Source: Actinomyces johnsonii (GTDB lineage Bacteria; Actinomycetota; Actinomycetes; Actinomycetales; Actinomycetaceae). Taken from it: a stretch of 64,000 nt of DNA. This document shows, piece after piece, positions 1 to 64,000 of the stretch. The translations under genes were made by a program, and so were the position numbers. The stretch spans positions 62,001-126,000 of the forward strand of contig NZ_VICB01000005.1 of assembly GCF_006546835.1 (NCBI RefSeq). Direction: 5' to 3'. Numbering within the stretch: position 1 is the stretch's first letter; each line of letters starts with the position of its first letter. The notes under the pieces were generated by a model, which saw nothing but the letters and a program-made list of their open reading frames with translations, made no database searches and was not told the origin of the DNA.

Positions 1-7
1 GCGCCCC

Positions 8-775
8 ATGACCCCGTTCTACCGCTTCGCCGCGTGCGGGGCGATCATTCCGTTCCTCAAGATGGTCTCCAGGCAGAAGGTGACCGGCCTGGAGAACATA
101 CCCCGCGAGGGCGGCTTCATCGCCGTGGCCAACCACCTGACGGATCTCGACTCGCTCACGGCCATGCGCGCACTGGTCGACGCCGACGTGCCCGTCTACT
201 CTCTGGCCAAGTCCACCCTGTTCAAGGTGCCGGTGCTCGGCTCGATCCTGAGGGCCGGCGGACAGATCCCGGTCCAGCGGGGAACCCAGAACGCAGCCAC
301 GGCCCTCAAGGCCGCCGGCGATGTCCTGGCCGACGGCGGAGCCATCATGATCTTCCCCGAGGGTACCCTCTCCCGGGACCCCCTCAAGTGGCCGATGGTC
401 GCCAAGACGGGCGCGGCCAGGCTGGCGATGACCAGCGGGGCACCCGTCCTGCCCATGGGGCAGTGGGGGGCTCACGAGATCCTGGACACCTACGGGCGCT
501 CCTTCCACCCCTTCCCGCGCAAGGACGTGCGCGTGACCATCGGAGGGCTCATGGATCTGTCCCGCTTCGGGCAGGACACCCAGGACCGCGAGGCCGTGCG
601 CGCCTGCACGGCCGAGATCATGCGGGCCATCACCGTTCTGGTGGAGGAGCTTCGAGGCGAGAAGGCCCCCCGGCCCTTCGACCTGCGCTACGACGGGGAC
701 CCCGGCAAGGGCAGGATCGGCGTGCGCCGCCCCGACCCGTTGCCCGAGGCGGACAGCAGGGAGGACGGTCAGTGA
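8..775 (+). CDS. plsC: 1-acyl-sn-glycerol-3-phosphate acyltransferase (PlsC family)
   Basis: Transfers an acyl group to lysophosphatidic acid at the inner membrane in phospholipid synthesis. The catalytic H-x4-D box is visible as NHLTDLDS (about residues 42-49) and the substrate motif as FPEGT (about 117-121). At 255 aa it is normal for the family. The reading frame is open to the window edge, so a start upstream of the ATG at 8 cannot be excluded. Its stop overlaps the GTG of gpsA (GTGA), which couples two steps of glycerophospholipid synthesis in one operon. The exact acyl acceptor is inferred from the family. Confidence 0.9.
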   Translation: MTPFYRFAACGAIIPFLKMVSRQKVTGLENIPREGGFIAVANHLTDLDSLTAMRALVDADVPVYSLAKSTLFKVPVLGSILRAGGQIPVQRGTQNAATALKAAGDVLADGGAIMIFPEGTLSRDPLKWPMVAKTGAARLAMTSGAPVLPMGQWGAHEILDTYGRSFHPFPRKDVRVTIGGLMDLSRFGQDTQDREAVRACTAEIMRAITVLVEELRGEKAPRPFDLRYDGDPGKGRIGVRRPDPLPEADSREDGQ

Positions 776-1827
776 GCGGAGCCGGAAACGCAACGAGCAT
801 GGCGCCGGTGCGGCGGGCGGCCGTCATCGGCTCGGGCGCCTGGGGAACCACCTTCGCGAGCCTCCTGGCTCAGGCCGGTGCCCCGACGACGATCTGGGCC
901 CGGCGCCAGGAGATCGCCGACGAGATCAACACCGGCACCAACGAGCGATACGTCCCTGGCCACCGCCTGCCGCCGGGCGTGACGGCCACCACCGACCTGG
1001 CCGGGGCCGTCAAGGGAGCGGGCGTCGTCGTCGTAGCCGTGCCCTCCCAGGAGGCCCGGGGGGTTTTGGAACCCGTCCACGGCGCCCTGGCCGACGACGC
1101 CGTGGCCGTCTCCCTCATGAAGGGGGTCGAGCTGGGCACCGGGCTGCGAATGAGCGAGGTGCTGGCCGAGGTCCTGGGGATCGACCGATCCCGCGTCGTC
1201 GTCATCTCCGGGCCCAACCTCGCCGACGAGATCGCCGCGGGCCAGCCCACCGCCACCGTGGTGGCGGCCGATGACGAGCGGGTCGCCGCCCGGATCGCCG
1301 CCATGTGCGCCACCGGCACCTTCCGCCCCTACACGAACACCGATGTCCTGGGCGTCGAGCTGTGCGGGGCGGTCAAGAACGTCATCGCCCTGGCCGTCGG
1401 CGCCGCCGCGGGCCGGGGCATGGGGGACAACTCCAAGGCCACGATCATTACCCGGGGCCTGGTGGAGATCACCCGCCTGGGCCTGGAGCTCGGCGCCCAC
1501 CCCGAGACCTTCTCCGGGTTGGCCGGAATGGGCGACCTGGTGGCCACCTGCTCCTCGCCCCTGAGTCGCAATCAGACCTTCGGCCGTCACCTCGGCGAGG
1601 GGATGAGCGTGGCCGAGGCCGCCGCGGCCTCCCGAGGCGTGGCCGAGGGGGCAAAGTCCGCCCGCGCCGTCCTCGACCTGGCCCAGGCCCACGGGGTGGA
1701 TATGCCGATCACCGCCGGGGTCGTCACCGTCGTCGAGGGCGCCGCCAGCGTCGCCCAGGTGACGGATGCTCTGCTGGCTCGTCCTCGCAAGGCCGAGGGC
1801 GTGCACGCCGCCGCGTCTCAGACGTAG
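772..1827 (+). CDS. gpsA: NAD(P)H-dependent glycerol-3-phosphate dehydrogenase
   Basis: Reduces dihydroxyacetone phosphate to sn-glycerol 3-phosphate, the backbone for the acyltransferase encoded just upstream. The N-terminal Rossmann motif is VIGSGAWGTTFA. The catalytic region contains SGPNLADEI, the lysine of GAVKNVIALAVG, and GLAGMGDLVATCSS. I chose the GTG at 772 because it overlaps the plsC stop as GTGA. An ATG at 799, nine codons later, is the alternative. About 351 aa, a usual length. The gene ends 67 bp before the convergent lipoprotein gene. Confidence 0.94.
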   Translation: MSGAGNATSMAPVRRAAVIGSGAWGTTFASLLAQAGAPTTIWARRQEIADEINTGTNERYVPGHRLPPGVTATTDLAGAVKGAGVVVVAVPSQEARGVLEPVHGALADDAVAVSLMKGVELGTGLRMSEVLAEVLGIDRSRVVVISGPNLADEIAAGQPTATVVAADDERVAARIAAMCATGTFRPYTNTDVLGVELCGAVKNVIALAVGAAAGRGMGDNSKATIITRGLVEITRLGLELGAHPETFSGLAGMGDLVATCSSPLSRNQTFGRHLGEGMSVAEAAAASRGVAEGAKSARAVLDLAQAHGVDMPITAGVVTVVEGAASVAQVTDALLARPRKAEGVHAAASQT

Positions 1828-1894
1828 CCCGGTCGCGTCTCGCACGACTGCGGATGCCCGGAACTCTCGCCGCGGCACGGCGCTGGGCCGGTCC

Positions 1895-2551
1895 TCAGTC
1901 GTGGGCGATGTCGATGACCAGGCGCGTGGGACTGGACAGTCTGAAGATGCGATAGGTCTGGGAGTCGGTGCCTATCACGACCTGGAACTCGCCCTCGAAG
2001 CCGGGATCGATGTAGGCCGAGTCGATGCTCCTGTCGTCGTTCGCGGAGTCGTCAAGCTCGATCTGCCTATGGCCGCTGACCCTTTGCCCGTCCGGGGGGA
2101 CGTCGGCTACGCCGCTGCCCCGGATGACCATCGTGTGCCCTCCTTGAACCTCGATCGGGTCGCCCTTGCCCATGGTGGAGGCCGGAGCATCCCACTGGGG
2201 CGGGCTCCATCCCGGAGTCCCCTGACCATCGAACTCCACCACGAGCCGGCTGTAGCCCTCCTCCGGGTGGTTCCCGATTCTGACGTCGGCGACCGTGAGG
2301 GTGCTGCCCTCTGCCGCCTGCTGCCCCTGGGAGCCGGTTCCCCAGTCCGGGGCGTCCGAGCTGTTGTGCCGGGGGTGACTGGATGGCGCTGCACTTCCCG
2401 AAGCCGGAGCCGTCCCCGGTGTTCCCCCGGTGCCGACATCGCTGGTGGTGGGGGTGCCCGAGGGGAACGACGTGCTCAGTGAGCAGGAGCTCAGCACCAG
2501 GGTCGCGCAGGCCAACAGGGCGAGCGGTGCGACGGGGCTGCGGTGGGGCAT
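1895..2551 (-). CDS. AMIN-like domain lipoprotein
   Basis: Predicted secreted lipoprotein of 218 aa. It has a short positive N-terminus, a hydrophobic stretch and a lipobox ending LSSC (Cys about residue 23). A Ser/Thr/Gly/Pro-rich linker of about 60 residues follows, then one beta-rich domain from about residue 85 to the end. That domain (RLVVEFDGQG near its start, RLVIDIAHD at the C-terminus) resembles the AMIN-like domain of actinobacterial lipoproteins, which relates to the cell-wall-binding AMIN fold. The start has a strong GGAGG site. The gene is divergent from ddl. A role at the cell wall is inference. Confidence 0.7.
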   Translation of the reverse strand: MPHRSPVAPLALLACATLVLSSCSLSTSFPSGTPTTSDVGTGGTPGTAPASGSAAPSSHPRHNSSDAPDWGTGSQGQQAAEGSTLTVADVRIGNHPEEGYSRLVVEFDGQGTPGWSPPQWDAPASTMGKGDPIEVQGGHTMVIRGSGVADVPPDGQRVSGHRQIELDDSANDDRSIDSAYIDPGFEGEFQVVIGTDSQTYRIFRLSSPTRLVIDIAHD

Positions 2552-2634
2552 CGTTGCCTCCTTCCAGGGGCGTACGGGGCGCCCGCTTTGATCCGGGATC
2601 TTTGCGCATTATCAGCATACGGGGCTCCGCGCGG

Positions 2635-2640
2635 TAGCGT
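2635..2640 (+). promoter_or_regulatory. Leaderless -10 element of ddl
   Basis: TAGCGT lies 7 nt before the ddl ATG with no ribosome site between. This is the actinobacterial leaderless arrangement, with transcription predicted to start on the A of ATG. Confidence 0.6.
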
Positions 2641-2647
2641 GTGGCCT

Positions 2648-3814
2648 ATGACAGACCTCCAGGAAACCGGCCCCTCCGTTCCCAGTTCTGACAAGTCCAA
2701 GGTGCGAGTCGCCGTCGTCTTCGGCGGGCGCAGCGGGGAGCACACGATCTCCTGCGCCACCGCTGCCGGAGTCCTGTCGGCCATCGACCGCGACCGCTAC
2801 GAGGTCCTTCCTGTGGGCATCACCCCCGAGGGCCAGTGGGTGCTCGTCGAGGACGACCCGGCCGCTCTCGAATTGAGCGACGGCCGACCGCCAGTGACGA
2901 TCACCGCCGACGCGCTGGGTCGGGGAACCCTCACCGCCCCGCTGGGAGGCGGCGAGCTGACCGTGCTCGGTCCCACTGGTCCCCGAGCGCTCGGCCGGGT
3001 CGACGTCGTCCTGCCGCTGCTGCACGGGCCCTACGGCGAGGACGGAACCATTCAGGGAATGCTGGAGATGATGGGCGTTCCCTACGTCGGCTGCGGAGTG
3101 CTGGCCAGTGCCGCGGGCATGGACAAACAGGTCACCAAGGTGCTCCTCGGAGCGGCCGGCATCGCCACGGCTCCGCATGTCGTCGTTGGCCCCCACGCCT
3201 GGAAGCGTGATCCCGAGACGATCCTGGAGGCCTGCCGGTCCCTGACCTACCCCCTGTTCGTCAAGCCCGCCCGCGCCGGCTCCTCCCTGGGTATCAGCAA
3301 GGTCGACCGCCCCGAGGACCTGCCCGGGGCCATCGAGGCTGCCCGGGCCGTCGACCCGAAAGTCCTCGTGGAGAGCGGTATCGTCGGGCGTGAGATCGAG
3401 GTCGCCGTCCTGCAGGGCCGCGGCGACGACGCTCCCCGGGTGGCCGAGCCCGGCGAGATCGCCATGGACGTTACACAGGGCGCCGGCGAGTTCTACGACT
3501 TCGAGACCAAGTACCTGGCCCACGACGCCGTCGCCATGGTCTGCCCGGCCCGCATCGGTCCCAAGGATAGGGCCCTCATCATGGACACCGCCGCCCGGGC
3601 CTTCGAGGCAGTCGGCTGCGAGGGACTCGCCCGCGTCGACTTCTTCCTCACCGACACCGGCGAGGCGGTCGTCAACGAGATCAACACGATGCCCGGCTTC
3701 ACCCCCTTCTCCATGTTCCCCTACATGTGGCAGGTCTCAGGGCTGGAGTACACCGACCTGGTCTCCGAGCTCATCGAGTTGGCCCTGTCGCGCTCCAGTG
3801 ATGTCAACCGCTGA
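2648..3814 (+). CDS. ddl: D-alanine--D-alanine ligase
   Basis: ATP-grasp ligase making D-Ala-D-Ala for peptidoglycan in the cytoplasm. Motifs in order are FGGRSGEHTIS, LLHGPYGEDGTIQG, the ATP-binding FVKPARAGSSLGISKV, EFYDFETKYL and VNEINTMPGFTPFS. The tyrosine of EFYDF is typical of D-Ala-specific rather than D-lactate ligases. The start at 2648 is set by the TAGCGT-7nt-ATG leaderless signal, which removes 35 codons of open frame upstream. 388 aa, slightly long for the family. It overlaps thiL by 14 nt. Confidence 0.94.
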   Translation: MTDLQETGPSVPSSDKSKVRVAVVFGGRSGEHTISCATAAGVLSAIDRDRYEVLPVGITPEGQWVLVEDDPAALELSDGRPPVTITADALGRGTLTAPLGGGELTVLGPTGPRALGRVDVVLPLLHGPYGEDGTIQGMLEMMGVPYVGCGVLASAAGMDKQVTKVLLGAAGIATAPHVVVGPHAWKRDPETILEACRSLTYPLFVKPARAGSSLGISKVDRPEDLPGAIEAARAVDPKVLVESGIVGREIEVAVLQGRGDDAPRVAEPGEIAMDVTQGAGEFYDFETKYLAHDAVAMVCPARIGPKDRALIMDTAARAFEAVGCEGLARVDFFLTDTGEAVVNEINTMPGFTPFSMFPYMWQVSGLEYTDLVSELIELALSRSSDVNR

Positions 3815-4898
3815 GCCGGTTCTTCCCGGCGGTGATGCCGCTGATGCCGCTGATGCCGCGAGAGTCGGCGACCTCAGCGAGGAGGAGCTCCTCGCCCTCA
3901 TCACACCCCTTCTGCCGCGCGCCGCGCAGACCCCGGTGGGCAGCGGGGACGACTGCGCGGTCCTGTTCTTCCCCGACGCGCGCACGGCGGTGAGCACCGA
4001 CGTCCTGGTCGAGGGGCACCACTTCCGCACCGAGTGGTCCACGGGGCGCGACGTCGGCGAAAGGGCCGCGGCCCAGAACCTCGCCGACGCCGCCGCCATG
4101 GGGGCGCGGCCTGTCGCCCTCGTCGTCGGTCTCGTCATGCCCCCGACCACGCCGGTGGCATGGGTGCGGGACTTCGCCGAGGGCCTGGCCCGGGGCTGCG
4201 AGCCCTGCGGGGCCGGCGTCGTCGGCGGCGACCTCAGCGGAGGGGAGTCGCTGATCGTGGCCGTCACGGTCCTGGGCGATCTCGAGGGTAGGGCGCCGGT
4301 CCTGCGAAGCGGTGCCCATCCCGGCGACCTCGTCGTCTACGCCGGTACCCTGGGGCGCAGTGCGGCCGGACTCGCCCTGCTCAGCGCCGGGAAGCAGACT
4401 GCGGCGGAGCAGTATCGGGACCTGTCTCAGGTCCGGGACTGCCTGGCCGCCTTCCGGGCACCGACTCCGGCCCTGGTGGCAGGACCCGCCCTGGCCGATG
4501 CCGGAGCCACCTCCATGATGGACGTCTCGGATGGATTGCTGCGCGACGCCGGACGGATCGCCCGAGCCAGCGGCGTCGTCATCGACCTCGACGATCCGGG
4601 GAACCTGCCTGATATGTCCTTCCTCGAGCCGGTCGCCGCGCTCGTGGCGGGCGGCCGTGGACCGGCAGCACACGCCCTGGCCCGAGGCTGGCTGCTCACC
4701 GGGGGAGAGGACCACGGAATGCTCGCCACCGTCCCGCCAGAGGCCGCAGAGCGTCTGCCGGCAGACGCCGTGGTGATCGGCCGGGTGCTGGCCCCCCAGA
4801 GCCCGATGGCCGACGGACTCGGCCATCGACCGGGTGTGCTCGTGGGCGGACAACCGGCTCGCGAGCACGCCGGGTGGGACCATTTCGCCGGAGCCTGA
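3801..4898 (+). CDS. thiL: Thiamine-monophosphate kinase
   Basis: Phosphorylates thiamine monophosphate to thiamine pyrophosphate. PurM/ThiL-fold motifs are GSGDDCAVLFF, STDVLVEGHHF, the QNLADAAAMGARP helix, GGDLSGGESL and MMDVSDGLLRDAGR, then LTGGEDHGML near the C-terminus. The start ATG at 3801 lies inside the end of ddl, so the two are probably co-translated. 365 aa, with about 25 extra N-terminal residues rich in Ala and Asp. The gene ends just before the rpmB terminator hairpin. Confidence 0.92.
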   Translation: MSTAEPVLPGGDAADAADAARVGDLSEEELLALITPLLPRAAQTPVGSGDDCAVLFFPDARTAVSTDVLVEGHHFRTEWSTGRDVGERAAAQNLADAAAMGARPVALVVGLVMPPTTPVAWVRDFAEGLARGCEPCGAGVVGGDLSGGESLIVAVTVLGDLEGRAPVLRSGAHPGDLVVYAGTLGRSAAGLALLSAGKQTAAEQYRDLSQVRDCLAAFRAPTPALVAGPALADAGATSMMDVSDGLLRDAGRIARASGVVIDLDDPGNLPDMSFLEPVAALVAGGRGPAAHALARGWLLTGGEDHGMLATVPPEAAERLPADAVVIGRVLAPQSPMADGLGHRPGVLVGGQPAREHAGWDHFAGA

Positions 4899-4933
4899 GT
4901 CACCGCTCCCCAAGTGGAACCCGAGCACGACAA

Positions 4934-4964
4934 AGGCCGCCGACTGCAGATGCAGCGGCGGCCT
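4934..4964 (-). terminator. Hairpin terminator between thiL and rpmB
   Basis: AGGCCGCCG pairs with CGGCGGCCT, and the inner CTGCA pairs with TGCAG, giving a nearly perfect 14-bp stem. On the minus strand it is followed by TTTG, so it most likely ends rpmB. It may also stop thiL transcripts. Confidence 0.65.
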
Positions 4965-4992
4965 CGCGCTCGAAGGACTCGAGGCGGTGCGC

Positions 4993-5184
4993 TCAGATGT
5001 TGCGCGTCACCTTGCCGGCCTTGAGGCAGGACGTGCACACGTTGAGGCGCTTGGGGGCGCCGTTGACGAGAGCACGCACACGCTGGATATTGGGGTTCCA
5101 CCGGCGGTTGGTCCGCACGTGGGAGTGCGAGACGCTCTTGCCGAAGATGGGGCCCTTGCCGCAAACGTCGCACACAGCAGCCAC
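4993..5184 (-). CDS. rpmB: 50S ribosomal protein L28 (four-cysteine form)
   Basis: Large-subunit ribosomal protein of 63 aa. I chose the GTG at 5184 because it is preceded by AGGAG at good spacing and gives the usual N-terminus AAVCDVCGKGP. Two CxxC pairs (CDVC near the N-terminus, CTSC near the C-terminus) make this the zinc-binding form. No zinc-free paralogue is seen in the window. It is divergent from the DAK2 gene, as is common in actinobacteria. Confidence 0.95.
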   Translation of the reverse strand: MAAVCDVCGKGPIFGKSVSHSHVRTNRRWNPNIQRVRALVNGAPKRLNVCTSCLKAGKVTRNI

Positions 5185-5277
5185 GGTCTCACTCCTGATC
5201 TTCAATGCTTCAACGCTCAGGCCCGTGCCTGGCGCCAGGTCTTACCGCCCAGGCGCAGGGCTCTGGGCAACCCGAAC

Positions 5278-5307
5278 ACAATAGCGGAACTGTTGGCCGG
5301 CTCCCAA
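5278..5307 (-). promoter_or_regulatory. Possible rpmB promoter
   Basis: Read on the minus strand, TTGGGA (5307-5302), an 18-nt spacer and TATTGT (5283-5278). This would give a leader of about 90 nt ahead of rpmB. Confidence 0.4.
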
Positions 5308-5704
5308 GCCACGGAGGCGTGGGTTCGGGCACACGCCGGGGCGATCGGAGGGCCGCCGACGTACGACCTGCGGGTTGTGAACGTGCCGTATCTCACCATA
5401 TGACGAACGTTTGCCCGAACGGGGTGCGGTGGTAGGCGGTTTGACCAGCGTGTTGGTGGTTCGAGTCTCCAACTGGCGCTCTATCGCCCAGAACGGGACC
5501 TTCCGCACGGTGTTCGCTCCGGTGGGAGGAATGTGGTTGTGCGGGTACTCTGAAACTACATATCAACACGGAGGCTCGGCCCAGCCGCGAACCAGGCTCG
5601 CTGAACGCCAGCACATATGCAGATCATGCAGTGGAACAGAAGGTGTTCGCAGCGTGAGACGCATGTGGTGCGGTGGTCGCAGCCAGGACGCAGGGGAGGC
5701 GAAG
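5308..5704. other. Intergenic region between rpmB and the DAK2 gene
   Basis: About 400 bp without a convincing gene. It must hold the promoter of the DAK2 gene, but I see no confident -35/-10 pair there. TACATA at 5557-5562 is a weak candidate. A tRNA-like TTCGAGT near 5460 does not fold into a tRNA. Confidence 0.4.
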
Positions 5705-7669
5705 ATGGCGCAGTCGCAAGGACACCGCCCCGCTACCTCTGTCCCGGAGACCTACGTGCTGCAGGGGGCGGCGGTACGGCGCTGGATTGGGCTGGCGGAG
5801 ATTGTCGCCGATCAGACCCGGGACCTCGTCGACGTCCTCAATGTTTTCCCTGTGCCGGATGCGGATACGGGAACCAATGTCCTGCTGACCCTGCGCTCGG
5901 CCTCAGACGCCCTCCATCGCCTAGGACGGGCCGCGGACGCGGCCCAGGTGGCCCGGGCGGCAGCCGACGGCGCCGTGCGGGGCGCGCGTGGGAACTCCGG
6001 CCTCCTGGTCTCCCAGGCCTTGGCCGCCTTCGCCGATGTCTGCGCCGACGCCCCCGACCCTAAGGGTCTGCGCCCCGTCGAGCTCGTGCACGCCTATGAG
6101 GCCATGGCGGACACCACCTGGGCCGCGGTCTCCCGCCCAGTGACGGGCACCCTGCTGTCCGTGGCCAGGGACGCCGCCACGTCCGCCCGCGCCGCCCTGG
6201 AGGAGGCGACCGCGAGCTCGCCCGCGACCCTGAGCGTCATTGCCGCTGCCGCCGCCTTCGGCTCCCAGGAGTCCGTCGTCGAGACGGCCGGCCTCGGGCA
6301 CGGCCCGGTGGATGCCGGGGGTGCGGCCTTCATGCTGCTTCTCACCTGCCTGTTAGACACCATCGACTCGGTCCCGGACGCCGGCGGCGGGGCGGATAAT
6401 GCGCTAGAGCTGCGCCAGGGCCACGAGGACGCCGACGAGCACGCTCCCTACACCGCCGTCGCCCGCCAGATGCTCACCGATCTGGCTGAGGGCGGGGCCC
6501 CGCACAGCCTCGGTTCCGAGCCGATGGGCATGTCCACCGGTGAATTCGAGGTCATGTACCTGCTGGAGGCGACCTCGGTCCAGGCCGGGCAGCTGCGCCG
6601 GGACCTGGAGCGCATCGGCGACTCGGTGGGCGTCGTCGGCACTCCGGATGCCCTGGACGTGGGGCTCTACCAGGTCCATGTCCACACCGATACGCCGCGC
6701 GCCGCGCTGCCGCACGTGGGCCGAGCCCGTCAGATCTGCATCCACCACCTCCACCCCACGGCCCTGGTGACCTCCACCGACGAGCCCCCGTCCCCGTGGG
6801 GGCCGCTCGTATCCGACCCCACGGGCCACGTCGTCTCCTTCGAGCGCCTGGCCGCCCGCAGAGCCGAGCGCAAGGCCAAGTCGGTGCGCATGCACCCCTC
6901 TCAGGCGGCGGTCGCCCGACCCGCCCCGGCGGAGACGCCGCGCATCGCCGCGCGCTCACGGCAGGCCGGCGTCGGCGTCATCGCCTGTACACGGGCACCC
7001 GGCCTCATCGAGCAGCTTGCCCGCTCCGACGCCGCCGTTGTCCTCAATCCCGACCGGGAGGGGATCGCCCGTGCCGCTGCGGACCTGGGCTCCTCCCAGG
7101 TCATCGTGCTGCCCTGTGATGCCGCGTGCACCGAGGCGGCCCATGACGCCGCCCGCTTCCTGGCGGCCCGCTCCGCCGTCTCCACCGTCCGTGCTCCGGC
7201 AGGGACCTCACGGAACGCGGGCGCCGCTCGAGAGGCCGCCCGCGCCGGGCTGCAGTCGGGTAGTCAGCCGGAGCGATACGCGGCTGAGGGCATTCAGCTC
7301 CTCGTGTGCGACACCGACGACGAGGCCCGGGTCCTGGCCGCTACCGTCTCCCTGGCGGGTAGGAGCGAGGGCGCGGAGCTGGCCGACCTTGCCCGTCGGG
7401 CCTGGAGCGCCGCTGCGGGCCTGCGCACCATCGCCCTCAACGGCGCCCAGGCCGACGCCGACGCAGTGGCCCACGCCGTGGCGGCGGCGCTGCGTCCCTC
7501 CGATGAGCTCCTCACCGTCATTACGGGGCGCAACGCCGGGCGCGACGTCGGGGCCCTGGCCGCCAGCGCTGCGGTGGGCGCTCGCGGGCAGATGGTCGGT
7601 GAGGACGTGGAGGTCGCCGTCCACGCCGGCGGCCAGGAACGCCCCGATGTCCTGATTGCCATCGAATAG
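5705..7669 (+). CDS. DAK2 (DhaL)-domain kinase, FakA/YloV-like
   Basis: Cytoplasmic kinase-like protein of 654 aa. The N-terminal DhaL domain (about residues 20-215) contains the metal-nucleotide motif NVFPVPDADTGTNV and GARGNSGLLVSQ. Middle and C-terminal domains match the FakA/YloV layout, where the family phosphorylates fatty acids bound to a FakB/DegV partner. No FakB gene is in the window. The ATG at 5705 has GGGAGG upstream, and open frame before it lacks ribosome sites. Its place between rpmB and recG is conserved in actinobacteria. A fatty-acid substrate is inferred from the family. Confidence 0.82.
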   Translation: MAQSQGHRPATSVPETYVLQGAAVRRWIGLAEIVADQTRDLVDVLNVFPVPDADTGTNVLLTLRSASDALHRLGRAADAAQVARAAADGAVRGARGNSGLLVSQALAAFADVCADAPDPKGLRPVELVHAYEAMADTTWAAVSRPVTGTLLSVARDAATSARAALEEATASSPATLSVIAAAAAFGSQESVVETAGLGHGPVDAGGAAFMLLLTCLLDTIDSVPDAGGGADNALELRQGHEDADEHAPYTAVARQMLTDLAEGGAPHSLGSEPMGMSTGEFEVMYLLEATSVQAGQLRRDLERIGDSVGVVGTPDALDVGLYQVHVHTDTPRAALPHVGRARQICIHHLHPTALVTSTDEPPSPWGPLVSDPTGHVVSFERLAARRAERKAKSVRMHPSQAAVARPAPAETPRIAARSRQAGVGVIACTRAPGLIEQLARSDAAVVLNPDREGIARAAADLGSSQVIVLPCDAACTEAAHDAARFLAARSAVSTVRAPAGTSRNAGAAREAARAGLQSGSQPERYAAEGIQLLVCDTDDEARVLAATVSLAGRSEGAELADLARRAWSAAAGLRTIALNGAQADADAVAHAVAAALRPSDELLTVITGRNAGRDVGALAASAAVGARGQMVGEDVEVAVHAGGQERPDVLIAIE

Positions 7670-7770
7670 CCATTGAGTAACTAGCTCAACGCCGCTGCCC
7701 GGCCGCGGAGCCGCTTTGGCCCGTGTGCGAACCGGCTCGGGTCGTGAACGGATCCGAGCGGCCTTCGGCA

Positions 7771-7776
7771 TAGGGT
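7771..7776 (+). promoter_or_regulatory. Leaderless -10 element of recG
   Basis: TAGGGT followed by 7 nt and GTG at 7784. This favours the GTG at 7784 over the in-frame GTG at 7775. Confidence 0.5.
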
Positions 7777-7783
7777 GGGCGTC

Positions 7784-10117
7784 GTGCCCAGCTCGCCTGA
7801 TCGTTCGACCCGCGCGCCTCGACCCGGCAGTGCCGGTGTCCTCGAGCGACCCGTCACCCGGCTGCTGGGCAAGCGCACCGCCGCTCAGCTCGCCAAGCAG
7901 GGAGTGGAGACCGGCGCCGACCTGCTGCGCCTCCTGCCTCGCCGCTACGACACCTGGGGGGAGCTGACCGATATGCGCACGCTCGCCAAGGGCGAGCAGG
8001 CAACCATCCAGGCGCAGATCGTGCGGGCCTCCTCCCGCCGCACCCGCTCTGGCCGGGCTCCGGCCATCATGGAGGCCACCGTCACCGACGGCGTCTCGAC
8101 CATGGACGTCGTCCAGTTCGGCGCGGTGGGCCAGATGCGCGCCCGCGCCACCCGGCTGGCCCCCGGAACCACCGTCCTCATGAGCGGCAAGGTCGGTCTC
8201 CACCGTGGACGCAGGCAGCTGTCCAACCCGCGCCTGTACGTCCTCGACGAGCTCGACGAGGCAGAGCGCGATGCTCTGCTGGCCCGGCCCATGCCCATCT
8301 ACCCGGGCACCGAGGCCCTCCCCTCCTGGTCGGTGGCCAAGGCGGTCAGAACCGTGCTGGACCAGGTGGGGCCGGACGACGTGCCCGACCCGCTACCCGA
8401 TCAGCTGCGGCGCTCGTGCGGACTTGTCGACGCCTACACCGCCTACCGGTGGGTGCACCGGCCGGAGGACGCCGACCAGTGGAAGGCCGCCCGGAAGCGC
8501 CTGCGTCACGAGGAGGCCCTCATCCTTCAGGTGGCCCTGGCTCAGCGCCGTGCCCTCCATGAGGCCACCCGCACCGCGGTGGCTTGGCCCGAGCCGGAGG
8601 CGACCGGCTCCCTGAGAGCCGACCTCGACGCCGCCCTGCCCTACGAGCTCACCGTCGGACAGGTGCGGGTAGGCCGGGAGATCGCCGCCGACTTGGCCCG
8701 AGCCGTCCCCATGCAGCGGCTCCTTCAGGGCGACGTGGGCAGCGGCAAGACCCTCGTGGCCCTGCGGGCCATGCTCCAGGTGGTCGGCGGTGGAGGACAG
8801 GCGGCCCTGCTGGCCCCCACCGAGGTGCTCGCCGCCCAGCACCACTCCTCCCTGGAGACGCTGCTCGGCCCTCTGGCCCGCTACGGGATGCTCGACGGCG
8901 CCGAGCGCGCCACCCGGGTCCATCTGCTGACCGGCTCCACTCCGGTCGCTCAACGCCGCCGGATCCTGGCCGACCTGGCCGCCGGCGAGCCGGCCATTGT
9001 CGTGGGGACCCACGCCCTGCTGTCGGATACGGTGCAGATCCCCTTCCTCGGGCTGGTCGTCGTCGACGAGCAGCACCGCTTCGGCGTCGCCCAACGCGAC
9101 GCCCTGCGCGAGCGCGGGGGCGTCACCGACCCGGCCACCGGCCAGCGCTACACCCCCCACCTGCTGGTCATGACCGCCACCCCGATCCCGCGCACCATCG
9201 CGATGACGGTCTTCGGCGACCTGGCCACCTCCGTCCTGGACGAGCTGCCCGCCGGGCGCGTCCCCGTCCCCACCCATCTTGTCCCGTGGTTGCGCACCTC
9301 CTGGGTGGAGGGCATCTGGCGGCGCGCTGCCAAGGAGGTCGCCGGAGGTGGGCGCGTCTACGTCGTCTGCCCGCGGATCGAGGCGGGCGACGACGAGCCC
9401 GGGCAAGAGGCTGCAATGGTCTCCGACGCCGTCACCGCCGCCGATACCGACCAGAACTCGGGCTCGCTCGAGCTCGAGGAGACCGGTCCGCGACCCGACC
9501 GCTCGCCGGCCGCCGTCGAGGAGTGGAGACTACGCCTGGGGGCCGAGCCGGCCCTGGAGGGCATCGACGTCGGGGTGCTCACCGGGCGCATGAGCGGCGA
9601 GGACAAGGCAGCCGCCATGGCGGACTTCGCCTCCGGCGCCACCCCCGTCCTGCTAGCCACCACCGTCATCGAGGTCGGGGTGGATGTGCCCGAGGCATCC
9701 ATGATGGTCGTCCTGGACGCTGACCGCTTCGGCCTGTCACAACTCCACCAGCTGCGCGGACGGGTCGGACGCGGCGGCCGGGAGTCGATCTGCGTGGCGG
9801 TCACCGGCGTGGAGGTCGGCTCCACCGCCTTTCACCGCCTCAAGGCCTTCGCCTCCACCATGGACGGGTTCGCCCTGGCCGAGGCCGACCTTGACCTGCG
9901 CAGTGAGGGCGACGTCCTGGGAGCCTCGCAGTCGGGGCGAACCTCCGGGCTGGATCTGCTGCGCGTTACCCGCGATGCCCGGCTCATCGCCACCGCCCGG
10001 AGCCAGGCGGAGCGGATCGTGGCGGCCGACCCGCAGCTGCGCGAGCACCGGGCCCTGGCCGCGGCGATCGCCGAACGCCTCGACGAGGAGTCCCGGGCCT
10101 TCCTCGAAAGAGCGTGA
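7784..10117 (+). CDS. recG: ATP-dependent DNA helicase RecG
   Basis: Branch-migrating helicase that remodels stalled forks and recombination intermediates. An N-terminal wedge/OB domain (to about residue 260) precedes the helicase core. Core motifs are I GDVGSGKT, II DEQHRFG (the DEEH-type box as DEQH), MTATPIPRT, and TRG-type C-terminal sequences LHQLRGRVGRGG and SEGDVLGASQSGR. About 777 aa, longer than most RecG. The excess includes an acidic, Ser/Glu-rich insert near residues 540-590. It ends 10 nt from convergent rsmD. Confidence 0.94.
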   Translation: MPSSPDRSTRAPRPGSAGVLERPVTRLLGKRTAAQLAKQGVETGADLLRLLPRRYDTWGELTDMRTLAKGEQATIQAQIVRASSRRTRSGRAPAIMEATVTDGVSTMDVVQFGAVGQMRARATRLAPGTTVLMSGKVGLHRGRRQLSNPRLYVLDELDEAERDALLARPMPIYPGTEALPSWSVAKAVRTVLDQVGPDDVPDPLPDQLRRSCGLVDAYTAYRWVHRPEDADQWKAARKRLRHEEALILQVALAQRRALHEATRTAVAWPEPEATGSLRADLDAALPYELTVGQVRVGREIAADLARAVPMQRLLQGDVGSGKTLVALRAMLQVVGGGGQAALLAPTEVLAAQHHSSLETLLGPLARYGMLDGAERATRVHLLTGSTPVAQRRRILADLAAGEPAIVVGTHALLSDTVQIPFLGLVVVDEQHRFGVAQRDALRERGGVTDPATGQRYTPHLLVMTATPIPRTIAMTVFGDLATSVLDELPAGRVPVPTHLVPWLRTSWVEGIWRRAAKEVAGGGRVYVVCPRIEAGDDEPGQEAAMVSDAVTAADTDQNSGSLELEETGPRPDRSPAAVEEWRLRLGAEPALEGIDVGVLTGRMSGEDKAAAMADFASGATPVLLATTVIEVGVDVPEASMMVVLDADRFGLSQLHQLRGRVGRGGRESICVAVTGVEVGSTAFHRLKAFASTMDGFALAEADLDLRSEGDVLGASQSGRTSGLDLLRVTRDARLIATARSQAERIVAADPQLREHRALAAAIAERLDEESRAFLERA

Positions 10118-10127
10118 CGGGCCGGAG

Positions 10128-10688
10128 TCAGAGAGGCTCGGCGAACCAGAGCGTTGTCTCGCCGTAGCGCTTGTCCGCGAATCGCCCCAGTCCCTGCGGC
10201 CACGCGGGCTCCGGTGAGCGCGTCGAGCGCTCGACGACAACGACGGCGCGAGGGGCCAGCCACGGGTCCTCGCTGCGGGTCAGGGGACTGAGGATCGCGG
10301 TGAGCCCCTCCTCGGCCAGCTCGTAGGGCGGATCGATCAGCACCAGGTCCACCGGCGCCCCCGCCGCGCCGGTCAGGAAGGCGGCCGCCTTCGCGGTCAC
10401 CACCCGCAGTCCGTGCAGACCCAGCGCCCGGATATTGCGTCGGCAGATCTCGGAGGCCGCGCGCGAGGAGTCCACGAGCGTGACGTCGCCGGCCCCCCGG
10501 CTCGCCGCCTCCAGGCCCAGGGCTCCTGAGCCCGCGCACAGGTCCAGCACCCGGGCGCCGTCGAGCACCCCGTAGTGCTCCAGCCGGGCGAAGAGGGCCT
10601 CGCGCACCCGCTCGGAGGTGGGGCGCGTCCCGGACCGGGGCACCTCGATCCTGCGCCCACCCACGGTTCCGGCCACGATCCTCGTCAT
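10128..10688 (-). CDS. rsmD: 16S rRNA (guanine966-N2)-methyltransferase RsmD
   Basis: S-adenosylmethionine-dependent methyltransferase acting on 16S rRNA. Motifs are RIVAGTVGGRRIEVP at the N-terminus, RPTSERVREALFARLEH, the SAM-binding DLCAGSGALGLEAASRGA and the catalytic LIDPPYEL. 186 aa, normal length. It converges with recG and is divergent from coaD, matching the common recG-rsmD-coaD neighbourhood. Confidence 0.93.
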   Translation of the reverse strand: MTRIVAGTVGGRRIEVPRSGTRPTSERVREALFARLEHYGVLDGARVLDLCAGSGALGLEAASRGAGDVTLVDSSRAASEICRRNIRALGLHGLRVVTAKAAAFLTGAAGAPVDLVLIDPPYELAEEGLTAILSPLTRSEDPWLAPRAVVVVERSTRSPEPAWPQGLGRFADKRYGETTLWFAEPL

Positions 10689-10736
10689 GAGGCAGACCCT
10701 ACCTGGCCTGCCCCCGCCTCTGTTCCAACGGGGCGC

Positions 10737-10956
10737 TCAGCCCTCCTCGGCCGGGGCGTGCTGGCCGTAACCGGTATCCCGGATCTTGCGTGCGACCGCC
10801 GCGATCTGCTCGTCGGAGAGGATCTTGGGGCTGGAGACGGCGAGCGTGCGCAGGTAGAGCTCGCAGACCCACTCCAGCTCCTGCGCCGGTCCTGAAGGAG
10901 ACCGACGCGGCGCGCGTCCCGCACGGCGACACGCCCAGCCAGTAGCGTGACCGCAT
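10737..10956 (-). pseudogene. Possible small frameshifted gene upstream of rsmD
   Basis: On the minus strand, about 47 codons ending at the TGA at 10739-10737 read like real protein. They contain LEWVCELYLRTLAVSS and LSDEQIAAVARKIRDTGYG, with nearly every third base G or C. This frame has no ATG, GTG or TTG before it runs into coaD. A different frame starts at an ATG (10956-10954) with similar GC3, so one indel near 10885 would join the halves into about 72 aa. It may be a decayed small gene, a sequencing error, or a gene with an unusual start. I recognise no family. Confidence 0.35.
10943..10948 (+). promoter_or_regulatory. Leaderless -10 element of coaD
   Basis: TAGCGT, then 6 nt, then the coaD ATG at 10955. 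It is the same hexamer as at ddl. Confidence 0.55.
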
Positions 10957-11578
10957 GAGCCTGGCCGTCTACCCCGGAAGCTTCGACCCCCTTACCCTGG
11001 GGCACGTCGACATCGTCGCCCGCGCGACCACGCTCTTCGACGTCGTCGTCATCGGGATCGCCCACAACGCGGCCAAGGCGGGGCACTACCTGCTCGACGC
11101 CGAGGAGCGCCTGGCCCTGGCCAGGGCCTCCACCTCCCACCTGCCCGGAGTGGAGGCGGACATCGTCCCCGGGCTCCTGGCCGACTACTGCCGTGGGCGC
11201 GGTGCGAACGCCATCATCAAGGGGCTGCGCAACGGCGGCGATCTGGACGCCGAGGCGCCCATGGCGCTGCTCAACCGGGACCTGGGTGCGCCTGAGACGG
11301 TGTTCCTGACCGCGTCGCCCATCCACGCCCACATCTCCTCCTCCCTCGTCAAGGACGTCGCCGGCTACGGCCGCGATATCTCCGCCCTCGTTCCGCCCGC
11401 CGTCCACCGCGCCCTGGAGGAGCGCCTCGCCGCCGAAGCGCTCCGGCCCGACCGCGGGGACGCCCGGCAGCCGGAGCGGCAGTACGACCGGCGCAGCGGC
11501 GCCCCAGGCCCCGTCTTACCCGGAACCCAGCCAGGCCGCTTCGTCGGCGCCGACCACACACGAGAGGACCTACCGTGA
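10955..11578 (+). CDS. coaD: Pantetheine-phosphate adenylyltransferase
   Basis: Adenylylates 4'-phosphopantetheine in coenzyme A synthesis. The nucleotidyltransferase motif is YPGSFDPLTLGHVDI at the N-terminus, and ISSSLVKDVAGYG is the second family motif. The catalytic core ends near residue 160. About 45 more residues, rich in Arg, Pro and Gly, follow with no recognisable domain. The start is set by TAGCGT-6nt-ATG. Its stop overlaps the next gene as GTGA. Confidence 0.93.
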   Translation: MSLAVYPGSFDPLTLGHVDIVARATTLFDVVVIGIAHNAAKAGHYLLDAEERLALARASTSHLPGVEADIVPGLLADYCRGRGANAIIKGLRNGGDLDAEAPMALLNRDLGAPETVFLTASPIHAHISSSLVKDVAGYGRDISALVPPAVHRALEERLAAEALRPDRGDARQPERQYDRRSGAPGPVLPGTQPGRFVGADHTREDLP

Positions 11579-12126
11579 CGACCAGCCGCGATGCCGGAGA
11601 CGACCTGCTGCACATCCTCGATGAGCTCGATGAGCTCATCGCCAACGCCCGCTCCATGCCGATGAGCGCGTCCGTGATCGTGAACCGGGAGGCCGCTCAG
11701 CACCTCATCGAGCGCGCCCGCCACGCGGTTCCGAGCGCCGTCCACCGCGCCGAGAAGATCGTCGCCGACGCCGACGCCGTTCTGGCCGAGGGGCGCGCCG
11801 AGTCCGAGAGGCTCGTCCAGTACGCCCAGGAGGAGTCCGAGCGCCTGGTGGCGGGCGAGAACATCGTGCGCATGGCCAATGACCGGGCTGACAGCATCGT
11901 GGCCGCAGCCGAGGACAAGGCCGCCTCCCTGCGTCACGGGGCCGACGAGTACTCCGACCGGGCACTGGCCTCCCTGGAGACCGAGATCGCCAAGATCGCT
12001 GAGCAGATCCGCGCCGGCCGCGAGGTACTGGCCGACCGTCTGGGCGGCGGCGCCGACCAGTCGGTGGAGGTCCAGGAGCCCGTTCGACGCCGCTCCGGCT
12101 GGTCCGTGGATCCCTCGGCCCGCTGA
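11575..12126 (+). CDS. SepIVA-like (DivIVA-family) coiled-coil protein
   Basis: 183 aa, almost all predicted helix and coiled coil (about residues 35-160), with repeating Ala/Glu/Arg heptads and no membrane segment. In mycobacteria the gene beside DUF177, rnc and fpg encodes SepIVA (Rv2927c), a DivIVA-like factor for cell envelope growth and division. Position and architecture here match. The GTG start overlaps the coaD stop by 4 nt. It also resembles ATP synthase subunit b-type coiled coils, which is a weaker alternative because no membrane anchor is present. Confidence 0.7.
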   Translation: MTTSRDAGDDLLHILDELDELIANARSMPMSASVIVNREAAQHLIERARHAVPSAVHRAEKIVADADAVLAEGRAESERLVQYAQEESERLVAGENIVRMANDRADSIVAAAEDKAASLRHGADEYSDRALASLETEIAKIAEQIRAGREVLADRLGGGADQSVEVQEPVRRRSGWSVDPSAR

Positions 12127-12210
12127 ACCTGCAGTGCGGTGGCCTCGGGGTACGCTCGCGCCAGGCACCTCAACCATCATCCCGCCCACCACCGGCCTGC
12201 CACTGGCTTA

Positions 12211-12256
12211 CCGCCGTGGACACACGGTCCACGGCGGCCGCCCTTGGAGAGGGCGG
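12211..12256 (+). promoter_or_regulatory. Two tandem hairpins before the DUF177 gene
   Basis: CCGCCGTGGAC (12211-12221) and GTCCACGGCGG (12227-12237) form a perfect 11-bp stem with a 5-nt loop. CCGCCCT (12238-12244) and AGGGCGG (12250-12256) form a second 7-bp stem directly after it. No T-run follows. They end 24 nt before the DUF177 start and could be a terminator pair, an attenuator or an RNA processing site. Confidence 0.5.
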
Positions 12257-12280
12257 GGTCAACACTCTGTGGAGGAACCC

Positions 12281-12889
12281 ATGTCAGGACTCGTCGTCGA
12301 CATCGTCGACCTGCCCCGCGCCACCGGCTCGGTCAAGAACCTGCAGATCCGCACCCCCGCCCCCGCCGACCTGGGCACCGAGGTCATCGGCGTGCCCGAG
12401 GGCAGCGAGCTCGCCCTCGACGTCACCCTGACCTCCATGGACGACGGAGTCCTGGCCCACGCAGACGCCGATCTTCACATCCACGGCGAGTGCGTACGCT
12501 GCCTGCGCGATCTCGACGAGGACCGCACCGTAAGGATCGACGAGCTCTACCTCTTCCCCGAGGCCATCGAGGCCCAGCGGGCCGAGGGCGATGAGGAGGC
12601 GGACGACCTCCTGTCCGTCGGGGAGACCACGCTCGACCTCGAGCCCGCCCTGCGCGACGCCGTGGTCCCCGCGCTTCCGTTCCAACCCCTGTGCCGCCCC
12701 GACTGCCCCGGGCTGTGCTCCGAGTGCGGCCAGCGCCTCGAGGACGTGCCCGCCGACCACCACCACGAGGTCCTCGACCCGCGCTGGTCCGCTCTGGCCG
12801 GCCTGCTGAGCACCGGGACCGACCTAGAGGACAGCGGCGAAGACGGTGAGAAAGACCTACAGGACGGTAGTCAGGAGGACCGGTCCTGA
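12281..12889 (+). CDS. DUF177 (YceD-family) protein
   Basis: 202-aa cytoplasmic protein of the family linked to 23S rRNA accumulation in bacteria and plants. Cysteine motifs ECVRC (about residue 70) and CRPDC/CSEC (about 143-155) form the expected metal-binding pattern. The C-terminus is acidic. The ATG has GGAGG 5 nt upstream. In many genomes this gene is followed by rpmF (L32). Here it goes straight to rnc with a TGATG overlap, so rpmF must lie elsewhere. Confidence 0.85.
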
Positions 12890-13671
12890 TGGCCAAACGC
12901 CGCAGCGCCCCGCCCGCGCGCACCGACACCGAGGCGCTCGTCTACCGCTGGGGTCCCAGTATCGACGCCGAGCTCCTCGACCTGGCCCTGACCCACCGCT
13001 CCTACGCCCACGAGAACGGTGGCCTGCCCACCAACGAGCGCCTGGAGTTCCTGGGTGACTCCGTCCTGGGGATCATCGTCACCGAGCATCTCTACCGCAC
13101 CCACCCGGATGTCCCCGAGGGCCAGCTCGCCAAGATGCGTGCGGCCACGGTCTCCGAGCCGGCACTGGCCGCCGTCGCCCGAGATCTGGGGCTGGGGGAG
13201 TTCATCAAGCTCGGCAAGGGGGAGGCGCTCTCGGGCGGACGCGACAAGGACTCCATCCTGTCCGATACGGTCGAGGCCCTCATCGGCGCCACCTACCTCA
13301 CCCACGGCCTGGAGCAGACCCGCACGGTCGTCACCCGTCTCGTCTCCCGCTTCCTGGATTCGGCCCGTACCCGCGGCGCGGGACTGGACTGGAAGACGAG
13401 CCTCCAGGAGCTCACCGCCGCCCACCAGCTCGGCAACCCCGCATACGAGGTCACCGGCACCGGCCCCGACCATCAGCGGGTCTTCACAGCCAGTGCCATC
13501 GTCGACGGAGAGGTCATGGGACAGGGCACGGGCAGCTCGAAGAAGATCGCCGAGCACGACGCCGCCGAGGCCGCCTACGCCGCCATCCTGGCCGCCCGGG
13601 GCGACGGCGGACTCGACCTGCCCGGCGTCAACGAGGCCCTGCGCGCCGACCTGCGCACCCAACAGAGCTGA
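12889..13671 (+). CDS. rnc: Ribonuclease III
   Basis: Cleaves double-stranded RNA in rRNA and mRNA processing. The signature motif [15 protein letters not shown] (about residues 45-59) carries the catalytic acidic residues. A second acidic cluster is [12 protein letters not shown] (about 125-136). A C-terminal double-stranded RNA-binding domain ends in [19 protein letters not shown]. 260 aa, normal. The ATG overlaps the DUF177 stop (TGATG), and its own stop overlaps mutM in the same way, so the three genes are coupled. Confidence 0.95.
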
Positions 13672-14828
13672 TGCCCGAGCTGCCCGAGGTCGAGGTGGTG
13701 CGCGCCGGGCTCGCCCGGCACGTAGCCGGGCGCACCGTCACCCGCGTCGAGGTTCTCGACTCGCGACCCCTGCGCCGTCAGGACGGGGGAGCGCAGGCCT
13801 TCGCCGACCAGCTCACCGGACGCACCATGACCGCGGCCGTGAGGCGCGGCAAGTTCCTGTGGCTGCCCCTGGACGATGGACGAGCCCTGTCCGCCCACCT
13901 GGGCATGAGCGGTCAGCTCCTCGTGCGCGGCGGCGCCTCCGGGGGAGCCAGCCCCGTGTCCGGCTCGGAGTCGAGGGCCGCAGCCTTCCTGGCCGCCCCG
14001 GACGCGCAGACCGGCGGACGCCCGGTGGACCTGAGCGCCACCGAGCAGCCCCGCTACGTGCGGGACCTCTCGGCATCCCCGCGCCACCTGCGCGTACGGC
14101 TCCATCTGAGCGCCTGCCCGAGCGCCGACGTCGGCGGTGCCGACACGGAGCGGAGCTCGCATGAGGAGACGGTCCTCGACCTGGTCGACCAGCGCATGCT
14201 GGGCGGCCTTCGCGTCGTCGACCTCGTCCCCACCGTCGACGGCGCCCCTGGCGGCATGGGCAGTTCTGAGCCACTGCTGCCGGCCGACGCTGCCCACATC
14301 GCCCGCGACCTGCTCGACCCCGCTCTGGAGCGCACCGGCCCCACCGGGGTGGTGAACCGGATACGGGCCTCCAAGCGCGCCATCAAGACCCTCCTGCTCG
14401 ACCAGGGGATCGTCTCCGGCATCGGCAACATCTACGCCGACGAAGGCCTGTGGGAGGCCGGGGTGCACGGGCTGCGCTCTGGGGCGGCCCTCGGCCCCCG
14501 GGTCGTGGCCCGGATCCTCCAGTCCACCGCGGAGGTCATGACTCGGGCACTGGACGTCGGTGGCACGAGCTTCGACGCCCTCTACGTCGACGTCGAGGGG
14601 GCCTCAGGATTCTTCGCCCGCGAGCTGAGGGCCTACGGGCGCCAGGGACGGGACTGTCGGCGCTGTGGGACCACCATGCTCCGCGAGACCCTGGGAGGGC
14701 GCTCCCACACCTACTGCCCCCGCTGTCAGAGCCGGCCGCGGCCGCCGCGCCGAGGAAATGCCCGGCGCACACCGGCCGTGTGCTGCGGACCCCACGAGAA
14801 CGGCGCCATGAGGCGGCAGTCCGTGTGA
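13671..14828 (+). CDS. mutM: Formamidopyrimidine-DNA glycosylase
   Basis: Removes oxidised purines such as 8-oxoguanine. The catalytic N-terminus is PELPEVEVVR after Met removal. The H2TH region contains RIRASKRAIKTLLLDQGIVSGIGNIYADE. The zinc finger near the C-terminus is CRRC...YCPRCQ. 385 aa is about 90 more than usual. One insert of about 50 residues lies near residues 85-140, and about 30 residues follow the zinc finger. The downstream ATG region of devR is 33 bp away. Confidence 0.93.
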   Translation: MPELPEVEVVRAGLARHVAGRTVTRVEVLDSRPLRRQDGGAQAFADQLTGRTMTAAVRRGKFLWLPLDDGRALSAHLGMSGQLLVRGGASGGASPVSGSESRAAAFLAAPDAQTGGRPVDLSATEQPRYVRDLSASPRHLRVRLHLSACPSADVGGADTERSSHEETVLDLVDQRMLGGLRVVDLVPTVDGAPGGMGSSEPLLPADAAHIARDLLDPALERTGPTGVVNRIRASKRAIKTLLLDQGIVSGIGNIYADEGLWEAGVHGLRSGAALGPRVVARILQSTAEVMTRALDVGGTSFDALYVDVEGASGFFARELRAYGRQGRDCRRCGTTMLRETLGGRSHTYCPRCQSRPRPPRRGNARRTPAVCCGPHENGAMRRQSV

Positions 14829-14848
14829 CGTAGGTCCCCGCACCCTGG

Positions 14849-14854
14849 TAATGT
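14849..14854 (+). promoter_or_regulatory. Leaderless -10 element of the DevR-like regulator
   Basis: TAATGT followed by 7 nt and the ATG at 14862. This points to 14862 rather than the ATG two codons earlier at 14856. Confidence 0.5.
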
Positions 14855-14861
14855 CATGAAC

Positions 14862-15515
14862 ATGTCACACACCTCCTCCTCGGAGATCGTCCGCGTCATG
14901 ATCGTGGACGACCACGAGATCGTCCGCCGCGGCATCGCCGAGATCATTGACCGGGCCGACGGGCTCGACGTCGTCGCTGAGGCGGGCTCCCGGGCGGAGG
15001 CGGTGCGCCGGGCCGAGCTGGTTCGCCCCGACGTCATCCTCGTGGACCTCCAGCTGCCCGACGGGACTGGCATCGAGCTCATGCAGGAGCTGCGCGAATC
15101 GGTGCCTCAGGCCCTGCCGGTCGTACTGACCTCGTTCGACGACGACGAGGCGCTGGCCGAGGCCCTGGCCGCCGGTGCCCGCGCCTATCTGCTCAAGACC
15201 GTTCACGGCGCTGAGATCAGCGACGTCGTACGGGCCGTCGCTTCCGGGCGCGTCCTGCTCGATGAGCGCACTGTCACGCGCCGCCGGGCTGACCACGACG
15301 ATCCCACCGCCGACCTGACCAACGCCGAGCGCAAGGTGCTCGACCTCATCGGCGACGGCCTGTCCAACCGGGAGATCGGTGAGCGCCTCGGGGTCGCCGA
15401 GAAGACGGTCAAGAACCACATCACCTCCCTGCTGGCCAAGATGGGCCTGCAGCGGCGCACCCAGGTTGCCGCCTGGGTCGCCGGCCAGCGCGCCTCGGGC
15501 TGGCGCAACGGCTGA
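14862..15515 (+). CDS. devR: NarL/LuxR-type response regulator, DevR/DosR-like
   Basis: 217-aa transcription factor. The receiver domain has DDHEIVRRG and the phosphoacceptor Asp about residue 60 in ILVDLQLPDG. The C-terminal LuxR helix-turn-helix reads LSNREIGERLGVAEKTVKNH, then SLLAKMGLQRRTQVA. The recognition helix EKTVKN is the one I recall for mycobacterial DosR, where Lys and Asn contact GGGACT-type boxes. It converges with a DevS-like kinase, its probable partner. Two similar boxes lie before cydA, so control of the oxidase genes is inferred. Confidence 0.8.
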   Translation: MSHTSSSEIVRVMIVDDHEIVRRGIAEIIDRADGLDVVAEAGSRAEAVRRAELVRPDVILVDLQLPDGTGIELMQELRESVPQALPVVLTSFDDDEALAEALAAGARAYLLKTVHGAEISDVVRAVASGRVLLDERTVTRRRADHDDPTADLTNAERKVLDLIGDGLSNREIGERLGVAEKTVKNHITSLLAKMGLQRRTQVAAWVAGQRASGWRNG

Positions 15516-15528
15516 CCGGCTCATCCTC

Positions 15529-15542
15529 CTGCGGCTCCGCAG
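15529..15542. terminator. Small hairpin between devR and devS
   Basis: CTGCGG-CT-CCGCAG in the 32-bp gap between the convergent genes. The loop is only 2 nt and there is no T-run, so termination is only a possibility. Confidence 0.25.
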
Positions 15543-15547
15543 CAGGC

Positions 15548-17662
15548 TCAGTGCAGCCGGCCGCCCTTGCCCAACGGCACCCGCCAGGTGAAGCAGGTGC
15601 CGCGGCGCTCGCCGTCGGAGCGGGCCCGCGGACCGATGACGAAGCTCCCGCCGTGACGGCGGGCCCGCTCGGCCATATTGGCCGTTCCCGAGCGGCGCGT
15701 CACGGACGGGTTCACCCCGACGCCGTCGTCGCGGCAGACGATCTCCACCACCGGGCTTCCCCGGAAGGGCTCGGCGTCGCCCGAGGCGTGGCCCTCGTCG
15801 TCCCCCGGTCCGCAGCAGCGCTCGGAGCCGGGCAGCACCCCTTCGATCTTGACGTCCACCGTCACCGAAGAGGCGTGGGCGTGGCGGGCCACGTTGCTCA
15901 GACCCTCGCGCACGACGGCCACCATGTCGTCAGCGATGTCCGGGCCCACGACGGCGTCGACCGAGGTGATGAGCCGGTCCTCCTCGTCGCGATCCACTTG
16001 GGCCAGGCCCCGGCCGTCGACGCTCAACAGGAGCGAGGGGGCGTAGCCCAGGGCGTTACGGGCCAGGGAGGCCTCTCGCCGCAGTCGCTCGACGACTCCG
16101 ACCTCCTCGTCGCGGTCGCGCAGGGAGCGCACGATGGAGCGGATCTGCCCCACGGAGTCATCGACCGCCTCCAGCGCAGTGCTCAGGACGGAGCACACCG
16201 TGTCCAGATCCGCATCGGCGCAGGCCTGCTCATCGCCGTCCCGGGCGGCGGCCAGCCGCTCCCGGGCAGCCGAGAGCTGCATGCCGGTGGCGAAGAGCTG
16301 CTGGATGGCCAGGTCATGCAGGTCCCGACCGATCCGGGCCCGCTCGTCCAGGAGCGTGGCCATCTCCTCGGCGTGCTGGGCGTCGGCCAGCTCGAAGGCC
16401 ATGGTGGCCTGGCCCGCCACGAGCTCGGCGATCTCCAGGTCCTGGGCAGTGAACGGGGCGGCTCCGGGGGAGCGCAGCAGCAGCATGACACCCACGCCCC
16501 GCCCCCGGTGGATCATTGGGGCGTAGAGGGCCGGTCCGAAGCGGGCCAGTTGGGGCACCAGGAGATCGTCGTCGTGCCAGGCCTTCTCCAGGGAGGCCAC
16601 GACGAGACCCGTCTGGCGGGCCAGCGCGGTCAGTGCCCGCCCTTCGGGTGGGAAGAAGGTGCCGACCAGCTCCCCGGCGTGCTCGCCGTCGGCGATCTCG
16701 CAGATCCAGCGCTCTCCGATGCTGGGCAGGATGAGGGCGGCGGTGTCGGCGTGGGCGACCTGGCGGACCCGGTGGGCGATGAGTGTCAGGGCGTCGTCCT
16801 CCTCGGCGCCGGAGAGCAGCAGCGTCGTCAACTCCTGGGAGACGGCCATCCACTGCTCGCGATCGCGGGCCTCGCGGTACAGGCGGGCGTTCTCCACGGC
16901 CACCGCGGCGGCCTGCGCCAGAGTCAGGACGGCGTCGGCGTCGGAACGTGTGAAGCCCCCGGGCTTGTCGCACAGGTAGAGATGCCCGTAGACCTGGCCG
17001 TGCAGACGCAACGGGGCTGAGAGCAGACTGCCGGTCTCCTCGTCCTCGATGGCGCCGGTGAAGGCCGAGGCCCGTCCCAGGTCGTTGTCGATGACCAGAC
17101 CGGTGCCCTCGAGCCCATCGAGCAGGGCGTTCTCGCAAGTGCTGGAAGCGGCGGCGCCGGCAGGGGCGCTTGCCATTTGGGCGAGTTCATCGAGGGTCGC
17201 CGTGGGCACCCCGCTGCACAGCCCGGTGCCCGAGCCCTCGGGGGAGGCTCCGGCGTCGATGGTATCGATGGCATCGATGTCCATGTCAGCGTGGCTGAGA
17301 ACGGCGATGGTGCCCCAGGATGCGCCCGTAATGGAGCAGGCCGACTCCACCAGGCGGCGCAGTGCGTCGGGAACGCGCAGGGAGCCGGTCAGCTTCAGGG
17401 CCGCCTGGATGAGGGCGACGGTGGTCTCGCCCAGACTCGGCTGGAGGACGGAGGCCTGCCGACCTCGGGTGGAGAGGAGCTGGTCGGCGTGGACGGCGTA
17501 GGCCAGGCGTCCCGCCGGGGCGGCCTCGGAGGACGGTGCCGCCGTCTCATCGGCCTCCCGGGCGGGCTCGGGGGACTCCTCGAGGTCGTCCCCGGGTACA
17601 CCGGGAAACCGGGAGTCCTGCGGGAGAGCGCCTACTGGGTGCTGCGGGTGGTGTGTGGTCAT
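15548..17662 (-). CDS. devS: GAF-GAF sensor histidine kinase, DevS/DosS-like
   Basis: Soluble 704-aa kinase with no membrane segment. About 80 disordered N-terminal residues precede two GAF domains (roughly 85-260 and 280-430). A HisKA_3 box ARIGRDLHDLAIQQLFATGM follows (about residue 450), then an HATPase domain ending in CRDDGVGVNP and GTCFTWRVPL. The H-box and the GAF-A ending LYLCDKPGG resemble mycobacterial DevS, a haem sensor of oxygen, NO and CO. I cannot confirm the haem histidine. It begins 5 nt after cydC, as the last gene of the cyd operon. I chose the ATG at 17662 because the open frame before it is cydC antiphase. Confidence 0.8.
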   Translation of the reverse strand: MTTHHPQHPVGALPQDSRFPGVPGDDLEESPEPAREADETAAPSSEAAPAGRLAYAVHADQLLSTRGRQASVLQPSLGETTVALIQAALKLTGSLRVPDALRRLVESACSITGASWGTIAVLSHADMDIDAIDTIDAGASPEGSGTGLCSGVPTATLDELAQMASAPAGAAASSTCENALLDGLEGTGLVIDNDLGRASAFTGAIEDEETGSLLSAPLRLHGQVYGHLYLCDKPGGFTRSDADAVLTLAQAAAVAVENARLYREARDREQWMAVSQELTTLLLSGAEEDDALTLIAHRVRQVAHADTAALILPSIGERWICEIADGEHAGELVGTFFPPEGRALTALARQTGLVVASLEKAWHDDDLLVPQLARFGPALYAPMIHRGRGVGVMLLLRSPGAAPFTAQDLEIAELVAGQATMAFELADAQHAEEMATLLDERARIGRDLHDLAIQQLFATGMQLSAARERLAAARDGDEQACADADLDTVCSVLSTALEAVDDSVGQIRSIVRSLRDRDEEVGVVERLRREASLARNALGYAPSLLLSVDGRGLAQVDRDEEDRLITSVDAVVGPDIADDMVAVVREGLSNVARHAHASSVTVDVKIEGVLPGSERCCGPGDDEGHASGDAEPFRGSPVVEIVCRDDGVGVNPSVTRRSGTANMAERARRHGGSFVIGPRARSDGERRGTCFTWRVPLGKGGRLH

Positions 17663-17667
17663 CGTGC

Positions 17668-19524
17668 TCAGCTCGTCCGGCTCGCATGTTGCCTGTCCTG
17701 ATCCTCTTGGGAGAGCGACCACCGGTAGGCCTCGGAGACGTCCTGGAGGTCGCGGTGACTGCCCCTGTGCAGGATAGTCGCCGGCGCTTGCTCCGCGTTT
17801 GTCTGCGGTGGACGTCCCATGACCAGGACCTCGTCGGCGTGGGCCAGCGAGCTGAGGCGATGGGTGACCAGGAGCGTGCCGCGGCCCTGGCGGGTCCCCA
17901 CCGTCAGCAGGTCGGCCACGAGCCGGTCCGCGGTGGTGGCGTCGAGGTGCTCGCCGGGCTCGTCCAGGAGCATCAGCGGGGCGGGGGCAGCCAGCGCCCG
18001 CGCCAGGAGCAGTCGACGCCGCTCGCCGCCTGACAGCGTTGCGGCGTCCGTGCCGACGACGGTCTCCACGCCGTCGGGCAGCGCCTCGAGCCAGTCCCCG
18101 AGCCCGGCTTGATCCAGCAGCTGCCTCGCCTCGGCGGGAGTGACGTCCCCGCGCGCCACGCGCAGGTTCTCCAGAACGTTCGTGTGGAAGACGTGCGCGT
18201 CCTCGGCGGTTAGGCAGACCCGGGCCGCCGCCTGTGAACGGGCGACCTGCCACGGCGGGACTCCGTCGAGCGTGAGCGTGCCGCCCCGGGGCTCCAGCAG
18301 CCCCGCCAGTGTGGCCAGCAGGGTCGACTTCCCGATTCCCGACGGCCCCACGATCGCCACCCGGCTGCCGACCCTCAGGTCCAGGTCGATACCCTCGGCC
18401 ACCACCGGCCCGCCCGGCCAGCCCACCGACAGGTTCCTCGCCCGCAGGCGCGGACCGTGCGCCGACGGCGTTGGCAGCTTCCGGGCGTCGGGACAGACTG
18501 CGGCGCCGGCACTGGCACTCGTCTCGGCAGTCTCGATGAGTTCCACGATCCGGCAGGCGGCGCCGGCTGATCGCACCAGCTGTACGCTGGCCGGTCCGAG
18601 TGCGGAGGTGGCTTCGAAGGCGGCCAGCGGCACCAGGACGATCACCGCCAACCACACCGGAGCCAGCCGCCCGGCGGCCACGGCGCCCACCCCTATCACC
18701 AGATTGCCCACGACCGCCATCCCCATGGCTGCCACGTCCAGTGCCGCGGCGATCGCCGCGGGGACTGCGGCCCGATCGCGCAGATGGACCAGGTTCTCCT
18801 CCCGGGAGGCGACCTGGTGCATGGAGTCCGCCAGACGCCCGCAGACCATCAACTCCGGTGCTCCCTCCAGCACCGCGAGTACCTCGGCGGACAGCTCGGT
18901 GGCCTGCCGCTGACGGGCCTGCTCGGCCATCCGCGCGGAGCGGATCGTGGCCAGCGGCGCCCCCAGCCCGGACAGCAGCAGACAGGTCGCCAGGATGAGG
19001 CCGGCCGGCCAGTACACCAGTCCGACCCCGACACTGGTGACCGCGCCTAGGACCGCCGCGACCGTCGCGGGCAGGTAGGCGCGCACCACGAGATCCCCGA
19101 CCGCGTCAATGTCGCTCCCCACCCGCGCCAGGACGTCGCCGCGGCGCAGCCCCGCAACAGTGTCCGTGCGGGCCGCTGCCAGTGCCTCGTAGAGGCGGGT
19201 GCGCAGAGCGCCCATGCCTCTCAGGGCGGTGTCGTGGGAGACGAGCCGTTCGCAGTAGCGCAGAACCGAGCGCGAGACGCCGAAGAGACGCACCGCCACC
19301 GGAGCCACCCCCAGTGCGACGACGTCGGGCATCTGAGAGGCCCGGGCGATGAGCCAGGCCGCCACCCCGGACAGGGCCACGGCCGAGGCCATCCCCGCGG
19401 TTCCGGCGAGCACGGCCAGCACGAAGCGCGAGCTGTCCACATTCAGCAGGCCCACGGCCCGGCGCAGCGCCCGGCGCTCGCGGGGGGATAGAACGGGGGA
19501 GAGGACTCTGGCCACAGGGCTCAC
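17668..19524 (-). CDS. cydC: Cytochrome bd assembly ABC transporter subunit CydC
   Basis: Half of the CydDC exporter that moves glutathione/cysteine or haem-related reductant and is needed to assemble cytochrome bd. Six membrane segments occupy about residues 20-310. The nucleotide-binding domain has Walker A VGPSGIGKSTLLA, signature LSGGERRRLLLARAL and Walker B LMLLDEPGEHLD. 618 aa. The GTG start overlaps the cydD stop by 4 nt, and the gene is followed directly by the DevS-like kinase. Confidence 0.93.
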   Translation of the reverse strand: MSPVARVLSPVLSPRERRALRRAVGLLNVDSSRFVLAVLAGTAGMASAVALSGVAAWLIARASQMPDVVALGVAPVAVRLFGVSRSVLRYCERLVSHDTALRGMGALRTRLYEALAAARTDTVAGLRRGDVLARVGSDIDAVGDLVVRAYLPATVAAVLGAVTSVGVGLVYWPAGLILATCLLLSGLGAPLATIRSARMAEQARQRQATELSAEVLAVLEGAPELMVCGRLADSMHQVASREENLVHLRDRAAVPAAIAAALDVAAMGMAVVGNLVIGVGAVAAGRLAPVWLAVIVLVPLAAFEATSALGPASVQLVRSAGAACRIVELIETAETSASAGAAVCPDARKLPTPSAHGPRLRARNLSVGWPGGPVVAEGIDLDLRVGSRVAIVGPSGIGKSTLLATLAGLLEPRGGTLTLDGVPPWQVARSQAAARVCLTAEDAHVFHTNVLENLRVARGDVTPAEARQLLDQAGLGDWLEALPDGVETVVGTDAATLSGGERRRLLLARALAAPAPLMLLDEPGEHLDATTADRLVADLLTVGTRQGRGTLLVTHRLSSLAHADEVLVMGRPPQTNAEQAPATILHRGSHRDLQDVSEAYRWSLSQEDQDRQHASRTS

Positions 19525-21260
19525 CGGATCTCCTCCCGCAATGCGGCTGGCTCTACTGGCTCCGCCGGCTCTGCCTGCTCTGGCTGCATCGGCCTGCTTT
19601 CCACCACAACGGCCTGCTCGGCCAGGGCGATGAGCGCCGGACGGTGAGCAATGACCACCACTGTTCGCCCCGAGGCGTGTAGCGCGCGCACTGCGGTGAG
19701 AACATGCGTCTCGCTGGCGGCGTCGAGGTGCGCAGTCGGCTCATCCATCACTACCAGCGGCGCCGTCGAGTACAGGGCCCTCGTCAGTGCCAGCCGCTGG
19801 CGCTGCCCGACCGACAACCCCGCACCGCCACTGCCGACAGTGGTCTCCCATCCCTGTGGAAGTGTTGCCACCACCTCATCGAAACCGGTGGCCCGGGCCG
19901 CTTCCGCAAGCTCATTGGGTACGCCGTCGCAAACGGAGGCGCCAGGTGCCACGTTGTCCAGGACCGTGCCCGGGGTAATCGTGGGACGCTGGGGGACCCA
20001 GGCGATCTGCTCCCACCAGGTGGCCGGATCGATCTCGCTGAGGTTGACGGGGCCGCCCTGCGGGGCATGGCCGGAGTCCGGCACGATCCGAACGTGACCA
20101 CGGTCGGCGGGCATCAGGCCGAGAAGGATCTGCGTTGCCGTCGTTTTGCCCGCACCCGATTGCCCTATCAGGGCCACGAGGCCGCCGGGCCGGATCGTGG
20201 CGCTCAGACCCGCAGGGGCCCACGTGCCACGGGCGGCCACGGATATGGCATCGAGCTCGATCCCGGCCGTGCGCAGGTCGGGGGCCGGCAGGGTGCCGCG
20301 CTCAGGGACGGGCGTCTCAAGAACCTCGAAGACGGACTCGGCGGCGGCCACCCCGTTGGCCGAGGCGTGGAACTGGAAGCCCACCTGCCGCAGTGGCTGG
20401 TACACCTCCGGCGCCACCATGAGTACGAGCAGGCCGGTGAACAGGTCCAGGCGTCCGGCCACCAGCCGGAACCCGATCTCGACGGCGATGATCGCCACCG
20501 ACAGCGTCGTGATGAACTCCAGGACCGCCCCCGACAGGAAGGCGATCCGCAAGGTCGACATGGTGGTGCGCCGATAGGCGCCCCCCAGGGAGCGCACCCG
20601 CTCGGCCGGCCCCCGCTCGCGCCCCAGCGCCTTGAGGGTGGGTAGCCCAGAGATGAGGTCGAGCACCTGGTCTCCCAGGACCCGCATGGTCTCCAGCCGT
20701 TCCTGGGACACCGATTGGGTCATCCGACCGATGAGGATCATGAAGATCGGGATAAGAGGCAGAGTGCACACCACGGCCACCGCGGCCGGCCAGTCCTGGG
20801 TGATGAGAACCAGCACCGTGGCAGGTGTGACCGTGGCCGCCAGTACCAGTTGGGGCAGGTACCGGGTGAAGTAGGGCTCCAGGTCGTCCAGTCCACGGGT
20901 CACCAGGGTGGCGGTTTCGGCGCCGTGCAGCGCCTGCCACCGGGGTCCCAATCGGGCGGCGTGCTCCAGGACCAGGCGGCGCAGCTCGACGATCGTCCCC
21001 GTGGCGGAGCGGTGGGCGTGAGCCTCCTGAAGGAGGACCACCAGCGCCCGGGCCACCACAACTGCGCCCAGAGCCATCACCAGCCCCCTGGCCGATGTGG
21101 GACTAGCTCCCTCGGAAGTGACTCGGGAGACCGCGCCCGAGATGAGGAATGCCTGCGCCACCACCAGCACGGCGGTCACCATGCCGGTCACGGCCGTGGC
21201 GGCTATGTATCGGCGGGCCGAGCGTGCGTAGCGCATCAGCCGGGGGTCGAGGGGCTTCAC
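19521..21260 (-). CDS. cydD: Cytochrome bd assembly ABC transporter subunit CydD
   Basis: Partner of CydC in the heterodimeric exporter. Membrane segments lie in about residues 15-310 (first one IAATAVTGMVTAVLVVAQAF). The ATPase domain has Walker A IGQSGAGKTTATQILLG, signature LSVGQRQRLALTRAL and Walker B LVVMDEPTAHLD. 579 aa. It starts 62 bp after cydB in the same direction, and overlaps cydC by 4 nt. The order cydA-cydB-cydD-cydC is typical of actinobacteria and firmicutes. Confidence 0.93.
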   Translation of the reverse strand: MKPLDPRLMRYARSARRYIAATAVTGMVTAVLVVAQAFLISGAVSRVTSEGASPTSARGLVMALGAVVVARALVVLLQEAHAHRSATGTIVELRRLVLEHAARLGPRWQALHGAETATLVTRGLDDLEPYFTRYLPQLVLAATVTPATVLVLITQDWPAAVAVVCTLPLIPIFMILIGRMTQSVSQERLETMRVLGDQVLDLISGLPTLKALGRERGPAERVRSLGGAYRRTTMSTLRIAFLSGAVLEFITTLSVAIIAVEIGFRLVAGRLDLFTGLLVLMVAPEVYQPLRQVGFQFHASANGVAAAESVFEVLETPVPERGTLPAPDLRTAGIELDAISVAARGTWAPAGLSATIRPGGLVALIGQSGAGKTTATQILLGLMPADRGHVRIVPDSGHAPQGGPVNLSEIDPATWWEQIAWVPQRPTITPGTVLDNVAPGASVCDGVPNELAEAARATGFDEVVATLPQGWETTVGSGGAGLSVGQRQRLALTRALYSTAPLVVMDEPTAHLDAASETHVLTAVRALHASGRTVVVIAHRPALIALAEQAVVVESRPMQPEQAEPAEPVEPAALREEIR

Positions 21261-21322
21261 CCGCCCAAGGATAGGGGAGTAGGTCCAAAGGCCCGGAACC
21301 CCTGGCCGATGTGAGCGACTGT

Positions 21323-22456
21323 TCAGTACCCGAAATGCGCCTCTGGCTGGGCGGAGTCGCGCACCAGTGTGGGGTGCAGTCCGCCCTGGTCGGGGTTGAT
21401 GCTCTCCACGCTGATGCGGGAGGCGAACACCTTGTAGCTCCAGATCGTGTAGGCCAGGACCCCGGGGACGAACACGGCCGCGGCGACGGTCATGATGAGC
21501 AGCGTCGTGTCGGCGCTCGCGGCCTGCTGGATCGTCAGCGAGTAGGCCGGGTCCACCGAGGAGCGCATGACATTGGGGACCATCGCCGCGAAGATAAAGA
21601 CGGCGGCGAAGGCGATCCCCACGAAGTGCAGGGCGAAGGCCCGTCCCTCACTGGCGGTGCGACCGGCCAGCAGCGAGCCGATGAGCCCGGCTGCGGCGAT
21701 GGCCAGCGGGATCCAGGACAGGGCACTGCCGGAGTAGGCCAACTGCGCCCACAGCGCCCATGCGGCGGTGACGGCGGTGGCCACTGGAGCTAGCCTGCGG
21801 GACAGACCCAGCGCCCGCTGCGAGAGCTCGTCGGTGGTCTTGAGGGCTACGAAGAGCGCGCCGTGGTTGAGGAAGAGCAGGCAGGTGACGACGCCCCCCA
21901 GCAAAGTGAAGGGAGTCACCATGGTCGGCAGTCCCCCGGTGATCTGGTGGGCGGCGCCGGCTACGAGCGAGTCCGCCGGAACCTGCTCGGCCGGCACAAC
22001 GGCGCCGTTGGAGATCTGGACGACCTCGATATGCATTCCCTGAACCAGGTTCGCGAAGGCCACGCCCCATAGGATGGAGGGAATCCAAGCGCTGATCGTG
22101 TGGACCCAGTCCCAGCGGTCGCGCCAGGTCTGGGAGTTGACCTTGGGCCGCCACTCGATGGCGCACACGCGCACGATGAGGCACAGCAGGATGATGAACA
22201 GGACGATGTACGCCCCGGAGAACAGGGTGGAGTACCACTCCGGGAAGGCCGCGAAGGTGGCCCCGCCTGCGGTGAGCAGCCAGACCTCGTTGCCGTCCCA
22301 GTGAGGGCCGATAGTGGCCAGTGTCGCGCGCCGCTCCCGCTCATCGCGCCCCAGGATCTTCAGCAGCATTCCGACGCCGAAGTCGAAGCCCTCCAGGGTG
22401 AGGTAGCCGATCCACAGGACGGCGATGAGAATGAACCAGAGGATGCTCAGTGTCAT
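21323..22456 (-). CDS. cydB: Cytochrome bd ubiquinol oxidase subunit II
   Basis: Membrane subunit of the cyanide-resistant, high oxygen-affinity quinol oxidase. 377 aa with about nine hydrophobic segments. The N-terminus LWFILIAVLWIGYLTLEGFD is characteristic and includes the conserved GFDFGVG. The ATG has a GGAAGGAAG site upstream, and the gene lies 20 nt after cydA, so they form one transcript. Confidence 0.95.
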   Translation of the reverse strand: MTLSILWFILIAVLWIGYLTLEGFDFGVGMLLKILGRDERERRATLATIGPHWDGNEVWLLTAGGATFAAFPEWYSTLFSGAYIVLFIILLCLIVRVCAIEWRPKVNSQTWRDRWDWVHTISAWIPSILWGVAFANLVQGMHIEVVQISNGAVVPAEQVPADSLVAGAAHQITGGLPTMVTPFTLLGGVVTCLLFLNHGALFVALKTTDELSQRALGLSRRLAPVATAVTAAWALWAQLAYSGSALSWIPLAIAAAGLIGSLLAGRTASEGRAFALHFVGIAFAAVFIFAAMVPNVMRSSVDPAYSLTIQQAASADTTLLIMTVAAAVFVPGVLAYTIWSYKVFASRISVESINPDQGGLHPTLVRDSAQPEAHFGY

Positions 22457-22476
22457 GGGTGTCTTCCTTCCTCGGC

Positions 22477-24051
22477 TCAGTAGGCGAAGGACAGAGCGGG
22501 GACGCTCGTGGGCGAGTCGCCGGACTCGCCGTCGGAGCTGTCCGCGTCAGTGCTGCCGGCTCCCGCTGCCTCGCCGGCCCTGGCAGGTTTATCGACCTCG
22601 TCCGGCACCGGGGTGCGCACGCCCTCGCGGATGTAACGGCGCAGCAGCACGAACCAGACCACGCCGAGCGCGGCGTACAGCAGGGTGAAGATGACCATCG
22701 AGGCCAGCACCGTGGTCGAGGAGACCACGGAGGAGACTCCATCGGCGGTGAGCATGTAGACCTGGGAGACCGGGTCGGACAGGTTGGGAACGATGACCCA
22801 GGGCTGGCGCCCCATCTCGCGGAAGATCCATCCGAAGGAGCAGGCGATGAAGGGCAGCCACATGGTGGCCAGCGCCGCCTTGCCCAGGAGTGGGCGGGAG
22901 ATGAGTCTGCCGGAGCGGGTCAGCCACAGGGCCAATGCTCCCAGTCCCATCGAGGCCATGCCCAGGCCGATCATGAGTCGGAAGGACCAGAAGTTGACCA
23001 TGACGTTGGGGCTGTAGTCGACGGCGTTGCCGCGGGCATCGGTGGTCCCGTATTGCTGCGCGTAGGTGTCACCGGCCTCCCGGAGCCCGGTGATCTCGGC
23101 ATTGAAGTCATTGGTGGCCATGAAGGAGTAGACGCCGGGAATCGAGATGAACCGGACCATGCCGTCCTCATTCTTGCAGTCCCCGAAGGCGGCCACGGTG
23201 AAGGGGGCGCCGGCTTCGGAGTGGCACAGGCCCTCGGCGGCAGCCATCTTGGCCGGCTGGTACTCGGCGATCAGCTGACCCTGCATGTGGCCGGTACCGG
23301 CGGTGACCAGCCCCGCGGCCACCATGGCGATGGCTCCGAAGCGGGTCACGCGGCGCCACAGCTCACGGGCTTCGAAGTCCTGCTCGGCGCGGGCGGCCTT
23401 GGTCATCCACCACACGGAGACGCCCAGGATGACGGCGCCGGCGACCAGCAGCGCCGAAGAGATGACGTGCAGGACGGTGGCCCACACCAGCTCGTTGGAC
23501 AGGAGTTTGAGGAAACCGCTCACGCCGTCGAGCTCGGCGCGCCCCGTCTTGGGGTTGACGACGGCGCCCACCGGGTGCTGCATCCAGGAGTTGGCGGTGA
23601 GGATGAAGAAGGCGGAGAAGTTCGTGCCCGCGGCCACGGCCCACATGCACAGGTTGTGCAGCCTGGGGCTCAGACGGTCCCATCCGAAGATCCACAGGCC
23701 TAGGAAGACGGACTCCATGAAGAAGGCCAGCAGGGCCTCGAAGGCGAGGGGGGCGCCGAAGATGTTGCCGACGAACCTCGAGTACTCCGACCAGTTCATG
23801 CCGAACTGGAACTCCTGGACGATACCGGTGGCCACGCCCAGTGCGAAGTTGATCAGCAGGATCTTGGCGAAGAACTTGGTGGCCACCAGCCACTGCTTGT
23901 TGCCGGTCCGGCGCCACAGCGTCTCCATGAGAGCCACCAGCGGGGAGAGCCCGATGGTCAGCGGAACCAGGATGAAGTGGTAGACGGTGGTGATACCGAA
24001 CTGCCAGCGCGCCAGATCCAGAGAGTCCAGCGCCATAGGAGAGATGGCCAT
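22477..24051 (-). CDS. cydA: Cytochrome bd ubiquinol oxidase subunit I
   Basis: Haem-bearing, quinol-oxidising subunit; it lets the cell respire at low oxygen. The early helix WQFGITTVYHFILVPLTIG contains a haem ligand histidine, and VLHVISSALLVAG a second. The quinol loop has AKMAAAEG, matching the conserved Lys and Glu spaced by four. 524 aa with an acidic Ser/Asp C-terminal tail. I chose the ATG at 24051 because AAAGG lies 8 nt upstream. A GTG at 24060 is in frame but sits on that ribosome site. Confidence 0.95.
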   Translation of the reverse strand: MAISPMALDSLDLARWQFGITTVYHFILVPLTIGLSPLVALMETLWRRTGNKQWLVATKFFAKILLINFALGVATGIVQEFQFGMNWSEYSRFVGNIFGAPLAFEALLAFFMESVFLGLWIFGWDRLSPRLHNLCMWAVAAGTNFSAFFILTANSWMQHPVGAVVNPKTGRAELDGVSGFLKLLSNELVWATVLHVISSALLVAGAVILGVSVWWMTKAARAEQDFEARELWRRVTRFGAIAMVAAGLVTAGTGHMQGQLIAEYQPAKMAAAEGLCHSEAGAPFTVAAFGDCKNEDGMVRFISIPGVYSFMATNDFNAEITGLREAGDTYAQQYGTTDARGNAVDYSPNVMVNFWSFRLMIGLGMASMGLGALALWLTRSGRLISRPLLGKAALATMWLPFIACSFGWIFREMGRQPWVIVPNLSDPVSQVYMLTADGVSSVVSSTTVLASMVIFTLLYAALGVVWFVLLRRYIREGVRTPVPDEVDKPARAGEAAGAGSTDADSSDGESGDSPTSVPALSFAY

Positions 24052-24094
24052 CAATGCCACCTTTCGAAGACGACGATGAGATCAATAAGGTGTT

Positions 24095-24112
24095 CTGTAG
24101 AACATCCTACAG
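24095..24112. promoter_or_regulatory. Inverted repeat in the cydA leader
   Basis: CTGTAG-aacatc-CTACAG. An overlapping repeat GTTCT-GT-AGAAC lies at 24092-24103. Both are just downstream of the predicted cydA start of transcription, a usual place for a repressor. Confidence 0.45.
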
Positions 24113-24124
24113 GTCAATAACCAT

Positions 24125-24130
24125 ATTATA
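24125..24130 (-). promoter_or_regulatory. cydA -10 element
   Basis: A perfect TATAAT on the minus strand, about 75 nt before the cydA start. The -35 is poor (CGACAC at 16-nt spacing), which fits a promoter that needs an activator. Confidence 0.5.
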
Positions 24131-24241
24131 GAGCAACTCTGACGTAGTGTCGTGAAACATATCGGGTTTCGATGCCTTGATCCTGTGCTTAGAGTTCCTC
24201 TGTTTTCCTTGTCTTGACTGCTTTTCGGTGAAGCTGGCGGA

Positions 24242-24255
24242 GGGTCTTTCGGGTG
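24242..24255. promoter_or_regulatory. Second DosR-box-like site
   Basis: GGGTCTTTCGGGTG has the GGGxCTTTCGG core of DosR-type boxes but a poor second half. Its start is 44 bp from the better site, about four helical turns. Confidence 0.3.
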
Positions 24256-24285
24256 TCGTCATTGACAACCGTCGACCTTGAGGGT

Positions 24286-24299
24286 GGGACTGAAGGCCC
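24286..24299. promoter_or_regulatory. DosR-box-like site upstream of cydA
   Basis: GGGACTGAAGGCCC matches GGGACTWWAGTCCC at 12 of 14 positions, and GGCCC is a common variant in mycobacterial boxes. The window encodes a DosR-like regulator with the same recognition helix. It lies about 170 bp upstream of the predicted cydA start of transcription. Confidence 0.5.
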
Positions 24300-24332
24300 G
24301 TAAGTAAAATTTCGAAGAAGGTCGAAAGCTGA

Positions 24333-24361
24333 TTGTAGTCTAAGAGTTTGCTGACTATATA
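24333..24361 (+). promoter_or_regulatory. Probable rne promoter
   Basis: TTGTAG (24333-24338), a 17-nt spacer, then TATATA (24356-24361). Transcription would start near 24368 and give a leader of about 318 nt before rne. Confidence 0.5.
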
Positions 24362-24367
24362 GTGAGA

Positions 24368-24685
24368 TGAGGTGTGGGCGAGACATCGGCCACCATGGTC
24401 ATGACGAGTCGCGCAAGCGCTTATCGCCGTATGTGTGGGATACTTCGATCCGGCTTCGGGTGCTCCGTACCGGTACCCGGGGTCGCGCCTTCCGACCGAC
24501 CCTGTCCGAGGACCTTGCGCCGCCTGAGACGCGCCGCTGCGAGCCCGGTCTGTGTGGACGTCAGGCAAGGCATGCGCCCTGTCGGGCGCACTCGCAGACT
24601 TTTTCGCTGCTCCCGCTCGGGAGCACAACCGCGCTGACGCGTCGAGGGTACGACGACGGCGTCGGCCCCGGAGAGTGCAAGCCCC
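24368..24685 (+). other. Long structured leader of rne
   Basis: No convincing gene. Two hairpins are seen: GCGCCC-tgtc-GGGCGC at 24574-24589 and GCTCCCG-ct-CGGGAGC at 24609-24624, with TTTTT between them at 24600-24604. In other bacteria RNase E controls its own mRNA through a long structured 5' leader, so the same is plausible here. Confidence 0.4.
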
Positions 24686-27600
24686 ATGGCACATCGCACC
24701 ACATCAGAATCAACAGAATCGCACGAGCAGGACCAGGCTGCCGCCGACGCCGTGAGCGCCCCGGCTCCGCGCCGCCGCCGCAAGGTCACCGCCGCCTCCG
24801 CCGCCCCCGCCCAGGCTCCCGCTGCCGAGCAGCCGGGCTCGATGAGTCCGATGAGCGCCGTCGGCGCCGTGACAACGTCGGGTTCTGACGAGTCCGACGG
24901 CGAAGGCTCCGAGTCGTCTGACTCGCCGATCGCTCCGTCGGTGCCCGCTCGTCGCCGCCGTAAGGTCACCGCCGCCTCCGCCGCCCCTGAGGCGGCGCCG
25001 GCCGCTGAGTCCCGTCTTGCCATTGCCGGAACCGCAGAACCCGATGAGTCGCAGCCGGAGGGGACGGAGTCAAGCTCTGCGCAGGATGGAGCGAAGGCGC
25101 ATGTTGAGGAAGACGACGAGACTGATGGGCAGACTTCCGGTGCAGAGGAGCTGCACATCGATGCCCCCCGGGGAGATCAGGAAGAGGAAGTAGCCCAGAC
25201 GCCTCGTCTGCCGGCCGCCTCTCTTCTGTTCCAGGCTCCCGATCCCAGTCGGGCCCGTCGTCGTCGGCGGGTCACCGCCGCGACAGCGGCTCCTCAGCAT
25301 GCACCGACCGCCTCGCGCCACCAGGGTGCGAGCGGCTGGAGCGAAGCGGACGACGATCCCCGGACAGGCTCTCGAATCAAAACCGATAACCGGGAGACGG
25401 GCGGCGAGGACGAGGCGGAAACCGGCTCGTCCCGAGGCGGTCGTGGCGGGCGCAGTCGTCGTCGACGGGCGGCCGCCGGTGCAGGAGCGCCGCAGGAGGG
25501 ACGCGGGGGCACTCCGGCCGAGGAACCCGGCGACGATGACACCGAGTCGTCTGAGTCCCTCGAGTCGCCCGAGTCCGACGGGGTTGATGACGCTGACGAG
25601 TCCCGGGCCGGCTCATCGGCTGGCGTCCGTGAGAGCGGGGGTCGTCGCAGGCGCCGCCGCGGTGGGCGCGGTCGGCGCTCGCGTTCGCGCGCAGAGGCTT
25701 CCGAGCGCGGTGAGTCCGACGGCCAGGACACCGGGGGCTCGTTGAGTTCAGACCGGGAGGATGTCGGCGGTGAGGTCTCTTCGGTGCGCGAGATCGCAGC
25801 GGATACCGCCATGGGAGTCGTCTCTGGATCGCGCCGGCGCCGGCGCCGGTCCCGTACCCGCTCCGAGGGCGGAGACCTGCGTGACGAGGTCATGGCGCTC
25901 AAGGGTTCCACCCGCTTGGAGGCCAAGCGGCAGCGCCGTCGTGAGGGACGGGCGGCCGGGCGCCGTCGGCCGATCGTGACCGAGGCTGAGTTCCTGGCCC
26001 GCCGTGAGTCCGTGGAGCGTCAGATGATCGTGCGCGAGTCAGACGGCCTCAACCAGATCGCCGTCCTGGAGGATGGGCTCCTCGTGGAGCACTACGTCTC
26101 CCGGCACACCCAGACCTCCATGGTCGGCAACGTCTACGTCGGCCGGATCCAGAACGTCCTGCCCTCCATGGAGGCCGCCTTCGTGGACCTGGGCAAGGGG
26201 CGCAACGCCGTGCTCTACGCCGGCGAGGTCAACTGGGACGCCGCCGGTATGGAGGGCCGTCCCCGCCGGATCGAAGATGCTCTCTCCAGTGGCGACACCG
26301 TCCTGGTGCAGGTCACCAAGGACCCCATCGGTCACAAGGGCGCCCGTCTCACCAGCCAGATCACTTTGGCGGGCCGTTACCTGGTCCTTGTCCCCGGGGG
26401 CACCATGACGGGGATCTCGCGCAAGTTGCCCGACACCGAGCGCAGTCGTCTGAAGAAGATTCTCAAGCGGATCGTGCCCGACTCCGCCGGAGTTATCGTG
26501 CGCACCGCCGCCGAGGGGGCCACTCAGGAGCAGCTGACCACCGATGTCGAGCGGCTCGTGGCCCAGTGGGAGACCATCGAGAAGAAGGCCTCTTCCGTCA
26601 TGAAGGGCAGCGGCAGGGCCCCCGTCCTCCTCAAGGGCGAACCGGAGCTCGCCGTGAGAGTCATCCGCGACGTCTTCAACGAGGACTTCCGCAAGCTCAT
26701 CATCTCCGGCGACAAGGCCTGGTCGACGATCTCGCAGTACATCGACGAGGTCAGCCCGGATTTGGCCGAGCGTCTCGAGCACTGGGTCAGTCCCGATGAC
26801 GTCTTCGCCGCCCACCGTGTGGACGAGCAACTCGCCAAGGGCTTTGATCGCAAGGTGTGGCTGCCCAGCGGCGGCACCCTGGTCATCGACCGCACCGAGG
26901 CGATGACCGTCATCGATGTCAACACCGGCCGCTTCACCGGTGCGGGCGGCACACTGGAGGAGACCGTCACCCGCAACAACCTCGAGGCCGCCGAGGAGAT
27001 CGTGCGTCAGCTGCGTCTGCGCGACATCGGCGGCATGGTCGTCATCGACTTCGTCGACATGGTCCTGGAGTCCAACCGGGACCTCGTCCTGCGCCGGCTC
27101 GTGGAGTGCCTGGGACGAGACCGGACCCGTCATCAGGTCACTGAGGTCACCTCGCTCGGCCTGGTTCAGATGACCCGCAAGCGGGTGGGGCAGGGCCTGG
27201 TCGAGGCCTTCTCCACCACCTGCGAGCACTGCAAGGGCCGCGGTTTCATCGTCCACGACGAGCCCGTCGAGAACCAGCAGGTGGACATGTCGGCCTCGGC
27301 CTCCCGCGGCGCAGGGCGCTCGCGCGGTCGTAAGAACCGCGAGGAGCAGACGGCCGTAGGTGGCGGTAAGAAGGGCGCTAAGAAGGATGCTCAGGAGACC
27401 CGGGGGCCCAAAGCCGCCAAGGGGGGCTCCAAGGGATCTGGAAGGCGCGACGTCCTCGGCTCGCCCGAGTCCGGAGCCGACGACGAGGCCCGCGCCGCGG
27501 TCCGCGGTGCACTGGCCCAGATCGCGGCCGCCGCAGAGCAGGCCCATAAGGATGTCAAGCAGGACAATCAGACGCCTCACGAGGCTCAGGGGGCCGACGG

Positions 27601-27985
27601 TTCGCAGGGGATCGGCGAGGAACGGGCCGAGAACGCAGCCGACCTCGGCGATGACGTCGACGGGCAGAACGTCGCTCGGACCTCCCGGACCGAGGACAAG
27701 GAGACCAGAACCGGAGGAAAGAAGTCTGCTGCCAAGAGGTCGGCGGACAAGGCCGATAAGAAGTCGGCGAAGAAATCTGTCAAAAAGTCTGCCAAGAAGT
27801 CTGCCAAGAAGTCGGCGCAGAAGACTGCTAAGAAAACCGAGGAGACGCCCGAGGATCCGGCGGGCGGGGCGGCTGAAGAACCCGCCGACGGCGAGCCTGT
27901 GAGGAGAACGAGGAGAAGGGCCGTCGTGAAGAGCTCCTCGCCGTCGCCGGAGAGTTCTTCAGATGGCCCGACGACCTCTGCCTAG
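24686..27985 (+). CDS. rne: Ribonuclease E/G family endoribonuclease
   Basis: Endonuclease for mRNA decay and rRNA/tRNA maturation. 1099 aa. About 430 residues of disordered, charged N-terminal extension come first, with three Arg-rich repeats. The core follows: S1 domain (YVGRIQNVLPSMEAAFVDLG), the catalytic Asp in TVIDVNTGRFTG and in MVVIDFVDMV, and the zinc-link CEHCKGRG. The C-terminal third is disordered and ends in KKSAKKSA-type lysine repeats. Extensions at both ends are typical of actinobacterial RNase E and may bind RNA or partners. The ATG at 24686 has only a weak ribosome site. Confidence 0.93.
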   Translation: MAHRTTSESTESHEQDQAAADAVSAPAPRRRRKVTAASAAPAQAPAAEQPGSMSPMSAVGAVTTSGSDESDGEGSESSDSPIAPSVPARRRRKVTAASAAPEAAPAAESRLAIAGTAEPDESQPEGTESSSAQDGAKAHVEEDDETDGQTSGAEELHIDAPRGDQEEEVAQTPRLPAASLLFQAPDPSRARRRRRVTAATAAPQHAPTASRHQGASGWSEADDDPRTGSRIKTDNRETGGEDEAETGSSRGGRGGRSRRRRAAAGAGAPQEGRGGTPAEEPGDDDTESSESLESPESDGVDDADESRAGSSAGVRESGGRRRRRRGGRGRRSRSRAEASERGESDGQDTGGSLSSDREDVGGEVSSVREIAADTAMGVVSGSRRRRRRSRTRSEGGDLRDEVMALKGSTRLEAKRQRRREGRAAGRRRPIVTEAEFLARRESVERQMIVRESDGLNQIAVLEDGLLVEHYVSRHTQTSMVGNVYVGRIQNVLPSMEAAFVDLGKGRNAVLYAGEVNWDAAGMEGRPRRIEDALSSGDTVLVQVTKDPIGHKGARLTSQITLAGRYLVLVPGGTMTGISRKLPDTERSRLKKILKRIVPDSAGVIVRTAAEGATQEQLTTDVERLVAQWETIEKKASSVMKGSGRAPVLLKGEPELAVRVIRDVFNEDFRKLIISGDKAWSTISQYIDEVSPDLAERLEHWVSPDDVFAAHRVDEQLAKGFDRKVWLPSGGTLVIDRTEAMTVIDVNTGRFTGAGGTLEETVTRNNLEAAEEIVRQLRLRDIGGMVVIDFVDMVLESNRDLVLRRLVECLGRDRTRHQVTEVTSLGLVQMTRKRVGQGLVEAFSTTCEHCKGRGFIVHDEPVENQQVDMSASASRGAGRSRGRKNREEQTAVGGGKKGAKKDAQETRGPKAAKGGSKGSGRRDVLGSPESGADDEARAAVRGALAQIAAAAEQAHKDVKQDNQTPHEAQGADGSQGIGEERAENAADLGDDVDGQNVARTSRTEDKETRTGGKKSAAKRSADKADKKSAKKSVKKSAKKSAKKSAQKTAKKTEETPEDPAGGAAEEPADGEPVRRTRRRAVVKSSSPSPESSSDGPTTSA
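24770..25294 (+). repeat. Three Arg-rich repeats in the RNase E N-terminus
   Basis: RRRRKVTAASAAP occurs at codons 29-41 and 89-101, and RRRRRVTAATAAP at 191-203 (24770-24808, 24950-24988, 25256-25294). They are separated by acidic Ser/Glu linkers of about 47 and 89 residues. Confidence 0.8.
27714..27840 (+). repeat. Lysine-rich repeats in the RNase E C-terminus
   Basis: About ten copies of a Lys-Lys-Ser/Thr-Ala unit, resembling histone-H1-like tails. It is low complexity and probably binds nucleic acid. Confidence 0.75.
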
Positions 27986-28037
27986 CACTCTCACGGCCTT
28001 CGTGCCCAAGAACACAGGGAGTAGCACGGGCCGGAGG

Positions 28038-28066
28038 TTGGTGCCGGCGACATGATCGCCTAGAGT
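28038..28066 (+). promoter_or_regulatory. Probable rplU promoter
   Basis: TTGGTG (28038-28043), a 17-nt spacer, then TAGAGT (28061-28066). The leader to rplU would be about 107 nt. Confidence 0.5.
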
Positions 28067-28180
28067 TATCTGCCGGTGCGTCTTGCGCCATTGCCCAGGA
28101 CAGGGCCCTCCCGGTGAGGCTGATCGAAGCCGTACCGCGCGTGAGAGCCTTTCGAAGAATCTACAGAGATGAGCATTCAA

Positions 28181-28489
28181 GTGGTCTACGCGATCGTCAA
28201 AGCCGGCGGCCGTCAGGAGAAGGTCTCCGTCGGCGACGTCGTGGTTGTCGACAAGCTTGCTGGTGAGATCGGCGACGAGGTCTCCCTCGCTCCCGTCATG
28301 CTGGTGGATGGCGACAAGGTGACCACCTCTGCCGCCGACCTGGCCAAGTCCTCCGTCACCGCTGAGATCATCGGCGACGAGAAGGGCCCCAAGATCAACA
28401 TCCTCAAGTTCAAGAACAAGACCGGCTTCCGCAAGCGCCAGGGCCACCGCGCTCAGCTGACGGCCGTCAAGGTCACCGCCATCAAGTGA
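28181..28489 (+). CDS. rplU: 50S ribosomal protein L21
   Basis: Large-subunit protein that contacts 23S rRNA. The GTG at 28181 gives the usual N-terminus [18 protein letters not shown] and 102 aa. An ATG four codons earlier (28169) is the alternative. The C-terminal [18 protein letters not shown] is the family signature. It is followed by rpmA and obg, the conserved L21-L27-Obg cluster. Confidence 0.95.
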
Positions 28490-28557
28490 CCGCCCCGGCG
28501 TCAGCCAGTACACGGACATCCTGAACGCACACGCTCGAGAAGAAAGAAGCCTCAACC

Positions 28558-28815
28558 ATGGCACACAAGAAGGGTCTTGGTTCCTCCCGTAACGGCCGCG
28601 ACTCCAACGCGCAGCGCCTCGGCGTCAAGCGCTTCGGCGGCCAGCTCGTCAAGGCCGGCGAAATCCTCGTCCGCCAGCGCGGCACCCACTTCCACCCGGG
28701 CCGCAATGTCGGCCGCGGCAACGACGACACCCTGTTCGCCACCGCCGCCGGTAACGTTGAGTTCGGCACTTTCCGCGGCCGCCGGGTCGTCAACGTCGTG
28801 CTCCCCGAGGCCTGA
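28558..28815 (+). CDS. rpmA: 50S ribosomal protein L27
   Basis: 85-aa ribosomal protein whose N-terminus reaches the peptidyl-transferase centre. [16 protein letters not shown] at the N-terminus and [13 protein letters not shown] in the middle are diagnostic. There is no cleavable N-terminal extension of the firmicute type. GAAAGAAG lies upstream of the ATG. A strong hairpin follows the stop. Confidence 0.96.
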
Positions 28816-28839
28816 GCCCCGGGCACACCCCACGTCATC

Positions 28840-28873
28840 GCGAGGGCGGACGGCACCTGCCGTCCGCCCTCGC
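28840..28873 (+). terminator. Strong hairpin between rpmA and obg
   Basis: GCGAGGGCGGACGGCA pairs perfectly with TGCCGTCCGCCCTCGC (16 bp) around a CC centre. There is no T-run, so it may reduce rather than stop read-through into obg 27 nt later. Confidence 0.65.
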
Positions 28874-28900
28874 CCTATCTCCGGACTCACAGGAGACCCC

Positions 28901-30490
28901 ATGCCCAGCTTCATCGATCGAGTGGTTCTCCACGTGGCCGGCGGCGACGGCGGCAACGGCTGCACGTCCGTGCACCGTGAGAAGTTCAAGCCCCTGGCCG
29001 GCCCCGACGGCGGCGACGGCGGTCACGGCGGCGACGTCGTCCTGGTCGTCGATCCCCGGGTGACGACTCTGCTGAGCTACCACCGCTCCCCGCACCAGCG
29101 GGCCGGCAACGGCACCCCCGGCATGGGCGACTGGCGTCGTGGCACCGATGGCAAGGATCTCCTCCTGCCCGTGCCCGAGGGCACCGTCGTCAAGGATGCC
29201 GACGGCCAGATCATCGCCGACCTCGTGGGCGAGGGTGCCAGCATCGTGGTCGCCGAGGGCGGCACCGGCGGGCGCGGCAACTTCTCCCTGGCCTCCTCCA
29301 AGCGCAAGGCCCCCGGCTTTCACCTCCTGGGCGAACCCGGCCAGGCCGGGGACGTCACCTTAGAGCTCAAGACCATCGCCGACGTTGCCCTCGTGGGCTA
29401 CCCCAGCGCCGGCAAATCCTCCCTCATCGCCGCCATGAGCGCCGCCCGCCCCAAGATCGCCGACTACCCCTTCACGACCCTCGTGCCCAACCTCGGAGTC
29501 GTCGAGGCCGGCGACGTGCGCTACACGATCGCAGACGTCCCCGGCCTCATCCCCGGCGCCTCCCAGGGCAAGGGGCTGGGCCTGGACTTCCTGCGGCACA
29601 TCGAGCGCTGCGCCGTCATCGTCCATGTCCTGGACTGCGCCACCCTCGAGCCGGGCCGTGACCCCCTGTCCGACCTGGACACCATCGAGGCCGAGCTCGC
29701 CGCCTACTCCGAGCGCCTCGGGGACCAGGAGGACGATCCCCTCCTCACCGGCCGGATCCCGCTCATGGAGCGGCCCCGCATCGTGGTGCTCAACAAGGTC
29801 GACGTCCCCGACGCCGCCGAGCTCGCCGAGTTCGTGCGCGCCGATATCGAAGCCCGGGGCCTGCCTGTGCACATCGTCTCGGCGGTCGCCCACACAGGGC
29901 TGCGGCCCCTGTCCTTCGCCTTGGCCGGCGAGGTTGAGCGGGCCCGCGAGATGGCCCCGCGGGACGTTCGGCGTGATGGCGAGGCCGACGGAACTCGTCC
30001 GGTCATCCGCCCCGAAGCGGTCGGGCGCCGCGAGAAGGAGAGCGTCGCCCAGGTGCGCCTGCTGGTCCACCCCAGCGAGGGACAGGTCTACCAGGTCCGC
30101 GGCCAGCGCCCCGAGCGCTGGGTGCGCCAGACCGACTTCTCCAACGACGAGGCCGTCGGCTACCTCGCCGACCGTCTGGCCGCGGCAGGCGTTGAGGACG
30201 AGCTCGTCAAAGCCGGAGCCCACGCAGGCGACACCGTCCTCATCGGCGAGGTAGACGGGGGAGTGCTGTTCACCTGGGAACCCTCGATGACCACCGGCCC
30301 CGAGCTCTTGGGAGCCCGCGGCACCGACCTACGCCTGGAGGGCAGCCGGCGTCGGACCAACGTCGAGCGGCGCAGTCAATACCACGAGATGATGGACGCC
30401 AAGGAGGCCGCGCGCCAGCAGCTGCGCGAGGAGGCCGCCGAGGGCCTGTGGACCGATGCCGCCACCTGGCACGAGGGCGACGAGGATTGA
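28901..30490 (+). CDS. obg: GTPase Obg (CgtA)
   Basis: Ribosome-associated GTPase in late 50S assembly and stress control. The N-terminal glycine-rich Obg domain (to about residue 160) contains [13 protein letters not shown]. The G domain follows with P-loop [10 protein letters not shown], switch [22 protein letters not shown] and NKVD. A C-terminal OCT domain lies about 365-445, and the last 80 residues are charged. 529 aa. The ATG at 28901 has AGGAGA upstream. Open frame before it is out-of-phase rpmA. Confidence 0.95.
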
Positions 30491-30504
30491 CGGGCGGGGA
30501 CAGC

Positions 30505-31689
30505 ATGAAACCACCAGCGGCTGATGGCGACAACGCCCATCGCGACGGCTTCCACTCGGGCGGGCGGCCTGATCGCCTGCCCGAGGGCGCCCGCGTCGTG
30601 GTCAAGGTCGGCTCCTCCTCGCTGACGCGCACCGACGGCGGGCTCGACCTCAACCGCATCGACATCCTTGCCGGCCTCATCGCCGGAATGCGGCGGCGCG
30701 GTCACGACGTCGTCCTGGTCTCCTCCGGGGCCGTCGCCTCGGGCCTCGCGCCACTGGGGTTGGACCGGCGCCCCGACGAGCTGCGCCTCCTGCAGGCGGC
30801 CGCCTCGGTCGGACAGGGCCGGCTCGCCGCCCGCTGGGAGACCGCTATGAGCGCCTACGGCCTGGTGACCGCCCAGGTTCTCCTAACTGCTCACGACGTC
30901 GCCATCCGCAGTCACTACCGCACGGTGCGGGCCACCTTCGACTCCCTGCTCTCTCTGGGAGCCGTGCCCATCATCAACGAGAACGACGCGGTGGCCACCA
31001 GCGAGTTCAGCCTCGGCGACAACGACCGCCTGGCCGCCCTCGTCGCCCACCTGGTGACCGCCGACGTCCTCGTGCTACTCACCGACGTCGACGGGCTGTG
31101 GACCGCACGGCCCGGAACCCCCGGCGCCCAGCCCATCCGCCACGTGCGCTCATCCGGCGACCTCGAGGGCGTCAGCGTCTCCGGGCGCGGTTCCTTCGTG
31201 GGCACCGGCGGCATGACCACCAAGCTCCAAGCCGCCACCATCGCCTGCGCCTCGGGCACCACCACCCTCATCGCCCGGGCCGACGACGCCGCCCGCCTTC
31301 TGGGCGAGGTCCGGGTCCCGGCCGACCTGGGCAGCTGGTTCGATCCCACCGGACCACACCGCTCCAGTCGCCGGTTGTGGATGGCCCACGCCTCCCAGCC
31401 CGAGGGACGCCTCCTCATCGATTCCGGCGCGGCCCGGGCCCTGACCGTGGGCAAGAAGTCGCTCCTGCTGCCCGGTCTCACGGGCGTCGACGGCGACTTC
31501 GAGTCCGGGACCGTGGTCGACGTCGTCGGCCCCGAGCGCACCCTGGCCCGCGGGATCTGCCGCTACGCGGCCGCCGAGCTGCGCGAGGTCCTAGCCGCCC
31601 GGGCCGCAGGCGCGCCGGCACCCGACCATGTGGCTCCCGTCGTCCACCGCGACGACCTCGCCGAGCTGCCTCGCACTGCCGGAGTCTGA
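30505..31689 (+). CDS. proB: Glutamate 5-kinase
   Basis: First step of proline synthesis, phosphorylating glutamate. The amino-acid kinase domain contains VVVKVGSSSLT, LVSSGAVASGL and INENDAVATSEF with LGDNDRLAALVA. A C-terminal PUA domain starts near residue 295. 394 aa including about 28 extra N-terminal residues. The ATG at 30505 lies 14 nt after obg with GGGCGGGGA upstream, so obg and proB are probably one transcript. proA follows 34 nt later with its own promoter signal. Confidence 0.94.
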   Translation: MKPPAADGDNAHRDGFHSGGRPDRLPEGARVVVKVGSSSLTRTDGGLDLNRIDILAGLIAGMRRRGHDVVLVSSGAVASGLAPLGLDRRPDELRLLQAAASVGQGRLAARWETAMSAYGLVTAQVLLTAHDVAIRSHYRTVRATFDSLLSLGAVPIINENDAVATSEFSLGDNDRLAALVAHLVTADVLVLLTDVDGLWTARPGTPGAQPIRHVRSSGDLEGVSVSGRGSFVGTGGMTTKLQAATIACASGTTTLIARADDAARLLGEVRVPADLGSWFDPTGPHRSSRRLWMAHASQPEGRLLIDSGAARALTVGKKSLLLPGLTGVDGDFESGTVVDVVGPERTLARGICRYAAAELREVLAARAAGAPAPDHVAPVVHRDDLAELPRTAGV

Positions 31690-31711
31690 GGACACCATCG
31701 GCCTCGTCTTC

Positions 31712-31717
31712 TATGGT
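31712..31717 (+). promoter_or_regulatory. Leaderless -10 element of proA
   Basis: TATGGT followed by 6 nt and the proA ATG at 31724. No ribosome site is visible. Confidence 0.5.
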
Positions 31718-31723
31718 GGCCCC

Positions 31724-33016
31724 ATGAACGACGTCGACGCCCACGAGCTCGTCACCGCAGCCGCCCGCGCGGCCCGCACCGCACAACGAAGCCTGGCCAG
31801 AGCCCCGCGCGCCGTCAAGGACGCCGCCCTGGAGGCCATGGCCCACAGCCTCACCGAGCATACCGAGGCGATCCTCGCCGCCAATGCCGCCGACCTAGAG
31901 CGTGGACGCGAGTCCGGGATGAAGTCCGGGCTCCTGGACCGCCTCGCCCTGGACGCCGGTCGTCTGTCCGACATCGCCGGAGCCCTGCGGGAGGTCGCCG
32001 CTCTGCCCGACCCCGTCGGCGAGATCATTGACGGCTCGGTCATGCCAAACGGGCTGCGGGTGCGCCGGGTGCGGGTGCCCCTGGGTGTCGTCGGCATGAT
32101 CTACGAGGCCCGCCCCAATGTTACGGTCGATACCGCCGCCCTGGCCGTCAAGTCCGGCAACGCCATCATCCTGCGCGGCGGCAGCGCAGCCCAGGACTCC
32201 AACGCCGCCATCGTGGCGGCCCTGCGCAGCGCCCTGGACGCCCAGGGACTGCCCGCAGACCTCGTCACCAGCGTAGACGCCGCCGGCCGGGACGGGGCCC
32301 GCGCCCTCATGCGGGCCCACGGCCTGGTCGACGCCCTGGTGCCGCGCGGCGGGGCCGGTCTCATTCGCGCCGTCGTCGAGCAGTCCACCGTTCCGGTCAT
32401 CGAGACCGGCTCGGGGAACTGCCACGTCTACGTCGACGCCAGCGCCGACCTCCAGGCCGCGGTCGACATCATCGTCAATGCCAAGACCCAGCGCGTCGGC
32501 GTGTGCAACGCCGCCGAGACGCTCCTGGTTCACATCGACGTCGCCGCCGACTACCTGCCGGAGGCAGCCGCCGCCCTGTGGGATAAGGACACGGTCCTGC
32601 ACGCCGATCCCGCCGCCCACCGGATCCTGACCGAGGTCGCCGGTGGTGAGCGCCTGGAGCTCCTGGTCGAGGCCACCGAGGACGATTGGGACACCGAGTA
32701 CGGGTCGCTGGACCTGGCCGTGCGCGTCGTGGAGGACCTGGAAGAGGCTGTCGACCACATCCGGGCCCACACCACCGGGCACACCGAGGCCGTCCTGGCC
32801 CAGGACGTGGGCGTCATCAAGGACTTCATCGCGGGTATGGATTCGGCGGCCATCATGGTCAACGCCTCGACCCGTTTCACTGACGGCGGCCAACTGGGGC
32901 TGGGGGCTGAGCTGGGCATCTCCACCCAGAAGCTCCACGCCCGCGGCCCCATGGGCCTGACCGAGCTGACGACGACGACCTGGATCGTTGAGGGCGACGG
33001 GCACACCCGGCCCTGA
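31724..33016 (+). CDS. proA: Glutamate-5-semialdehyde dehydrogenase
   Basis: Reduces glutamyl 5-phosphate to the semialdehyde, the second step of proline synthesis. The catalytic cysteine is in QRVGVCNAAETLLVH. Other family motifs are VPLGVVGMIYEARPNVTVD and ALVPRGGAGLI, and VNASTRFTDGGQLGLGAELG near the C-terminus. 430 aa, normal. The ATG is chosen by the TATGGT-6nt-ATG leaderless signal; earlier codons in the frame lie within proB. Confidence 0.94.
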   Translation: MNDVDAHELVTAAARAARTAQRSLARAPRAVKDAALEAMAHSLTEHTEAILAANAADLERGRESGMKSGLLDRLALDAGRLSDIAGALREVAALPDPVGEIIDGSVMPNGLRVRRVRVPLGVVGMIYEARPNVTVDTAALAVKSGNAIILRGGSAAQDSNAAIVAALRSALDAQGLPADLVTSVDAAGRDGARALMRAHGLVDALVPRGGAGLIRAVVEQSTVPVIETGSGNCHVYVDASADLQAAVDIIVNAKTQRVGVCNAAETLLVHIDVAADYLPEAAAALWDKDTVLHADPAAHRILTEVAGGERLELLVEATEDDWDTEYGSLDLAVRVVEDLEEAVDHIRAHTTGHTEAVLAQDVGVIKDFIAGMDSAAIMVNASTRFTDGGQLGLGAELGISTQKLHARGPMGLTELTTTTWIVEGDGHTRP

Positions 33017-33198
33017 CCCGCGAGCGCCGGCTTGTCCGCTCTCCTGTGGATTCTGAGGCGTTTTCGGGTGCTTCTTGTGCTCTGCACCAATGTACTGACC
33101 TGTCGTTCGTGTTACGGTCGACAAAGGTCTTATTGTCCTGGTGGCCGTGTTGTGGCTCCGGGGCCGGAGACCGGAAAACCTAGGGAAGGGGACTCTGG

Positions 33199-33675
33199 AT
33201 GGGAAACCTGCTGCATCGTTTCGGTCGCGGCCGCGTTGTCGCCACCGTGGTCGTGGTGGTGACATCGGGCCTTCTGCTCGGGGTCACCCGTATGGTGTTC
33301 TTCCACCCCGCCGAATCCGTGAGCGAGCCGGGCATTGTTATGACCGGAACCCCGGCCACCTCACCGCAGTCCTCCACATCGGCACCGGACCAGATCTCCG
33401 ACAGCGCCAGCAACGTCTCACATGATCAGGGCGGCGCTGAGGCAGGCTCTTCGATCCCATCGACGCAGGGCCACTCGCCCCAGGCGGTTGAGCCCGATCC
33501 GCCTGTCGCCGTCGACCACGGCAGTCGGCAGTCGGCGCCCGCCGCTCCTAGCGCACCGGCCGCGGCCGGAAAGTCCGATGACTCTCGCACCGAGATCGAT
33601 GATGATGACGACAAGAGTCCCGCAAAGATCGGGGCGACGGAGCGTGACGACGACGATCGCGACATTGACGACTGA
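33199..33675 (+). CDS. Membrane-anchored acidic protein of unknown function
   Basis: 158 aa. A basic N-terminus (HRFGRGR) precedes one hydrophobic segment, VVATVVVVVTSGLLLGVTRM (about residues 13-32). The rest is a disordered Ser/Pro/Ala-rich stretch ending in Asp runs (IDDDDDK, DDDDRDIDD). The topology suggests an external tail held by one helix. AAGGGG precedes the ATG. It converges on a two-component pair, and a role there is only a guess. No family recognised. Confidence 0.65.
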   Translation: MGNLLHRFGRGRVVATVVVVVTSGLLLGVTRMVFFHPAESVSEPGIVMTGTPATSPQSSTSAPDQISDSASNVSHDQGGAEAGSSIPSTQGHSPQAVEPDPPVAVDHGSRQSAPAAPSAPAAAGKSDDSRTEIDDDDDKSPAKIGATERDDDDRDIDD

Positions 33676-33735
33676 ATAGACGACCGACGTCACCGGTACT
33701 GGGTCGGTGCGCCTGGCCGGAAGGTCTGCTGCACG

Positions 33736-34395
33736 TCAGGTGAGCCGGTAACCCATACCGCGTACCGTCTCCACCCTGTCCCTGCCCAGCTTGTTGCGCA
33801 GGTAAGAGACGTAGACCTCCACCACGTTGGAGCCGGGATCAAAGTCCAGTCCCCACACGGCGCTCAGGAGCTGCTCGCGGCTGAGGACCTGGCCGGGGTG
33901 GCGCATGAAGGTCTCGGCGAGGGCGAACTCCCGCGCCGAGAGCTCCACCGTCCGGCCCTCCAGCGTCAGGGCGCGGGTGCGCAAGTCCAGGACCATGTCG
34001 CGGTGGGTCAAACGCATCTGGTCGGCCCCGGCAGCTTCCGGACGCAGCCGCACCCGGATACGGGCCAGGAGTTCCTCGAAGGAGAAGGGCTTGGGCATGT
34101 AGTCGTCGGCGCCACCCTCGAGTCCGGCGACGCGGTCGGCCACCGAGGACCGGGCTGTGAGCATAATGACCGGTGCCGTCACCCCCTGACCGCGCAGCCG
34201 CTGGAGCACCTCGAAACCGTCGATGTCGGGTAGGCCCACGTCCAGGATGATGAGGTCGAAGTTCGTCTGGAGCGCGAGCTCCACGGCCTCCAGGCCGGTG
34301 GAGGTGGTGTGCGGGGCGAAACCGGCCGCTTTGAGGCCCTTGGTGAGGAATGCGACGATCCGGGGCTCGTCCTCAACGATGAGGATACTACTCAT
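33736..34395 (-). CDS. OmpR/PhoB-type response regulator, MprA-like
   Basis: 219-aa transcription factor. The receiver has acidic residues VEDEPR, the phosphoacceptor Asp52 in LIILDVGLPD and Lys in MPKPFSFEELLARIRVRL. The winged-helix C-terminus contains ELSAREFALAETFMRHPGQVLSR and VDVYVSYLRNKL-type sequence ending VRGMGYRLT. It follows the kinase gene by 6 nt, so they are a pair. Its targets are not evident; the adjacent polysaccharide-type operon and the small acidic protein are candidates. Confidence 0.88.
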   Translation of the reverse strand: MSSILIVEDEPRIVAFLTKGLKAAGFAPHTTSTGLEAVELALQTNFDLIILDVGLPDIDGFEVLQRLRGQGVTAPVIMLTARSSVADRVAGLEGGADDYMPKPFSFEELLARIRVRLRPEAAGADQMRLTHRDMVLDLRTRALTLEGRTVELSAREFALAETFMRHPGQVLSREQLLSAVWGLDFDPGSNVVEVYVSYLRNKLGRDRVETVRGMGYRLT

Positions 34396-34401
34396 GGTGA
34401 G

Positions 34402-35919
34402 TCACTCCTTGGACGCTGTCGGGGATTGTTCAGGGGATGAGGCACCGGCGTTCTCCGAGGCCGATGTCTCGGAAGAGGACGGTGCAGGGGAGGCCTCCAG
34501 AGGGATCGCCATGGTGAACACCGATCCCTGGCCCACCTGGGAGCGTATGTCCAATCGTCCTCCGTGCGCTGCGACGATCGTCTCCACGATACTCAGTCCC
34601 AGTCCTGTTCCCGAGGCCATCTCCTGGGCGTTGGTGGTGCGTTTGAACCGTTGGCGCACCACTTCGATCTCCTCGGCGGCGATCCCGATGCCCTCGTCGC
34701 CCGCCCACATCCGCAGGTGTCCGTCCCGCACTGCCGAGCCCAGGCGGACGGTACTGCAGTGCTCGGAGTACTTCACGGCATTGGCCACCAGCTGGAGCCA
34801 GGCCTGGGTGATTCGGGTGGGGTCGATCATGGCCCGGGTAAAGGCCACCGATTCCAGCTGCCAGCGGCGCTCGCCCAGGGCGAGGGACTTGTCGAAGACC
34901 AGCTCGGTGAGCTCGGCGACGTCGGTGTCCACCGGGGCGATGAAGTCGGTCTGGGAGCTCTTGGCCAGCAGGATCAGATCATCGATGAGCACTCCCATCC
35001 GGTCGAGCTCGTCAATGGCCAGCAGCTGGGTCTGGCGCACGTCTCCGGGATCGGCGGGGTCGGTGAGCTCAAGGTGCCCGCGGACCACGGCGATGGGCGT
35101 ACGCAGCTCGTGGCCGACGTCGTCGAGCAGGTTGCGCTGAGCTTCCACCGCGGTCTGGACCCGGTCCAGCATCCGGTTGACGGCTGCGGCCAGGGCGGTC
35201 AGGTCGTCTCGGCCCTTGACCGGAACCCGGGTGGTCAGGTCCTCCTCGCCGATGGATTCGGTGGCGCGCCGCAGCTGCTCGATGGGACGCAGGAGCCGCT
35301 CGACGCCGAACCAGGCCAGGCCGGTCACCAGGGCGACGGTGAAGACGGCCGCCGCGGTGTAGAAGGCCATAGTGCGCTGAAGCTGGGACTCGGCGACCTT
35401 GAGGTCGATGACATGCACGAGCGCTCCGTGTTGGGGGCCGCCCTGGACCGGGACGATGAGAACCCGGTAGTTCGATGAGGGGGTGCGTACCGTCTCGATG
35501 ACCGACTCCGAGGCGGCGGCCTGGGAGGTTACCCGCTTGAGCAGGTCGGTGTCCTCCTCCGGGCGGAAGGAGACGTTGTCGGAGGAGACCCAGGTCAGCT
35601 CCGTGTCGGAGCTGGTCCCTACGAATCCGAGCTCGGCCTCACCGGGCCCCTCCGCGGTGCGCTGGATGTGGACGCGGAGCACCGCCGAGACGTCCTCCAA
35701 GGGTTGGCCGCTGGAGGGATCCGTTCCGTCCGCAGCCAGCTCGCGGATCCGGTCTCGACTGTGCTCGAGTCGATTCGTGGCGTCGGCCGACACGCTGGTG
35801 TGCCCCAGCGCCCACACAATCGCTCCGCAGGTGATGAGCGCGATACTCGCCACCAGCACGATCGCCCACATGACGCGGGTACCGATGGTGATGGTACGGG
35901 TGGGCATGAGAGAGGTCAC
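34402..35919 (-). CDS. Membrane sensor histidine kinase, MprB-like
   Basis: 505-aa kinase. The first membrane helix is VMWAIVLVASIALITCGAIV (about residues 18-37). An extracytoplasmic domain of about 130 residues follows, then a second helix (FYTAAAVFTVALVTGLAWF, about 175-195), a HAMP linker, the H-box VGHELRTPIAVVRGHLE and an HATPase domain with GTGLGLSIVETIVAAHGG. The C-terminal 25 residues are Ser/Glu-rich. The GTG at 35919 is set by CACAAT-6nt-GTG. An ATG four codons later is the alternative. It starts 75 bp after the dehydrogenase gene. Confidence 0.88.
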   Translation of the reverse strand: MTSLMPTRTITIGTRVMWAIVLVASIALITCGAIVWALGHTSVSADATNRLEHSRDRIRELAADGTDPSSGQPLEDVSAVLRVHIQRTAEGPGEAELGFVGTSSDTELTWVSSDNVSFRPEEDTDLLKRVTSQAAASESVIETVRTPSSNYRVLIVPVQGGPQHGALVHVIDLKVAESQLQRTMAFYTAAAVFTVALVTGLAWFGVERLLRPIEQLRRATESIGEEDLTTRVPVKGRDDLTALAAAVNRMLDRVQTAVEAQRNLLDDVGHELRTPIAVVRGHLELTDPADPGDVRQTQLLAIDELDRMGVLIDDLILLAKSSQTDFIAPVDTDVAELTELVFDKSLALGERRWQLESVAFTRAMIDPTRITQAWLQLVANAVKYSEHCSTVRLGSAVRDGHLRMWAGDEGIGIAAEEIEVVRQRFKRTTNAQEMASGTGLGLSIVETIVAAHGGRLDIRSQVGQGSVFTMAIPLEASPAPSSSETSASENAGASSPEQSPTASKE

Positions 35920-35925
35920 GCCGTC

Positions 35926-35931
35926 ATTGTG
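35926..35931 (-). promoter_or_regulatory. Leaderless -10 element of the sensor kinase
   Basis: CACAAT on the minus strand, 6 nt before the GTG at 35919. It suggests the kinase-regulator pair can be transcribed separately from the upstream operon. Confidence 0.5.
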
Positions 35932-35993
35932 CCCGGACTCACCGGTCTCCGTCCGGCGAGTCCGGGCTCGGGCGGAGCCACCAGCGGTAGTGC

Positions 35994-37319
35994 TCAGCGT
36001 CCCACTCCTGCGTAGGTCCACCCGGCCTGGCGCCAGGCCGCCGGGTCCAGGGCGTTGCGTCCGTCGATGATGACGCAGTCGGCGACCCCGGTGGCGGCGT
36101 CGGCGGGGTCGAGAGTCACGAACTGGTTCCACTCTGTCAGCAGCAGTACGAGCTCGGCTCCCTTGAGCGCGGCACGGGGGTCCTCCTCCACTGTGAGATG
36201 GGGGTGGGACCGGGTGACGACGGGCAGGGCCTGCGGGTCGCAGACGGTGACCTCCGCCCCGAGGCCGGCCAGGCGCGAAGCGACGTCCAGGGCGGGGGAG
36301 TCGCGCACGTCGTCGCTCAGGGGCTTGAAGGCGGCTCCGAGGACGGTGATCGCCTTGCCGGAAAGGTCGTCCCCCACGTGGGCGCGGGCCTGCTCGACAA
36401 TCCGGTCGCGCTGCTCGCGGTTGATGGAGTCGACCCGTCCCAGCAGATCCGCCAGGTGCGCGGCCCCGTGCAGGTCGGCGCTGGCGCGCAGCGCCCGGAT
36501 GTCCTTGGGCAGGCAGCCTCCGCCGAACCCGACTCCGGCCTGGAGGAAGCGCCTGCCGATGCGCGGGTCGTGACCGATGGCATCGGCCAGGACGGTCACG
36601 TCGGCGCCGGCCGTGTCGCATAGGTGGGCCATGGCGTTGATGAAACTGATTTTGGTGGCCAGGAAGGAGTTCGCTGCGGTCTTGACCAGTTCGGCGGTGG
36701 GGTAGTCGGTGACGATTAGAGGGATCCCCTCCTCCAGTAAGGGCTGGTAGACGGCGTCGAGAGCGGCCTGGGCCTCCTGGGCGTCGCGGGAGTCGGCGGG
36801 CATCCCGTAGACGATGCGGTCGGGGTGGAGGGTATCGGCTACGGCGAAGCCCTCGCGCAGGAACTCGGGGTTCCACAGCACTAGGGCGCGGTCGGCCAGG
36901 CGCTCGGACACCTGCTGGGCGGTGCCGACCGGGACGGTCGACTTGCCCACCACGAGGCTGCGCCCGCCCTTGGGCAGGGCGTCATGGAGCATGTCGACCA
37001 CGCTCCACAACTGGCTCAGATCCGCCTCACTGCCGGTGGCGGACTGCGGGGTGCCCACAGCGATGAAGTGGACATCGGCCTCGGCCAGCTCCGCCGCCGT
37101 CGGCGCAGAGGTGAAGCGCAGGTCGCCCTGCTGGGCGCCGGTGACCAGCAGCTCGGGCAGGCCCGGTTCGTAGAAGGGGGCGCGGCCCTGGGAGAGGGCC
37201 TCGACCTGCTCGGTCCGGGTGTCGATTCCCAGGACGTGGTGTCCCAGGTGGGCCATGGCGGCGGCGTGGACGGCGCCGAGATATCCGCAGCCGATGACAG
37301 TGAGCTTGAGCGGGGTCAT
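35994..37319 (-). CDS. ugd: UDP-glucose 6-dehydrogenase
   Basis: Oxidises UDP-glucose to UDP-glucuronate (or a related nucleotide sugar) in the cytoplasm. Motifs are the NAD-binding VIGCGYLGAVHAA, AVGTPQ, the STVPVGT loop, the catalytic cysteine in GFGGGCLPKDIRAL and the C-terminal VLGAAFKPLSDDVRDSPAL. 441 aa. The ATG at 37319 overlaps the preceding gene as ATGA. It is the last gene of the seven-gene operon and probably supplies the uronic-acid donor used by the glycosyltransferases. GDP-mannose or UDP-N-acetylhexosamine are alternative substrates of the family. Confidence 0.88.
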   Translation of the reverse strand: MTPLKLTVIGCGYLGAVHAAAMAHLGHHVLGIDTRTEQVEALSQGRAPFYEPGLPELLVTGAQQGDLRFTSAPTAAELAEADVHFIAVGTPQSATGSEADLSQLWSVVDMLHDALPKGGRSLVVGKSTVPVGTAQQVSERLADRALVLWNPEFLREGFAVADTLHPDRIVYGMPADSRDAQEAQAALDAVYQPLLEEGIPLIVTDYPTAELVKTAANSFLATKISFINAMAHLCDTAGADVTVLADAIGHDPRIGRRFLQAGVGFGGGCLPKDIRALRASADLHGAAHLADLLGRVDSINREQRDRIVEQARAHVGDDLSGKAITVLGAAFKPLSDDVRDSPALDVASRLAGLGAEVTVCDPQALPVVTRSHPHLTVEEDPRAALKGAELVLLLTEWNQFVTLDPADAATGVADCVIIDGRNALDPAAWRQAGWTYAGVGR

Positions 37320-38422
37320 GAGTTGTTCCAATCGTCGCTGAGGTTGAGGGGGGCGAAAGGCGAGGCGTGCCCCAGGCAGTGACGTACCCAGGCGGGCAGC
37401 CACTGGTGGGCAGCGGGTCGGAAGGCGTGGACGAAGACGAGTCGCAGCGCCGAAGAGCGGTAGTAGGTCTCCAGACGCTCCGCCGTCGTGGGCAGCGTGC
37501 GGGCCATGTTGTCGAGCAGCCCGCGGACCTGTGCGTGGGCCTCGGGACCGAGCCGGCTCCGAAGTGCCATGAGGTCCGCGTGGGCCCAGAGATTGCCCAG
37601 GTCGAGGGCCGCCTCGGCCATGGCCGCGGTGTCCAGGTCCAGCAGGGACAGGCTGATTCCGTCCCACAGGAGCTGGCCGTCGTGGAGGTCGCGGTGGGCG
37701 ATGACGTGCACCCCGTCCTCCTCCCGCAGGCTCAGGCAGGTGTCCACCACCTGCTCGTGCAGGAGAGTCGGTTGGTCGATGACGCCGTAGCGTTGGGCGG
37801 AAGCGAACCATCGGCGCAGCACCTCGGCCTCCTGACGCGGCCCGTGGACGGGCAGGTCCGCCTCGCCGTGGGCCAGGTGGGCCCAGGAGCCCGCCAAGTG
37901 CCTCCACGCGGGCAGACCGGCGTCGCCGAGCGCGCCCAGGCTGCGGCCGGGCAGCAGCTCGAAATCGACGACGTCGTCAATGCTGTTGCCGCTATTCAGG
38001 ATCCGGGGGGTGCGCAGGCCGGTGACCCTCAGGACCGAGGCGGCCGTCGCGTGCGCTCGCACCAGGGCTGCGGCCCGGTGCGGCCGCACGATTTTGCGGA
38101 CCCGCGTCTCCTCCATCACCACGGCACGGCGGCCAGCGCGGTGGACGACGAGCGTTCCGGTCAGGCGCGCGGATAGGGCCGGCAGGGCCGGGTCAGTGGC
38201 ATAGGGCAGTAGGTCGGGAGCCGCTCCGGCGGTGACGTGCCCGGCGCGCAGACGGCCCTCGCCGTCGACGCACTCGATGCTCACGCTCGTGGAGCCCGAG
38301 TCCCGGTGCTCGGGCCAGGCGCGGCGCAGCCCTGGAATCGCGTGCAGCGTGCTCAGCACGCCGTTCATCTCTGGTTTCTGTGTCATCTCAGTCATCTGTG
38401 TCGTAGTCGAGACTTCTGTCAT
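37316..38422 (-). CDS. APH-fold phosphotransferase, second of a pair
   Basis: 368-aa cytoplasmic kinase-like protein of the aminoglycoside/choline phosphotransferase fold. The catalytic loop HRDLHDGQLLW lies about residue 243 and the metal-binding DLD in SLLDLDTAAMAE follows. The usual Asn of the loop is Gln. The ATP-binding lobe is poorly conserved, although VVMEETRVRKIVRPH contains the likely Lys. It sits between another APH-like gene and ugd, overlapping both as ATGA. It is not evidence of drug resistance: position suggests it phosphorylates a sugar, polyol or lipid-linked glycan. Confidence 0.7.
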   Translation of the reverse strand: MTEVSTTTQMTEMTQKPEMNGVLSTLHAIPGLRRAWPEHRDSGSTSVSIECVDGEGRLRAGHVTAGAAPDLLPYATDPALPALSARLTGTLVVHRAGRRAVVMEETRVRKIVRPHRAAALVRAHATAASVLRVTGLRTPRILNSGNSIDDVVDFELLPGRSLGALGDAGLPAWRHLAGSWAHLAHGEADLPVHGPRQEAEVLRRWFASAQRYGVIDQPTLLHEQVVDTCLSLREEDGVHVIAHRDLHDGQLLWDGISLSLLDLDTAAMAEAALDLGNLWAHADLMALRSRLGPEAHAQVRGLLDNMARTLPTTAERLETYYRSSALRLVFVHAFRPAAHQWLPAWVRHCLGHASPFAPLNLSDDWNNS

Positions 38423-39663
38423 GCCCCGGCGGTCTTCTTCTCAGGTGACCGGGCGATGCTCTCAATGGCGGCCAGTTCCACCCCGATGCGTTCACGCCAG
38501 GACGGATCGGCCCGGCGCAGAGGATCGGCCAGCCGTGCCAGGCGCGAGTAGGCGATCGCCACCCCCAGCTGCTCGGCGCCGGGTGCCGGTCGGTGCTCGG
38601 CGTAGCCCTCCAACAGGGCGCGCCCCTGGGAGGCCGGAGCCACCGCGAGGTAGGAGCCCAGATCGGTGACTGCCGGCGCTAGGCGCACCCGGTCGAAGTC
38701 GGTCAGCCAGATCCGCCCGGAGGAGCGCTCGTACAGCACCTGGTCGGGGGAGGCGTCGCCATGGGTGAGGGTCGGCTCGCCCGACAGCTGACTGGGCAGT
38801 ATGTCGCCCACCGCCCGCACGCGGCGGGCCAGCTCGGGGTCCAGGACATCGAACTGACGGGCGTGAACCTCGGCCAGGTCCTGAGGATCGGGATGCCGAT
38901 GGGGCAGCCGGTTGACGAGGTCCGGCTTCAGCGCTTCTGCGCAGGAGTGCAGCTCGGCCAGCAGCGCCCCCACGCGCCGCGTGGCATCGGCTGCGGATTC
39001 GGTTGCGACCTCGGATATGGCGTGTTCAGCGGCACTCTCCTCGGAGAGCTCGGCCACGTTCGTATCGCCGCACCACTGCTGGAGACTGACATGCCCCTCG
39101 CACCGGGCCACGGCCTCGGAGTCGAGCAGACGCGGGACCGGGAGGAACTCGGACAGGGCGCGATGGACGTCGTCGGCCGGGTTGCCGGCCTGAGCACGCA
39201 TCCGCAGCACCGTGGAGCCGTCCCGCAGCACGAGACGCCGTGAGGGGTTGTAGCGTAGGACGTCCCCGGCCTCCCAAGATCTCAGCACCCCCTGGCGGGC
39301 GGCGTCCGCCATCGGCCCGGCCAGCTTGGGGTCGGTGTGAACCGGACCGCTCTGCAGCAGCAGGTCGCCGCCTGCGGCCCGGGTGATCGGAGCCTGGTCG
39401 AGCCCCAGAGAGGTGGCCAGGCGCTCGGCCTGGGCGGCCTTGGAGTGCGAGACCGGCCAGAGCAGCCGCGCCCACCCGGACGTGAGCCCGGTGGAGCGCT
39501 CCGTCAAGGACATCAGGACCGAGACGTTCGGCTTGATACGCAGCCGGCCTGCCCGCACTGGTTGGCCGAGGAGCTCACTGAGCCGGTCGGCATCGAGAAC
39601 CGCGCAGACGGCGTCGGCTGTAGTCACTGTTGTGGTCGCTGCGGAGATCGCGGGTGGGTTCAC
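38419..39663 (-). CDS. APH-fold phosphotransferase, first of a pair
   Basis: 414 aa. The catalytic loop LTHGDASPDQVLY (about residue 298) and the metal-binding LTDFDRVRLAP show the aminoglycoside-phosphotransferase fold. As in its neighbour, Gln replaces the usual Asn of the loop. A putative ATP-lobe strand is RRLVLRDGSTVLRM. The GTG at 39663 overlaps the ABC exporter stop as GTGA, which excludes the longer open frame upstream. It is weakly similar to the next gene and probably an old duplicate. The substrate is unknown. Confidence 0.68.
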   Translation of the reverse strand: MNPPAISAATTTVTTADAVCAVLDADRLSELLGQPVRAGRLRIKPNVSVLMSLTERSTGLTSGWARLLWPVSHSKAAQAERLATSLGLDQAPITRAAGGDLLLQSGPVHTDPKLAGPMADAARQGVLRSWEAGDVLRYNPSRRLVLRDGSTVLRMRAQAGNPADDVHRALSEFLPVPRLLDSEAVARCEGHVSLQQWCGDTNVAELSEESAAEHAISEVATESAADATRRVGALLAELHSCAEALKPDLVNRLPHRHPDPQDLAEVHARQFDVLDPELARRVRAVGDILPSQLSGEPTLTHGDASPDQVLYERSSGRIWLTDFDRVRLAPAVTDLGSYLAVAPASQGRALLEGYAEHRPAPGAEQLGVAIAYSRLARLADPLRRADPSWRERIGVELAAIESIARSPEKKTAGA

Positions 39664-41486
39664 GATCCGCTCCCCTCCAGGGCGAAGAAGTCCGACAGGT
39701 GGCTGTTCGCCCACCGGCGGAACTCGTCCGAGGTGTCCATGAGGTGCTGAGGACTCCCCTCCAGCCGGATCCGCCCGTCCTGGATCCACACCACCCGGTC
39801 GACGCGCATAGCAGCTTGCGGATCGTGGGTGACGGTCAGGGTCGTGCGTCCGGCCACCAGCCCGTCGATCGCCTCGAGCACCGCCAACGTCGAGGCCGGG
39901 TCCAACCCGGTGGTCGCCTCGTCCAGGATGACGATCGGCGAGTCGCGCAGCAGTGCCCGGGCGATGGCGATGCGCTGACGCTGGCCCCCGGAGAGGGTGC
40001 CGCCCCGCTCGCCCACGGCCGTGTCGTAGCCGTCGGGCATCTGGGTGATGAAATCGTGGGCGTGGGCCGCGCGCGCGGCCGCCTCTACCTCACCGTCGGA
40101 GGCGTCGGGCCGCCCCAGGCGGATGTTCTCGCGGATCGTGCCGGTCAGCAGCACCGCCTCCTGGTGCAGGACCGAGACCTGCGAGCGCAGGAACTTCAGG
40201 TCCAGCTCGTCCAGGCTGTGCCCGTCGAGACTGACCGTGCCCGACGTCGGATCCAGGGCCCGCACCACCAGGGACACCAGAGTGGACTTGCCTGAGCCCG
40301 ACGGCCCCACGAGCGCCACGTGCTCACCGGGAACCACCGTCAGGCTCACACCGTGAAGCACCTGCCGGCCCTCGTAGGCGGCGCGGACGTGGTCGAAGTG
40401 GACCATGCCGCGAACCGGGTCCAGCACGGTGGCGTCGCGAGGCGAGACGATCTCGGGCTCGACCGCCATGAGGTCGGCCACCCGCTCGCCCGATGCCGCC
40501 GCCCGGGCGATGCGGCCGGTGTACTTGGCCATGTCCCGAAGCGGCTTCATGGTGGTGCGCAGGTAGGTCGTGAAGAGCACGAGGTCTCCCGGAGACATGG
40601 CGCCGTTCAGGACCCGGATGCCTCCACCGACCATGACCACGGCCGTGGCCACGCCGACGATGACGTCCGTGGAACGCTCCAGGCGCGCGGCGATGCGGCG
40701 TGAACGCACTCCCTCGCTCAGGGAGACCGTGTTGGCACCCGTGAAGCGCTCGTGCAGCAGGGGCTCCAGACCGTAGGCCTGGACCACCTTGATGGCGCCG
40801 AGCGCCTCCTGGGCCGTGTTGGCCAGGTTCCCCTCCGACTTGCGGCTGCGCAGGGAGGCCGCGGAGATCCGCCGAGAGTTGCCGGAGGAAGCGATTGCGA
40901 AAGCCGCCACTGCCATGACCACGATCGTGGCCAGCAGCGGGTCCAGGAACACCATGACCACGACCATGACCAGCAGGGTCAAGGTGTTGGCGGCCATTGG
41001 CAGGCCGGCGGTGACGGCCACCTCCTGCATGCGGTTGACGTCGGCGATGAGGCGCTGAACCGTATCCGCGCTGCGGTTGCGGGCGTGGAACTGTTGGGAG
41101 AGCCCCTGGACGTGGTGGAAGGCCCGGCTGCGCAGGGAGGCTGCCGTACGTGAGCCCACCAGTGCGAAGGCCACGGTGGCCAGGTAGTTGCACCCCGCCC
41201 GACCGGCCACGATCACCAGAAGGGCCACGCCCAGCCCCACCAAGGAGGAGGTCGTGGCGGGTGCGCTGCCCGTGTGCCTGCCCATCGAGGCCACCAACGA
41301 GTCGATGACGACCTTCAGGGGCCAGGGCTCCATCACCCGGAAGGCCACCTCTGCCAGAAGCACCACCGTGCCCCCGGCCATGAGGCGCCACTGCGGAGCA
41401 GCATCGGGCCCTACCAGACGCAGGGTCTGGCGCATGGGGGAGCGGTGCTCCCGGGGTGCGCGCCGAAGCACAGGCGCACCCATCAC
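39660..41486 (-). CDS. ABC exporter (fused membrane and ATPase domains)
   Basis: 608-aa type IV exporter (MsbA/multidrug type). Six membrane helices lie in about residues 35-320. The ATPase domain has Walker [18 protein letters not shown], signature [16 protein letters not shown] and Walker [13 protein letters not shown]. Every functional motif is intact, so it may act as a homodimer. The GTG at 41486 overlaps the upstream glycosyltransferase as GTGA. An ATG at 41483 directly follows. In this operon it most likely moves a glycolipid or glycan made by the neighbouring enzymes. Confidence 0.85.
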
Positions 41487-42658
41487 CGCTCACCACCCTG
41501 AGCGAGGCCTGCCAGCTCCAGGATCCGGGCGACGGTCCGATGCCAGGAGTGGCGCTCCTCGGCCAGAAGGCGCCCGCTGCGGCCCATGCGGGCGCGCCGA
41601 TTCGGGCATGCCGCCAGATCATCCAGGGCCGCGGCCAGAGCCGTGGGGTCCGAGGGGGCCACGAGCACACCGTGCCGGCCAGAGCCGTCCTCAAGCAGCT
41701 GGGGAATCTGCCCGACGTCGGAGGCCACGACCGCGAGCCCCGCGGCCAGGTACTCCAGAACCTTCATGGGGGAGAAGTACTGCTGCTCACCCCCACCCAG
41801 GTCCGGGTAAGGGGCCACTCCGATCGCCGAGCCCGCCAGGTGGATGGGAATGTCCTGCGGAGCGACCGCCCCGCGGAAGTCCGCCTCCACCCCGAGGCGC
41901 CCGGCCTGAGCGCGCAGCGAGTCCATCTCGGGGCCGTCCCCGATGATCCGCAGGCTCCAGCTCTGACGCGCCAGGGCCGCCGCCGTGATGAGGTCGGCCA
42001 CCCCGTGCCAGGGCTTGAGGGTCCCCACGAAGGTGACGACCACCCGTTCTGGGTCCTCCGGCTGGGGCTGAATACGGCGCACGCTCACGCCGTTGGGAAC
42101 CGTATGGATCCTGCCTGCGACATCGCCCGCACCGGTATCGGACAGGTCGGCGGTGCGACGACGCACCCAGTCGGCCACCGGATCCGAGACGCACACCGTG
42201 GCCCGGGCGGCCGCCACCTGGCGGCGCAGCACCTGCGCCGCACCGGAGGCGTCCACCAGCGAGCGGTGACGACGCTGCTCATCGATCAGCGGAGCATTGA
42301 CCTCCAGGATTCCGGGAACCCCGGTGGCGGCCGTGATGTCGGTAAGCGCCGTGGAGAACAGGGAGTAGCGCTCGTAGACCAGGTCGACGCCGTCGGCGAT
42401 CACCCGGGAGACGATCCGCTCCGCGGCGTGCGCCTGCGCCTGCTCCCGCTCAGCGGGCTCGACGTCGGCGACGGCCTCCAGGTGCAGCTCGAGGTCGGTG
42501 AGGTCGTCGGGAATGTGCTTGCCGGAGCGCACGGCGTACAGGGCCACCTCATGGCCGATGGACCGCAGTTCGCGGACCACCTCCTGGATGTGCACCGAGG
42601 CGCCCTTGGTCCCGAACACCGGGATACCCGGGTCGCAGCAGATGTAGGCGATCCGCAT
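41483..42658 (-). CDS. GT4-type glycosyltransferase
   Basis: 391-aa GT-B glycosyltransferase. The N-terminal acceptor domain starts MRIAYICCDPGIPVFGTKGA, with a glycine loop and SVHIQEVVRELRSIGHEV. The C-terminal donor domain has VVTFVGTLKPWHGVADL and the E-x7-E-like PMKVLEYLAAGLAVVASDVG. The ATG at 42658 shares one base with the stop of the upstream glycosyltransferase (TGATG). It probably adds a sugar to the product of the neighbouring enzymes. Donor and acceptor are not predictable. Confidence 0.82.
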   Translation of the reverse strand: MRIAYICCDPGIPVFGTKGASVHIQEVVRELRSIGHEVALYAVRSGKHIPDDLTDLELHLEAVADVEPAEREQAQAHAAERIVSRVIADGVDLVYERYSLFSTALTDITAATGVPGILEVNAPLIDEQRRHRSLVDASGAAQVLRRQVAAARATVCVSDPVADWVRRRTADLSDTGAGDVAGRIHTVPNGVSVRRIQPQPEDPERVVVTFVGTLKPWHGVADLITAAALARQSWSLRIIGDGPEMDSLRAQAGRLGVEADFRGAVAPQDIPIHLAGSAIGVAPYPDLGGGEQQYFSPMKVLEYLAAGLAVVASDVGQIPQLLEDGSGRHGVLVAPSDPTALAAALDDLAACPNRRARMGRSGRLLAEERHSWHRTVARILELAGLAQGGER

Positions 42659-43965
42659 CAGGCGGCTCCTTCCCGATCGGCCAGGTACACGGTGGGAGCG
42701 GTGGGAGCGGGACGGGGACTCGTCTGCCAAGCGGCCAGGACCTCGGCCTGGGCGCGGGAGTCGAAGTGCTCCTCGATCAGTGACCGCGCCCCACGGGACA
42801 GGGAGACGGTGTCGACCTCGCCCAGCGCGATCCTGCGCAGGGCAACTGCCAGTTCGGTTGGGTCTCCCGGCGGCAGCAGGAGCCCGGTGATACCGTCGCG
42901 AACCACCTCCGGCAGCCCCGAGACCGCCGTGGCCACCACCGGCGTCCCGCAGGCCATCGCCTCCAGGATCACCGTGGGAAGACCGTCGATATTGCCATCG
43001 GCCGCCTCGATGCAGGGCGCTGCGAAGACGTCCGAGCGCGCCAACAGATCACGCACCTCCGCCTGCGTGAGCGGACCCAGGAGGCGGATCCGGTCCGCCA
43101 GGCCCAGGCGGTCGATCTGCGCGGCCAGGCGCTCGCGCTCCTCACCGTCACCGGCCAGCTCGACCTCGACGTCGACACCGGAGCTCACCAGGATCCGCAC
43201 CGCCTCGATCAGGTCCGCGAAGCCTTTCTTGGGAACCAGGCGCCCGACGGCGCACACCCGTAGTGGCCGTGAGTTCCCGGCCGGCACGGGCAGCGGAGCG
43301 CGATAGGAGAAGCGGTCGAGCTCGATGGCGTTGTAGCGCAGCGACACCGTGGCCCCCGTGCCCGCCAGTACCGTCCTCAGGTGCTCCTTGTTGTACCGGC
43401 TGATGGCGATAACCCGCTGCGCGTCGGCGCAGATCCGGCGCAGCCACACGGGATCCACGGACTCGTGGAAGATGTCCTTGGCGTGGGTGGTCACGGTGTA
43501 GGGGATACCGGTCAGGGCCGAGGCGATCCATGCCACCCGGCCCGCCAGAGATGCGAAATGCGCGTGCAGATGCGTAATGGAGTCCCTGCGCGCCTGACGT
43601 GCCAGCTCCACGCCTTGGGCCACCTCGTCACCGGGAAGGTCGGCCAGCACCGGCATGATGGCGGCGAAGCGCTCGCGGTCGTCCTGGCGGGTCAGACCGT
43701 CGGTGAGCCGGCTCCACAGGTCGATGGCCCGTACCGGCCGGCCCACCCAGTTGACCCGGGCGGCCACCCGGGCGATCTCGGGGTGGAAGCGCGAGTCCGT
43801 GGTGGGGCGCAGCGCGTAGATACTCAGGTCCTCGCCCTGGGCCTCGCGGGCCAGGATCTCGGTGACGATGAAGGTCTCCGAGAAGCGCGGGTAGACCTTG
43901 AGGACGTATCCGATGCGGGCGCCGTTCTGATGAATGTCCTGGTGGTTGTCGACTGCGGGATTCAT
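42658..43965 (-). CDS. GT4-type glycosyltransferase, WcaL/AmsK-like
   Basis: 435-aa GT-B enzyme. The N-terminus IGYVLKVYPRFSETFIVTEI is typical of the WcaL/AmsK exopolysaccharide group. The histidine-rich segment ITHLHAHFASLAGRVAW and the donor-site motifs VGRLVPKKGFADLIEAV and DGLPTVILEAMACGTPVVAT follow. It overlaps its neighbours by 4 nt (upstream) and 1 nt (downstream). It is part of the translationally coupled operon. The linkage formed is unknown. Confidence 0.83.
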   Translation of the reverse strand: MNPAVDNHQDIHQNGARIGYVLKVYPRFSETFIVTEILAREAQGEDLSIYALRPTTDSRFHPEIARVAARVNWVGRPVRAIDLWSRLTDGLTRQDDRERFAAIMPVLADLPGDEVAQGVELARQARRDSITHLHAHFASLAGRVAWIASALTGIPYTVTTHAKDIFHESVDPVWLRRICADAQRVIAISRYNKEHLRTVLAGTGATVSLRYNAIELDRFSYRAPLPVPAGNSRPLRVCAVGRLVPKKGFADLIEAVRILVSSGVDVEVELAGDGEERERLAAQIDRLGLADRIRLLGPLTQAEVRDLLARSDVFAAPCIEAADGNIDGLPTVILEAMACGTPVVATAVSGLPEVVRDGITGLLLPPGDPTELAVALRRIALGEVDTVSLSRGARSLIEEHFDSRAQAEVLAAWQTSPRPAPTAPTVYLADREGAA

Positions 43966-45257
43966 GCGGGGATCTCCATCCTGGTGAGGCTGGTGGTGCG
44001 GCTGTTGAGATGGCTGAGGCGGGTGTCGAGGATGTCGCCCCGGTCGCCGACGAGCTCGGCGGCGAGCAGGGGGACGGTTTCCAGACCGTCCAGGCGCAGA
44101 CGACGTCGCCCCGCCAGCTGACTGCGAGCGCCGGCGTCTTGGTCACTCAGCAGCTCGGTGAGCCAGTCCTCGAGTGCTGCGGCACTCAGGTTCGCGACTC
44201 TTAGGAGGTCGATGGCGCCCGCATCCTTCAGAGCGGTGGCCCGGATGAACTGCTCGAGGCGAGGCGTCTCACGGGGGACGAGGAGAGCCGGGGTTTCGGA
44301 AGCGAGGATCTCGCTGACCGTGTTGTAGCCGCCCATCGAGATGACCGCTGCGGCCTGCCGGATGTGGTGGCTCATCCCCGGCCAGGACCGGCGCACGATG
44401 GTGTGGGGGCCGGCCGCCTGAGCGACCTGGTGGAACTGGGCGGCATCGAGCTGGGGGCCGGTGACCACGACGTGCCGGTACCCGTCGGGGACACGTGCTG
44501 CGGCTGCGGCGCGCAGCAGGTGGACGCCGTCGGAGCCGCCACCGGCGGTGGTCAGGATGAAGGCGCCGGCAGCCTCGGCGTTACCGGCCAGGGCTTCTGA
44601 CGCCTCGGAGCCGTGAGTGGTTTCCGCGGCATCGCGGCCATGGGCGAGGTAGCCGGTGTAGCGCATCCGCTCCTGAAGTGCCGTCGGAGCCTCGCCAGTA
44701 GCGTTCAGGTCATGGACCGAGGAGTCCCCGTAGACCCAGACCTCGTCGATGAGTCGGCGCAGTGTGTCGGCCTGGCCGAGCTCCTCCCACTCGCGCTGAA
44801 CGGTCGCAGGCGTGTCCAGGACCTCGCGCAGGCCGAGCACCACGCGCGCGCCGGGGTTCGCCTGGCGCAGACGTGCCAGGGGCTCGCGCAGCTCCTGGTG
44901 CACCCCGTAGGGGTGACGGTCGATGATGAGCAGGTCCGGGATGAAGGTCGTTAGGACACCGGACAGCAGGGCGCTGCGGACCAGGCTCAGGTCCTCACGG
45001 GTGATACGCAGGCGCTGGGGCAGGTAGGTGTCCTCGGCCTTCTTGACTCCCGGCAGCACCAGCCAGTCGAAGCCGTCGGGAAGCCGGTGTTCCTGTCCCG
45101 GAGCCAGCCCGGTGATGACCAGGCCGGTGACGTCGCAGCCGGTGAGCCCCGGCAATGCCCGGGCCAGGTGATGGGCCAGAGCAAGGTTGCGGCGAAGGTG
45201 CCCCAGCCCCTTGGCGTCGTGACTGTAGAGCGCCACCCGTAGGGGAACGGTTGTCAT
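43962..45257 (-). CDS. MurG-like (GT28-type) glycosyltransferase
   Basis: 431-aa GT-B fold protein and first gene of the operon. The N-terminus VALYSHDAKGLGHLRRNLAL resembles the GT28/MurG glycine-rich acceptor loop. The donor domain has ILTTAGGGSDG, RRSWPGMSHHIRQAAAVISM and MGGYNTVSEILASETPALLV. Members of this group transfer sugars to lipid or polyprenyl carriers, so it may start the glycan. AAGGGA lies about 13 nt before the ATG. Upstream is 111 bp to the DeoR gene. Confidence 0.75.
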   Translation of the reverse strand: MTTVPLRVALYSHDAKGLGHLRRNLALAHHLARALPGLTGCDVTGLVITGLAPGQEHRLPDGFDWLVLPGVKKAEDTYLPQRLRITREDLSLVRSALLSGVLTTFIPDLLIIDRHPYGVHQELREPLARLRQANPGARVVLGLREVLDTPATVQREWEELGQADTLRRLIDEVWVYGDSSVHDLNATGEAPTALQERMRYTGYLAHGRDAAETTHGSEASEALAGNAEAAGAFILTTAGGGSDGVHLLRAAAAARVPDGYRHVVVTGPQLDAAQFHQVAQAAGPHTIVRRSWPGMSHHIRQAAAVISMGGYNTVSEILASETPALLVPRETPRLEQFIRATALKDAGAIDLLRVANLSAAALEDWLTELLSDQDAGARSQLAGRRRLRLDGLETVPLLAAELVGDRGDILDTRLSHLNSRTTSLTRMEIPA

Positions 45258-45368
45258 GGATCGTCTCTTCCCTTGGTGTCAGTTCAGGGTCGTTCTGAGA
45301 CGATCCTGACCGGCCAGGAGAAGACGACGATTAGGGGCGGATGAGAAAGCTCTCAGGTTTCTCGGAGA
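45258..45368 (-). promoter_or_regulatory. Upstream region of the glycosyltransferase operon
   Basis: The 111 bp between the DeoR gene and the operon's first gene must hold its promoter unless it is read through from deoR. CCTAAT and TAATCG near 45334 are -10-like, but no clear -35 is seen. Confidence 0.35.
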
Positions 45369-46145
45369 TTAGACCAGCTGTACCTCGGTGCCCGCCTGCC
45401 GCAGGGCTGCGGCCTGGTCGGCGGAGGCACCGTCATCGGTGATGACCAGGTCGATCTTGGAGATGGGGCAGATGAGTGCGAAGGCGGTGGTACCGAGCTT
45501 GGAGCTGTCGCACACGACGACGACGCGATGGGCCGCGTCGACCAGGGCGGCATTGACGGCGGCCTCGCCGTCGTGCTGAGCGTAGGCCCCCCGCTCATCG
45601 ATGCCCTCGACACCCAGGAAGAGCGTGCCCACGCTGATCGAGGGCAGGATGAGTTCGGCCAGCGGGCCGGTGAGCTCGAAGGACCGGGGCCGTGCGATCC
45701 CGCCGGTGACGACGACGCGCACGCACTGGCGCACGGTCATCTCGCTGGCGATGTTGACGGCGTTGGTGACCAGAGTGACCGGAATGTCCGGATCGGTCAG
45801 GTCCGGCAGGAGCACGACCTCACGGGCCACTTCGGTGGTCGTGGTTCCGCCGTTGAGGCCGATGGAATCGCCCGGCTGCACCATGGCGGCCGCTGCCCTG
45901 GCGATCCGGGTCTTCTCATCGGCCATCCTCGAGGTGCGGTAGCGCAGCGGCGGTTCGGTGGATGTGGGGTTGGCGATCGCGCCGCCGCGGGTGCGGGTGA
46001 CCAGCTGCTGGTCCGCCAGGTGGTCGAGATCGCGTCGTGCGGTTGCCGCCGAGACGCCCAGACGCGCGATGATGTCGTCGATATGGACACTGCCCTCGTC
46101 CATGACGATATCGAGGATGGCCGAATGGCGATCATGCCGAGACAT
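45369..46145 (-). CDS. DeoR-family transcriptional regulator
   Basis: 258-aa sugar-type repressor. The N-terminal helix-turn-helix is ILDIVMDEGSVHIDDIIARL and VSAATARRDLDHLADQQLV. The C-terminal DeoRC effector domain has DSIGLNGGTTTTEVARE, LVTNAVNIA, VVTGGIARPRSFELTGPL and VVVCDSSKLGTTAFA, the usual phosphosugar-binding features. The ATG at 46145 has AGGAGG upstream. It is divergent from a ROK-like gene and upstream, on the same strand, of the glycan operon. It probably controls one or both. Confidence 0.88.
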   Translation of the reverse strand: MSRHDRHSAILDIVMDEGSVHIDDIIARLGVSAATARRDLDHLADQQLVTRTRGGAIANPTSTEPPLRYRTSRMADEKTRIARAAAAMVQPGDSIGLNGGTTTTEVAREVVLLPDLTDPDIPVTLVTNAVNIASEMTVRQCVRVVVTGGIARPRSFELTGPLAELILPSISVGTLFLGVEGIDERGAYAQHDGEAAVNAALVDAAHRVVVVCDSSKLGTTAFALICPISKIDLVITDDGASADQAAALRQAGTEVQLV

Positions 46146-46481
46146 CTCGATCCTCCTGGAGCTCGAGGGGCGGTCCGGGGCCGGGGAGTGGGCCGGGCGG
46201 CGCTGGAGCACGACACGTGATTTGTGGATCAACTACTTGCCTTATCCTGGTGACCGTGCGGCAGGTAGCTCGGTGTGCTGGAGCCAGCATAGATCAGGAA
46301 TGGTCTTAGTCGCTCGCTGAGAGCGACACATGGCGATGCGAACCTTGCTACTGTCGTCGATATCAATCACGCCAACGTGTGGGGCGGTGGCCCCGTGGCG
46401 GCATTGCGGTGGTCCCTCGTCCGGTCACCGCAGGCGTCACGGTCCGTGCACTGCCGCTCCTCCCCTGAGAACAGAGAACAC
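46146..46481. other. Divergent regulatory region between the DeoR and ROK genes
   Basis: 336 bp without a convincing gene. Two inverted repeats lie in its middle: TGCTGG-AG-CCAGCA at 46276-46289 and GTCGCTC-gctga-GAGCGAC at 46309-46327. Both are operator-like. TACTGT near 46350 is a possible -10 for the ROK gene. Confidence 0.45.
46276..46327. promoter_or_regulatory. Two operator-like inverted repeats
   Basis: A 6-2-6 repeat (46276-46289) and a 7-5-7 repeat (46309-46327), with starts 33 bp apart, between the divergent DeoR and ROK genes. DeoR-family proteins often bind such repeats in their own promoters. Confidence 0.4.
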
Positions 46482-47531
46482 ATGGGACATCCCGCTGACT
46501 TATCCGAGTGCTCCCGCCCCAAGGGGCGAGCCGTTGCGCTGGGGGTCGACGTCGGTGCCGATGGCATGACCGCTGTCGTATCCGATGGCCGGGGGCGCGT
46601 CGTCCGCTCCCTGGAACGACCTGTACCGGAGGACTGCCGCTCGGACGGTCGCCGGCTGGCCGAGGAGATCGGCGGGGCCGTCGCCTCCTTATGCGCCAGT
46701 GCCGTTGACGAGCTCGCGGACGAGGGGAAGGACCGGACCGCGCAGGCGCCCGTGTTGATCGTCGGGGTCTGCGTGCCGGGTGTCGTCGATGAGGACAGGG
46801 GACAGATTTGCCGCAGTGCCGTCCTGGGGCTGCAGGACGTCCCACTGGCGAGCCATGTCAGTCGGTTCCTGCCGGTGCCGGCTGAGTCCGCCGAGGTGTT
46901 GCTCTATCAGGATGCTCGTTGCGGTGCCTGGGCCGAGAGCCGGTGGGGGGCAGGCGGAGCGAGCTGCCTTTACCTGTCCATCGGAAAGAGCATCGCCTCC
47001 GCCGTTCTGCTCGACGGCGTCCCGGCGCCGGGTGGGGACCGGGCCGGCCAGGTTGGTCAGGTCCTGGTCTCCGATCCCGACTGGAGCGGCGAGAGGGCCC
47101 GATTGGAGGATGTCGCCTCGGTTGACGCGATGGTGGGGCGTTACACGGCGGGCATCGTCGATGACTCTGCGGCCTCTTTGAACAGCTCCGATGGATTCTC
47201 TACCGGGGGCGCAGGCTTCTCCGCCTCGGGGCTCGAGTCGCTTCTCAGCGCGATGCGGTCCGGGGACCGGGAGGCGCGCCGCGTCTGGGATACGGGCCTG
47301 GACGCCTTGGCCGATCTCATCGCCCGTGGTGCCGGTCTGCTCGGTCCGCTCGACGTCGTCGTCAGCTCAGAACTGACTCGGGCGGGGGAGGCCGTCTTCC
47401 TGGAGCCATTGCGCGGGCGGGTGGCCGACCTCATGGCCGGCCTGCCGGCGCCGAGTCTTCTATCGGCTCGGCTTGGAAAGACGGGCTCGGCATTGGGCGC
47501 TTCCGGGCGAGCTCTGGAGGACTGGCAGTAA
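46482..47531 (+). CDS. Degenerate ROK-family protein
   Basis: 349 aa with the actin-like ATPase/ROK sugar kinase fold. LGVDVGADGMTAVVSDGRGR is the first phosphate loop, VGVCVPGVVDEDRG the middle strand and LYLSIGKSIASAVLLDG the second loop. However, the usual GE(I/V)GH becomes GQVGQ, and the CxCGxxGCxE zinc motif is absent. It is therefore probably not an ordinary glucokinase. It may be an inactive sugar sensor. The ATG at 46482 is a choice; open frame extends upstream and no strong ribosome site is seen. Confidence 0.6.
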   Translation: MGHPADLSECSRPKGRAVALGVDVGADGMTAVVSDGRGRVVRSLERPVPEDCRSDGRRLAEEIGGAVASLCASAVDELADEGKDRTAQAPVLIVGVCVPGVVDEDRGQICRSAVLGLQDVPLASHVSRFLPVPAESAEVLLYQDARCGAWAESRWGAGGASCLYLSIGKSIASAVLLDGVPAPGGDRAGQVGQVLVSDPDWSGERARLEDVASVDAMVGRYTAGIVDDSAASLNSSDGFSTGGAGFSASGLESLLSAMRSGDREARRVWDTGLDALADLIARGAGLLGPLDVVVSSELTRAGEAVFLEPLRGRVADLMAGLPAPSLLSARLGKTGSALGASGRALEDWQ

Positions 47532-47708
47532 CCTGATAATATTCTGGGTGTTACCTTGAGTCTCTGCGCCGTTGGCTGACAACTCGCTTATGGCGTTGCG
47601 GAGACCCACAATGGGTGCAGGCCGTGGCAGTATGTTCGCCAACTGCAGTCGTCCGTACCGGTTGAGGAGAACCAGCGTGTCCCCCAGGAGAGAAGCGAGG
47701 CGCAGCGC

Positions 47709-48392
47709 GTGACCCAGTCTGCTCGTCCGCTTCGCATCGGCATCATGGGTGGGACCTTTGATCCGATTCACCACGGGCACCTCGTTGCGGCCAGTGAAGT
47801 TCAGGACGTCTTCGCCCTCGACGAGGTCATCTTCGTGCCCACTTGGGCGCAACCCTTCAAGAAGGAGCGCAGGGTCTCTCCGGCAGAGCATCGTTACCTC
47901 ATGACGGTTATCGCAACGGCCTCCAATCCGAGGTTCACGGTCTCCCGGGTCGACATCGACCGGGGAGGTACGACGTACACGATCGACACCCTTCATGACA
48001 TCGCGGCCGAGTATCCGGGCGCGGAGCTGTACTTCATCACCGGTGCGGACGCCTTGGCGCAGATCCTCACATGGAAGGACAGTGAGGAGATCTTCGACCT
48101 AGCTCATCTGGTAGGGGTCACGCGCCCCGGACACGTTCTGAATGACTCGGGGGTGCCCCGTGACCGGATCTCACTGGTGGAGGTGCCGGCCATGGCGATT
48201 TCATCGACGGATTGCCGCCAGCGAGTCGGGCAAGGAGCTCCGGTGTGGTACCTCGTTCCCGATGGTGTCGTGCAGTACATACGCAAGTACGGGCTTTATC
48301 GTATGGCCTTGCGGTCGGCGTCGGCGACGTCGATGACGGCGAGAGTGGCCCGCGAGCAGTCCCTGAGGAAGGAGAACGACGGTGAGCACTGA
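47709..48392 (+). CDS. nadD: Nicotinate-nucleotide adenylyltransferase
   Basis: Makes deamido-NAD from nicotinate mononucleotide. The nucleotidyltransferase motif is [18 protein letters not shown], and the second family motif is [10 protein letters not shown]. 227 aa, normal length with a basic C-terminal tail. The GTG at 47709 has GAGAAGCGAGG upstream. The 177-bp gap before it shows no confident promoter. The next gene starts inside its 3' end. Confidence 0.93.
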
Positions 48393-50022
48393 GCAGACCG
48401 GCGTCAATGCCCCCACGTCCGAGGAGCCGACGCAGGATGAGCACGCTCCGCGCGGCAGTCGTCGTGCGATCCGGCAGGCGGAGCGCGCCGCCGAGCGGGA
48501 GGCCATTCTGACCGGGCAGCAGCCGCTCCTGACCCGACGCGAGATGAGACGCCTGCGCGAGGAGGCCAAGGCCCTCAGGGCGGCAGTCGAGGCCGGCGAG
48601 ATCACCCCAGAGCAGGCCCAGGCTCTCCAGGATCCTCTTGCCGATCCTGCATCGGTCGCCCCCCGTTCCTCCGCCCAGTCGGGTGCCGACGCCGAGACCG
48701 GGCTGGAAGAGTCGGCCGAGTTCCCCGCCGTGGACGATGACGGGGCCGCCTACCTCGACCAGGGAGGGCAGAACCCGCCTCTCAACCTGTCCGTTCCCGA
48801 GGGCCCGTCCGCGTCCGCTCCGAGCTGGCGCTCGCTATCTGCGGCGGAGGCCGTGGCGATCTCCGAGATCGAGACGGGTCTCATGGAGGCGGTCGATCTG
48901 CCGGTAGCGACCCTGGACTACGACGCCCAATGGGCCGCGGACGCCGACTCCGAGCCGGCGCCGGTACCCACTCGCTTCTCGCTCAAGGAGCGCCTTGAGG
49001 GCGGTCCCGTCTCTGAGACCGGCCAACAGGAGGCCCTTGAGCCCCAGGCCCCCGTCGAAGAGGCCGACGCCGAGGAGCTCGCGACCGGCCCCTACGACTA
49101 CCGGGAGGGCTTCGCTCCGACGACTCAGGACGATGGGGCGGCTTCCTCCCAGCCCTCCTCGCAGTCGGCGGAGGCCGTCCCTGCCGTCTCCACCTCGGCT
49201 TCCGGCGCCGCCGACTTCGCTGCCTTCGGACAGGCCGGAGGCACGCAGTCCACCGAGTCTGCCCGCAGCGGCCTGAGCGCAGGGTCGGCTTCCTCGACCG
49301 GCTCAGTGCGACGTCCGATTGTGCGCATTCCCGCTGCTGCGCAAGGAGTGCGTACCGTCAACGTCTCCACGGGCGAGCTCAGCTCGATCCAGCCCGTGGA
49401 CAGTTCCTCGTCCGCCCAGGACGCGGCGGATGCTCAGGAGACCTACGGCATCGCGCCCATCGAGGAGCCGATGGCGCAGGAGAGCGTCGCGGTCGACGTC
49501 GATGCGCAGACCACGATGCCCCCAGCGCAGCCGCAGCAGGATGCCGAGTTCGGTACGGTCGGTACTCCGCAGTGGAAGTCGCTGCACCAGTCCTCTCAGG
49601 CGGACAGCTTCCAGGAGACGATCGTGACCGGGGTGGCTGCAACCTCCGATGTCGCGTCTTCGGAAGCGGTCAGCCCCTATGCCTTCTACTCCGACGAGGC
49701 CGAGAACAGCAACGGCCCGATCGGTGGCTCGGAGTGGGACTCGGTGGCGGCGCCTGTTGCCGAGGGTCCCGAGGAGCCGTACCTTGCTCCCGTCAACGAG
49801 GTGACCGGTCGGGTGCCTACCCCGGACCACGTCCTGCCGGTGGAGCGGCCCGGCTCCTCCTCCCGCACCGGCAAGATACTCATGGCCGCGCTCATCGTCG
49901 TTGTCGTGCTGCTCATCATCCTGGTCATCGTCTGGCTGTTCGTCAGCGGCAGGCTCGGCGCCAGTTCCAGTGCCATGAGCGCCGCCATCGGGGCGGGGGA
50001 GTGGATTCGGCAGCTCGTATGA
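48382..50022 (+). CDS. Large unknown protein with one C-terminal membrane helix
   Basis: 546 aa, starting at a GTG 11 nt before the nadD stop. The N-terminus holds a charged helix with [20 protein letters not shown] and [21 protein letters not shown] long Ser/Pro/Glu/Gln-rich, probably disordered middle follows (about residues 90-490). A single hydrophobic segment, [20 protein letters not shown] (about 500-519), lies close to the C-terminus, so most of the protein faces the cytoplasm. I recognise no domain. Its place between nadD and rsfS is the only clue to function. Confidence 0.75.
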
Positions 50023-50088
50023 GGGCGGCGCGCGAGGTACAGTCTCCGCTGCCGCATGATGCTTGACTGACCGCCCCGAAGGAGATCC

Positions 50089-50508
50089 GTGCCCGCTACC
50101 GAACACGCCGCCGACCTGACTCTAGCCGCTGCTCGCGCTGCGGCCGATAAGAAGGCTGCGCACCTCACGGCCATCGACGTCTCCGAGCGACTCGGCCTGA
50201 CCGATGTCTTCCTGCTGGCCTCCGGCTCGAACGACCGTCACGTCCACGCCATCGTCGACGCGGTCGACGAGGCCATGCAACGCGCCGGGGCCAAGCGTCG
50301 GACTCGGGAGGGTTTCGCCGACGCCCACTGGGTACTCGTGGACTACGGTGATGTCGTCGTCCATATTCTGCAGAACGAGGACCGGGAGTTCTACTCGCTG
50401 GAGCGCCTGTGGAAGGACTGCCCCGTCATCGAGCTGCCGGAGGACCTGACAGCACCGGATCGTCGGGTCGACGACGAGGAAGGCAGCGAGAAGGGCACCG
50501 TCTTATGA
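50089..50508 (+). CDS. rsfS: Ribosomal silencing factor RsfS
   Basis: 139-aa protein of the Iojap/RsfS family that binds L14 and keeps ribosomal subunits apart in stationary phase. The core motifs are LTDVFLLASGSNDRHVHAIV and DYGDVVVHIL, then REFYSLERLWKD. The GTG start has AAGGAG. It overlaps the next gene as ATGA. The nadD-rsfS-phosphatase arrangement is conserved in many bacteria. Confidence 0.94.
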   Translation: MPATEHAADLTLAAARAAADKKAAHLTAIDVSERLGLTDVFLLASGSNDRHVHAIVDAVDEAMQRAGAKRRTREGFADAHWVLVDYGDVVVHILQNEDREFYSLERLWKDCPVIELPEDLTAPDRRVDDEEGSEKGTVL

Positions 50509-51146
50509 CCGACCTCATCCTGTGGCGACACGGTCAGACCGACTACAACCTTCAAGGACGCATCCAGGGGCGGGTCGATATCCCCCTCAACGGCACCGGC
50601 CGTGAGCAGGCCCGGCGCGCAGCCGACAGCATCGCGGTGCTTAAGCCCACGCGGATCGTCTCCTCGCCACTGGTGCGGGCACGGGCCACCGCCGAGACGC
50701 TGGCGTCGCTGATCGGGCAGAGTGTTGAGGTCGATTCTGCCTTGGCGGAGAAGTCCTTCGGCGACTGGGAGGGACTCAAAGCGGACGACATCAAGGCGCA
50801 GTGGCCTGAGCACTACGCCACCTGGCGCGCCGGTGGCGATCTTCCCCAGTTCCGGATCGAGGGGCGTCGCGAGACCGCCGAGCGAGTGGGCGAGGCACTC
50901 AAGGCCCTCGTCGCAGGGGCCGGCGAGGATGACGTCGTCGTAGCAGTCTCCCACGGAGCAGCCACCAATTTGGGGGCGACCTATCTGCTGGGCATGGACC
51001 CTCAACAGTGGTTCGGCCTGCGCGGCATGAGCAACTGCTGCTATGCGCTCATGCGCACCAACAGACGGCCTCCGGGCTGGTCCGTGGTGTCTTGGAATGC
51101 CGGTCCCCCGGTGGACCCGAGCCCATTGGGCAAGATTCTCGGGTAA
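50505..51146 (+). CDS. Histidine phosphatase (phosphoglycerate mutase family)
   Basis: 213-aa phosphatase of the RHG superfamily. The catalytic motif is LWRHGQTDYNLQGRIQGR, with the proton-donor Glu in SFGDWEGL and the second histidine in VSHGAATN. In actinobacteria the gene after rsfS is often annotated as a phosphoglycerate mutase or glucosyl-3-phosphoglycerate phosphatase. Length fits a phosphatase rather than a glycolytic mutase. It is translationally coupled to rsfS. Confidence 0.85.
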   Translation: MTDLILWRHGQTDYNLQGRIQGRVDIPLNGTGREQARRAADSIAVLKPTRIVSSPLVRARATAETLASLIGQSVEVDSALAEKSFGDWEGLKADDIKAQWPEHYATWRAGGDLPQFRIEGRRETAERVGEALKALVAGAGEDDVVVAVSHGAATNLGATYLLGMDPQQWFGLRGMSNCCYALMRTNRRPPGWSVVSWNAGPPVDPSPLGKILG

Positions 51147-51239
51147 TCGGGTGAGGTAGTACACGCGCCACGGATTTGCCCTGGCGGTGCCGGTATCCAT
51201 ACAGTTGTCCGCGTCGCCGCACGCGAGCGACGTCCGACC

Positions 51240-51312
51240 GGGGCTATGGCGCAGTTGGTAGCGCGCTTCCATGGCATGGAAGAGGTCGGGGGTTCGAATC
51301 CCCCTAGCTCCA
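51240..51312 (+). tRNA. tRNA-Ala (anticodon GGC)
   Basis: 73 nt that fold as a full cloverleaf. The acceptor stem GGGGCTA pairs with TAGCTCC (one G-T pair), the anticodon stem is CTTCC/GGAAG with loop ATGGCAT (anticodon GGC), and the T arm is GGGGG-TTCGAAT-CCCCC. The discriminator is A. CCA is not encoded. Confidence 0.97.
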
Positions 51313-51352
51313 CGAACCGCTCGGATTCTTCTCCGAGTGGGGCACCCACACC

Positions 51353-51425
51353 GGGGCTATGGCGCAGTTGGTAGCGCGCTTCCATGGCATGGAAGAGGTC
51401 GGGGGTTCGAATCCCCCTAGCTCCA
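51353..51425 (+). tRNA. tRNA-Ala (anticodon GGC), second identical copy
   Basis: The same 73 bases as the first copy. The 40-nt spacer contains the hairpin CTCGGA-ttcttc-TCCGAG. The two probably share one precursor, which ends at the terminator at 51442-51473. Confidence 0.97.
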
Positions 51426-51441
51426 CAATTCTTCAGCAACA

Positions 51442-51473
51442 GGCCCTGCCGTTAGGCGAGGGCCGTTTTGTTT
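51442..51473 (+). terminator. Rho-independent terminator of the tRNA pair
   Basis: GGCCCTGCC-gtta-GGC(g)AGGGCC forms a stem with one bulge, followed directly by GTTTTGTTT. It is the clearest classical terminator in the window. Confidence 0.85.
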
Positions 51474-51498
51474 CTCTGCTCGCTGCCGGCGTGTGCGG

Positions 51499-51504
51499 CA
51501 CAAT
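51499..51504 (+). promoter_or_regulatory. Leaderless -10 element of marC
   Basis: CACAAT followed by 6 nt and the ATG at 51511. No ribosome site is visible. Confidence 0.45.
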
Positions 51505-51510
51505 GCGGAT

Positions 51511-52158
51511 ATGGCTATCGCTGTGCTGGTCAAGGCCCTAGGGGCCTTCTTCGCGATCATGAACCCCTTCGTCAACCTGCCCCTGTTCCTGAGTCTCACC
51601 CAGGATCAGGATGCCGCGACCCAGCGGCGCACGGCAGTTCGCACAACGATCTCCTCCACCGTCATGTGTGCCGTTGTCCTGCTCCTCGGTGCGACAATCC
51701 TGAGATTCTTCGACATCGGCGTCGACGACTTCCGGATCGCAGGCGGAATCGTCCTGCTCATTATCTCCCTGTCCATGCTCAACGGCAGTGGATCCAGCGC
51801 CCACGAGGGAAGTACGCAGGAGAAGGAGCAGCACGACGCCGTTGCCGGTAACGGGAACGACGTCGCCTTCTACCCCATGACCTTTCCCATCCTCGTGGGG
51901 CCGGGAACGATCGCGACCATCATCGTCATCCAGTCCCAGGCTCGGGGGCTGGGCGGGCATGCGGCTGTTGCGGCTGCGCTGGCAGCCGTCCTCGTGACGC
52001 TCGGGATCGTTCTCTACTTCTCCGCCAGCATCGGCGCACGTCTGTCCATGACGATGCGCACCATCATGACCCGTCTCATGGGGATGATCCTGGCCTCGAT
52101 CGCGGTTCAGATGATCGTCGTCGGGATCCAGCATCTCTTTCCCGGGCTGGCTCGCTGA
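51511..52158 (+). CDS. MarC-family integral membrane protein
   Basis: 215-aa inner-membrane protein with about six hydrophobic helices. Family motifs are FFAIMNPFVNLPLFLSLTQD near the N-terminus and FYPMTFPILVGPGTIATIIV in the middle. A hydrophilic loop separates the two halves (about residues 95-120). MarC proteins were once linked to multiple antibiotic resistance, but their function is unknown. The start at 51511 follows CACAAT by 6 nt; six codons of open frame precede it. Confidence 0.85.
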   Translation: MAIAVLVKALGAFFAIMNPFVNLPLFLSLTQDQDAATQRRTAVRTTISSTVMCAVVLLLGATILRFFDIGVDDFRIAGGIVLLIISLSMLNGSGSSAHEGSTQEKEQHDAVAGNGNDVAFYPMTFPILVGPGTIATIIVIQSQARGLGGHAAVAAALAAVLVTLGIVLYFSASIGARLSMTMRTIMTRLMGMILASIAVQMIVVGIQHLFPGLAR

Positions 52159-52180
52159 GACGCGCTCCACGTGTGGGTTT

Positions 52181-52204
52181 CCCCGAGGAACTGGCTCCTC
52201 GGGG
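52181..52204. terminator. Hairpin after marC
   Basis: CCCCGAGGA-actggc-TCCTCGGGG, a perfect 9-bp stem 23 nt after the marC stop. No T-run follows on the plus strand. Confidence 0.55.
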
Positions 52205-52208
52205 AGTC

Positions 52209-52227
52209 TGAGGGTAGCCTCACCTTC
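52209..52227 (+). promoter_or_regulatory. DtxR/IdeR-like box before the DUF2470 gene
   Basis: TGAGGGTAGCCTCACCTTC matches the iron-box consensus TTAGGTTAGSCTAACCTAA at 14 of 19 positions. Its centre is about 70 bp before the start of the DUF2470 gene, where it could control expression by iron or manganese. Confidence 0.55.
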
Positions 52228-52286
52228 AGATGTTGTCGGGGGGCACCCCGCTCCCACGTGCAGCAGCATTGCAGGAAGGTAATCGT

Positions 52287-53174
52287 GTGACGTCTGTTCA
52301 GGTTCCCGACATCATGCAGCGCGCCAGGCGCATGGCCAGGCGTCTCCTGACCGGCAGCGGAAGCGCCGCGGTGACGGCCTACCGCATCGACCCCTCCGCG
52401 CCCGCCGCCTTCGTCGCTCACGCTATGCGGGCCGACGGCCGGATCCTCGTGGCGGCCTGCCCGTCGGAAGGTACTCCGCTGGCCATCGCTCCCGACGACG
52501 TCGCCGTCGATGTCCGGCTCGACGTCACTCTTGACGCCGCCGAGCCCGGTGTTCGTATCACGGCGGCCACGGCCCACCTGCTGGGCAACCTGACCTGGGT
52601 CAATGGCGAGGACCGTGCCCTCGTCCTGTCCTCCTCGCGGACTCCCGCCTGCCACTGCGCCATCGTCGGCGAGGATCCGCTCGAGCGGGTCCGAGAGATC
52701 GCCTCGGGTCCCGGAGGGCGTCTGGGCGTCATCGCCTGCGAACGCGTCATGCTCCACTGCGTCTCCGGTGTCTCCAGCCACGACATCGAGGAGATCCTCG
52801 ACATCGCCTCTGCCGATGCCGGAGCCGTGCCATCCGCCTCTTGGAGCCCCCAGGAGGTCATGGATGCCCATGAGGCGGTCAGCGCGGTCGGCCAGTTGGG
52901 CCTGCGCGCCGTCTGTGAAGCCGTGCGAGAAGGGCAGATGGCCGGGTGGACCTGCTCCTCCCGCCCCGCTGTCGGTGTATGCCCTACGCTGTGGGATCGG
53001 ACCCTGTGCGTCGACGTCGACACCCACGGGGTGACACTCATGTCCATTACCGGGGAAGAGGTCTCCACACTGGTGGTCTCCTTCCCGGATGCCCTGGCTA
53101 GTGCCTCCGAGGTCGGGCCGGTCCTCGAAGGGCTGGCCTCCCAGGCTCTCCCGCAGCGCCTGGCCCGTCCCTGA
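52287..53174 (+). CDS. PPOX-like / DUF2470 protein, possible haem utilisation
   Basis: 295 aa. The middle and C-terminal parts resemble actinobacterial proteins with a flavin-reductase-like (PPOX split-barrel) half and a C-terminal DUF2470, found in HugZ-type haem oxygenases. The DUF2470-like part ends with CVDVDTHGVTLMSITGEEVS and VVSFPDAL. AGGAAGG precedes the GTG at 52287, and in-frame codons before it include no ribosome site. A DtxR-like box lies upstream, which supports an iron or haem role. Catalysis is not proven, as catalytic residues are unclear. Confidence 0.6.
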   Translation: MTSVQVPDIMQRARRMARRLLTGSGSAAVTAYRIDPSAPAAFVAHAMRADGRILVAACPSEGTPLAIAPDDVAVDVRLDVTLDAAEPGVRITAATAHLLGNLTWVNGEDRALVLSSSRTPACHCAIVGEDPLERVREIASGPGGRLGVIACERVMLHCVSGVSSHDIEEILDIASADAGAVPSASWSPQEVMDAHEAVSAVGQLGLRAVCEAVREGQMAGWTCSSRPAVGVCPTLWDRTLCVDVDTHGVTLMSITGEEVSTLVVSFPDALASASEVGPVLEGLASQALPQRLARP

Positions 53175-53221
53175 GTGGCTTACCTCGGTTGCGGTTCTGA
53201 ACGTTCCGGTCGCAGAGACCG

Positions 53222-53259
53222 GAACGGGGGATACCACCGCGCGGTGGTATCCCCCGTTC
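53222..53259. terminator. Perfect bidirectional terminator hairpin
   Basis: Two 19-nt arms (53222-53240 and 53241-53259) are exact reverse complements, from GAACGGGGGATACCACCGC onward. It lies between the convergent DUF2470 and DUF1540 genes and probably ends both. Confidence 0.75.
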
Positions 53260-53293
53260 GGCCCCCAGCCGCTCGAGCTGGAGAGCCTTCCGG

Positions 53294-53572
53294 TCAGCGA
53301 ACTTCGTAGGTCTTGCAGGAGGCGGTGTCGCCGCCGACGGTCACGGCCTCGGCCGTGCACATGAGGTCCTTGTTGTGGACGCACTCGAGGCGCTGGCAGG
53401 CGCCCACCTGACCCTCGGCCACGGGCAGGCCGCCGCGGGCATCGAGGCTGATGAAAGTGTCGCAGGCCGGTGCGCCGTTGTCGCCGCCAACGGTGATGGC
53501 GAAAGCGGTACAGCCTCCGTTGTTGAAAGCGCAGGAGGTGGTGGTGCAGGAGGTGATCTTGGTGACGGACAT
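53294..53572 (-). CDS. Double DUF1540 cysteine-rich protein
   Basis: 92-aa soluble protein with two copies of the short DUF1540 domain. Each copy has four Cys: CTTTSC/GGCTAFAITVGG/CDTF in the first and CQRLEC/DLMCTAEAVTVGG/CKTY in the second. The repeated pattern suggests two metal-binding knots, but the family's function is unknown. The ATG at 53572 has AAAGGA upstream. Its promoter and an inverted repeat are visible upstream. Confidence 0.8.
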   Translation of the reverse strand: MSVTKITSCTTTSCAFNNGGCTAFAITVGGDNGAPACDTFISLDARGGLPVAEGQVGACQRLECVHNKDLMCTAEAVTVGGDTASCKTYEVR

Positions 53573-53614
53573 GATGCTATTCCTTTCGAGCGGATGTGCG
53601 CTGCGGACATGAAT

Positions 53615-53643
53615 AACGTAAATCCGTTCCCGCACCCCGGCAA
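53615..53643 (-). promoter_or_regulatory. Probable DUF1540 gene promoter
   Basis: On the minus strand, TTGCCG (53643-53638), a 17-nt spacer, then TACGTT (53620-53615). The start of transcription would be near 53608, 36 nt before the ATG. Confidence 0.55.
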
Positions 53644-53951
53644 CGAAGGGCAGCCTGGCCTGCTTTGCTCCGTGTCCATGAACGTTGGGATTCCAACGTT
53701 TTGGTGGTTCTCATCGGGCTGTTTCCGTCAGTGATGGGAGCTTGAAAAAATATGGGGTTGTGTGCCGTTAATTTTCGTTATTCCTCGCAGGTAAGGCACT
53801 CCTGAACCGGTGCGGTCAGGAATTCACCTACGCATGGAGGGTTCCATTCATGGGGTGAAGGCATGGTGAGTGCGACCCGTGCTCCGGTGAAGGGGCATCT
53901 GCGCTCCCCGAGCCGTCCAGGGCTCCGAGTGTCCCGTGGTCCGCGTGTGGA
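53644..53951. other. Intergenic region between DUF1540 and deoD
   Basis: About 308 bp without a gene. It contains the 8-4-8 inverted repeat at 53681-53700 and an AT-rich patch (53740-53790) unlike the surrounding sequence. The end nearest deoD shows nothing notable. Confidence 0.4.
53681..53700. promoter_or_regulatory. Operator-like 20-bp palindrome
   Basis: AACGTTGG-gatt-CCAACGTT, a perfect 8-bp inverted repeat about 40 bp upstream of the -35 of the DUF1540 promoter. It is the kind of site bound by a dimeric regulator. Confidence 0.5.
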
Positions 53952-54674
53952 TCAGCTGTGGGCGGCCGCCACGGCCAGGCGCAGGGAGGCGGCGAAGCGC
54001 GTCTCGCGCTCGGCGGCACTCATGTCGCCGGAGTGATCCAGCAGATGGTCGGAGACCGTCAGAACCGCCAGCGCCTGCTTGCCGTACTCGGCGGCGACGC
54101 CGTAGAGGGCGGCCGCCTCCATCTCCACGCCCAGGACTCCGTAGGCGGCCAGTGCCTCGGTCTGGCCTTGGGGGGTGAAGTAGAAGTGGTCGCGCGAGAT
54201 GACGGTTCCCAGATGAACCGTTCCGTCCACGCCGGCCTGGGGGGTCAGTGAGGCCTCGTAGGCGGCTTGGGCCAGATGGAAGTCGGCGACCGCGGAGAAG
54301 TTGATCCCCGGAATGCGCAGCTGGTTCATGGAGGAGTCCGTGTGGGCGCCGGTGGCCACGACGACGTCGCCGACCTCGACCTTAGGTGAGATAGCGCCGA
54401 TGGTGCCCACGCGGATGATCCGTTCCACCCCGAACTGGCTGAACAGCTCGGTGGCGTAGATTGTGAAGGAGGGCTGTCCCATGCCCGATCCCATGACGCT
54501 CAGCGGCTTGCCGTTGACGGTTCCGGTGAAGCCCAGCATCCCGCGCACGTCGGTGATCATGCGGGCGTCAGCCATGAGTATCTCGGCAATGCGCTGGGCG
54601 CGCTTGGGGTCGCCGGGCATGAGGACCGCGGGGGCGAAGTCACCTGGAGCTGCGGCAATGTGCGGGGTGGCCAT
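53952..54674 (-). CDS. deoD: Purine-nucleoside phosphorylase (DeoD type)
   Basis: Cleaves purine nucleosides with phosphate for salvage. Motifs are VLMPGDPKRAQRIAE (phosphate site Arg), GMGQPSFTIYATEL, RVGTIGAISPKV and VEMEAAALYGVAAEYGK, then LTVSDHLLD with the catalytic Asp. 240 aa, the size of hexameric DeoD enzymes. GAGAGGAA lies before the ATG. It is transcribed away from the metP transporter. Confidence 0.94.
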   Translation of the reverse strand: MATPHIAAAPGDFAPAVLMPGDPKRAQRIAEILMADARMITDVRGMLGFTGTVNGKPLSVMGSGMGQPSFTIYATELFSQFGVERIIRVGTIGAISPKVEVGDVVVATGAHTDSSMNQLRIPGINFSAVADFHLAQAAYEASLTPQAGVDGTVHLGTVISRDHFYFTPQGQTEALAAYGVLGVEMEAAALYGVAAEYGKQALAVLTVSDHLLDHSGDMSAAERETRFAASLRLAVAAAHS

Positions 54675-54837
54675 GGGATTCCTCTCGAAAGGAGTACTGA
54701 GTACCGGGTGGAATTGCGTTCAGTGTGGCACAGATCGCGTGAGAAAGAGTGGAAGGTGACCTCGCACATGCAGTCCATATGCTGGACATCGAGCGACACA
54801 TCGTGGTCACTAGAGCTAGCGTCCAACGACAAAAGAG

Positions 54838-54881
54838 CCTGCGACCATTCCGCAGGAGAAGGCGGCCGTCGGGTCGCCTTC
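54838..54881 (+). promoter_or_regulatory. Two hairpins in the metP leader
   Basis: CCTGCG-accattc-CGCAGG (54838-54856) and GAAGGCG-gccgtcgggt-CGCCTTC (54858-54881) lie directly one after another, 26 nt before metP. It may be a structured leader. I cannot match it to a known riboswitch. Confidence 0.35.
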
Positions 54882-54907
54882 GTTCATGAGATCACGGAAG
54901 GTTACTC

Positions 54908-56482
54908 ATGACCCCCAGGACAGGGGAGAGCGAGTCTCTTCAAGCGCCCCCGCGTGAGCAGTGGAGCGGTCAGCTCGGCTTCCTCATGGCAGCCATCGGC
55001 TCGGCGATCGGGCTGGGCAACATTTGGCGCTTCCCCGGCGTGGCCTACGCCAACGGTGGTGGTGCTTTCATCGTCCCCTACGTCATTGCGTTGTTGGCGG
55101 CGGGACTACCGATTCTCTTCCTCGATTACGCCCTGGGACACCGTTTCCGCGGCTCGCCGCCGGCGGTGTTCCGGCGCATGTCCACCAAGCTGGAGTGGCT
55201 GGGCTGGTTCCAGGTCTTCATCTGCTTCGTCATCATGACCTACTACGCGGTGGTGGTGGCCTGGTCCCTGCGCTACATGTTCTTCTCCTTCACCACCGCC
55301 TGGGGCAATGACGCGGGAGGCTTCTTCATGCACTACATCGGTGCCGACCAGCTCGAGACCGAGGTCAGCTACTCGCCGGCCGTCATCGCGGGCGTGGCCG
55401 TTCCGCTGCTGTTCGTGTGGGCCTTCGGCCTGGTGGTGACCGCACTGGGCGTCAGTGGCGGTGTGGAGAAGGCTAACAAGGTCTTCCTACCGCTGCTCGT
55501 GCTCATGTTTGCCGCCCTCGTGGTGCGGGCCCTCATGCTTCCCGGCGCGGGGGAGGGACTCAATGCCCTGTTCACCCCCAAGTGGTCCGCCCTGCTGGAC
55601 TACAAGGTGTGGATGGCGGCACTCGGCCAGATCTTTTTCTCCCTGTCCGTGGGCTTCGGCATCATGCTCACCTACGCCTCCTACCTCCAGCGCCGCCGCT
55701 CCAACCTGGTGGGCACCGGCCTGGTGGCCGGCTTCGCCAACTCCTCCTTCGAGCTGTTCGCCGGCATCGGAGTCTTCGCCACCCTCGGCTTCATGGCGCA
55801 CACCCAGGGCGTCGGCTTGAACGATATGAAGATCACCGGACCCTCCCTGTCTTTCATCACCTTCCCCACGGTCATCGCTCAGATGCCCGGTGGCGCGTTG
55901 TTCGGAGTGCTCTTCTTCGCATCCTTCGCCATGGCGGGACTGACCTCCTTTATCTCCATCATCCAGGTGGTGGCCGCCGGCGTGGGAGAGAAGCTCGGTC
56001 TGGCTCCCAAACCTGCCTCGCTCGTCGTCGGCATTCCGGCCGCTGTCCTGTCCTTCGTCCTATTCGCCACCAGTTCTGGCCTGCCGGATCTCGACGTCGT
56101 CGACGCCTTCATCAACAACATCGGTGTGGTCGCATCGGCCATCATCATGTGCGTGGCGGTGGTCTGGGGCCTGCGCCGCACCAGGCTGCTTCAGGATCAT
56201 CTCAACGCCGTCTCCGAGTCGCGGATGATCGGTCTATGGTGGCGCGTCCTGGTCGGCGTGGTCGTCCCCGTCCTGCTGGGCTACATGTTCCTCCAGACCC
56301 TGGGGACCTATTTGTCCAAGGGCTACGAGACCTACTCGAACGGCTTCGTCATGGTCTTCGGCTGGGGGATGCTCCTAATGGTGGCCCTGTGCACCGCCAT
56401 CATGACCCTCATCCCCTGGAAGACTCCGGTGGATGAGTTCGAGCCCCTTGAGCTTGAGACCGATTCCAAGGAGGAGGGCTGA
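54908..56482 (+). CDS. metP: Sodium-dependent amino-acid transporter (NSS family), MetP-like
   Basis: 524-aa sodium symporter with about 12 membrane helices. The family signature is IGSAIGLGNIWRFPGVAYANGG in the first helix. VWMAALGQIFFSLSVGFGIM and the glycine-rich later helices are typical. It is followed by the 57-aa MetS-type subunit, the arrangement of the corynebacterial methionine/alanine transporter MetPS. Substrate assignment rests on that pairing. GAAGG precedes the ATG at 54908. Confidence 0.88.
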   Translation: MTPRTGESESLQAPPREQWSGQLGFLMAAIGSAIGLGNIWRFPGVAYANGGGAFIVPYVIALLAAGLPILFLDYALGHRFRGSPPAVFRRMSTKLEWLGWFQVFICFVIMTYYAVVVAWSLRYMFFSFTTAWGNDAGGFFMHYIGADQLETEVSYSPAVIAGVAVPLLFVWAFGLVVTALGVSGGVEKANKVFLPLLVLMFAALVVRALMLPGAGEGLNALFTPKWSALLDYKVWMAALGQIFFSLSVGFGIMLTYASYLQRRRSNLVGTGLVAGFANSSFELFAGIGVFATLGFMAHTQGVGLNDMKITGPSLSFITFPTVIAQMPGGALFGVLFFASFAMAGLTSFISIIQVVAAGVGEKLGLAPKPASLVVGIPAAVLSFVLFATSSGLPDLDVVDAFINNIGVVASAIIMCVAVVWGLRRTRLLQDHLNAVSESRMIGLWWRVLVGVVVPVLLGYMFLQTLGTYLSKGYETYSNGFVMVFGWGMLLMVALCTAIMTLIPWKTPVDEFEPLELETDSKEEG

Positions 56483-56483
56483 G

Positions 56484-56657
56484 ATGACTGGAATCGCTGT
56501 ACTCATCATGCTTCTTGCCATCGTCATTATCTGGGGCGGCTTGGCGGTGTCCATCACCGCGCTCATCTCTCGCGGACGCCGGGAGGATCGTGATGCCCGG
56601 GCGGAGGCCTCGGCGCGGGCGCGTGAGCACATGCTCCACCCCGAGAAGGTTGACTAA
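56484..56657 (+). CDS. metS: MetS-type small subunit of an NSS transporter
   Basis: 57-aa protein with one membrane helix, GIAVLIMLLAIVIIWGGLAV (about residues 3-22), followed by an Arg-rich cytoplasmic tail. This is the MetS layout needed for MetP function in Corynebacterium. GGAGGAGGG lies before the ATG at 56484, one base after the metP stop. It is short enough to be missed by gene finders. Confidence 0.88.
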   Translation: MTGIAVLIMLLAIVIIWGGLAVSITALISRGRREDRDARAEASARAREHMLHPEKVD

Positions 56658-56741
56658 TCTGTCCCCACCCACTGCTGTGAAGAGAGACCGACTCCACCAC
56701 CCGTCTGGAGCCCGGTTCGGCCGGTTTCCAGGCGGGTGGGT

Positions 56742-56747
56742 CACAAT
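56742..56747 (+). promoter_or_regulatory. Leaderless -10 element of the HAD gene
   Basis: CACAAT followed by 6 nt and the ATG at 56754. It is identical in sequence and spacing to the sites before marC and the sensor kinase. Confidence 0.5.
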
Positions 56748-56753
56748 ACGCCT

Positions 56754-57611
56754 ATGACTCAGACTGATGTGAGCCCGCAGGAGCTGCCCCGTCTGGTGGC
56801 CTTCGACCTCGATGACACGCTGGCGCCCTCGAAGTCGGCCATGCCGCCGGCGATGGCGACGGCACTGAGGCGGCTGCTCGATGTGGTCCCCGTCTGCATC
56901 ATCTCCGGAGGACAGGTGGGGCAGTTCCGCGATCAGGTCCTGGCCCGTCTCGACGCCGACGCCGACGAGCTCTCCCGGCTCCACCTCATGCCCACCTGCG
57001 GCACGCGGTACTACACCTACGACTCCTCGCAGTCCGCCCGGGGCGGTGATGCCTGGAAACTGGTTTACGCCAACGACCTCACGCCCGAGCAGATCCGTAC
57101 CGGCTTCGAGATCGTCGAGGCCCAGGCGCGCCGTCTCGGCCTGTGGGAGGAACGGACCTGGGGGGAGATCCTGGAGGACCGAGGCAGCCAGATCACCTTC
57201 TCGGCCCTCGGGCAGGACGCCCCTCTGGAGGCCAAACGCGCCTGGGACCCCACGGGGCAGAAGAAGGCTGCCCTGCGCGACGCCGTCGCCCCGCTCCTGC
57301 CGGAGCTGGAGGTCCGCTCTGGCGGCTCTACGAGCGTGGACATCACCCTCAAGGGGGTCGACAAGGCCTACGGCATGAGACGATTGGCCGAGGTCACCGG
57401 GATCGCGCTGGAGGAGATGCTCTTCATCGGCGACCGCCTGGACCCCGAGGGCAATGACTACCCGGTCAAGGCCCTCGGCGTTCCCTGCCAGGCCGTGGGC
57501 GGATGGCAGGACACCGTCACCTACGTCACCGCGCTGGCGGGTCTCATCGCCTCCCAGGAGCACAACGGTGAGGACCACGCCACCAGGGTTTCCCTGGGCG
57601 CCCGTATCTGA
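56754..57611 (+). CDS. HAD-IIB family sugar-phosphate phosphatase
   Basis: 285-aa phosphatase. Motif I is FDLDDTLAPSKS with the nucleophile Asp, motif II ISGGQVGQFRDQ, and motif IV FIGDRLDPEGNDYPV. The internal RGSQITFSALGQDAP is shared with phosphomannomutase-like HAD-IIB enzymes, so a hexose phosphate is the likely substrate. The start at 56754 is supported by the leaderless signal. It lies 8 nt from the following metallophosphoesterase gene, so they are co-transcribed. Confidence 0.82.
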   Translation: MTQTDVSPQELPRLVAFDLDDTLAPSKSAMPPAMATALRRLLDVVPVCIISGGQVGQFRDQVLARLDADADELSRLHLMPTCGTRYYTYDSSQSARGGDAWKLVYANDLTPEQIRTGFEIVEAQARRLGLWEERTWGEILEDRGSQITFSALGQDAPLEAKRAWDPTGQKKAALRDAVAPLLPELEVRSGGSTSVDITLKGVDKAYGMRRLAEVTGIALEEMLFIGDRLDPEGNDYPVKALGVPCQAVGGWQDTVTYVTALAGLIASQEHNGEDHATRVSLGARI

Positions 57612-57619
57612 GGTGGGCC

Positions 57620-59671
57620 GTGGCTCGTACTGACACGGATGCCGGCACTGAAGCGGATACCAACGTCGATACTGGCGCCGTCGGTCGCGCCGTCGACCTG
57701 TGGACCGGTGCGCTGACAGCCGCCCGTCGCTGCGGCGCCCTGGTGCTCACGGTGCTGCTATCGGCGCGGACACGGTGGAGAAGACTGCGTTCCGGTACCC
57801 GTGCGGTGATCAGCACGGCGGCGATGATCCTGACCTCCAGCCTGGTCTCCCTCCTCCTGGGCCTGTCCACGGCGACGGCCTCGGCGCCGGTCGGCCCGCA
57901 CGAGGCGACCTGGTCGACAACCCTCGACTCCACCGTCACGCTCGACCTCGGACCGCTGGGGACCGCTTCGATGCAGTCACCCGCAGGGCTCCTCGGCGTC
58001 AAGGTGGTTCTGGGAGAGATCCCCGGTGACCCGGCTCCCGATGCCGCCAACGCCGCCAGCGTGGGACAGTCGCTGTCATCCGACGCCGCCTCCTACCTCT
58101 CGCTGATCTCCCACCCGGACCTGACGATCCGGCAGGGACTCTACGGCCTGGCGAGCGACGCCCTGCGCCGGGCCGGAGTTATCGAGGCGATCTTCCTGTG
58201 CTGCGTGGCCGCATGGAGCCTGGCGCCGACCAAGCCCCTGCGCGAGACGGTCCGCGCCGGAGCCTCGCACCGCTGGGCGGCGGCCGTGGCGGTCTCGGCG
58301 GTGGTGGCTGCTGTGGCCTCCCTACTGGTCCCGGCGATGCGTACCACCACTGTGCACGGCTCCACCCTGTCGGCGTTGGAGGGGACTCCGATGGCCCGGG
58401 CCCGCTTCTCGGGGCGAATCGCCGACATCGTCACTGCCTACGGTCCCAAGGCGCGCTCCTTCGTGGAGGCCAACAAAGACTTCTACGCCAAGGCAGACAC
58501 CAACTTGCGGGCCGCCTGGAAGAGCGCCGAGAAGACCGATGGCCTGGTGGACGTCACGGCCGCCGAAGGAAAGGTGGACGCCGAGGATCTCCAGGCGCGG
58601 ATCAAGGAGGCCTCCGCGAAGACGGTGGTGGAGGCCGAACCCGCATCATCTGCATCACCGCAGGAGACCCCGCAGTCCACCGAGGGTGCTGCAGCCGCCG
58701 CGACCACCGTGGCATCGTCGGCCCAGGCATCCCCCTCGACCACGGCTACGCCAACGACAGGAGCCCGCTCGGTTTCCGAGCGCGGCCGCAAGACGGCCGT
58801 GCTCACCACGGATCTGCACTGCAATCTCGACGTTATCGCCTTCTCCGGGGTTCTCGACCAGCTCTCCGACGCCGATATCCACATGGATGACGGGGATCTG
58901 ACCATGACAGGCTCCGACCCGGAGCGGGTATGCGTCGATGCACTGACCCAGGCGGTCCCGAGTTCGACTGCAAAGGTCGCCACGGTTGGCAACCACGACT
59001 CTGATGCCACGGCGGCCCGCCTGCGCTCCCAGGGATGGACCGTCACCAACGGCTCGGTCCAGAAGGTCGCCGGGATCACCGTTCTGGGGGACGACGACGC
59101 CGACCGCACGACGGCGGCGGGCACCAAGCCGCGCAGCGGCGAGACCACCGAGCAGGTCGCCGCTCGTCTGGCCAAAGTCAGCTGCGGGCGCACGCCGGTC
59201 GACGTCGTCCTCATCCATCAGCCGGCCACCTTCGACCCACTGATGAACGAGGGGTGCGCGCCGCTGCTCCTGGCCGGGCACGTCCACGCCGAGCGCGGCA
59301 TGACGACGGCCATCAGCCCCCAGACCGGTAGACCCGTGAGCGGGATCATCTCCGGTGCCGGCAAGGGCGGCACCTCGCTCGGCTCGGTGACGGAGGACGC
59401 CTTCCTCCACGTCCTGTCCTTCGACTCCACCGGCGCACTTGTGTCCTGGCGTGCGGTCATCCTCCACCCCGACGCCTCGGTGACGGTGGGGGCCTGGCGG
59501 CCGGTTGCGGGCATCTCTCCGGGCCAGGAGACGGTGACGACGGCTTCGACGCCGGATCCGTCGGCATCGGTCAACCCGGAACAGACACCGGCCGAGGTGC
59601 CTGGGGAGGTACCGGCCGAGTCCGAGGAGGGAGCCGAGCCCCAGGACCAGGCCGATCTTTCGGACGGGTAG
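57620..59671 (+). CDS. Membrane-associated metallophosphoesterase
   Basis: 683 aa. Three hydrophobic segments (about residues 65-90, 185-205 and 220-240) come first. A disordered Ser/Thr/Glu linker follows, then a calcineurin-like phosphoesterase domain with its metal motifs in order: TDLHCN, HMDDGDL, GNHD, LIHQP and AGHVHAERG. A Pro/Glu-rich tail ends the protein. The GTG start has GGTGGG upstream. The catalytic domain probably lies outside the membrane or is membrane-linked, and the substrate is unknown. Confidence 0.8.
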   Translation: MARTDTDAGTEADTNVDTGAVGRAVDLWTGALTAARRCGALVLTVLLSARTRWRRLRSGTRAVISTAAMILTSSLVSLLLGLSTATASAPVGPHEATWSTTLDSTVTLDLGPLGTASMQSPAGLLGVKVVLGEIPGDPAPDAANAASVGQSLSSDAASYLSLISHPDLTIRQGLYGLASDALRRAGVIEAIFLCCVAAWSLAPTKPLRETVRAGASHRWAAAVAVSAVVAAVASLLVPAMRTTTVHGSTLSALEGTPMARARFSGRIADIVTAYGPKARSFVEANKDFYAKADTNLRAAWKSAEKTDGLVDVTAAEGKVDAEDLQARIKEASAKTVVEAEPASSASPQETPQSTEGAAAAATTVASSAQASPSTTATPTTGARSVSERGRKTAVLTTDLHCNLDVIAFSGVLDQLSDADIHMDDGDLTMTGSDPERVCVDALTQAVPSSTAKVATVGNHDSDATAARLRSQGWTVTNGSVQKVAGITVLGDDDADRTTAAGTKPRSGETTEQVAARLAKVSCGRTPVDVVLIHQPATFDPLMNEGCAPLLLAGHVHAERGMTTAISPQTGRPVSGIISGAGKGGTSLGSVTEDAFLHVLSFDSTGALVSWRAVILHPDASVTVGAWRPVAGISPGQETVTTASTPDPSASVNPEQTPAEVPGEVPAESEEGAEPQDQADLSDG

Positions 59672-59765
59672 GGCGCGGGCCGCCCGTTGTGGCATACGCT
59701 CTCACCCTGATAGCCACATGACTCCCCGAAGAACTGATGACGCACCACTGGTGAGGAGGCTGACG

Positions 59766-60500
59766 ATGTCGCACATGCCCACAGATGCCGAGATCGATGA
59801 GATGAGCGAGGCCGAGCTCGAGGCCTATCTGGGTTCCGCCCCCGGTCAGGAGCTCGACCGGCGCGCTCGCCGCGATACCGGTGAGGCCTCCACCGCCCGG
59901 CCCAACTGGCTGCGCCGATCAGGAGCCGAGCGGGGTTTCGGCTGGCTGCTCATCGTGTGCGGGCTCATCGGGATCGTCGCCTGCTGGGAGCTCATCAGTT
60001 CCCAGATCGACCTGCTGCGCAACTCGGATGCGCAGCTCGTCTGCGACGTCAGCCCCCTGGTGTCCTGCGGTGACTCCCTCAACGTGTGGCAGGGCAACCT
60101 CCTGGGTGTGCCGAACTCCTTCATCGGGGCCATCGCCTTCGGCGCCCTGGTAGCGATCGGTGCGGTCCTGCTCAGTGGCGCGCGCCTGCCGCGGTGGATG
60201 TGGTGGGGGCTGAGCGCCGGCAGCCTGGGCGGGATCGCCTTCGTCATCTGGTTCCTGACCGTCTCCATCGTGACCTTCGGCAAGCTCTGCCCCTTCTGCA
60301 TGGTCATCTGGTCCGTCACCATTCCGGTGGCCGCTCACTCCTGGGCCTGGACCGCAGCCGGTGGGCATCTGGGACTGCGCGATAACCTGGCGCTCGACCT
60401 GCTCAAGTCCCGCTGGTGGGTCATGGCGGCGATGTACCTGGCGGTGATCCTCACCATCATCATCGCCTTCGGCAGCCAGCTGGCGAGGATGTTCGGATAA
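59766..60500 (+). CDS. Vitamin K epoxide reductase family protein
   Basis: 244-aa membrane protein with four to five helices. The VKOR quinone-site pattern is present: a loop with two cysteines CDVSPLVSCGDSLNVW, then the redox pair CPFC in FGKLCPFCMVIW. Such proteins reoxidise a DsbA-like partner for extracytoplasmic disulfide formation, and none is fused here. I chose the ATG at 59766 because GAGGAGG lies 6 nt upstream. It overlaps the next gene (TAATG). Confidence 0.9.
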   Translation: MSHMPTDAEIDEMSEAELEAYLGSAPGQELDRRARRDTGEASTARPNWLRRSGAERGFGWLLIVCGLIGIVACWELISSQIDLLRNSDAQLVCDVSPLVSCGDSLNVWQGNLLGVPNSFIGAIAFGALVAIGAVLLSGARLPRWMWWGLSAGSLGGIAFVIWFLTVSIVTFGKLCPFCMVIWSVTIPVAAHSWAWTAAGGHLGLRDNLALDLLKSRWWVMAAMYLAVILTIIIAFGSQLARMFG

Positions 60501-61261
60501 TGCCGCCCTCGAGCCGGGCGGCCTCGGCCCGGTCCACTTCGAAGCCATCGGTGGTGGGGGACTCGACCGTCACCCAGGACTACCTCAAGGTCGTATGGGC
60601 CGCCTGCGAGTGGGGCGGTGCGGGCGCCTCCATCACCGGCCTGGCCAAGCGCATGGAGGTGGCGCCCTCGACCGCCTCGGAGAACGTGGCCCGCCTGGTG
60701 GAGGAGGGACTTCTCGTCCACGAGCCCTACCGGTCCGTCACCCTTTCAGAGGAGGGCAGGCGCCGGGCCATGGGCATGATCCGCCGCCACCGGATCCTGG
60801 AGACCTACCTGGTTACCCAACTCGGCTTCGGCTGGGACGAGGTCCACGCCGAGGCCGAGGAGCTCGAGCACGCCGTCTCCGAACGGCTGCTGGAGCGGCT
60901 CGACGCCGTCCTGGGTCACCCCACCAGGGACCCGCATGGGGACCCGATCCCCACGGCGGACGGTCGGCTCATCGTGCCCGACCTGGTGCGCCTGGAGACC
61001 AGACCGGTGGGTTCCGACGGCGTCGTCGGCCGGATTCAGGACGACACCGAGACACTGCGCCGTCTCAGACGGGCCGGCATTGGACTGGACAGCCGGGTGC
61101 GGATCCGCGACCGGGGGACCGTGGCACCGGCCAAAGAGGGCGGTAAGCGCAGGCGGGCCACCGTCATCGCCCTACTGGATTCGGAAGCCTCCCGCATCGC
61201 GGCGCCAGGGGCAGTCCCGGAAGCTATCGTCCCCGACGGCTCCCTGTGGCTGCTGGCCTGA
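60500..61261 (+). CDS. DtxR-family metalloregulator with MntR-like ligands
   Basis: 253-aa regulator. The winged helix holds SITGLAKRMEVAPSTASENV. The metal-binding region gives His97, Glu101, His116, Glu120, Glu123 and His124, with Asp27 at the N-terminus. Glu120 replaces the Cys typical of DtxR/IdeR, and Asp27 replaces its Met. These two changes mark manganese-sensing MntR. A C-terminal SH3-like domain follows (about 175-250). It is coupled to the VKOR gene. A box of the DtxR type lies at 52209-52227. Confidence 0.85.
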   Translation: MPPSSRAASARSTSKPSVVGDSTVTQDYLKVVWAACEWGGAGASITGLAKRMEVAPSTASENVARLVEEGLLVHEPYRSVTLSEEGRRRAMGMIRRHRILETYLVTQLGFGWDEVHAEAEELEHAVSERLLERLDAVLGHPTRDPHGDPIPTADGRLIVPDLVRLETRPVGSDGVVGRIQDDTETLRRLRRAGIGLDSRVRIRDRGTVAPAKEGGKRRRATVIALLDSEASRIAAPGAVPEAIVPDGSLWLLA

Positions 61262-61309
61262 TAGGGGCGCTGTCTGTACGGATCTGAACGGATCCGGGCG
61301 CGGCTGGGG

Positions 61310-61315
61310 GACAAT
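61310..61315 (+). promoter_or_regulatory. Leaderless -10 element of the HIT gene
   Basis: GACAAT followed by 6 nt and the ATG at 61322. Confidence 0.45.
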
Positions 61316-61321
61316 GGGGCC

Positions 61322-61768
61322 ATGAGCACGATTTTCACCAAGATCATCAAGGGTGAGATCCCCGGCCGTTTCGTGTGGGCGGACGAGGTCTGCGTCGCCT
61401 TCGCCACCATTGAGCCGCATACCGACGGGCACGTCCTGGTGGTTCCGCGGGTCGAGGTCGACTCCTACGTGGACGCGCCCGACGACGTAGTGGCGCACCT
61501 GGCTGTGGTCGCCAAGCGCATCGGTGCCGCGCAGGTACGCGTCTTTGAGGCGCCCAGGGCCGGGCTCGTCGTGGCCGGCTACGGGGTCGACCACCTGCAC
61601 CTTCATGTGCTGCCGATCCGCTCCGAGGAGGACCTGTCCTTCTCCTCGGCCCGCCACCCCGAGGGGCCCGAACTCGACGCCGCCATGGAGCGCCTGCGGG
61701 GCGGCCTTGTCGAGGACGGCTGGGGCGAGTTCGTCCCCGCAAGGCTGGACAGCGCCGCGCTCGCGTAG
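61322..61768 (+). CDS. HIT-family nucleotide hydrolase
   Basis: 148-aa protein of the histidine-triad superfamily (HINT/FHIT type). The catalytic triad is HLHLHVLPI (about residues 97-105). KIIKGEIPGRFVWADEVCV at the N-terminus is typical of bacterial HIT proteins. It probably cleaves nucleotide-phosphoramidate or dinucleotide substrates. The start follows GACAAT by 6 nt. It is convergent with the HNH gene. Confidence 0.9.
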   Translation: MSTIFTKIIKGEIPGRFVWADEVCVAFATIEPHTDGHVLVVPRVEVDSYVDAPDDVVAHLAVVAKRIGAAQVRVFEAPRAGLVVAGYGVDHLHLHVLPIRSEEDLSFSSARHPEGPELDAAMERLRGGLVEDGWGEFVPARLDSAALA

Positions 61769-61795
61769 CACCCGAGGCTGCCGGCTTCGTCCCCG

Positions 61796-64000
61796 TCAGA
61801 AGGATGGGGCTTGGTCGATGAGGGGTGCCAGTCCGAGGGTGTGGGCGGCTCTCGGGTAGGGGGCGGTCTCGAAGTCTCCGGCCTTTTCACCGGGGCGGGG
61901 GCCGCGGGTGACCAGCCGGGCACTGCCGTTGCCGGGGTGGGTGTGGTCGAGGGCGGTGTTGAGACGGTCGATGAGGTCAGGGCCGATCTGTTTGCTCAGG
62001 CCGTCCGGGATGATGGTGCCGGGAACAAGGTGCTGGCGGGGCCCGACCTTCCTGGGCAGGCGGTCGATGGTGCCGTCGGGGTGGCGCTGGTAGACGGTCT
62101 TGTCAGGGGTGTGCCAGGACAGGTCCCCGCTGGTCTGGTCTCTGGTGAGGGCCCATCCGGGAGTGTGTTTGAGGCGGTGGTGGGCCTCGCACAGGGTGGC
62201 GAGGTTGTCCAGGCTCGTGGTCCCGCCCTGGCCCCAGGCGGTGAGATGGTCCAGGTCGCAGCGCTCAGCTGGAATCTGGCAGGTGGGGAAGACGCAGGCA
62301 CGGTCGCGGGCGCGCACCAGGTCGGCCAGACCCGTCGGGGGCCGGTACCTGGTGCGGCCGACGTCCAGGACGACTCCGCTGACCGGGTCGGTGACCAGGC
62401 GCCTCCAGGTGCCGCCTGCAGCCAGGGCCCAGGCAGTCATGGCCGGTACCGGCACACTCCGAGCCCCGATCCGTACCTCCGCTACGGACTGGGCAGCAGG
62501 AACGTCCTGCCTGGATTCGGGCAGACTTCTGCCGCTGGTCTCGGAGGACTCCCGGTCGGAGGGCTCAAGCACGGTTGCGTGGCCGCCGTCTGGGCTGGTC
62601 CGGCTGGAATCAGGGTTGTAAGGGCCGTCAGCGCGGTCGCCGCCTCCGGGATCGTCGCTGCCGGTGGGGTCTCCTGGTGGTACCAAGCTGGTCAGGGGGA
62701 CGGTGACATTGACGTTGATGTGGATGCTCGCCGGTAGAGGGAGGTGGCCGGTTCCTGAGGGGGTCCACCATGGGCTGACCGAGCTCACCAGGCCGCTTAA
62801 GCTGCTCAGGAGCCCTTCCACCAGGGGTACCCCGTCGGGTAGTAGGCGCCCCGGGACGGGGGAATTAGGAGATGCCCAGGAGTGGGGTACTGAGCCCAGC
62901 GTGCTGAGGTCGCCATCGATGCCACCGCCACCGTCGTCGAGGCTTGTAGGGGCGCCGTCGCGGACATCGGATGCTTTCACAGCGGACTGGTAGGCGGTCT
63001 GCTGGCTGGTGCGCAGCGTCGAGAGGGTCATGGCGGTGATGGCGTCGGCCCTGAGCTGGCCCGGGGTGCGCTCCTCGCCGGCGGCGCGCGCGCTGGCGGC
63101 GATCGCGTCCAGGGTGGCGTCCAGCAGCAGGGCGTCCATGGTCGGCAGCAGAAGCCGGACCTGGCACAGGCCCTCGCCCGCAGGCTTCGGGCGCGACACG
63201 CACCGCTTGGAGACATTGGCTCGGGTTCGCTCATCGTGTCCGTCGGGGTCGACCTCTATGAGGGCCCGCTCAATGTCCCGCCCCACCTGAGAGACGGTGC
63301 GTCGGGGTGCCTGGGGCAGGACCTTGTTCTGGACCTCCAGTGCCACAGGAACCGGCACGTCTTCCAGACGGCGAGTCACCAGGGACGCCTTTGTCGAGTC
63401 CAGGACCCCGGAGCGCTCCATGGCCTCGACCGGGCCGAAGCCAATATTCATGAGGGCGTTGCCGTGATCGACCATCTGGCCGGCCCGAGTCCGGGAGATC
63501 CCCAGTCGGACCGAGAGTAGGCAGGTGGTGTTGAACTTGCGTTCCTCGTAGCCGACCACGGGTGAGACCTGGCCGTTTGGGCCCCACTGGCCGGGGTGGG
63601 TTGACAGCTCAGCGCACCCGGTCAGGCAGGCCGCTGCGAGTGATTCTCCCCAGGCAGCCCAGGCCGCCAGGCGATGACAGGCCGCGGCCAGCTCCCCCAA
63701 ACCCGCTGCCCCCAGACCAATCAGCCCCGAGGCGCCGGCCTCCTCCACGTCCATGGTCCTGAGCCCCTTGGCGGCGGTCACCATGGCCGCATCACCCCCA
63801 GGTTCGCTAGTGAACAAGCCCTCACCATCAACACCGCCGACGCCGTCAGCAGCGGAGCCCTCATCGTCGGAGTCCTGGGCGGTCACCAGCAGCCGAGCCA
63901 GCAACCCCTCCACTACACCGGCCAGCACTCCGCCCGCCCCCAGGGACGCCAGCAGGACGGCGGCGTCTTCTGCTGAGACCGGCGGTACCGACGTCGGAGG
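61796..64000 (-). CDS. DUF222/HNH endonuclease-like protein (13E12 type), cut by the window edge
   Basis: At least 735 residues in an open frame that continues past the right edge; a GTG at 63928 is only one possible start. A DUF222 region occupies most of the N-terminal half. A C-terminal HNH nuclease domain has CVFPTCQIPAERCDLDHLTA, GGTTSLDNLATLCEAHHRLK and the final Trp. Such proteins are multi-copy in mycobacteria and relatives, with unclear function. A disordered Ser/Pro/Gly section separates the halves. Confidence 0.82.
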   Translation of the reverse strand, partial: PPTSVPPVSAEDAAVLLASLGAGGVLAGVVEGLLARLLVTAQDSDDEGSAADGVGGVDGEGLFTSEPGGDAAMVTAAKGLRTMDVEEAGASGLIGLGAAGLGELAAACHRLAAWAAWGESLAAACLTGCAELSTHPGQWGPNGQVSPVVGYEERKFNTTCLLSVRLGISRTRAGQMVDHGNALMNIGFGPVEAMERSGVLDSTKASLVTRRLEDVPVPVALEVQNKVLPQAPRRTVSQVGRDIERALIEVDPDGHDERTRANVSKRCVSRPKPAGEGLCQVRLLLPTMDALLLDATLDAIAASARAAGEERTPGQLRADAITAMTLSTLRTSQQTAYQSAVKASDVRDGAPTSLDDGGGGIDGDLSTLGSVPHSWASPNSPVPGRLLPDGVPLVEGLLSSLSGLVSSVSPWWTPSGTGHLPLPASIHINVNVTVPLTSLVPPGDPTGSDDPGGGDRADGPYNPDSSRTSPDGGHATVLEPSDRESSETSGRSLPESRQDVPAAQSVAEVRIGARSVPVPAMTAWALAAGGTWRRLVTDPVSGVVLDVGRTRYRPPTGLADLVRARDRACVFPTCQIPAERCDLDHLTAWGQGGTTSLDNLATLCEAHHRLKHTPGWALTRDQTSGDLSWHTPDKTVYQRHPDGTIDRLPRKVGPRQHLVPGTIIPDGLSKQIGPDLIDRLNTALDHTHPGNGSARLVTRGPRPGEKAGDFETAPYPRAAHTLGLAPLIDQAPSF

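Follow-up and report, generated by a model that had tools for sequence, protein, structure and literature searches.

The window, that is, the whole 64,000-nt stretch of DNA analysed, covers positions 62,001-126,000 of the forward strand of contig NZ_VICB01000005.1 from Actinomyces johnsonii (assembly GCF_006546835.1). Direct reading of the sequence places seven open reading frames at 35,994-45,257, all on the minus strand (A, B, C, ABC, K1, K2, and UGD; Table 1), with an ATGA overlap at the A/B, K1/K2, and K2/UGD junctions, a GTGA overlap at C/ABC and ABC/K1, and TGATG at B/C. An earlier note on this DNA had described seven co-directional genes that overlap by 4 nt at five junctions and through TGATG at one, and both its coordinates and its tally are borne out; with the ATG of the next codon (41,483) as the start of ABC, the C/ABC junction would also read TGATG. 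Pfam agrees for all seven genes with the families named in that note: glycosyltransferases (GTs), an ABC exporter, APH-fold kinases, and UGD. At gathering scores, Rfam returned two tRNAs in the window and nothing else.

Table 1. Genes and sequence features of the A. johnsonii locus (positions within the window).
Feature	Coordinates	Strand	Description
Small exported protein, 158 aa	33199..33675	+	PGIVMTG motif and Asp-rich tail after a hydrophobic N-terminal segment; convergent with RR
RR	33736..34395	-	OmpR-type response regulator, just downstream of the seven genes
HK	34402..35919	-	Sensor histidine kinase, probably leaderless from GTG 35919, after a putative CACAAT -10-like box
UGD	35994..37319	-	Accessory nucleotide sugar dehydrogenase, likely of UDP-glucose type
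K2	37316..38422	-	Kinase of the APH fold with conserved HRDLHDGQ loop and DLD motif
K1	38419..39663	-	Kinase of the APH fold with conserved HGD....Q and DFD region, plus ~110 aa extra at the N-terminus
ABC	39660..41486	-	Fused transmembrane/ATPase exporter, MsbA/Sav1866 type; start GTG 41486 or ATG 41483
Gene C	41483..42658	-	GT4 glycosyltransferase (Pfam)
Gene B	42658..43965	-	GT4 glycosyltransferase; EpsE the best NCBIfam match, BshA-type and PimB-type the best PDB matches, all remote
Gene A	43962..45257	-	GT-B glycosyltransferase, GT28 C-terminal domain; remote MurG relative
Operator-like three-box array	45330..45356	-	CTGAGA-N4-TCTCAT-N5-CCTAAT, 11-bp period; starts 99 nt before the gene A ATG

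Scores against models of named proteins are low for the GTs. Gene A had been called MurG-like; the match to the MurG model (TIGR01133) is confined to its C-terminal domain and scores 36.0 bits against a cut-off of 250.25, so the relation is a remote one. Gene B reaches 44.7 bits with the LPS 1,6-galactosyltransferase model PRK09922 (cut-off 385), and the NCBIfam equivalog scores for teichuronic acid enzymes are 99.5 for B against TuaC and 40.7 for C against TuaH (cut-off 550 for both), and 338 for UGD against TuaD (cut-off 700). UGD does belong to the UDP-glucose/GDP-mannose dehydrogenase family (TIGR03026, 379.6 vs 189.8; PF03721, PF00984, and PF03720), and the genome carries another copy at a different place, 56% identical to it. 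The exporter has both ABC_membrane (PF00664) and ABC_tran (PF00005) above cut-off, as expected of an ABCB-like fused exporter; its score against the MsbA lipid A flippase model (TIGR02203) is 357.3 bits, below the cut-off of 602, and P-glycoprotein, ABCB4, and Sav1866, which are multidrug/lipid exporters, are at least as near to it as MsbA is. It was also the only one of the seven proteins with a PADLOC match at E 1e-5 (to mad3 and mad8); an anti-phage defence reading, which calls for a multi-protein match to one system, was set aside.

Both kinases score above the PF01636 cut-off and carry the HxD....Q/N and DxD motifs of the APH fold, and the catalytic H, D, Q, and DxD do not vary in 42 aligned K2 and 40 aligned K1 sequences (alignment A4 takes 41 of 66 K2 loci and A5 takes 39 of 64 K1 loci, each with the window added). 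Their predicted structures (pLDDT 89.7 and 93.9) have APH-fold neighbours. Single-sequence searches of PDB sequences gave no match for K1 and chance-level matches for K2, and profiles were needed to reach PDB matches for either. The top solved fold near K1 is the peptide kinase LxmK, which is also among the nearest for K2, and small-molecule kinases are near to both, so the glycan need not be the substrate of K1 and K2; against the class V lanthipeptide kinase model of LxmK (NF038156), the two score 31.0 and 18.7 bits, with 315 required. The best Foldseek match of K1 is the mycobacterial maltokinase, to which it also has a weak profile match, but the full-length superposition is poor (rmsd 14). 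Since LicA has the APH fold as well, a phosphorylcholine (Lic-1) reading was considered; it was dropped, there being no LicC or LicD family match among the seven proteins. Actinomyces viscosus and gerencseriae are reported to contain Lic-1 enzymes (PMC10434233).

The earlier note had proposed that the genes form a unit, and the neighbourhoods confirm this across many genera. At 66 of the 69 named loci that are not cut by a contig end, A-B-C-ABC-K1-K2 lie in one order and on one strand, and the same order is kept in a locus from outside the class (L152). Stop/start overlaps of -4 or -1 are available at 34 of 80 A/B, 66 of 79 B/C, 46 of 76 C/ABC, 57 of 68 ABC/K1, 44 of 66 K1/K2, and 15 of 34 K2/UGD junctions of the named loci, where the counts mean that an ATG, GTG, or TTG start is available rather than that it is used, and near relatives are among the 80 loci; this recurrence appears to be more than chance. 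Several neighbouring genes, in a feature that the earlier note had missed, are fused without internal stops: A and B in L038, L080, and L083, B and C in L037, and K1 and K2 in L116, L124, and L126; these fusions suggest that the A-B, B-C, and K1-K2 pairs work as complexes. Fixed ratios had been read from the coupling; the number of kinases and GTs in fact differs between loci (L038, L040, and several Arthrobacter), and the set is therefore not rigid in evolution. Two K2 copies occur in several Arthrobacter and none was found in L101, as would be expected of decorating enzymes. When genes were extracted, frames interrupted by a stop or covered too briefly were dropped (seven are named); the remaining alignments, window included, hold 22 of 28 (A1), 17 of 22 (A2), and 22 of 25 (A3) extracted sequences, and A6 holds 31 of 79 gene A loci plus the window.

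UGD is accessory and lies outside the core cassette, judging from gene neighbourhoods: it is found behind 34 of 66 six-gene cassettes and missing behind the other 32. It is missing next door even in same-genus loci (L036, L039, L043, and L044, and the partial cassettes L038 and L040), and in L085 it is placed apart, with an array of its own. The claim that the glycan has a uronic acid donor therefore survives in part, such a donor being likely only at loci with UGD.

The unit is larger than the seven genes, and includes a linked two-component system (HK and RR), an operator-like array, and an acidic exported ORF that the first reading had not taken in. RR orthologs adjoin the cassette in several genera, and among 36 genomes of the genus an RR of at least 70% identity is present in all 25 with the cassette and in none of the 11 without it; in the eight cassette-less genomes looked at, the block between nadD and proA is absent. 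On the obg tree four independent contrasts are well supported, which are too few (sign test of the RR link, p 0.125). In two Propionibacterium loci (L080 and L083) the cassette occurs with neither an RR ortholog nor an array, so the regulator is not obligatory, and one genome (G037) combines HK/RR, array, and acidic ORF but lacks gene A.

A PWM scan of the window has a single strong site, the array upstream of gene A (a weaker match on the other strand overlaps it). With PWM scores above those of 99% of 1,396 control upstream regions, such an array lies ahead of gene A in 78 of 98 loci, namely the 27 that define it and 51 of the 71 others. Six loci (L060, L064, L072, L091, L109, and L110) lack it by this measure, although an RR of 55-65% is present in their genomes. 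The three-box pattern occurs without mismatch at two places genome-wide, one of them before gene A; a looser inverted-repeat pattern with at most one mismatch has 31 sites in the genome vs 8 for a reversed control, which confines the specificity to the three-box form, and these patterns were chosen after examples had been seen. The Asp-tailed exported ORFs were collected with a filter likewise chosen after examples had been seen and loosened from 28 to 31 ORFs; 22 of the 31 have an RR ortholog within 2.6 kb and five more lie directly behind K2, while only 12 of 30 RR matches with full flanks have such an ORF within 2.6 kb. The ORF in the window has no array of its own in the window scan, and one such ORF (L186) occurs without the cassette.

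Glycan synthesis and ABC export, as the earlier note had it, fit the gene families, and the reading we prefer, with about an even chance of being right, is that the core cassette makes and exports a short phosphorylated glycan under control of the adjacent two-component system. The three soluble GT-B enzymes would transfer sugars one after another, the acceptor probably being a membrane lipid of the inner leaflet, given that A falls on the GT28 side and that the seven genes include no priming phosphoglycosyltransferase or polymerase; UGD, where present, would supply UDP-glucuronate. K1 and K2, judging from their fold and intact catalytic motifs, may phosphorylate the glycan or its acceptor, and the MsbA-type exporter would flip the finished molecule. 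HK/RR may sense a signal at the envelope (cations or cationic peptides, perhaps), and the Asp-rich exported protein is a possible partner or effector; RR would act at the predicted operator before gene A, as suggested by the array, the linkage, and the joint presence and absence of RR and cassette. Pfam finds no polymerase, Wzx, or priming transferase among the seven proteins, which makes a short glycan likelier than a polymer; for want of a polymerase or Wzx in this set, we did not adopt a reading as a capsule or teichuronic locus.

The same enzymes could instead make a small natural product for secretion, an antibiotic or signal of the oligosaccharide or glycoside kind, which the producer phosphorylates in the cytoplasm to protect itself and sends out through ABC. 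A pseudo-oligosaccharide pathway would accommodate three GTs, two kinases, and an exporter, and presence within the genus is patchy; but Pfam detects no scaffold-making enzyme among the seven genes, and the wide, order-conserved spread is, from general knowledge, unlike that of typical natural-product clusters. We hold this reading to be unlikely. Less probable again is a drug-modifying and efflux operon, in which GTs and kinases inactivate incoming antibiotics and ABC pumps them out: the weak match of gene A to macrolide glycosyltransferases amounts to 35 bits against a model cut-off of 260, three GTs with a dedicated UGD suit synthesis better than inactivation, and the gene order is conserved over many genera, although K1 and K2 share the antibiotic-kinase fold, ABC is like multidrug exporters, and a two-component system is linked.

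We give just as little credence to a cassette that supplies a lipid-linked glycan for LCP transfer to a surface protein or the wall, for example the GspA glycan of Actinomyces oris. That glycan is described as undetermined in a 2021 review (PMC7831098), and A. oris loci (L053-L055) carry the cassette; against this, no LCP, polymerase, or priming transferase is found by Pfam among the seven genes. The reading we find hardest to credit is a peptide product, perhaps linked to the Asp-tailed protein, that K1 and K2 modify as LxmK does and the GTs glycosylate. The seven genes include no LxmY-like partner, the hydrophobic N-terminal segment of the Asp-tailed ORF would normally direct it to the Sec route, away from cytoplasmic enzymes, and this ORF, as noted, can occur without the cassette.

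If the short phosphorylated glycan is the right reading, oral and soil Actinomycetota would gain a new envelope component, made by a surface-glycan cassette that is widespread, conserved in order, and equipped with its own regulator and predicted operator. The cassette is missing in close relatives (for example G003, which the obg tree places next to G007 and G010), which makes its product and role testable between near relatives. No description of the cassette was found among the titles and abstract openings listed by searches of open-licence PubMed Central papers. We also entertain, more tentatively and as rather doubtful, the idea that the product is a surface glycolipid with several phosphates, of a class not yet described, that serves Gram-positive Actinomycetota as a functional counterpart of the LPS inner core; its synthesis would be turned on by a two-component system responsive to cations or cationic peptides, helped by the small Asp-rich exported protein.

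Among known systems, the tua teichuronic acid operon likewise combines UGD with GT4 enzymes, with remote matches to TuaC, TuaH, and TuaD; all are below cut-off, and the cassette differs in having kinases and no polymerase or Wzx-type flippase among its seven genes. LxmK is alike in fold and unlike in profile score and partner. The catalytic loop of maltokinase carries Q, as does that of K1, but the seven genes include no trehalose synthase or GlgE. In LPS inner-core assembly, several GTs, the kinases WaaP and WaaY, and MsbA act on a glycolipid; the cassette likewise has several GTs, two candidate sugar kinases, and an MsbA-type exporter, but its kinases have the APH fold, its GTs are remote relatives at most, its host is Gram-positive, and its exporter scores below the MsbA cut-off. 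The PmrAB two-component system controls ugd and surface sugar modification, and the likeness extends to the OmpR-type RR, direct-repeat boxes 11 bp apart, and UGD in the target operon; in contrast, RR scores 194.9 bits with the PmrA model (PRK10643, cut-off 330), and the first box of the array is inverted in most loci. While the membership scores tested fall short, the logic of the cassette, by analogy, resembles LPS inner-core assembly combined with PmrAB-type control.

A block of seven minus-strand genes spans 35994-45257 in the 5′ to 3′ order A, B, C, ABC, K1, K2, UGD: three glycosyltransferases (A, B, C), an exporter (ABC), two APH-fold kinases (K1, K2) and a nucleotide sugar dehydrogenase, probably of UDP-glucose type (UGD). 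The earlier note had described seven same-strand genes joined by five 4-nt overlaps and one TGATG, and direct reading of the junctions from A/B to K2/UGD agrees (ATGA, TGATG, GTGA, GTGA, ATGA, ATGA); what it missed is a sensor histidine kinase (HK) and an OmpR-type response regulator (RR), linked to the locus after UGD. UGD passes the NCBIfam subfamily model TIGR03026; among the matches listed (the best 25 for B and ABC), none of the other six genes meets an NCBIfam cut-off. The own genome (3.35 Mb in 42 contigs, window included) holds a second UGD, 56% identical. The window also contains a tandem pair of tRNA-Ala (GGC) genes with equal Rfam scores at 51240-51426.

Features of the cassette, its regulator and the neighboring exported protein
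Feature	Position	Strand or orientation	Assignment
A	43962-45257	minus	GT28 C-terminal domain (Pfam)
B	42658-43965	minus	GT4 (Pfam)
C	41483-42658	minus	GT4 (Pfam)
ABC	39660-41483/6	minus	ABC_membrane + ABC_tran (Pfam)
K1	38419-39663	minus	APH (Pfam)
K2	37316-38422	minus	APH (Pfam)
UGD	35994-37319	minus	three-domain dehydrogenase (Pfam)
HK	about 34402-35919	minus	after UGD
RR	33736-34395	minus	after HK
Asp-tailed ORF	33199-33675	facing RR	Asp-tail filter

The cassette is real and conserved, with a linked regulator. Searched at E 0.001, gene A matched in 36 of 59 genomes (own counted; some matches are remote); among 30 neighborhoods fetched, the order is visible in most same-genus ones and in L046-L048 from other families, while L049 is decayed and L050 has no match. 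A genome scan gave at least 548 relatives, of which the best 80 were read as named loci; they were picked by similarity to A, which biases the six-gene order count upward. The full seven-gene order is present in 34 of them, the first six genes in order in 32, and a smaller set in 14. Eleven of these 14 are cut by a contig end and three are true exceptions (no K1 was found in L099 or L100, and no kinase of either type in L101); therefore 66 of the 69 uncut named loci keep the six-gene order. The closest of the best 80 is from Actinomyces naeslundii NCTC 10301 (91% in A), and among the genera represented are Actinomyces, Schaalia, Buchananella, Gleimia, Propionibacterium, Tessaracoccus, Arachnia, Rothia, Kocuria, Arthrobacter, Microbacterium, Rathayibacter, Ornithinimicrobium, and Serinicoccus. 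Of 396 genomes sampled evenly across the phylum, 18 (own counted) have A at E 1e-20, and L152, not of the same class, has the six genes in the same order. Conservation as a unit, whose absence would have counted against the earlier note's reading, is borne out by the uncut named loci and L152. In L155, L157, and L163 (one family of another class), a 947-965 aa protein is encoded on the same strand, one ORF upstream of A.

UGD is an accessory member: same-genus loci L036, L039, L043, and L044 have none next door, and the seven-gene set of the earlier note stands as a six-gene core but not with UGD as a fixed member, since 32 named loci stop at the first six (the search for UGD covered about 4.5 kb on the cassette strand). 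Two incomplete cassettes occur in genome G013, L038 (A, B, C, ABC, K2) and L040 (A, B, ABC, K1), and several Arthrobacter have two K2 copies. Apparent fusions without internal stops, for which sequencing error is possible, physically join neighboring enzymes: A+B (L038, L080, L083), B+C (L037), and K1+K2 (L116, L124, L126). The kinase count differs between loci, with A, B, and ABC constant, a pattern that would suit enzymes decorating the product. In L187/L049 (G016), A, B, K1, and K2 are reduced to fragments; HK and RR are apparently whole.

Cassette-adjacent RRs of other genera share about 50-75% identity with the window RR, against at most 42% for paralogs in the own genome, so they are probably its orthologs by sequence. 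Of the 80 named loci, several of which stop before or inside RR, 41 have an RR of at least 49% identity. In Actinomycetaceae it lies downstream of the cassette on the same strand, in Arthrobacter and Serinicoccus upstream, and in Rathayibacter and some Microbacterium downstream but on the opposite strand. The UGD-HK gap (35919-35996, minus strand) holds an inverted repeat, GCCCGGACTC...GAGTCCGGGC, then GGGCACAATG and GTG, with matching changes in the repeat of some near relatives (GATCC...GGATC); it looks like a separate promoter and a leaderless HK start.

The cassette occurs in 25 of 36 same-genus genomes (decayed in G016), and an RR of at least 70% identity is present in 25 of 25, versus 0 of the 11 cassette-less ones (G002, G003, G004, G008, G019, G025, G028, G029, G033, G034, G036). 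For six of the 11 the best RR is only a paralog (42-43%), and five (G002, G008, G029, G033, G034) yielded nothing at E 1e-48; a K2 match at least as good as E 1e-100 is found in 24 of 25 and 0 of 11. The obg tree (31 rows) implies at least eight changes in cassette presence, of which well-supported branches force four. Taken on supported branches, independent pairs are concordant in 3.9 of 4 on average with 0 opposed, which is too few for significance (p 0.125). In the nadD-proA region, read in eight of the 11, these genes are 0.1 to 7 kb apart and A to RR are absent in all eight; deoR is kept in five, and G003 retains a 50-residue match to the Asp-tailed (acidic) ORF.

Upstream of A lies an operator-like array (consensus ATGAGA-N4-TCTCAT-N5-TCTCAT, 11 bp box spacing), a putative binding site of RR. 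Its two-box form precedes 55 of 98 A genes versus 19 of 1,405 other ORFs, and the three-box form 27 of 98 versus 3 of 1,405; the patterns were fixed after such sites had been seen, and the 98 upstreams are non-independent (at least four genomes were fetched twice, e.g., L029 and L057, and many are near relatives). A PWM built on the 27 three-box loci places 51 of the remaining 71 above 99% of 1,396 controls. Among the 20 that fail, the contig of L070 starts immediately before A; L080 and L083 come from genomes without an ortholog (best RR 44%); and L060, L064 (just under threshold), L072, L091, L109, and L110 fail despite a genome RR of 55-65%. The own genome has the three-box pattern without mismatch at two places, one being the array before A, and with one mismatch allowed at 6, versus 2 for the reversed control. 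In eight loci read with RR distant from or without a cassette (L186, L188-L194), the array adjoins HK/RR by pattern in L186, L189, L192, and L194, with weaker PWM hits in L190, L191, and L193; in L085, a UGD placed apart bears its own array.

The Asp-tailed ORF, a small exported protein, has no Pfam match in the window, and no array of its own was found there. The filter (hydrophobic N-terminal segment plus Asp-rich tail), defined after examples had been seen, yielded 31 ORFs in 2.29 Mb: 22 at most 2.6 kb from an RR ortholog, five directly behind K2 (L102, L115, L116, L124, L126), and four elsewhere. Counted from RR, one is nearby in 22 of 63 hits; among the 30 with full flanks it is near 12 and absent from 18, four of which have it behind K2 instead, and the filter search found none in Arthrobacter loci with RR upstream. 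The array precedes or abuts it in L102, L116, L124, L126, L111, L130, and L150, and precedes a small exported protein in L186, L192 (where the protein fails the filter), and L194. Behind K2 in L102, L116, L124, and L126, the next gene after the arrayed ORF encodes a membrane protein conserved among these four loci; in L116 it matches the CAAX prenyl endopeptidase family. L186 (G037, 6757-11000) lacks gene A but has HK/RR, the array, and an Asp-tailed ORF; about 1 kb away, on the opposite strand, is an APH-like gene with weak similarity to K2.

Beside what is observed (the genes and their order, overlaps and fusions, the intact motifs, the linkage and joint presence or absence, and the array), we infer a scheme in which A, B, and C would assemble a short glycan, K1 and K2 would phosphorylate it or its acceptor, UGD, where present, would supply a uronic acid donor, ABC would carry the product outward, and HK/RR would act on the array. 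The seven genes include no polymerase and no priming transferase, which favors a short, directly lipid-linked product rather than a polymer. LPS inner-core assembly relies on glycosyltransferases, MsbA, and a pair of sugar kinases, and ugd is under the control of PmrA via direct repeats; although a member of neither by the profile scores tested, the cassette would work like these two systems.
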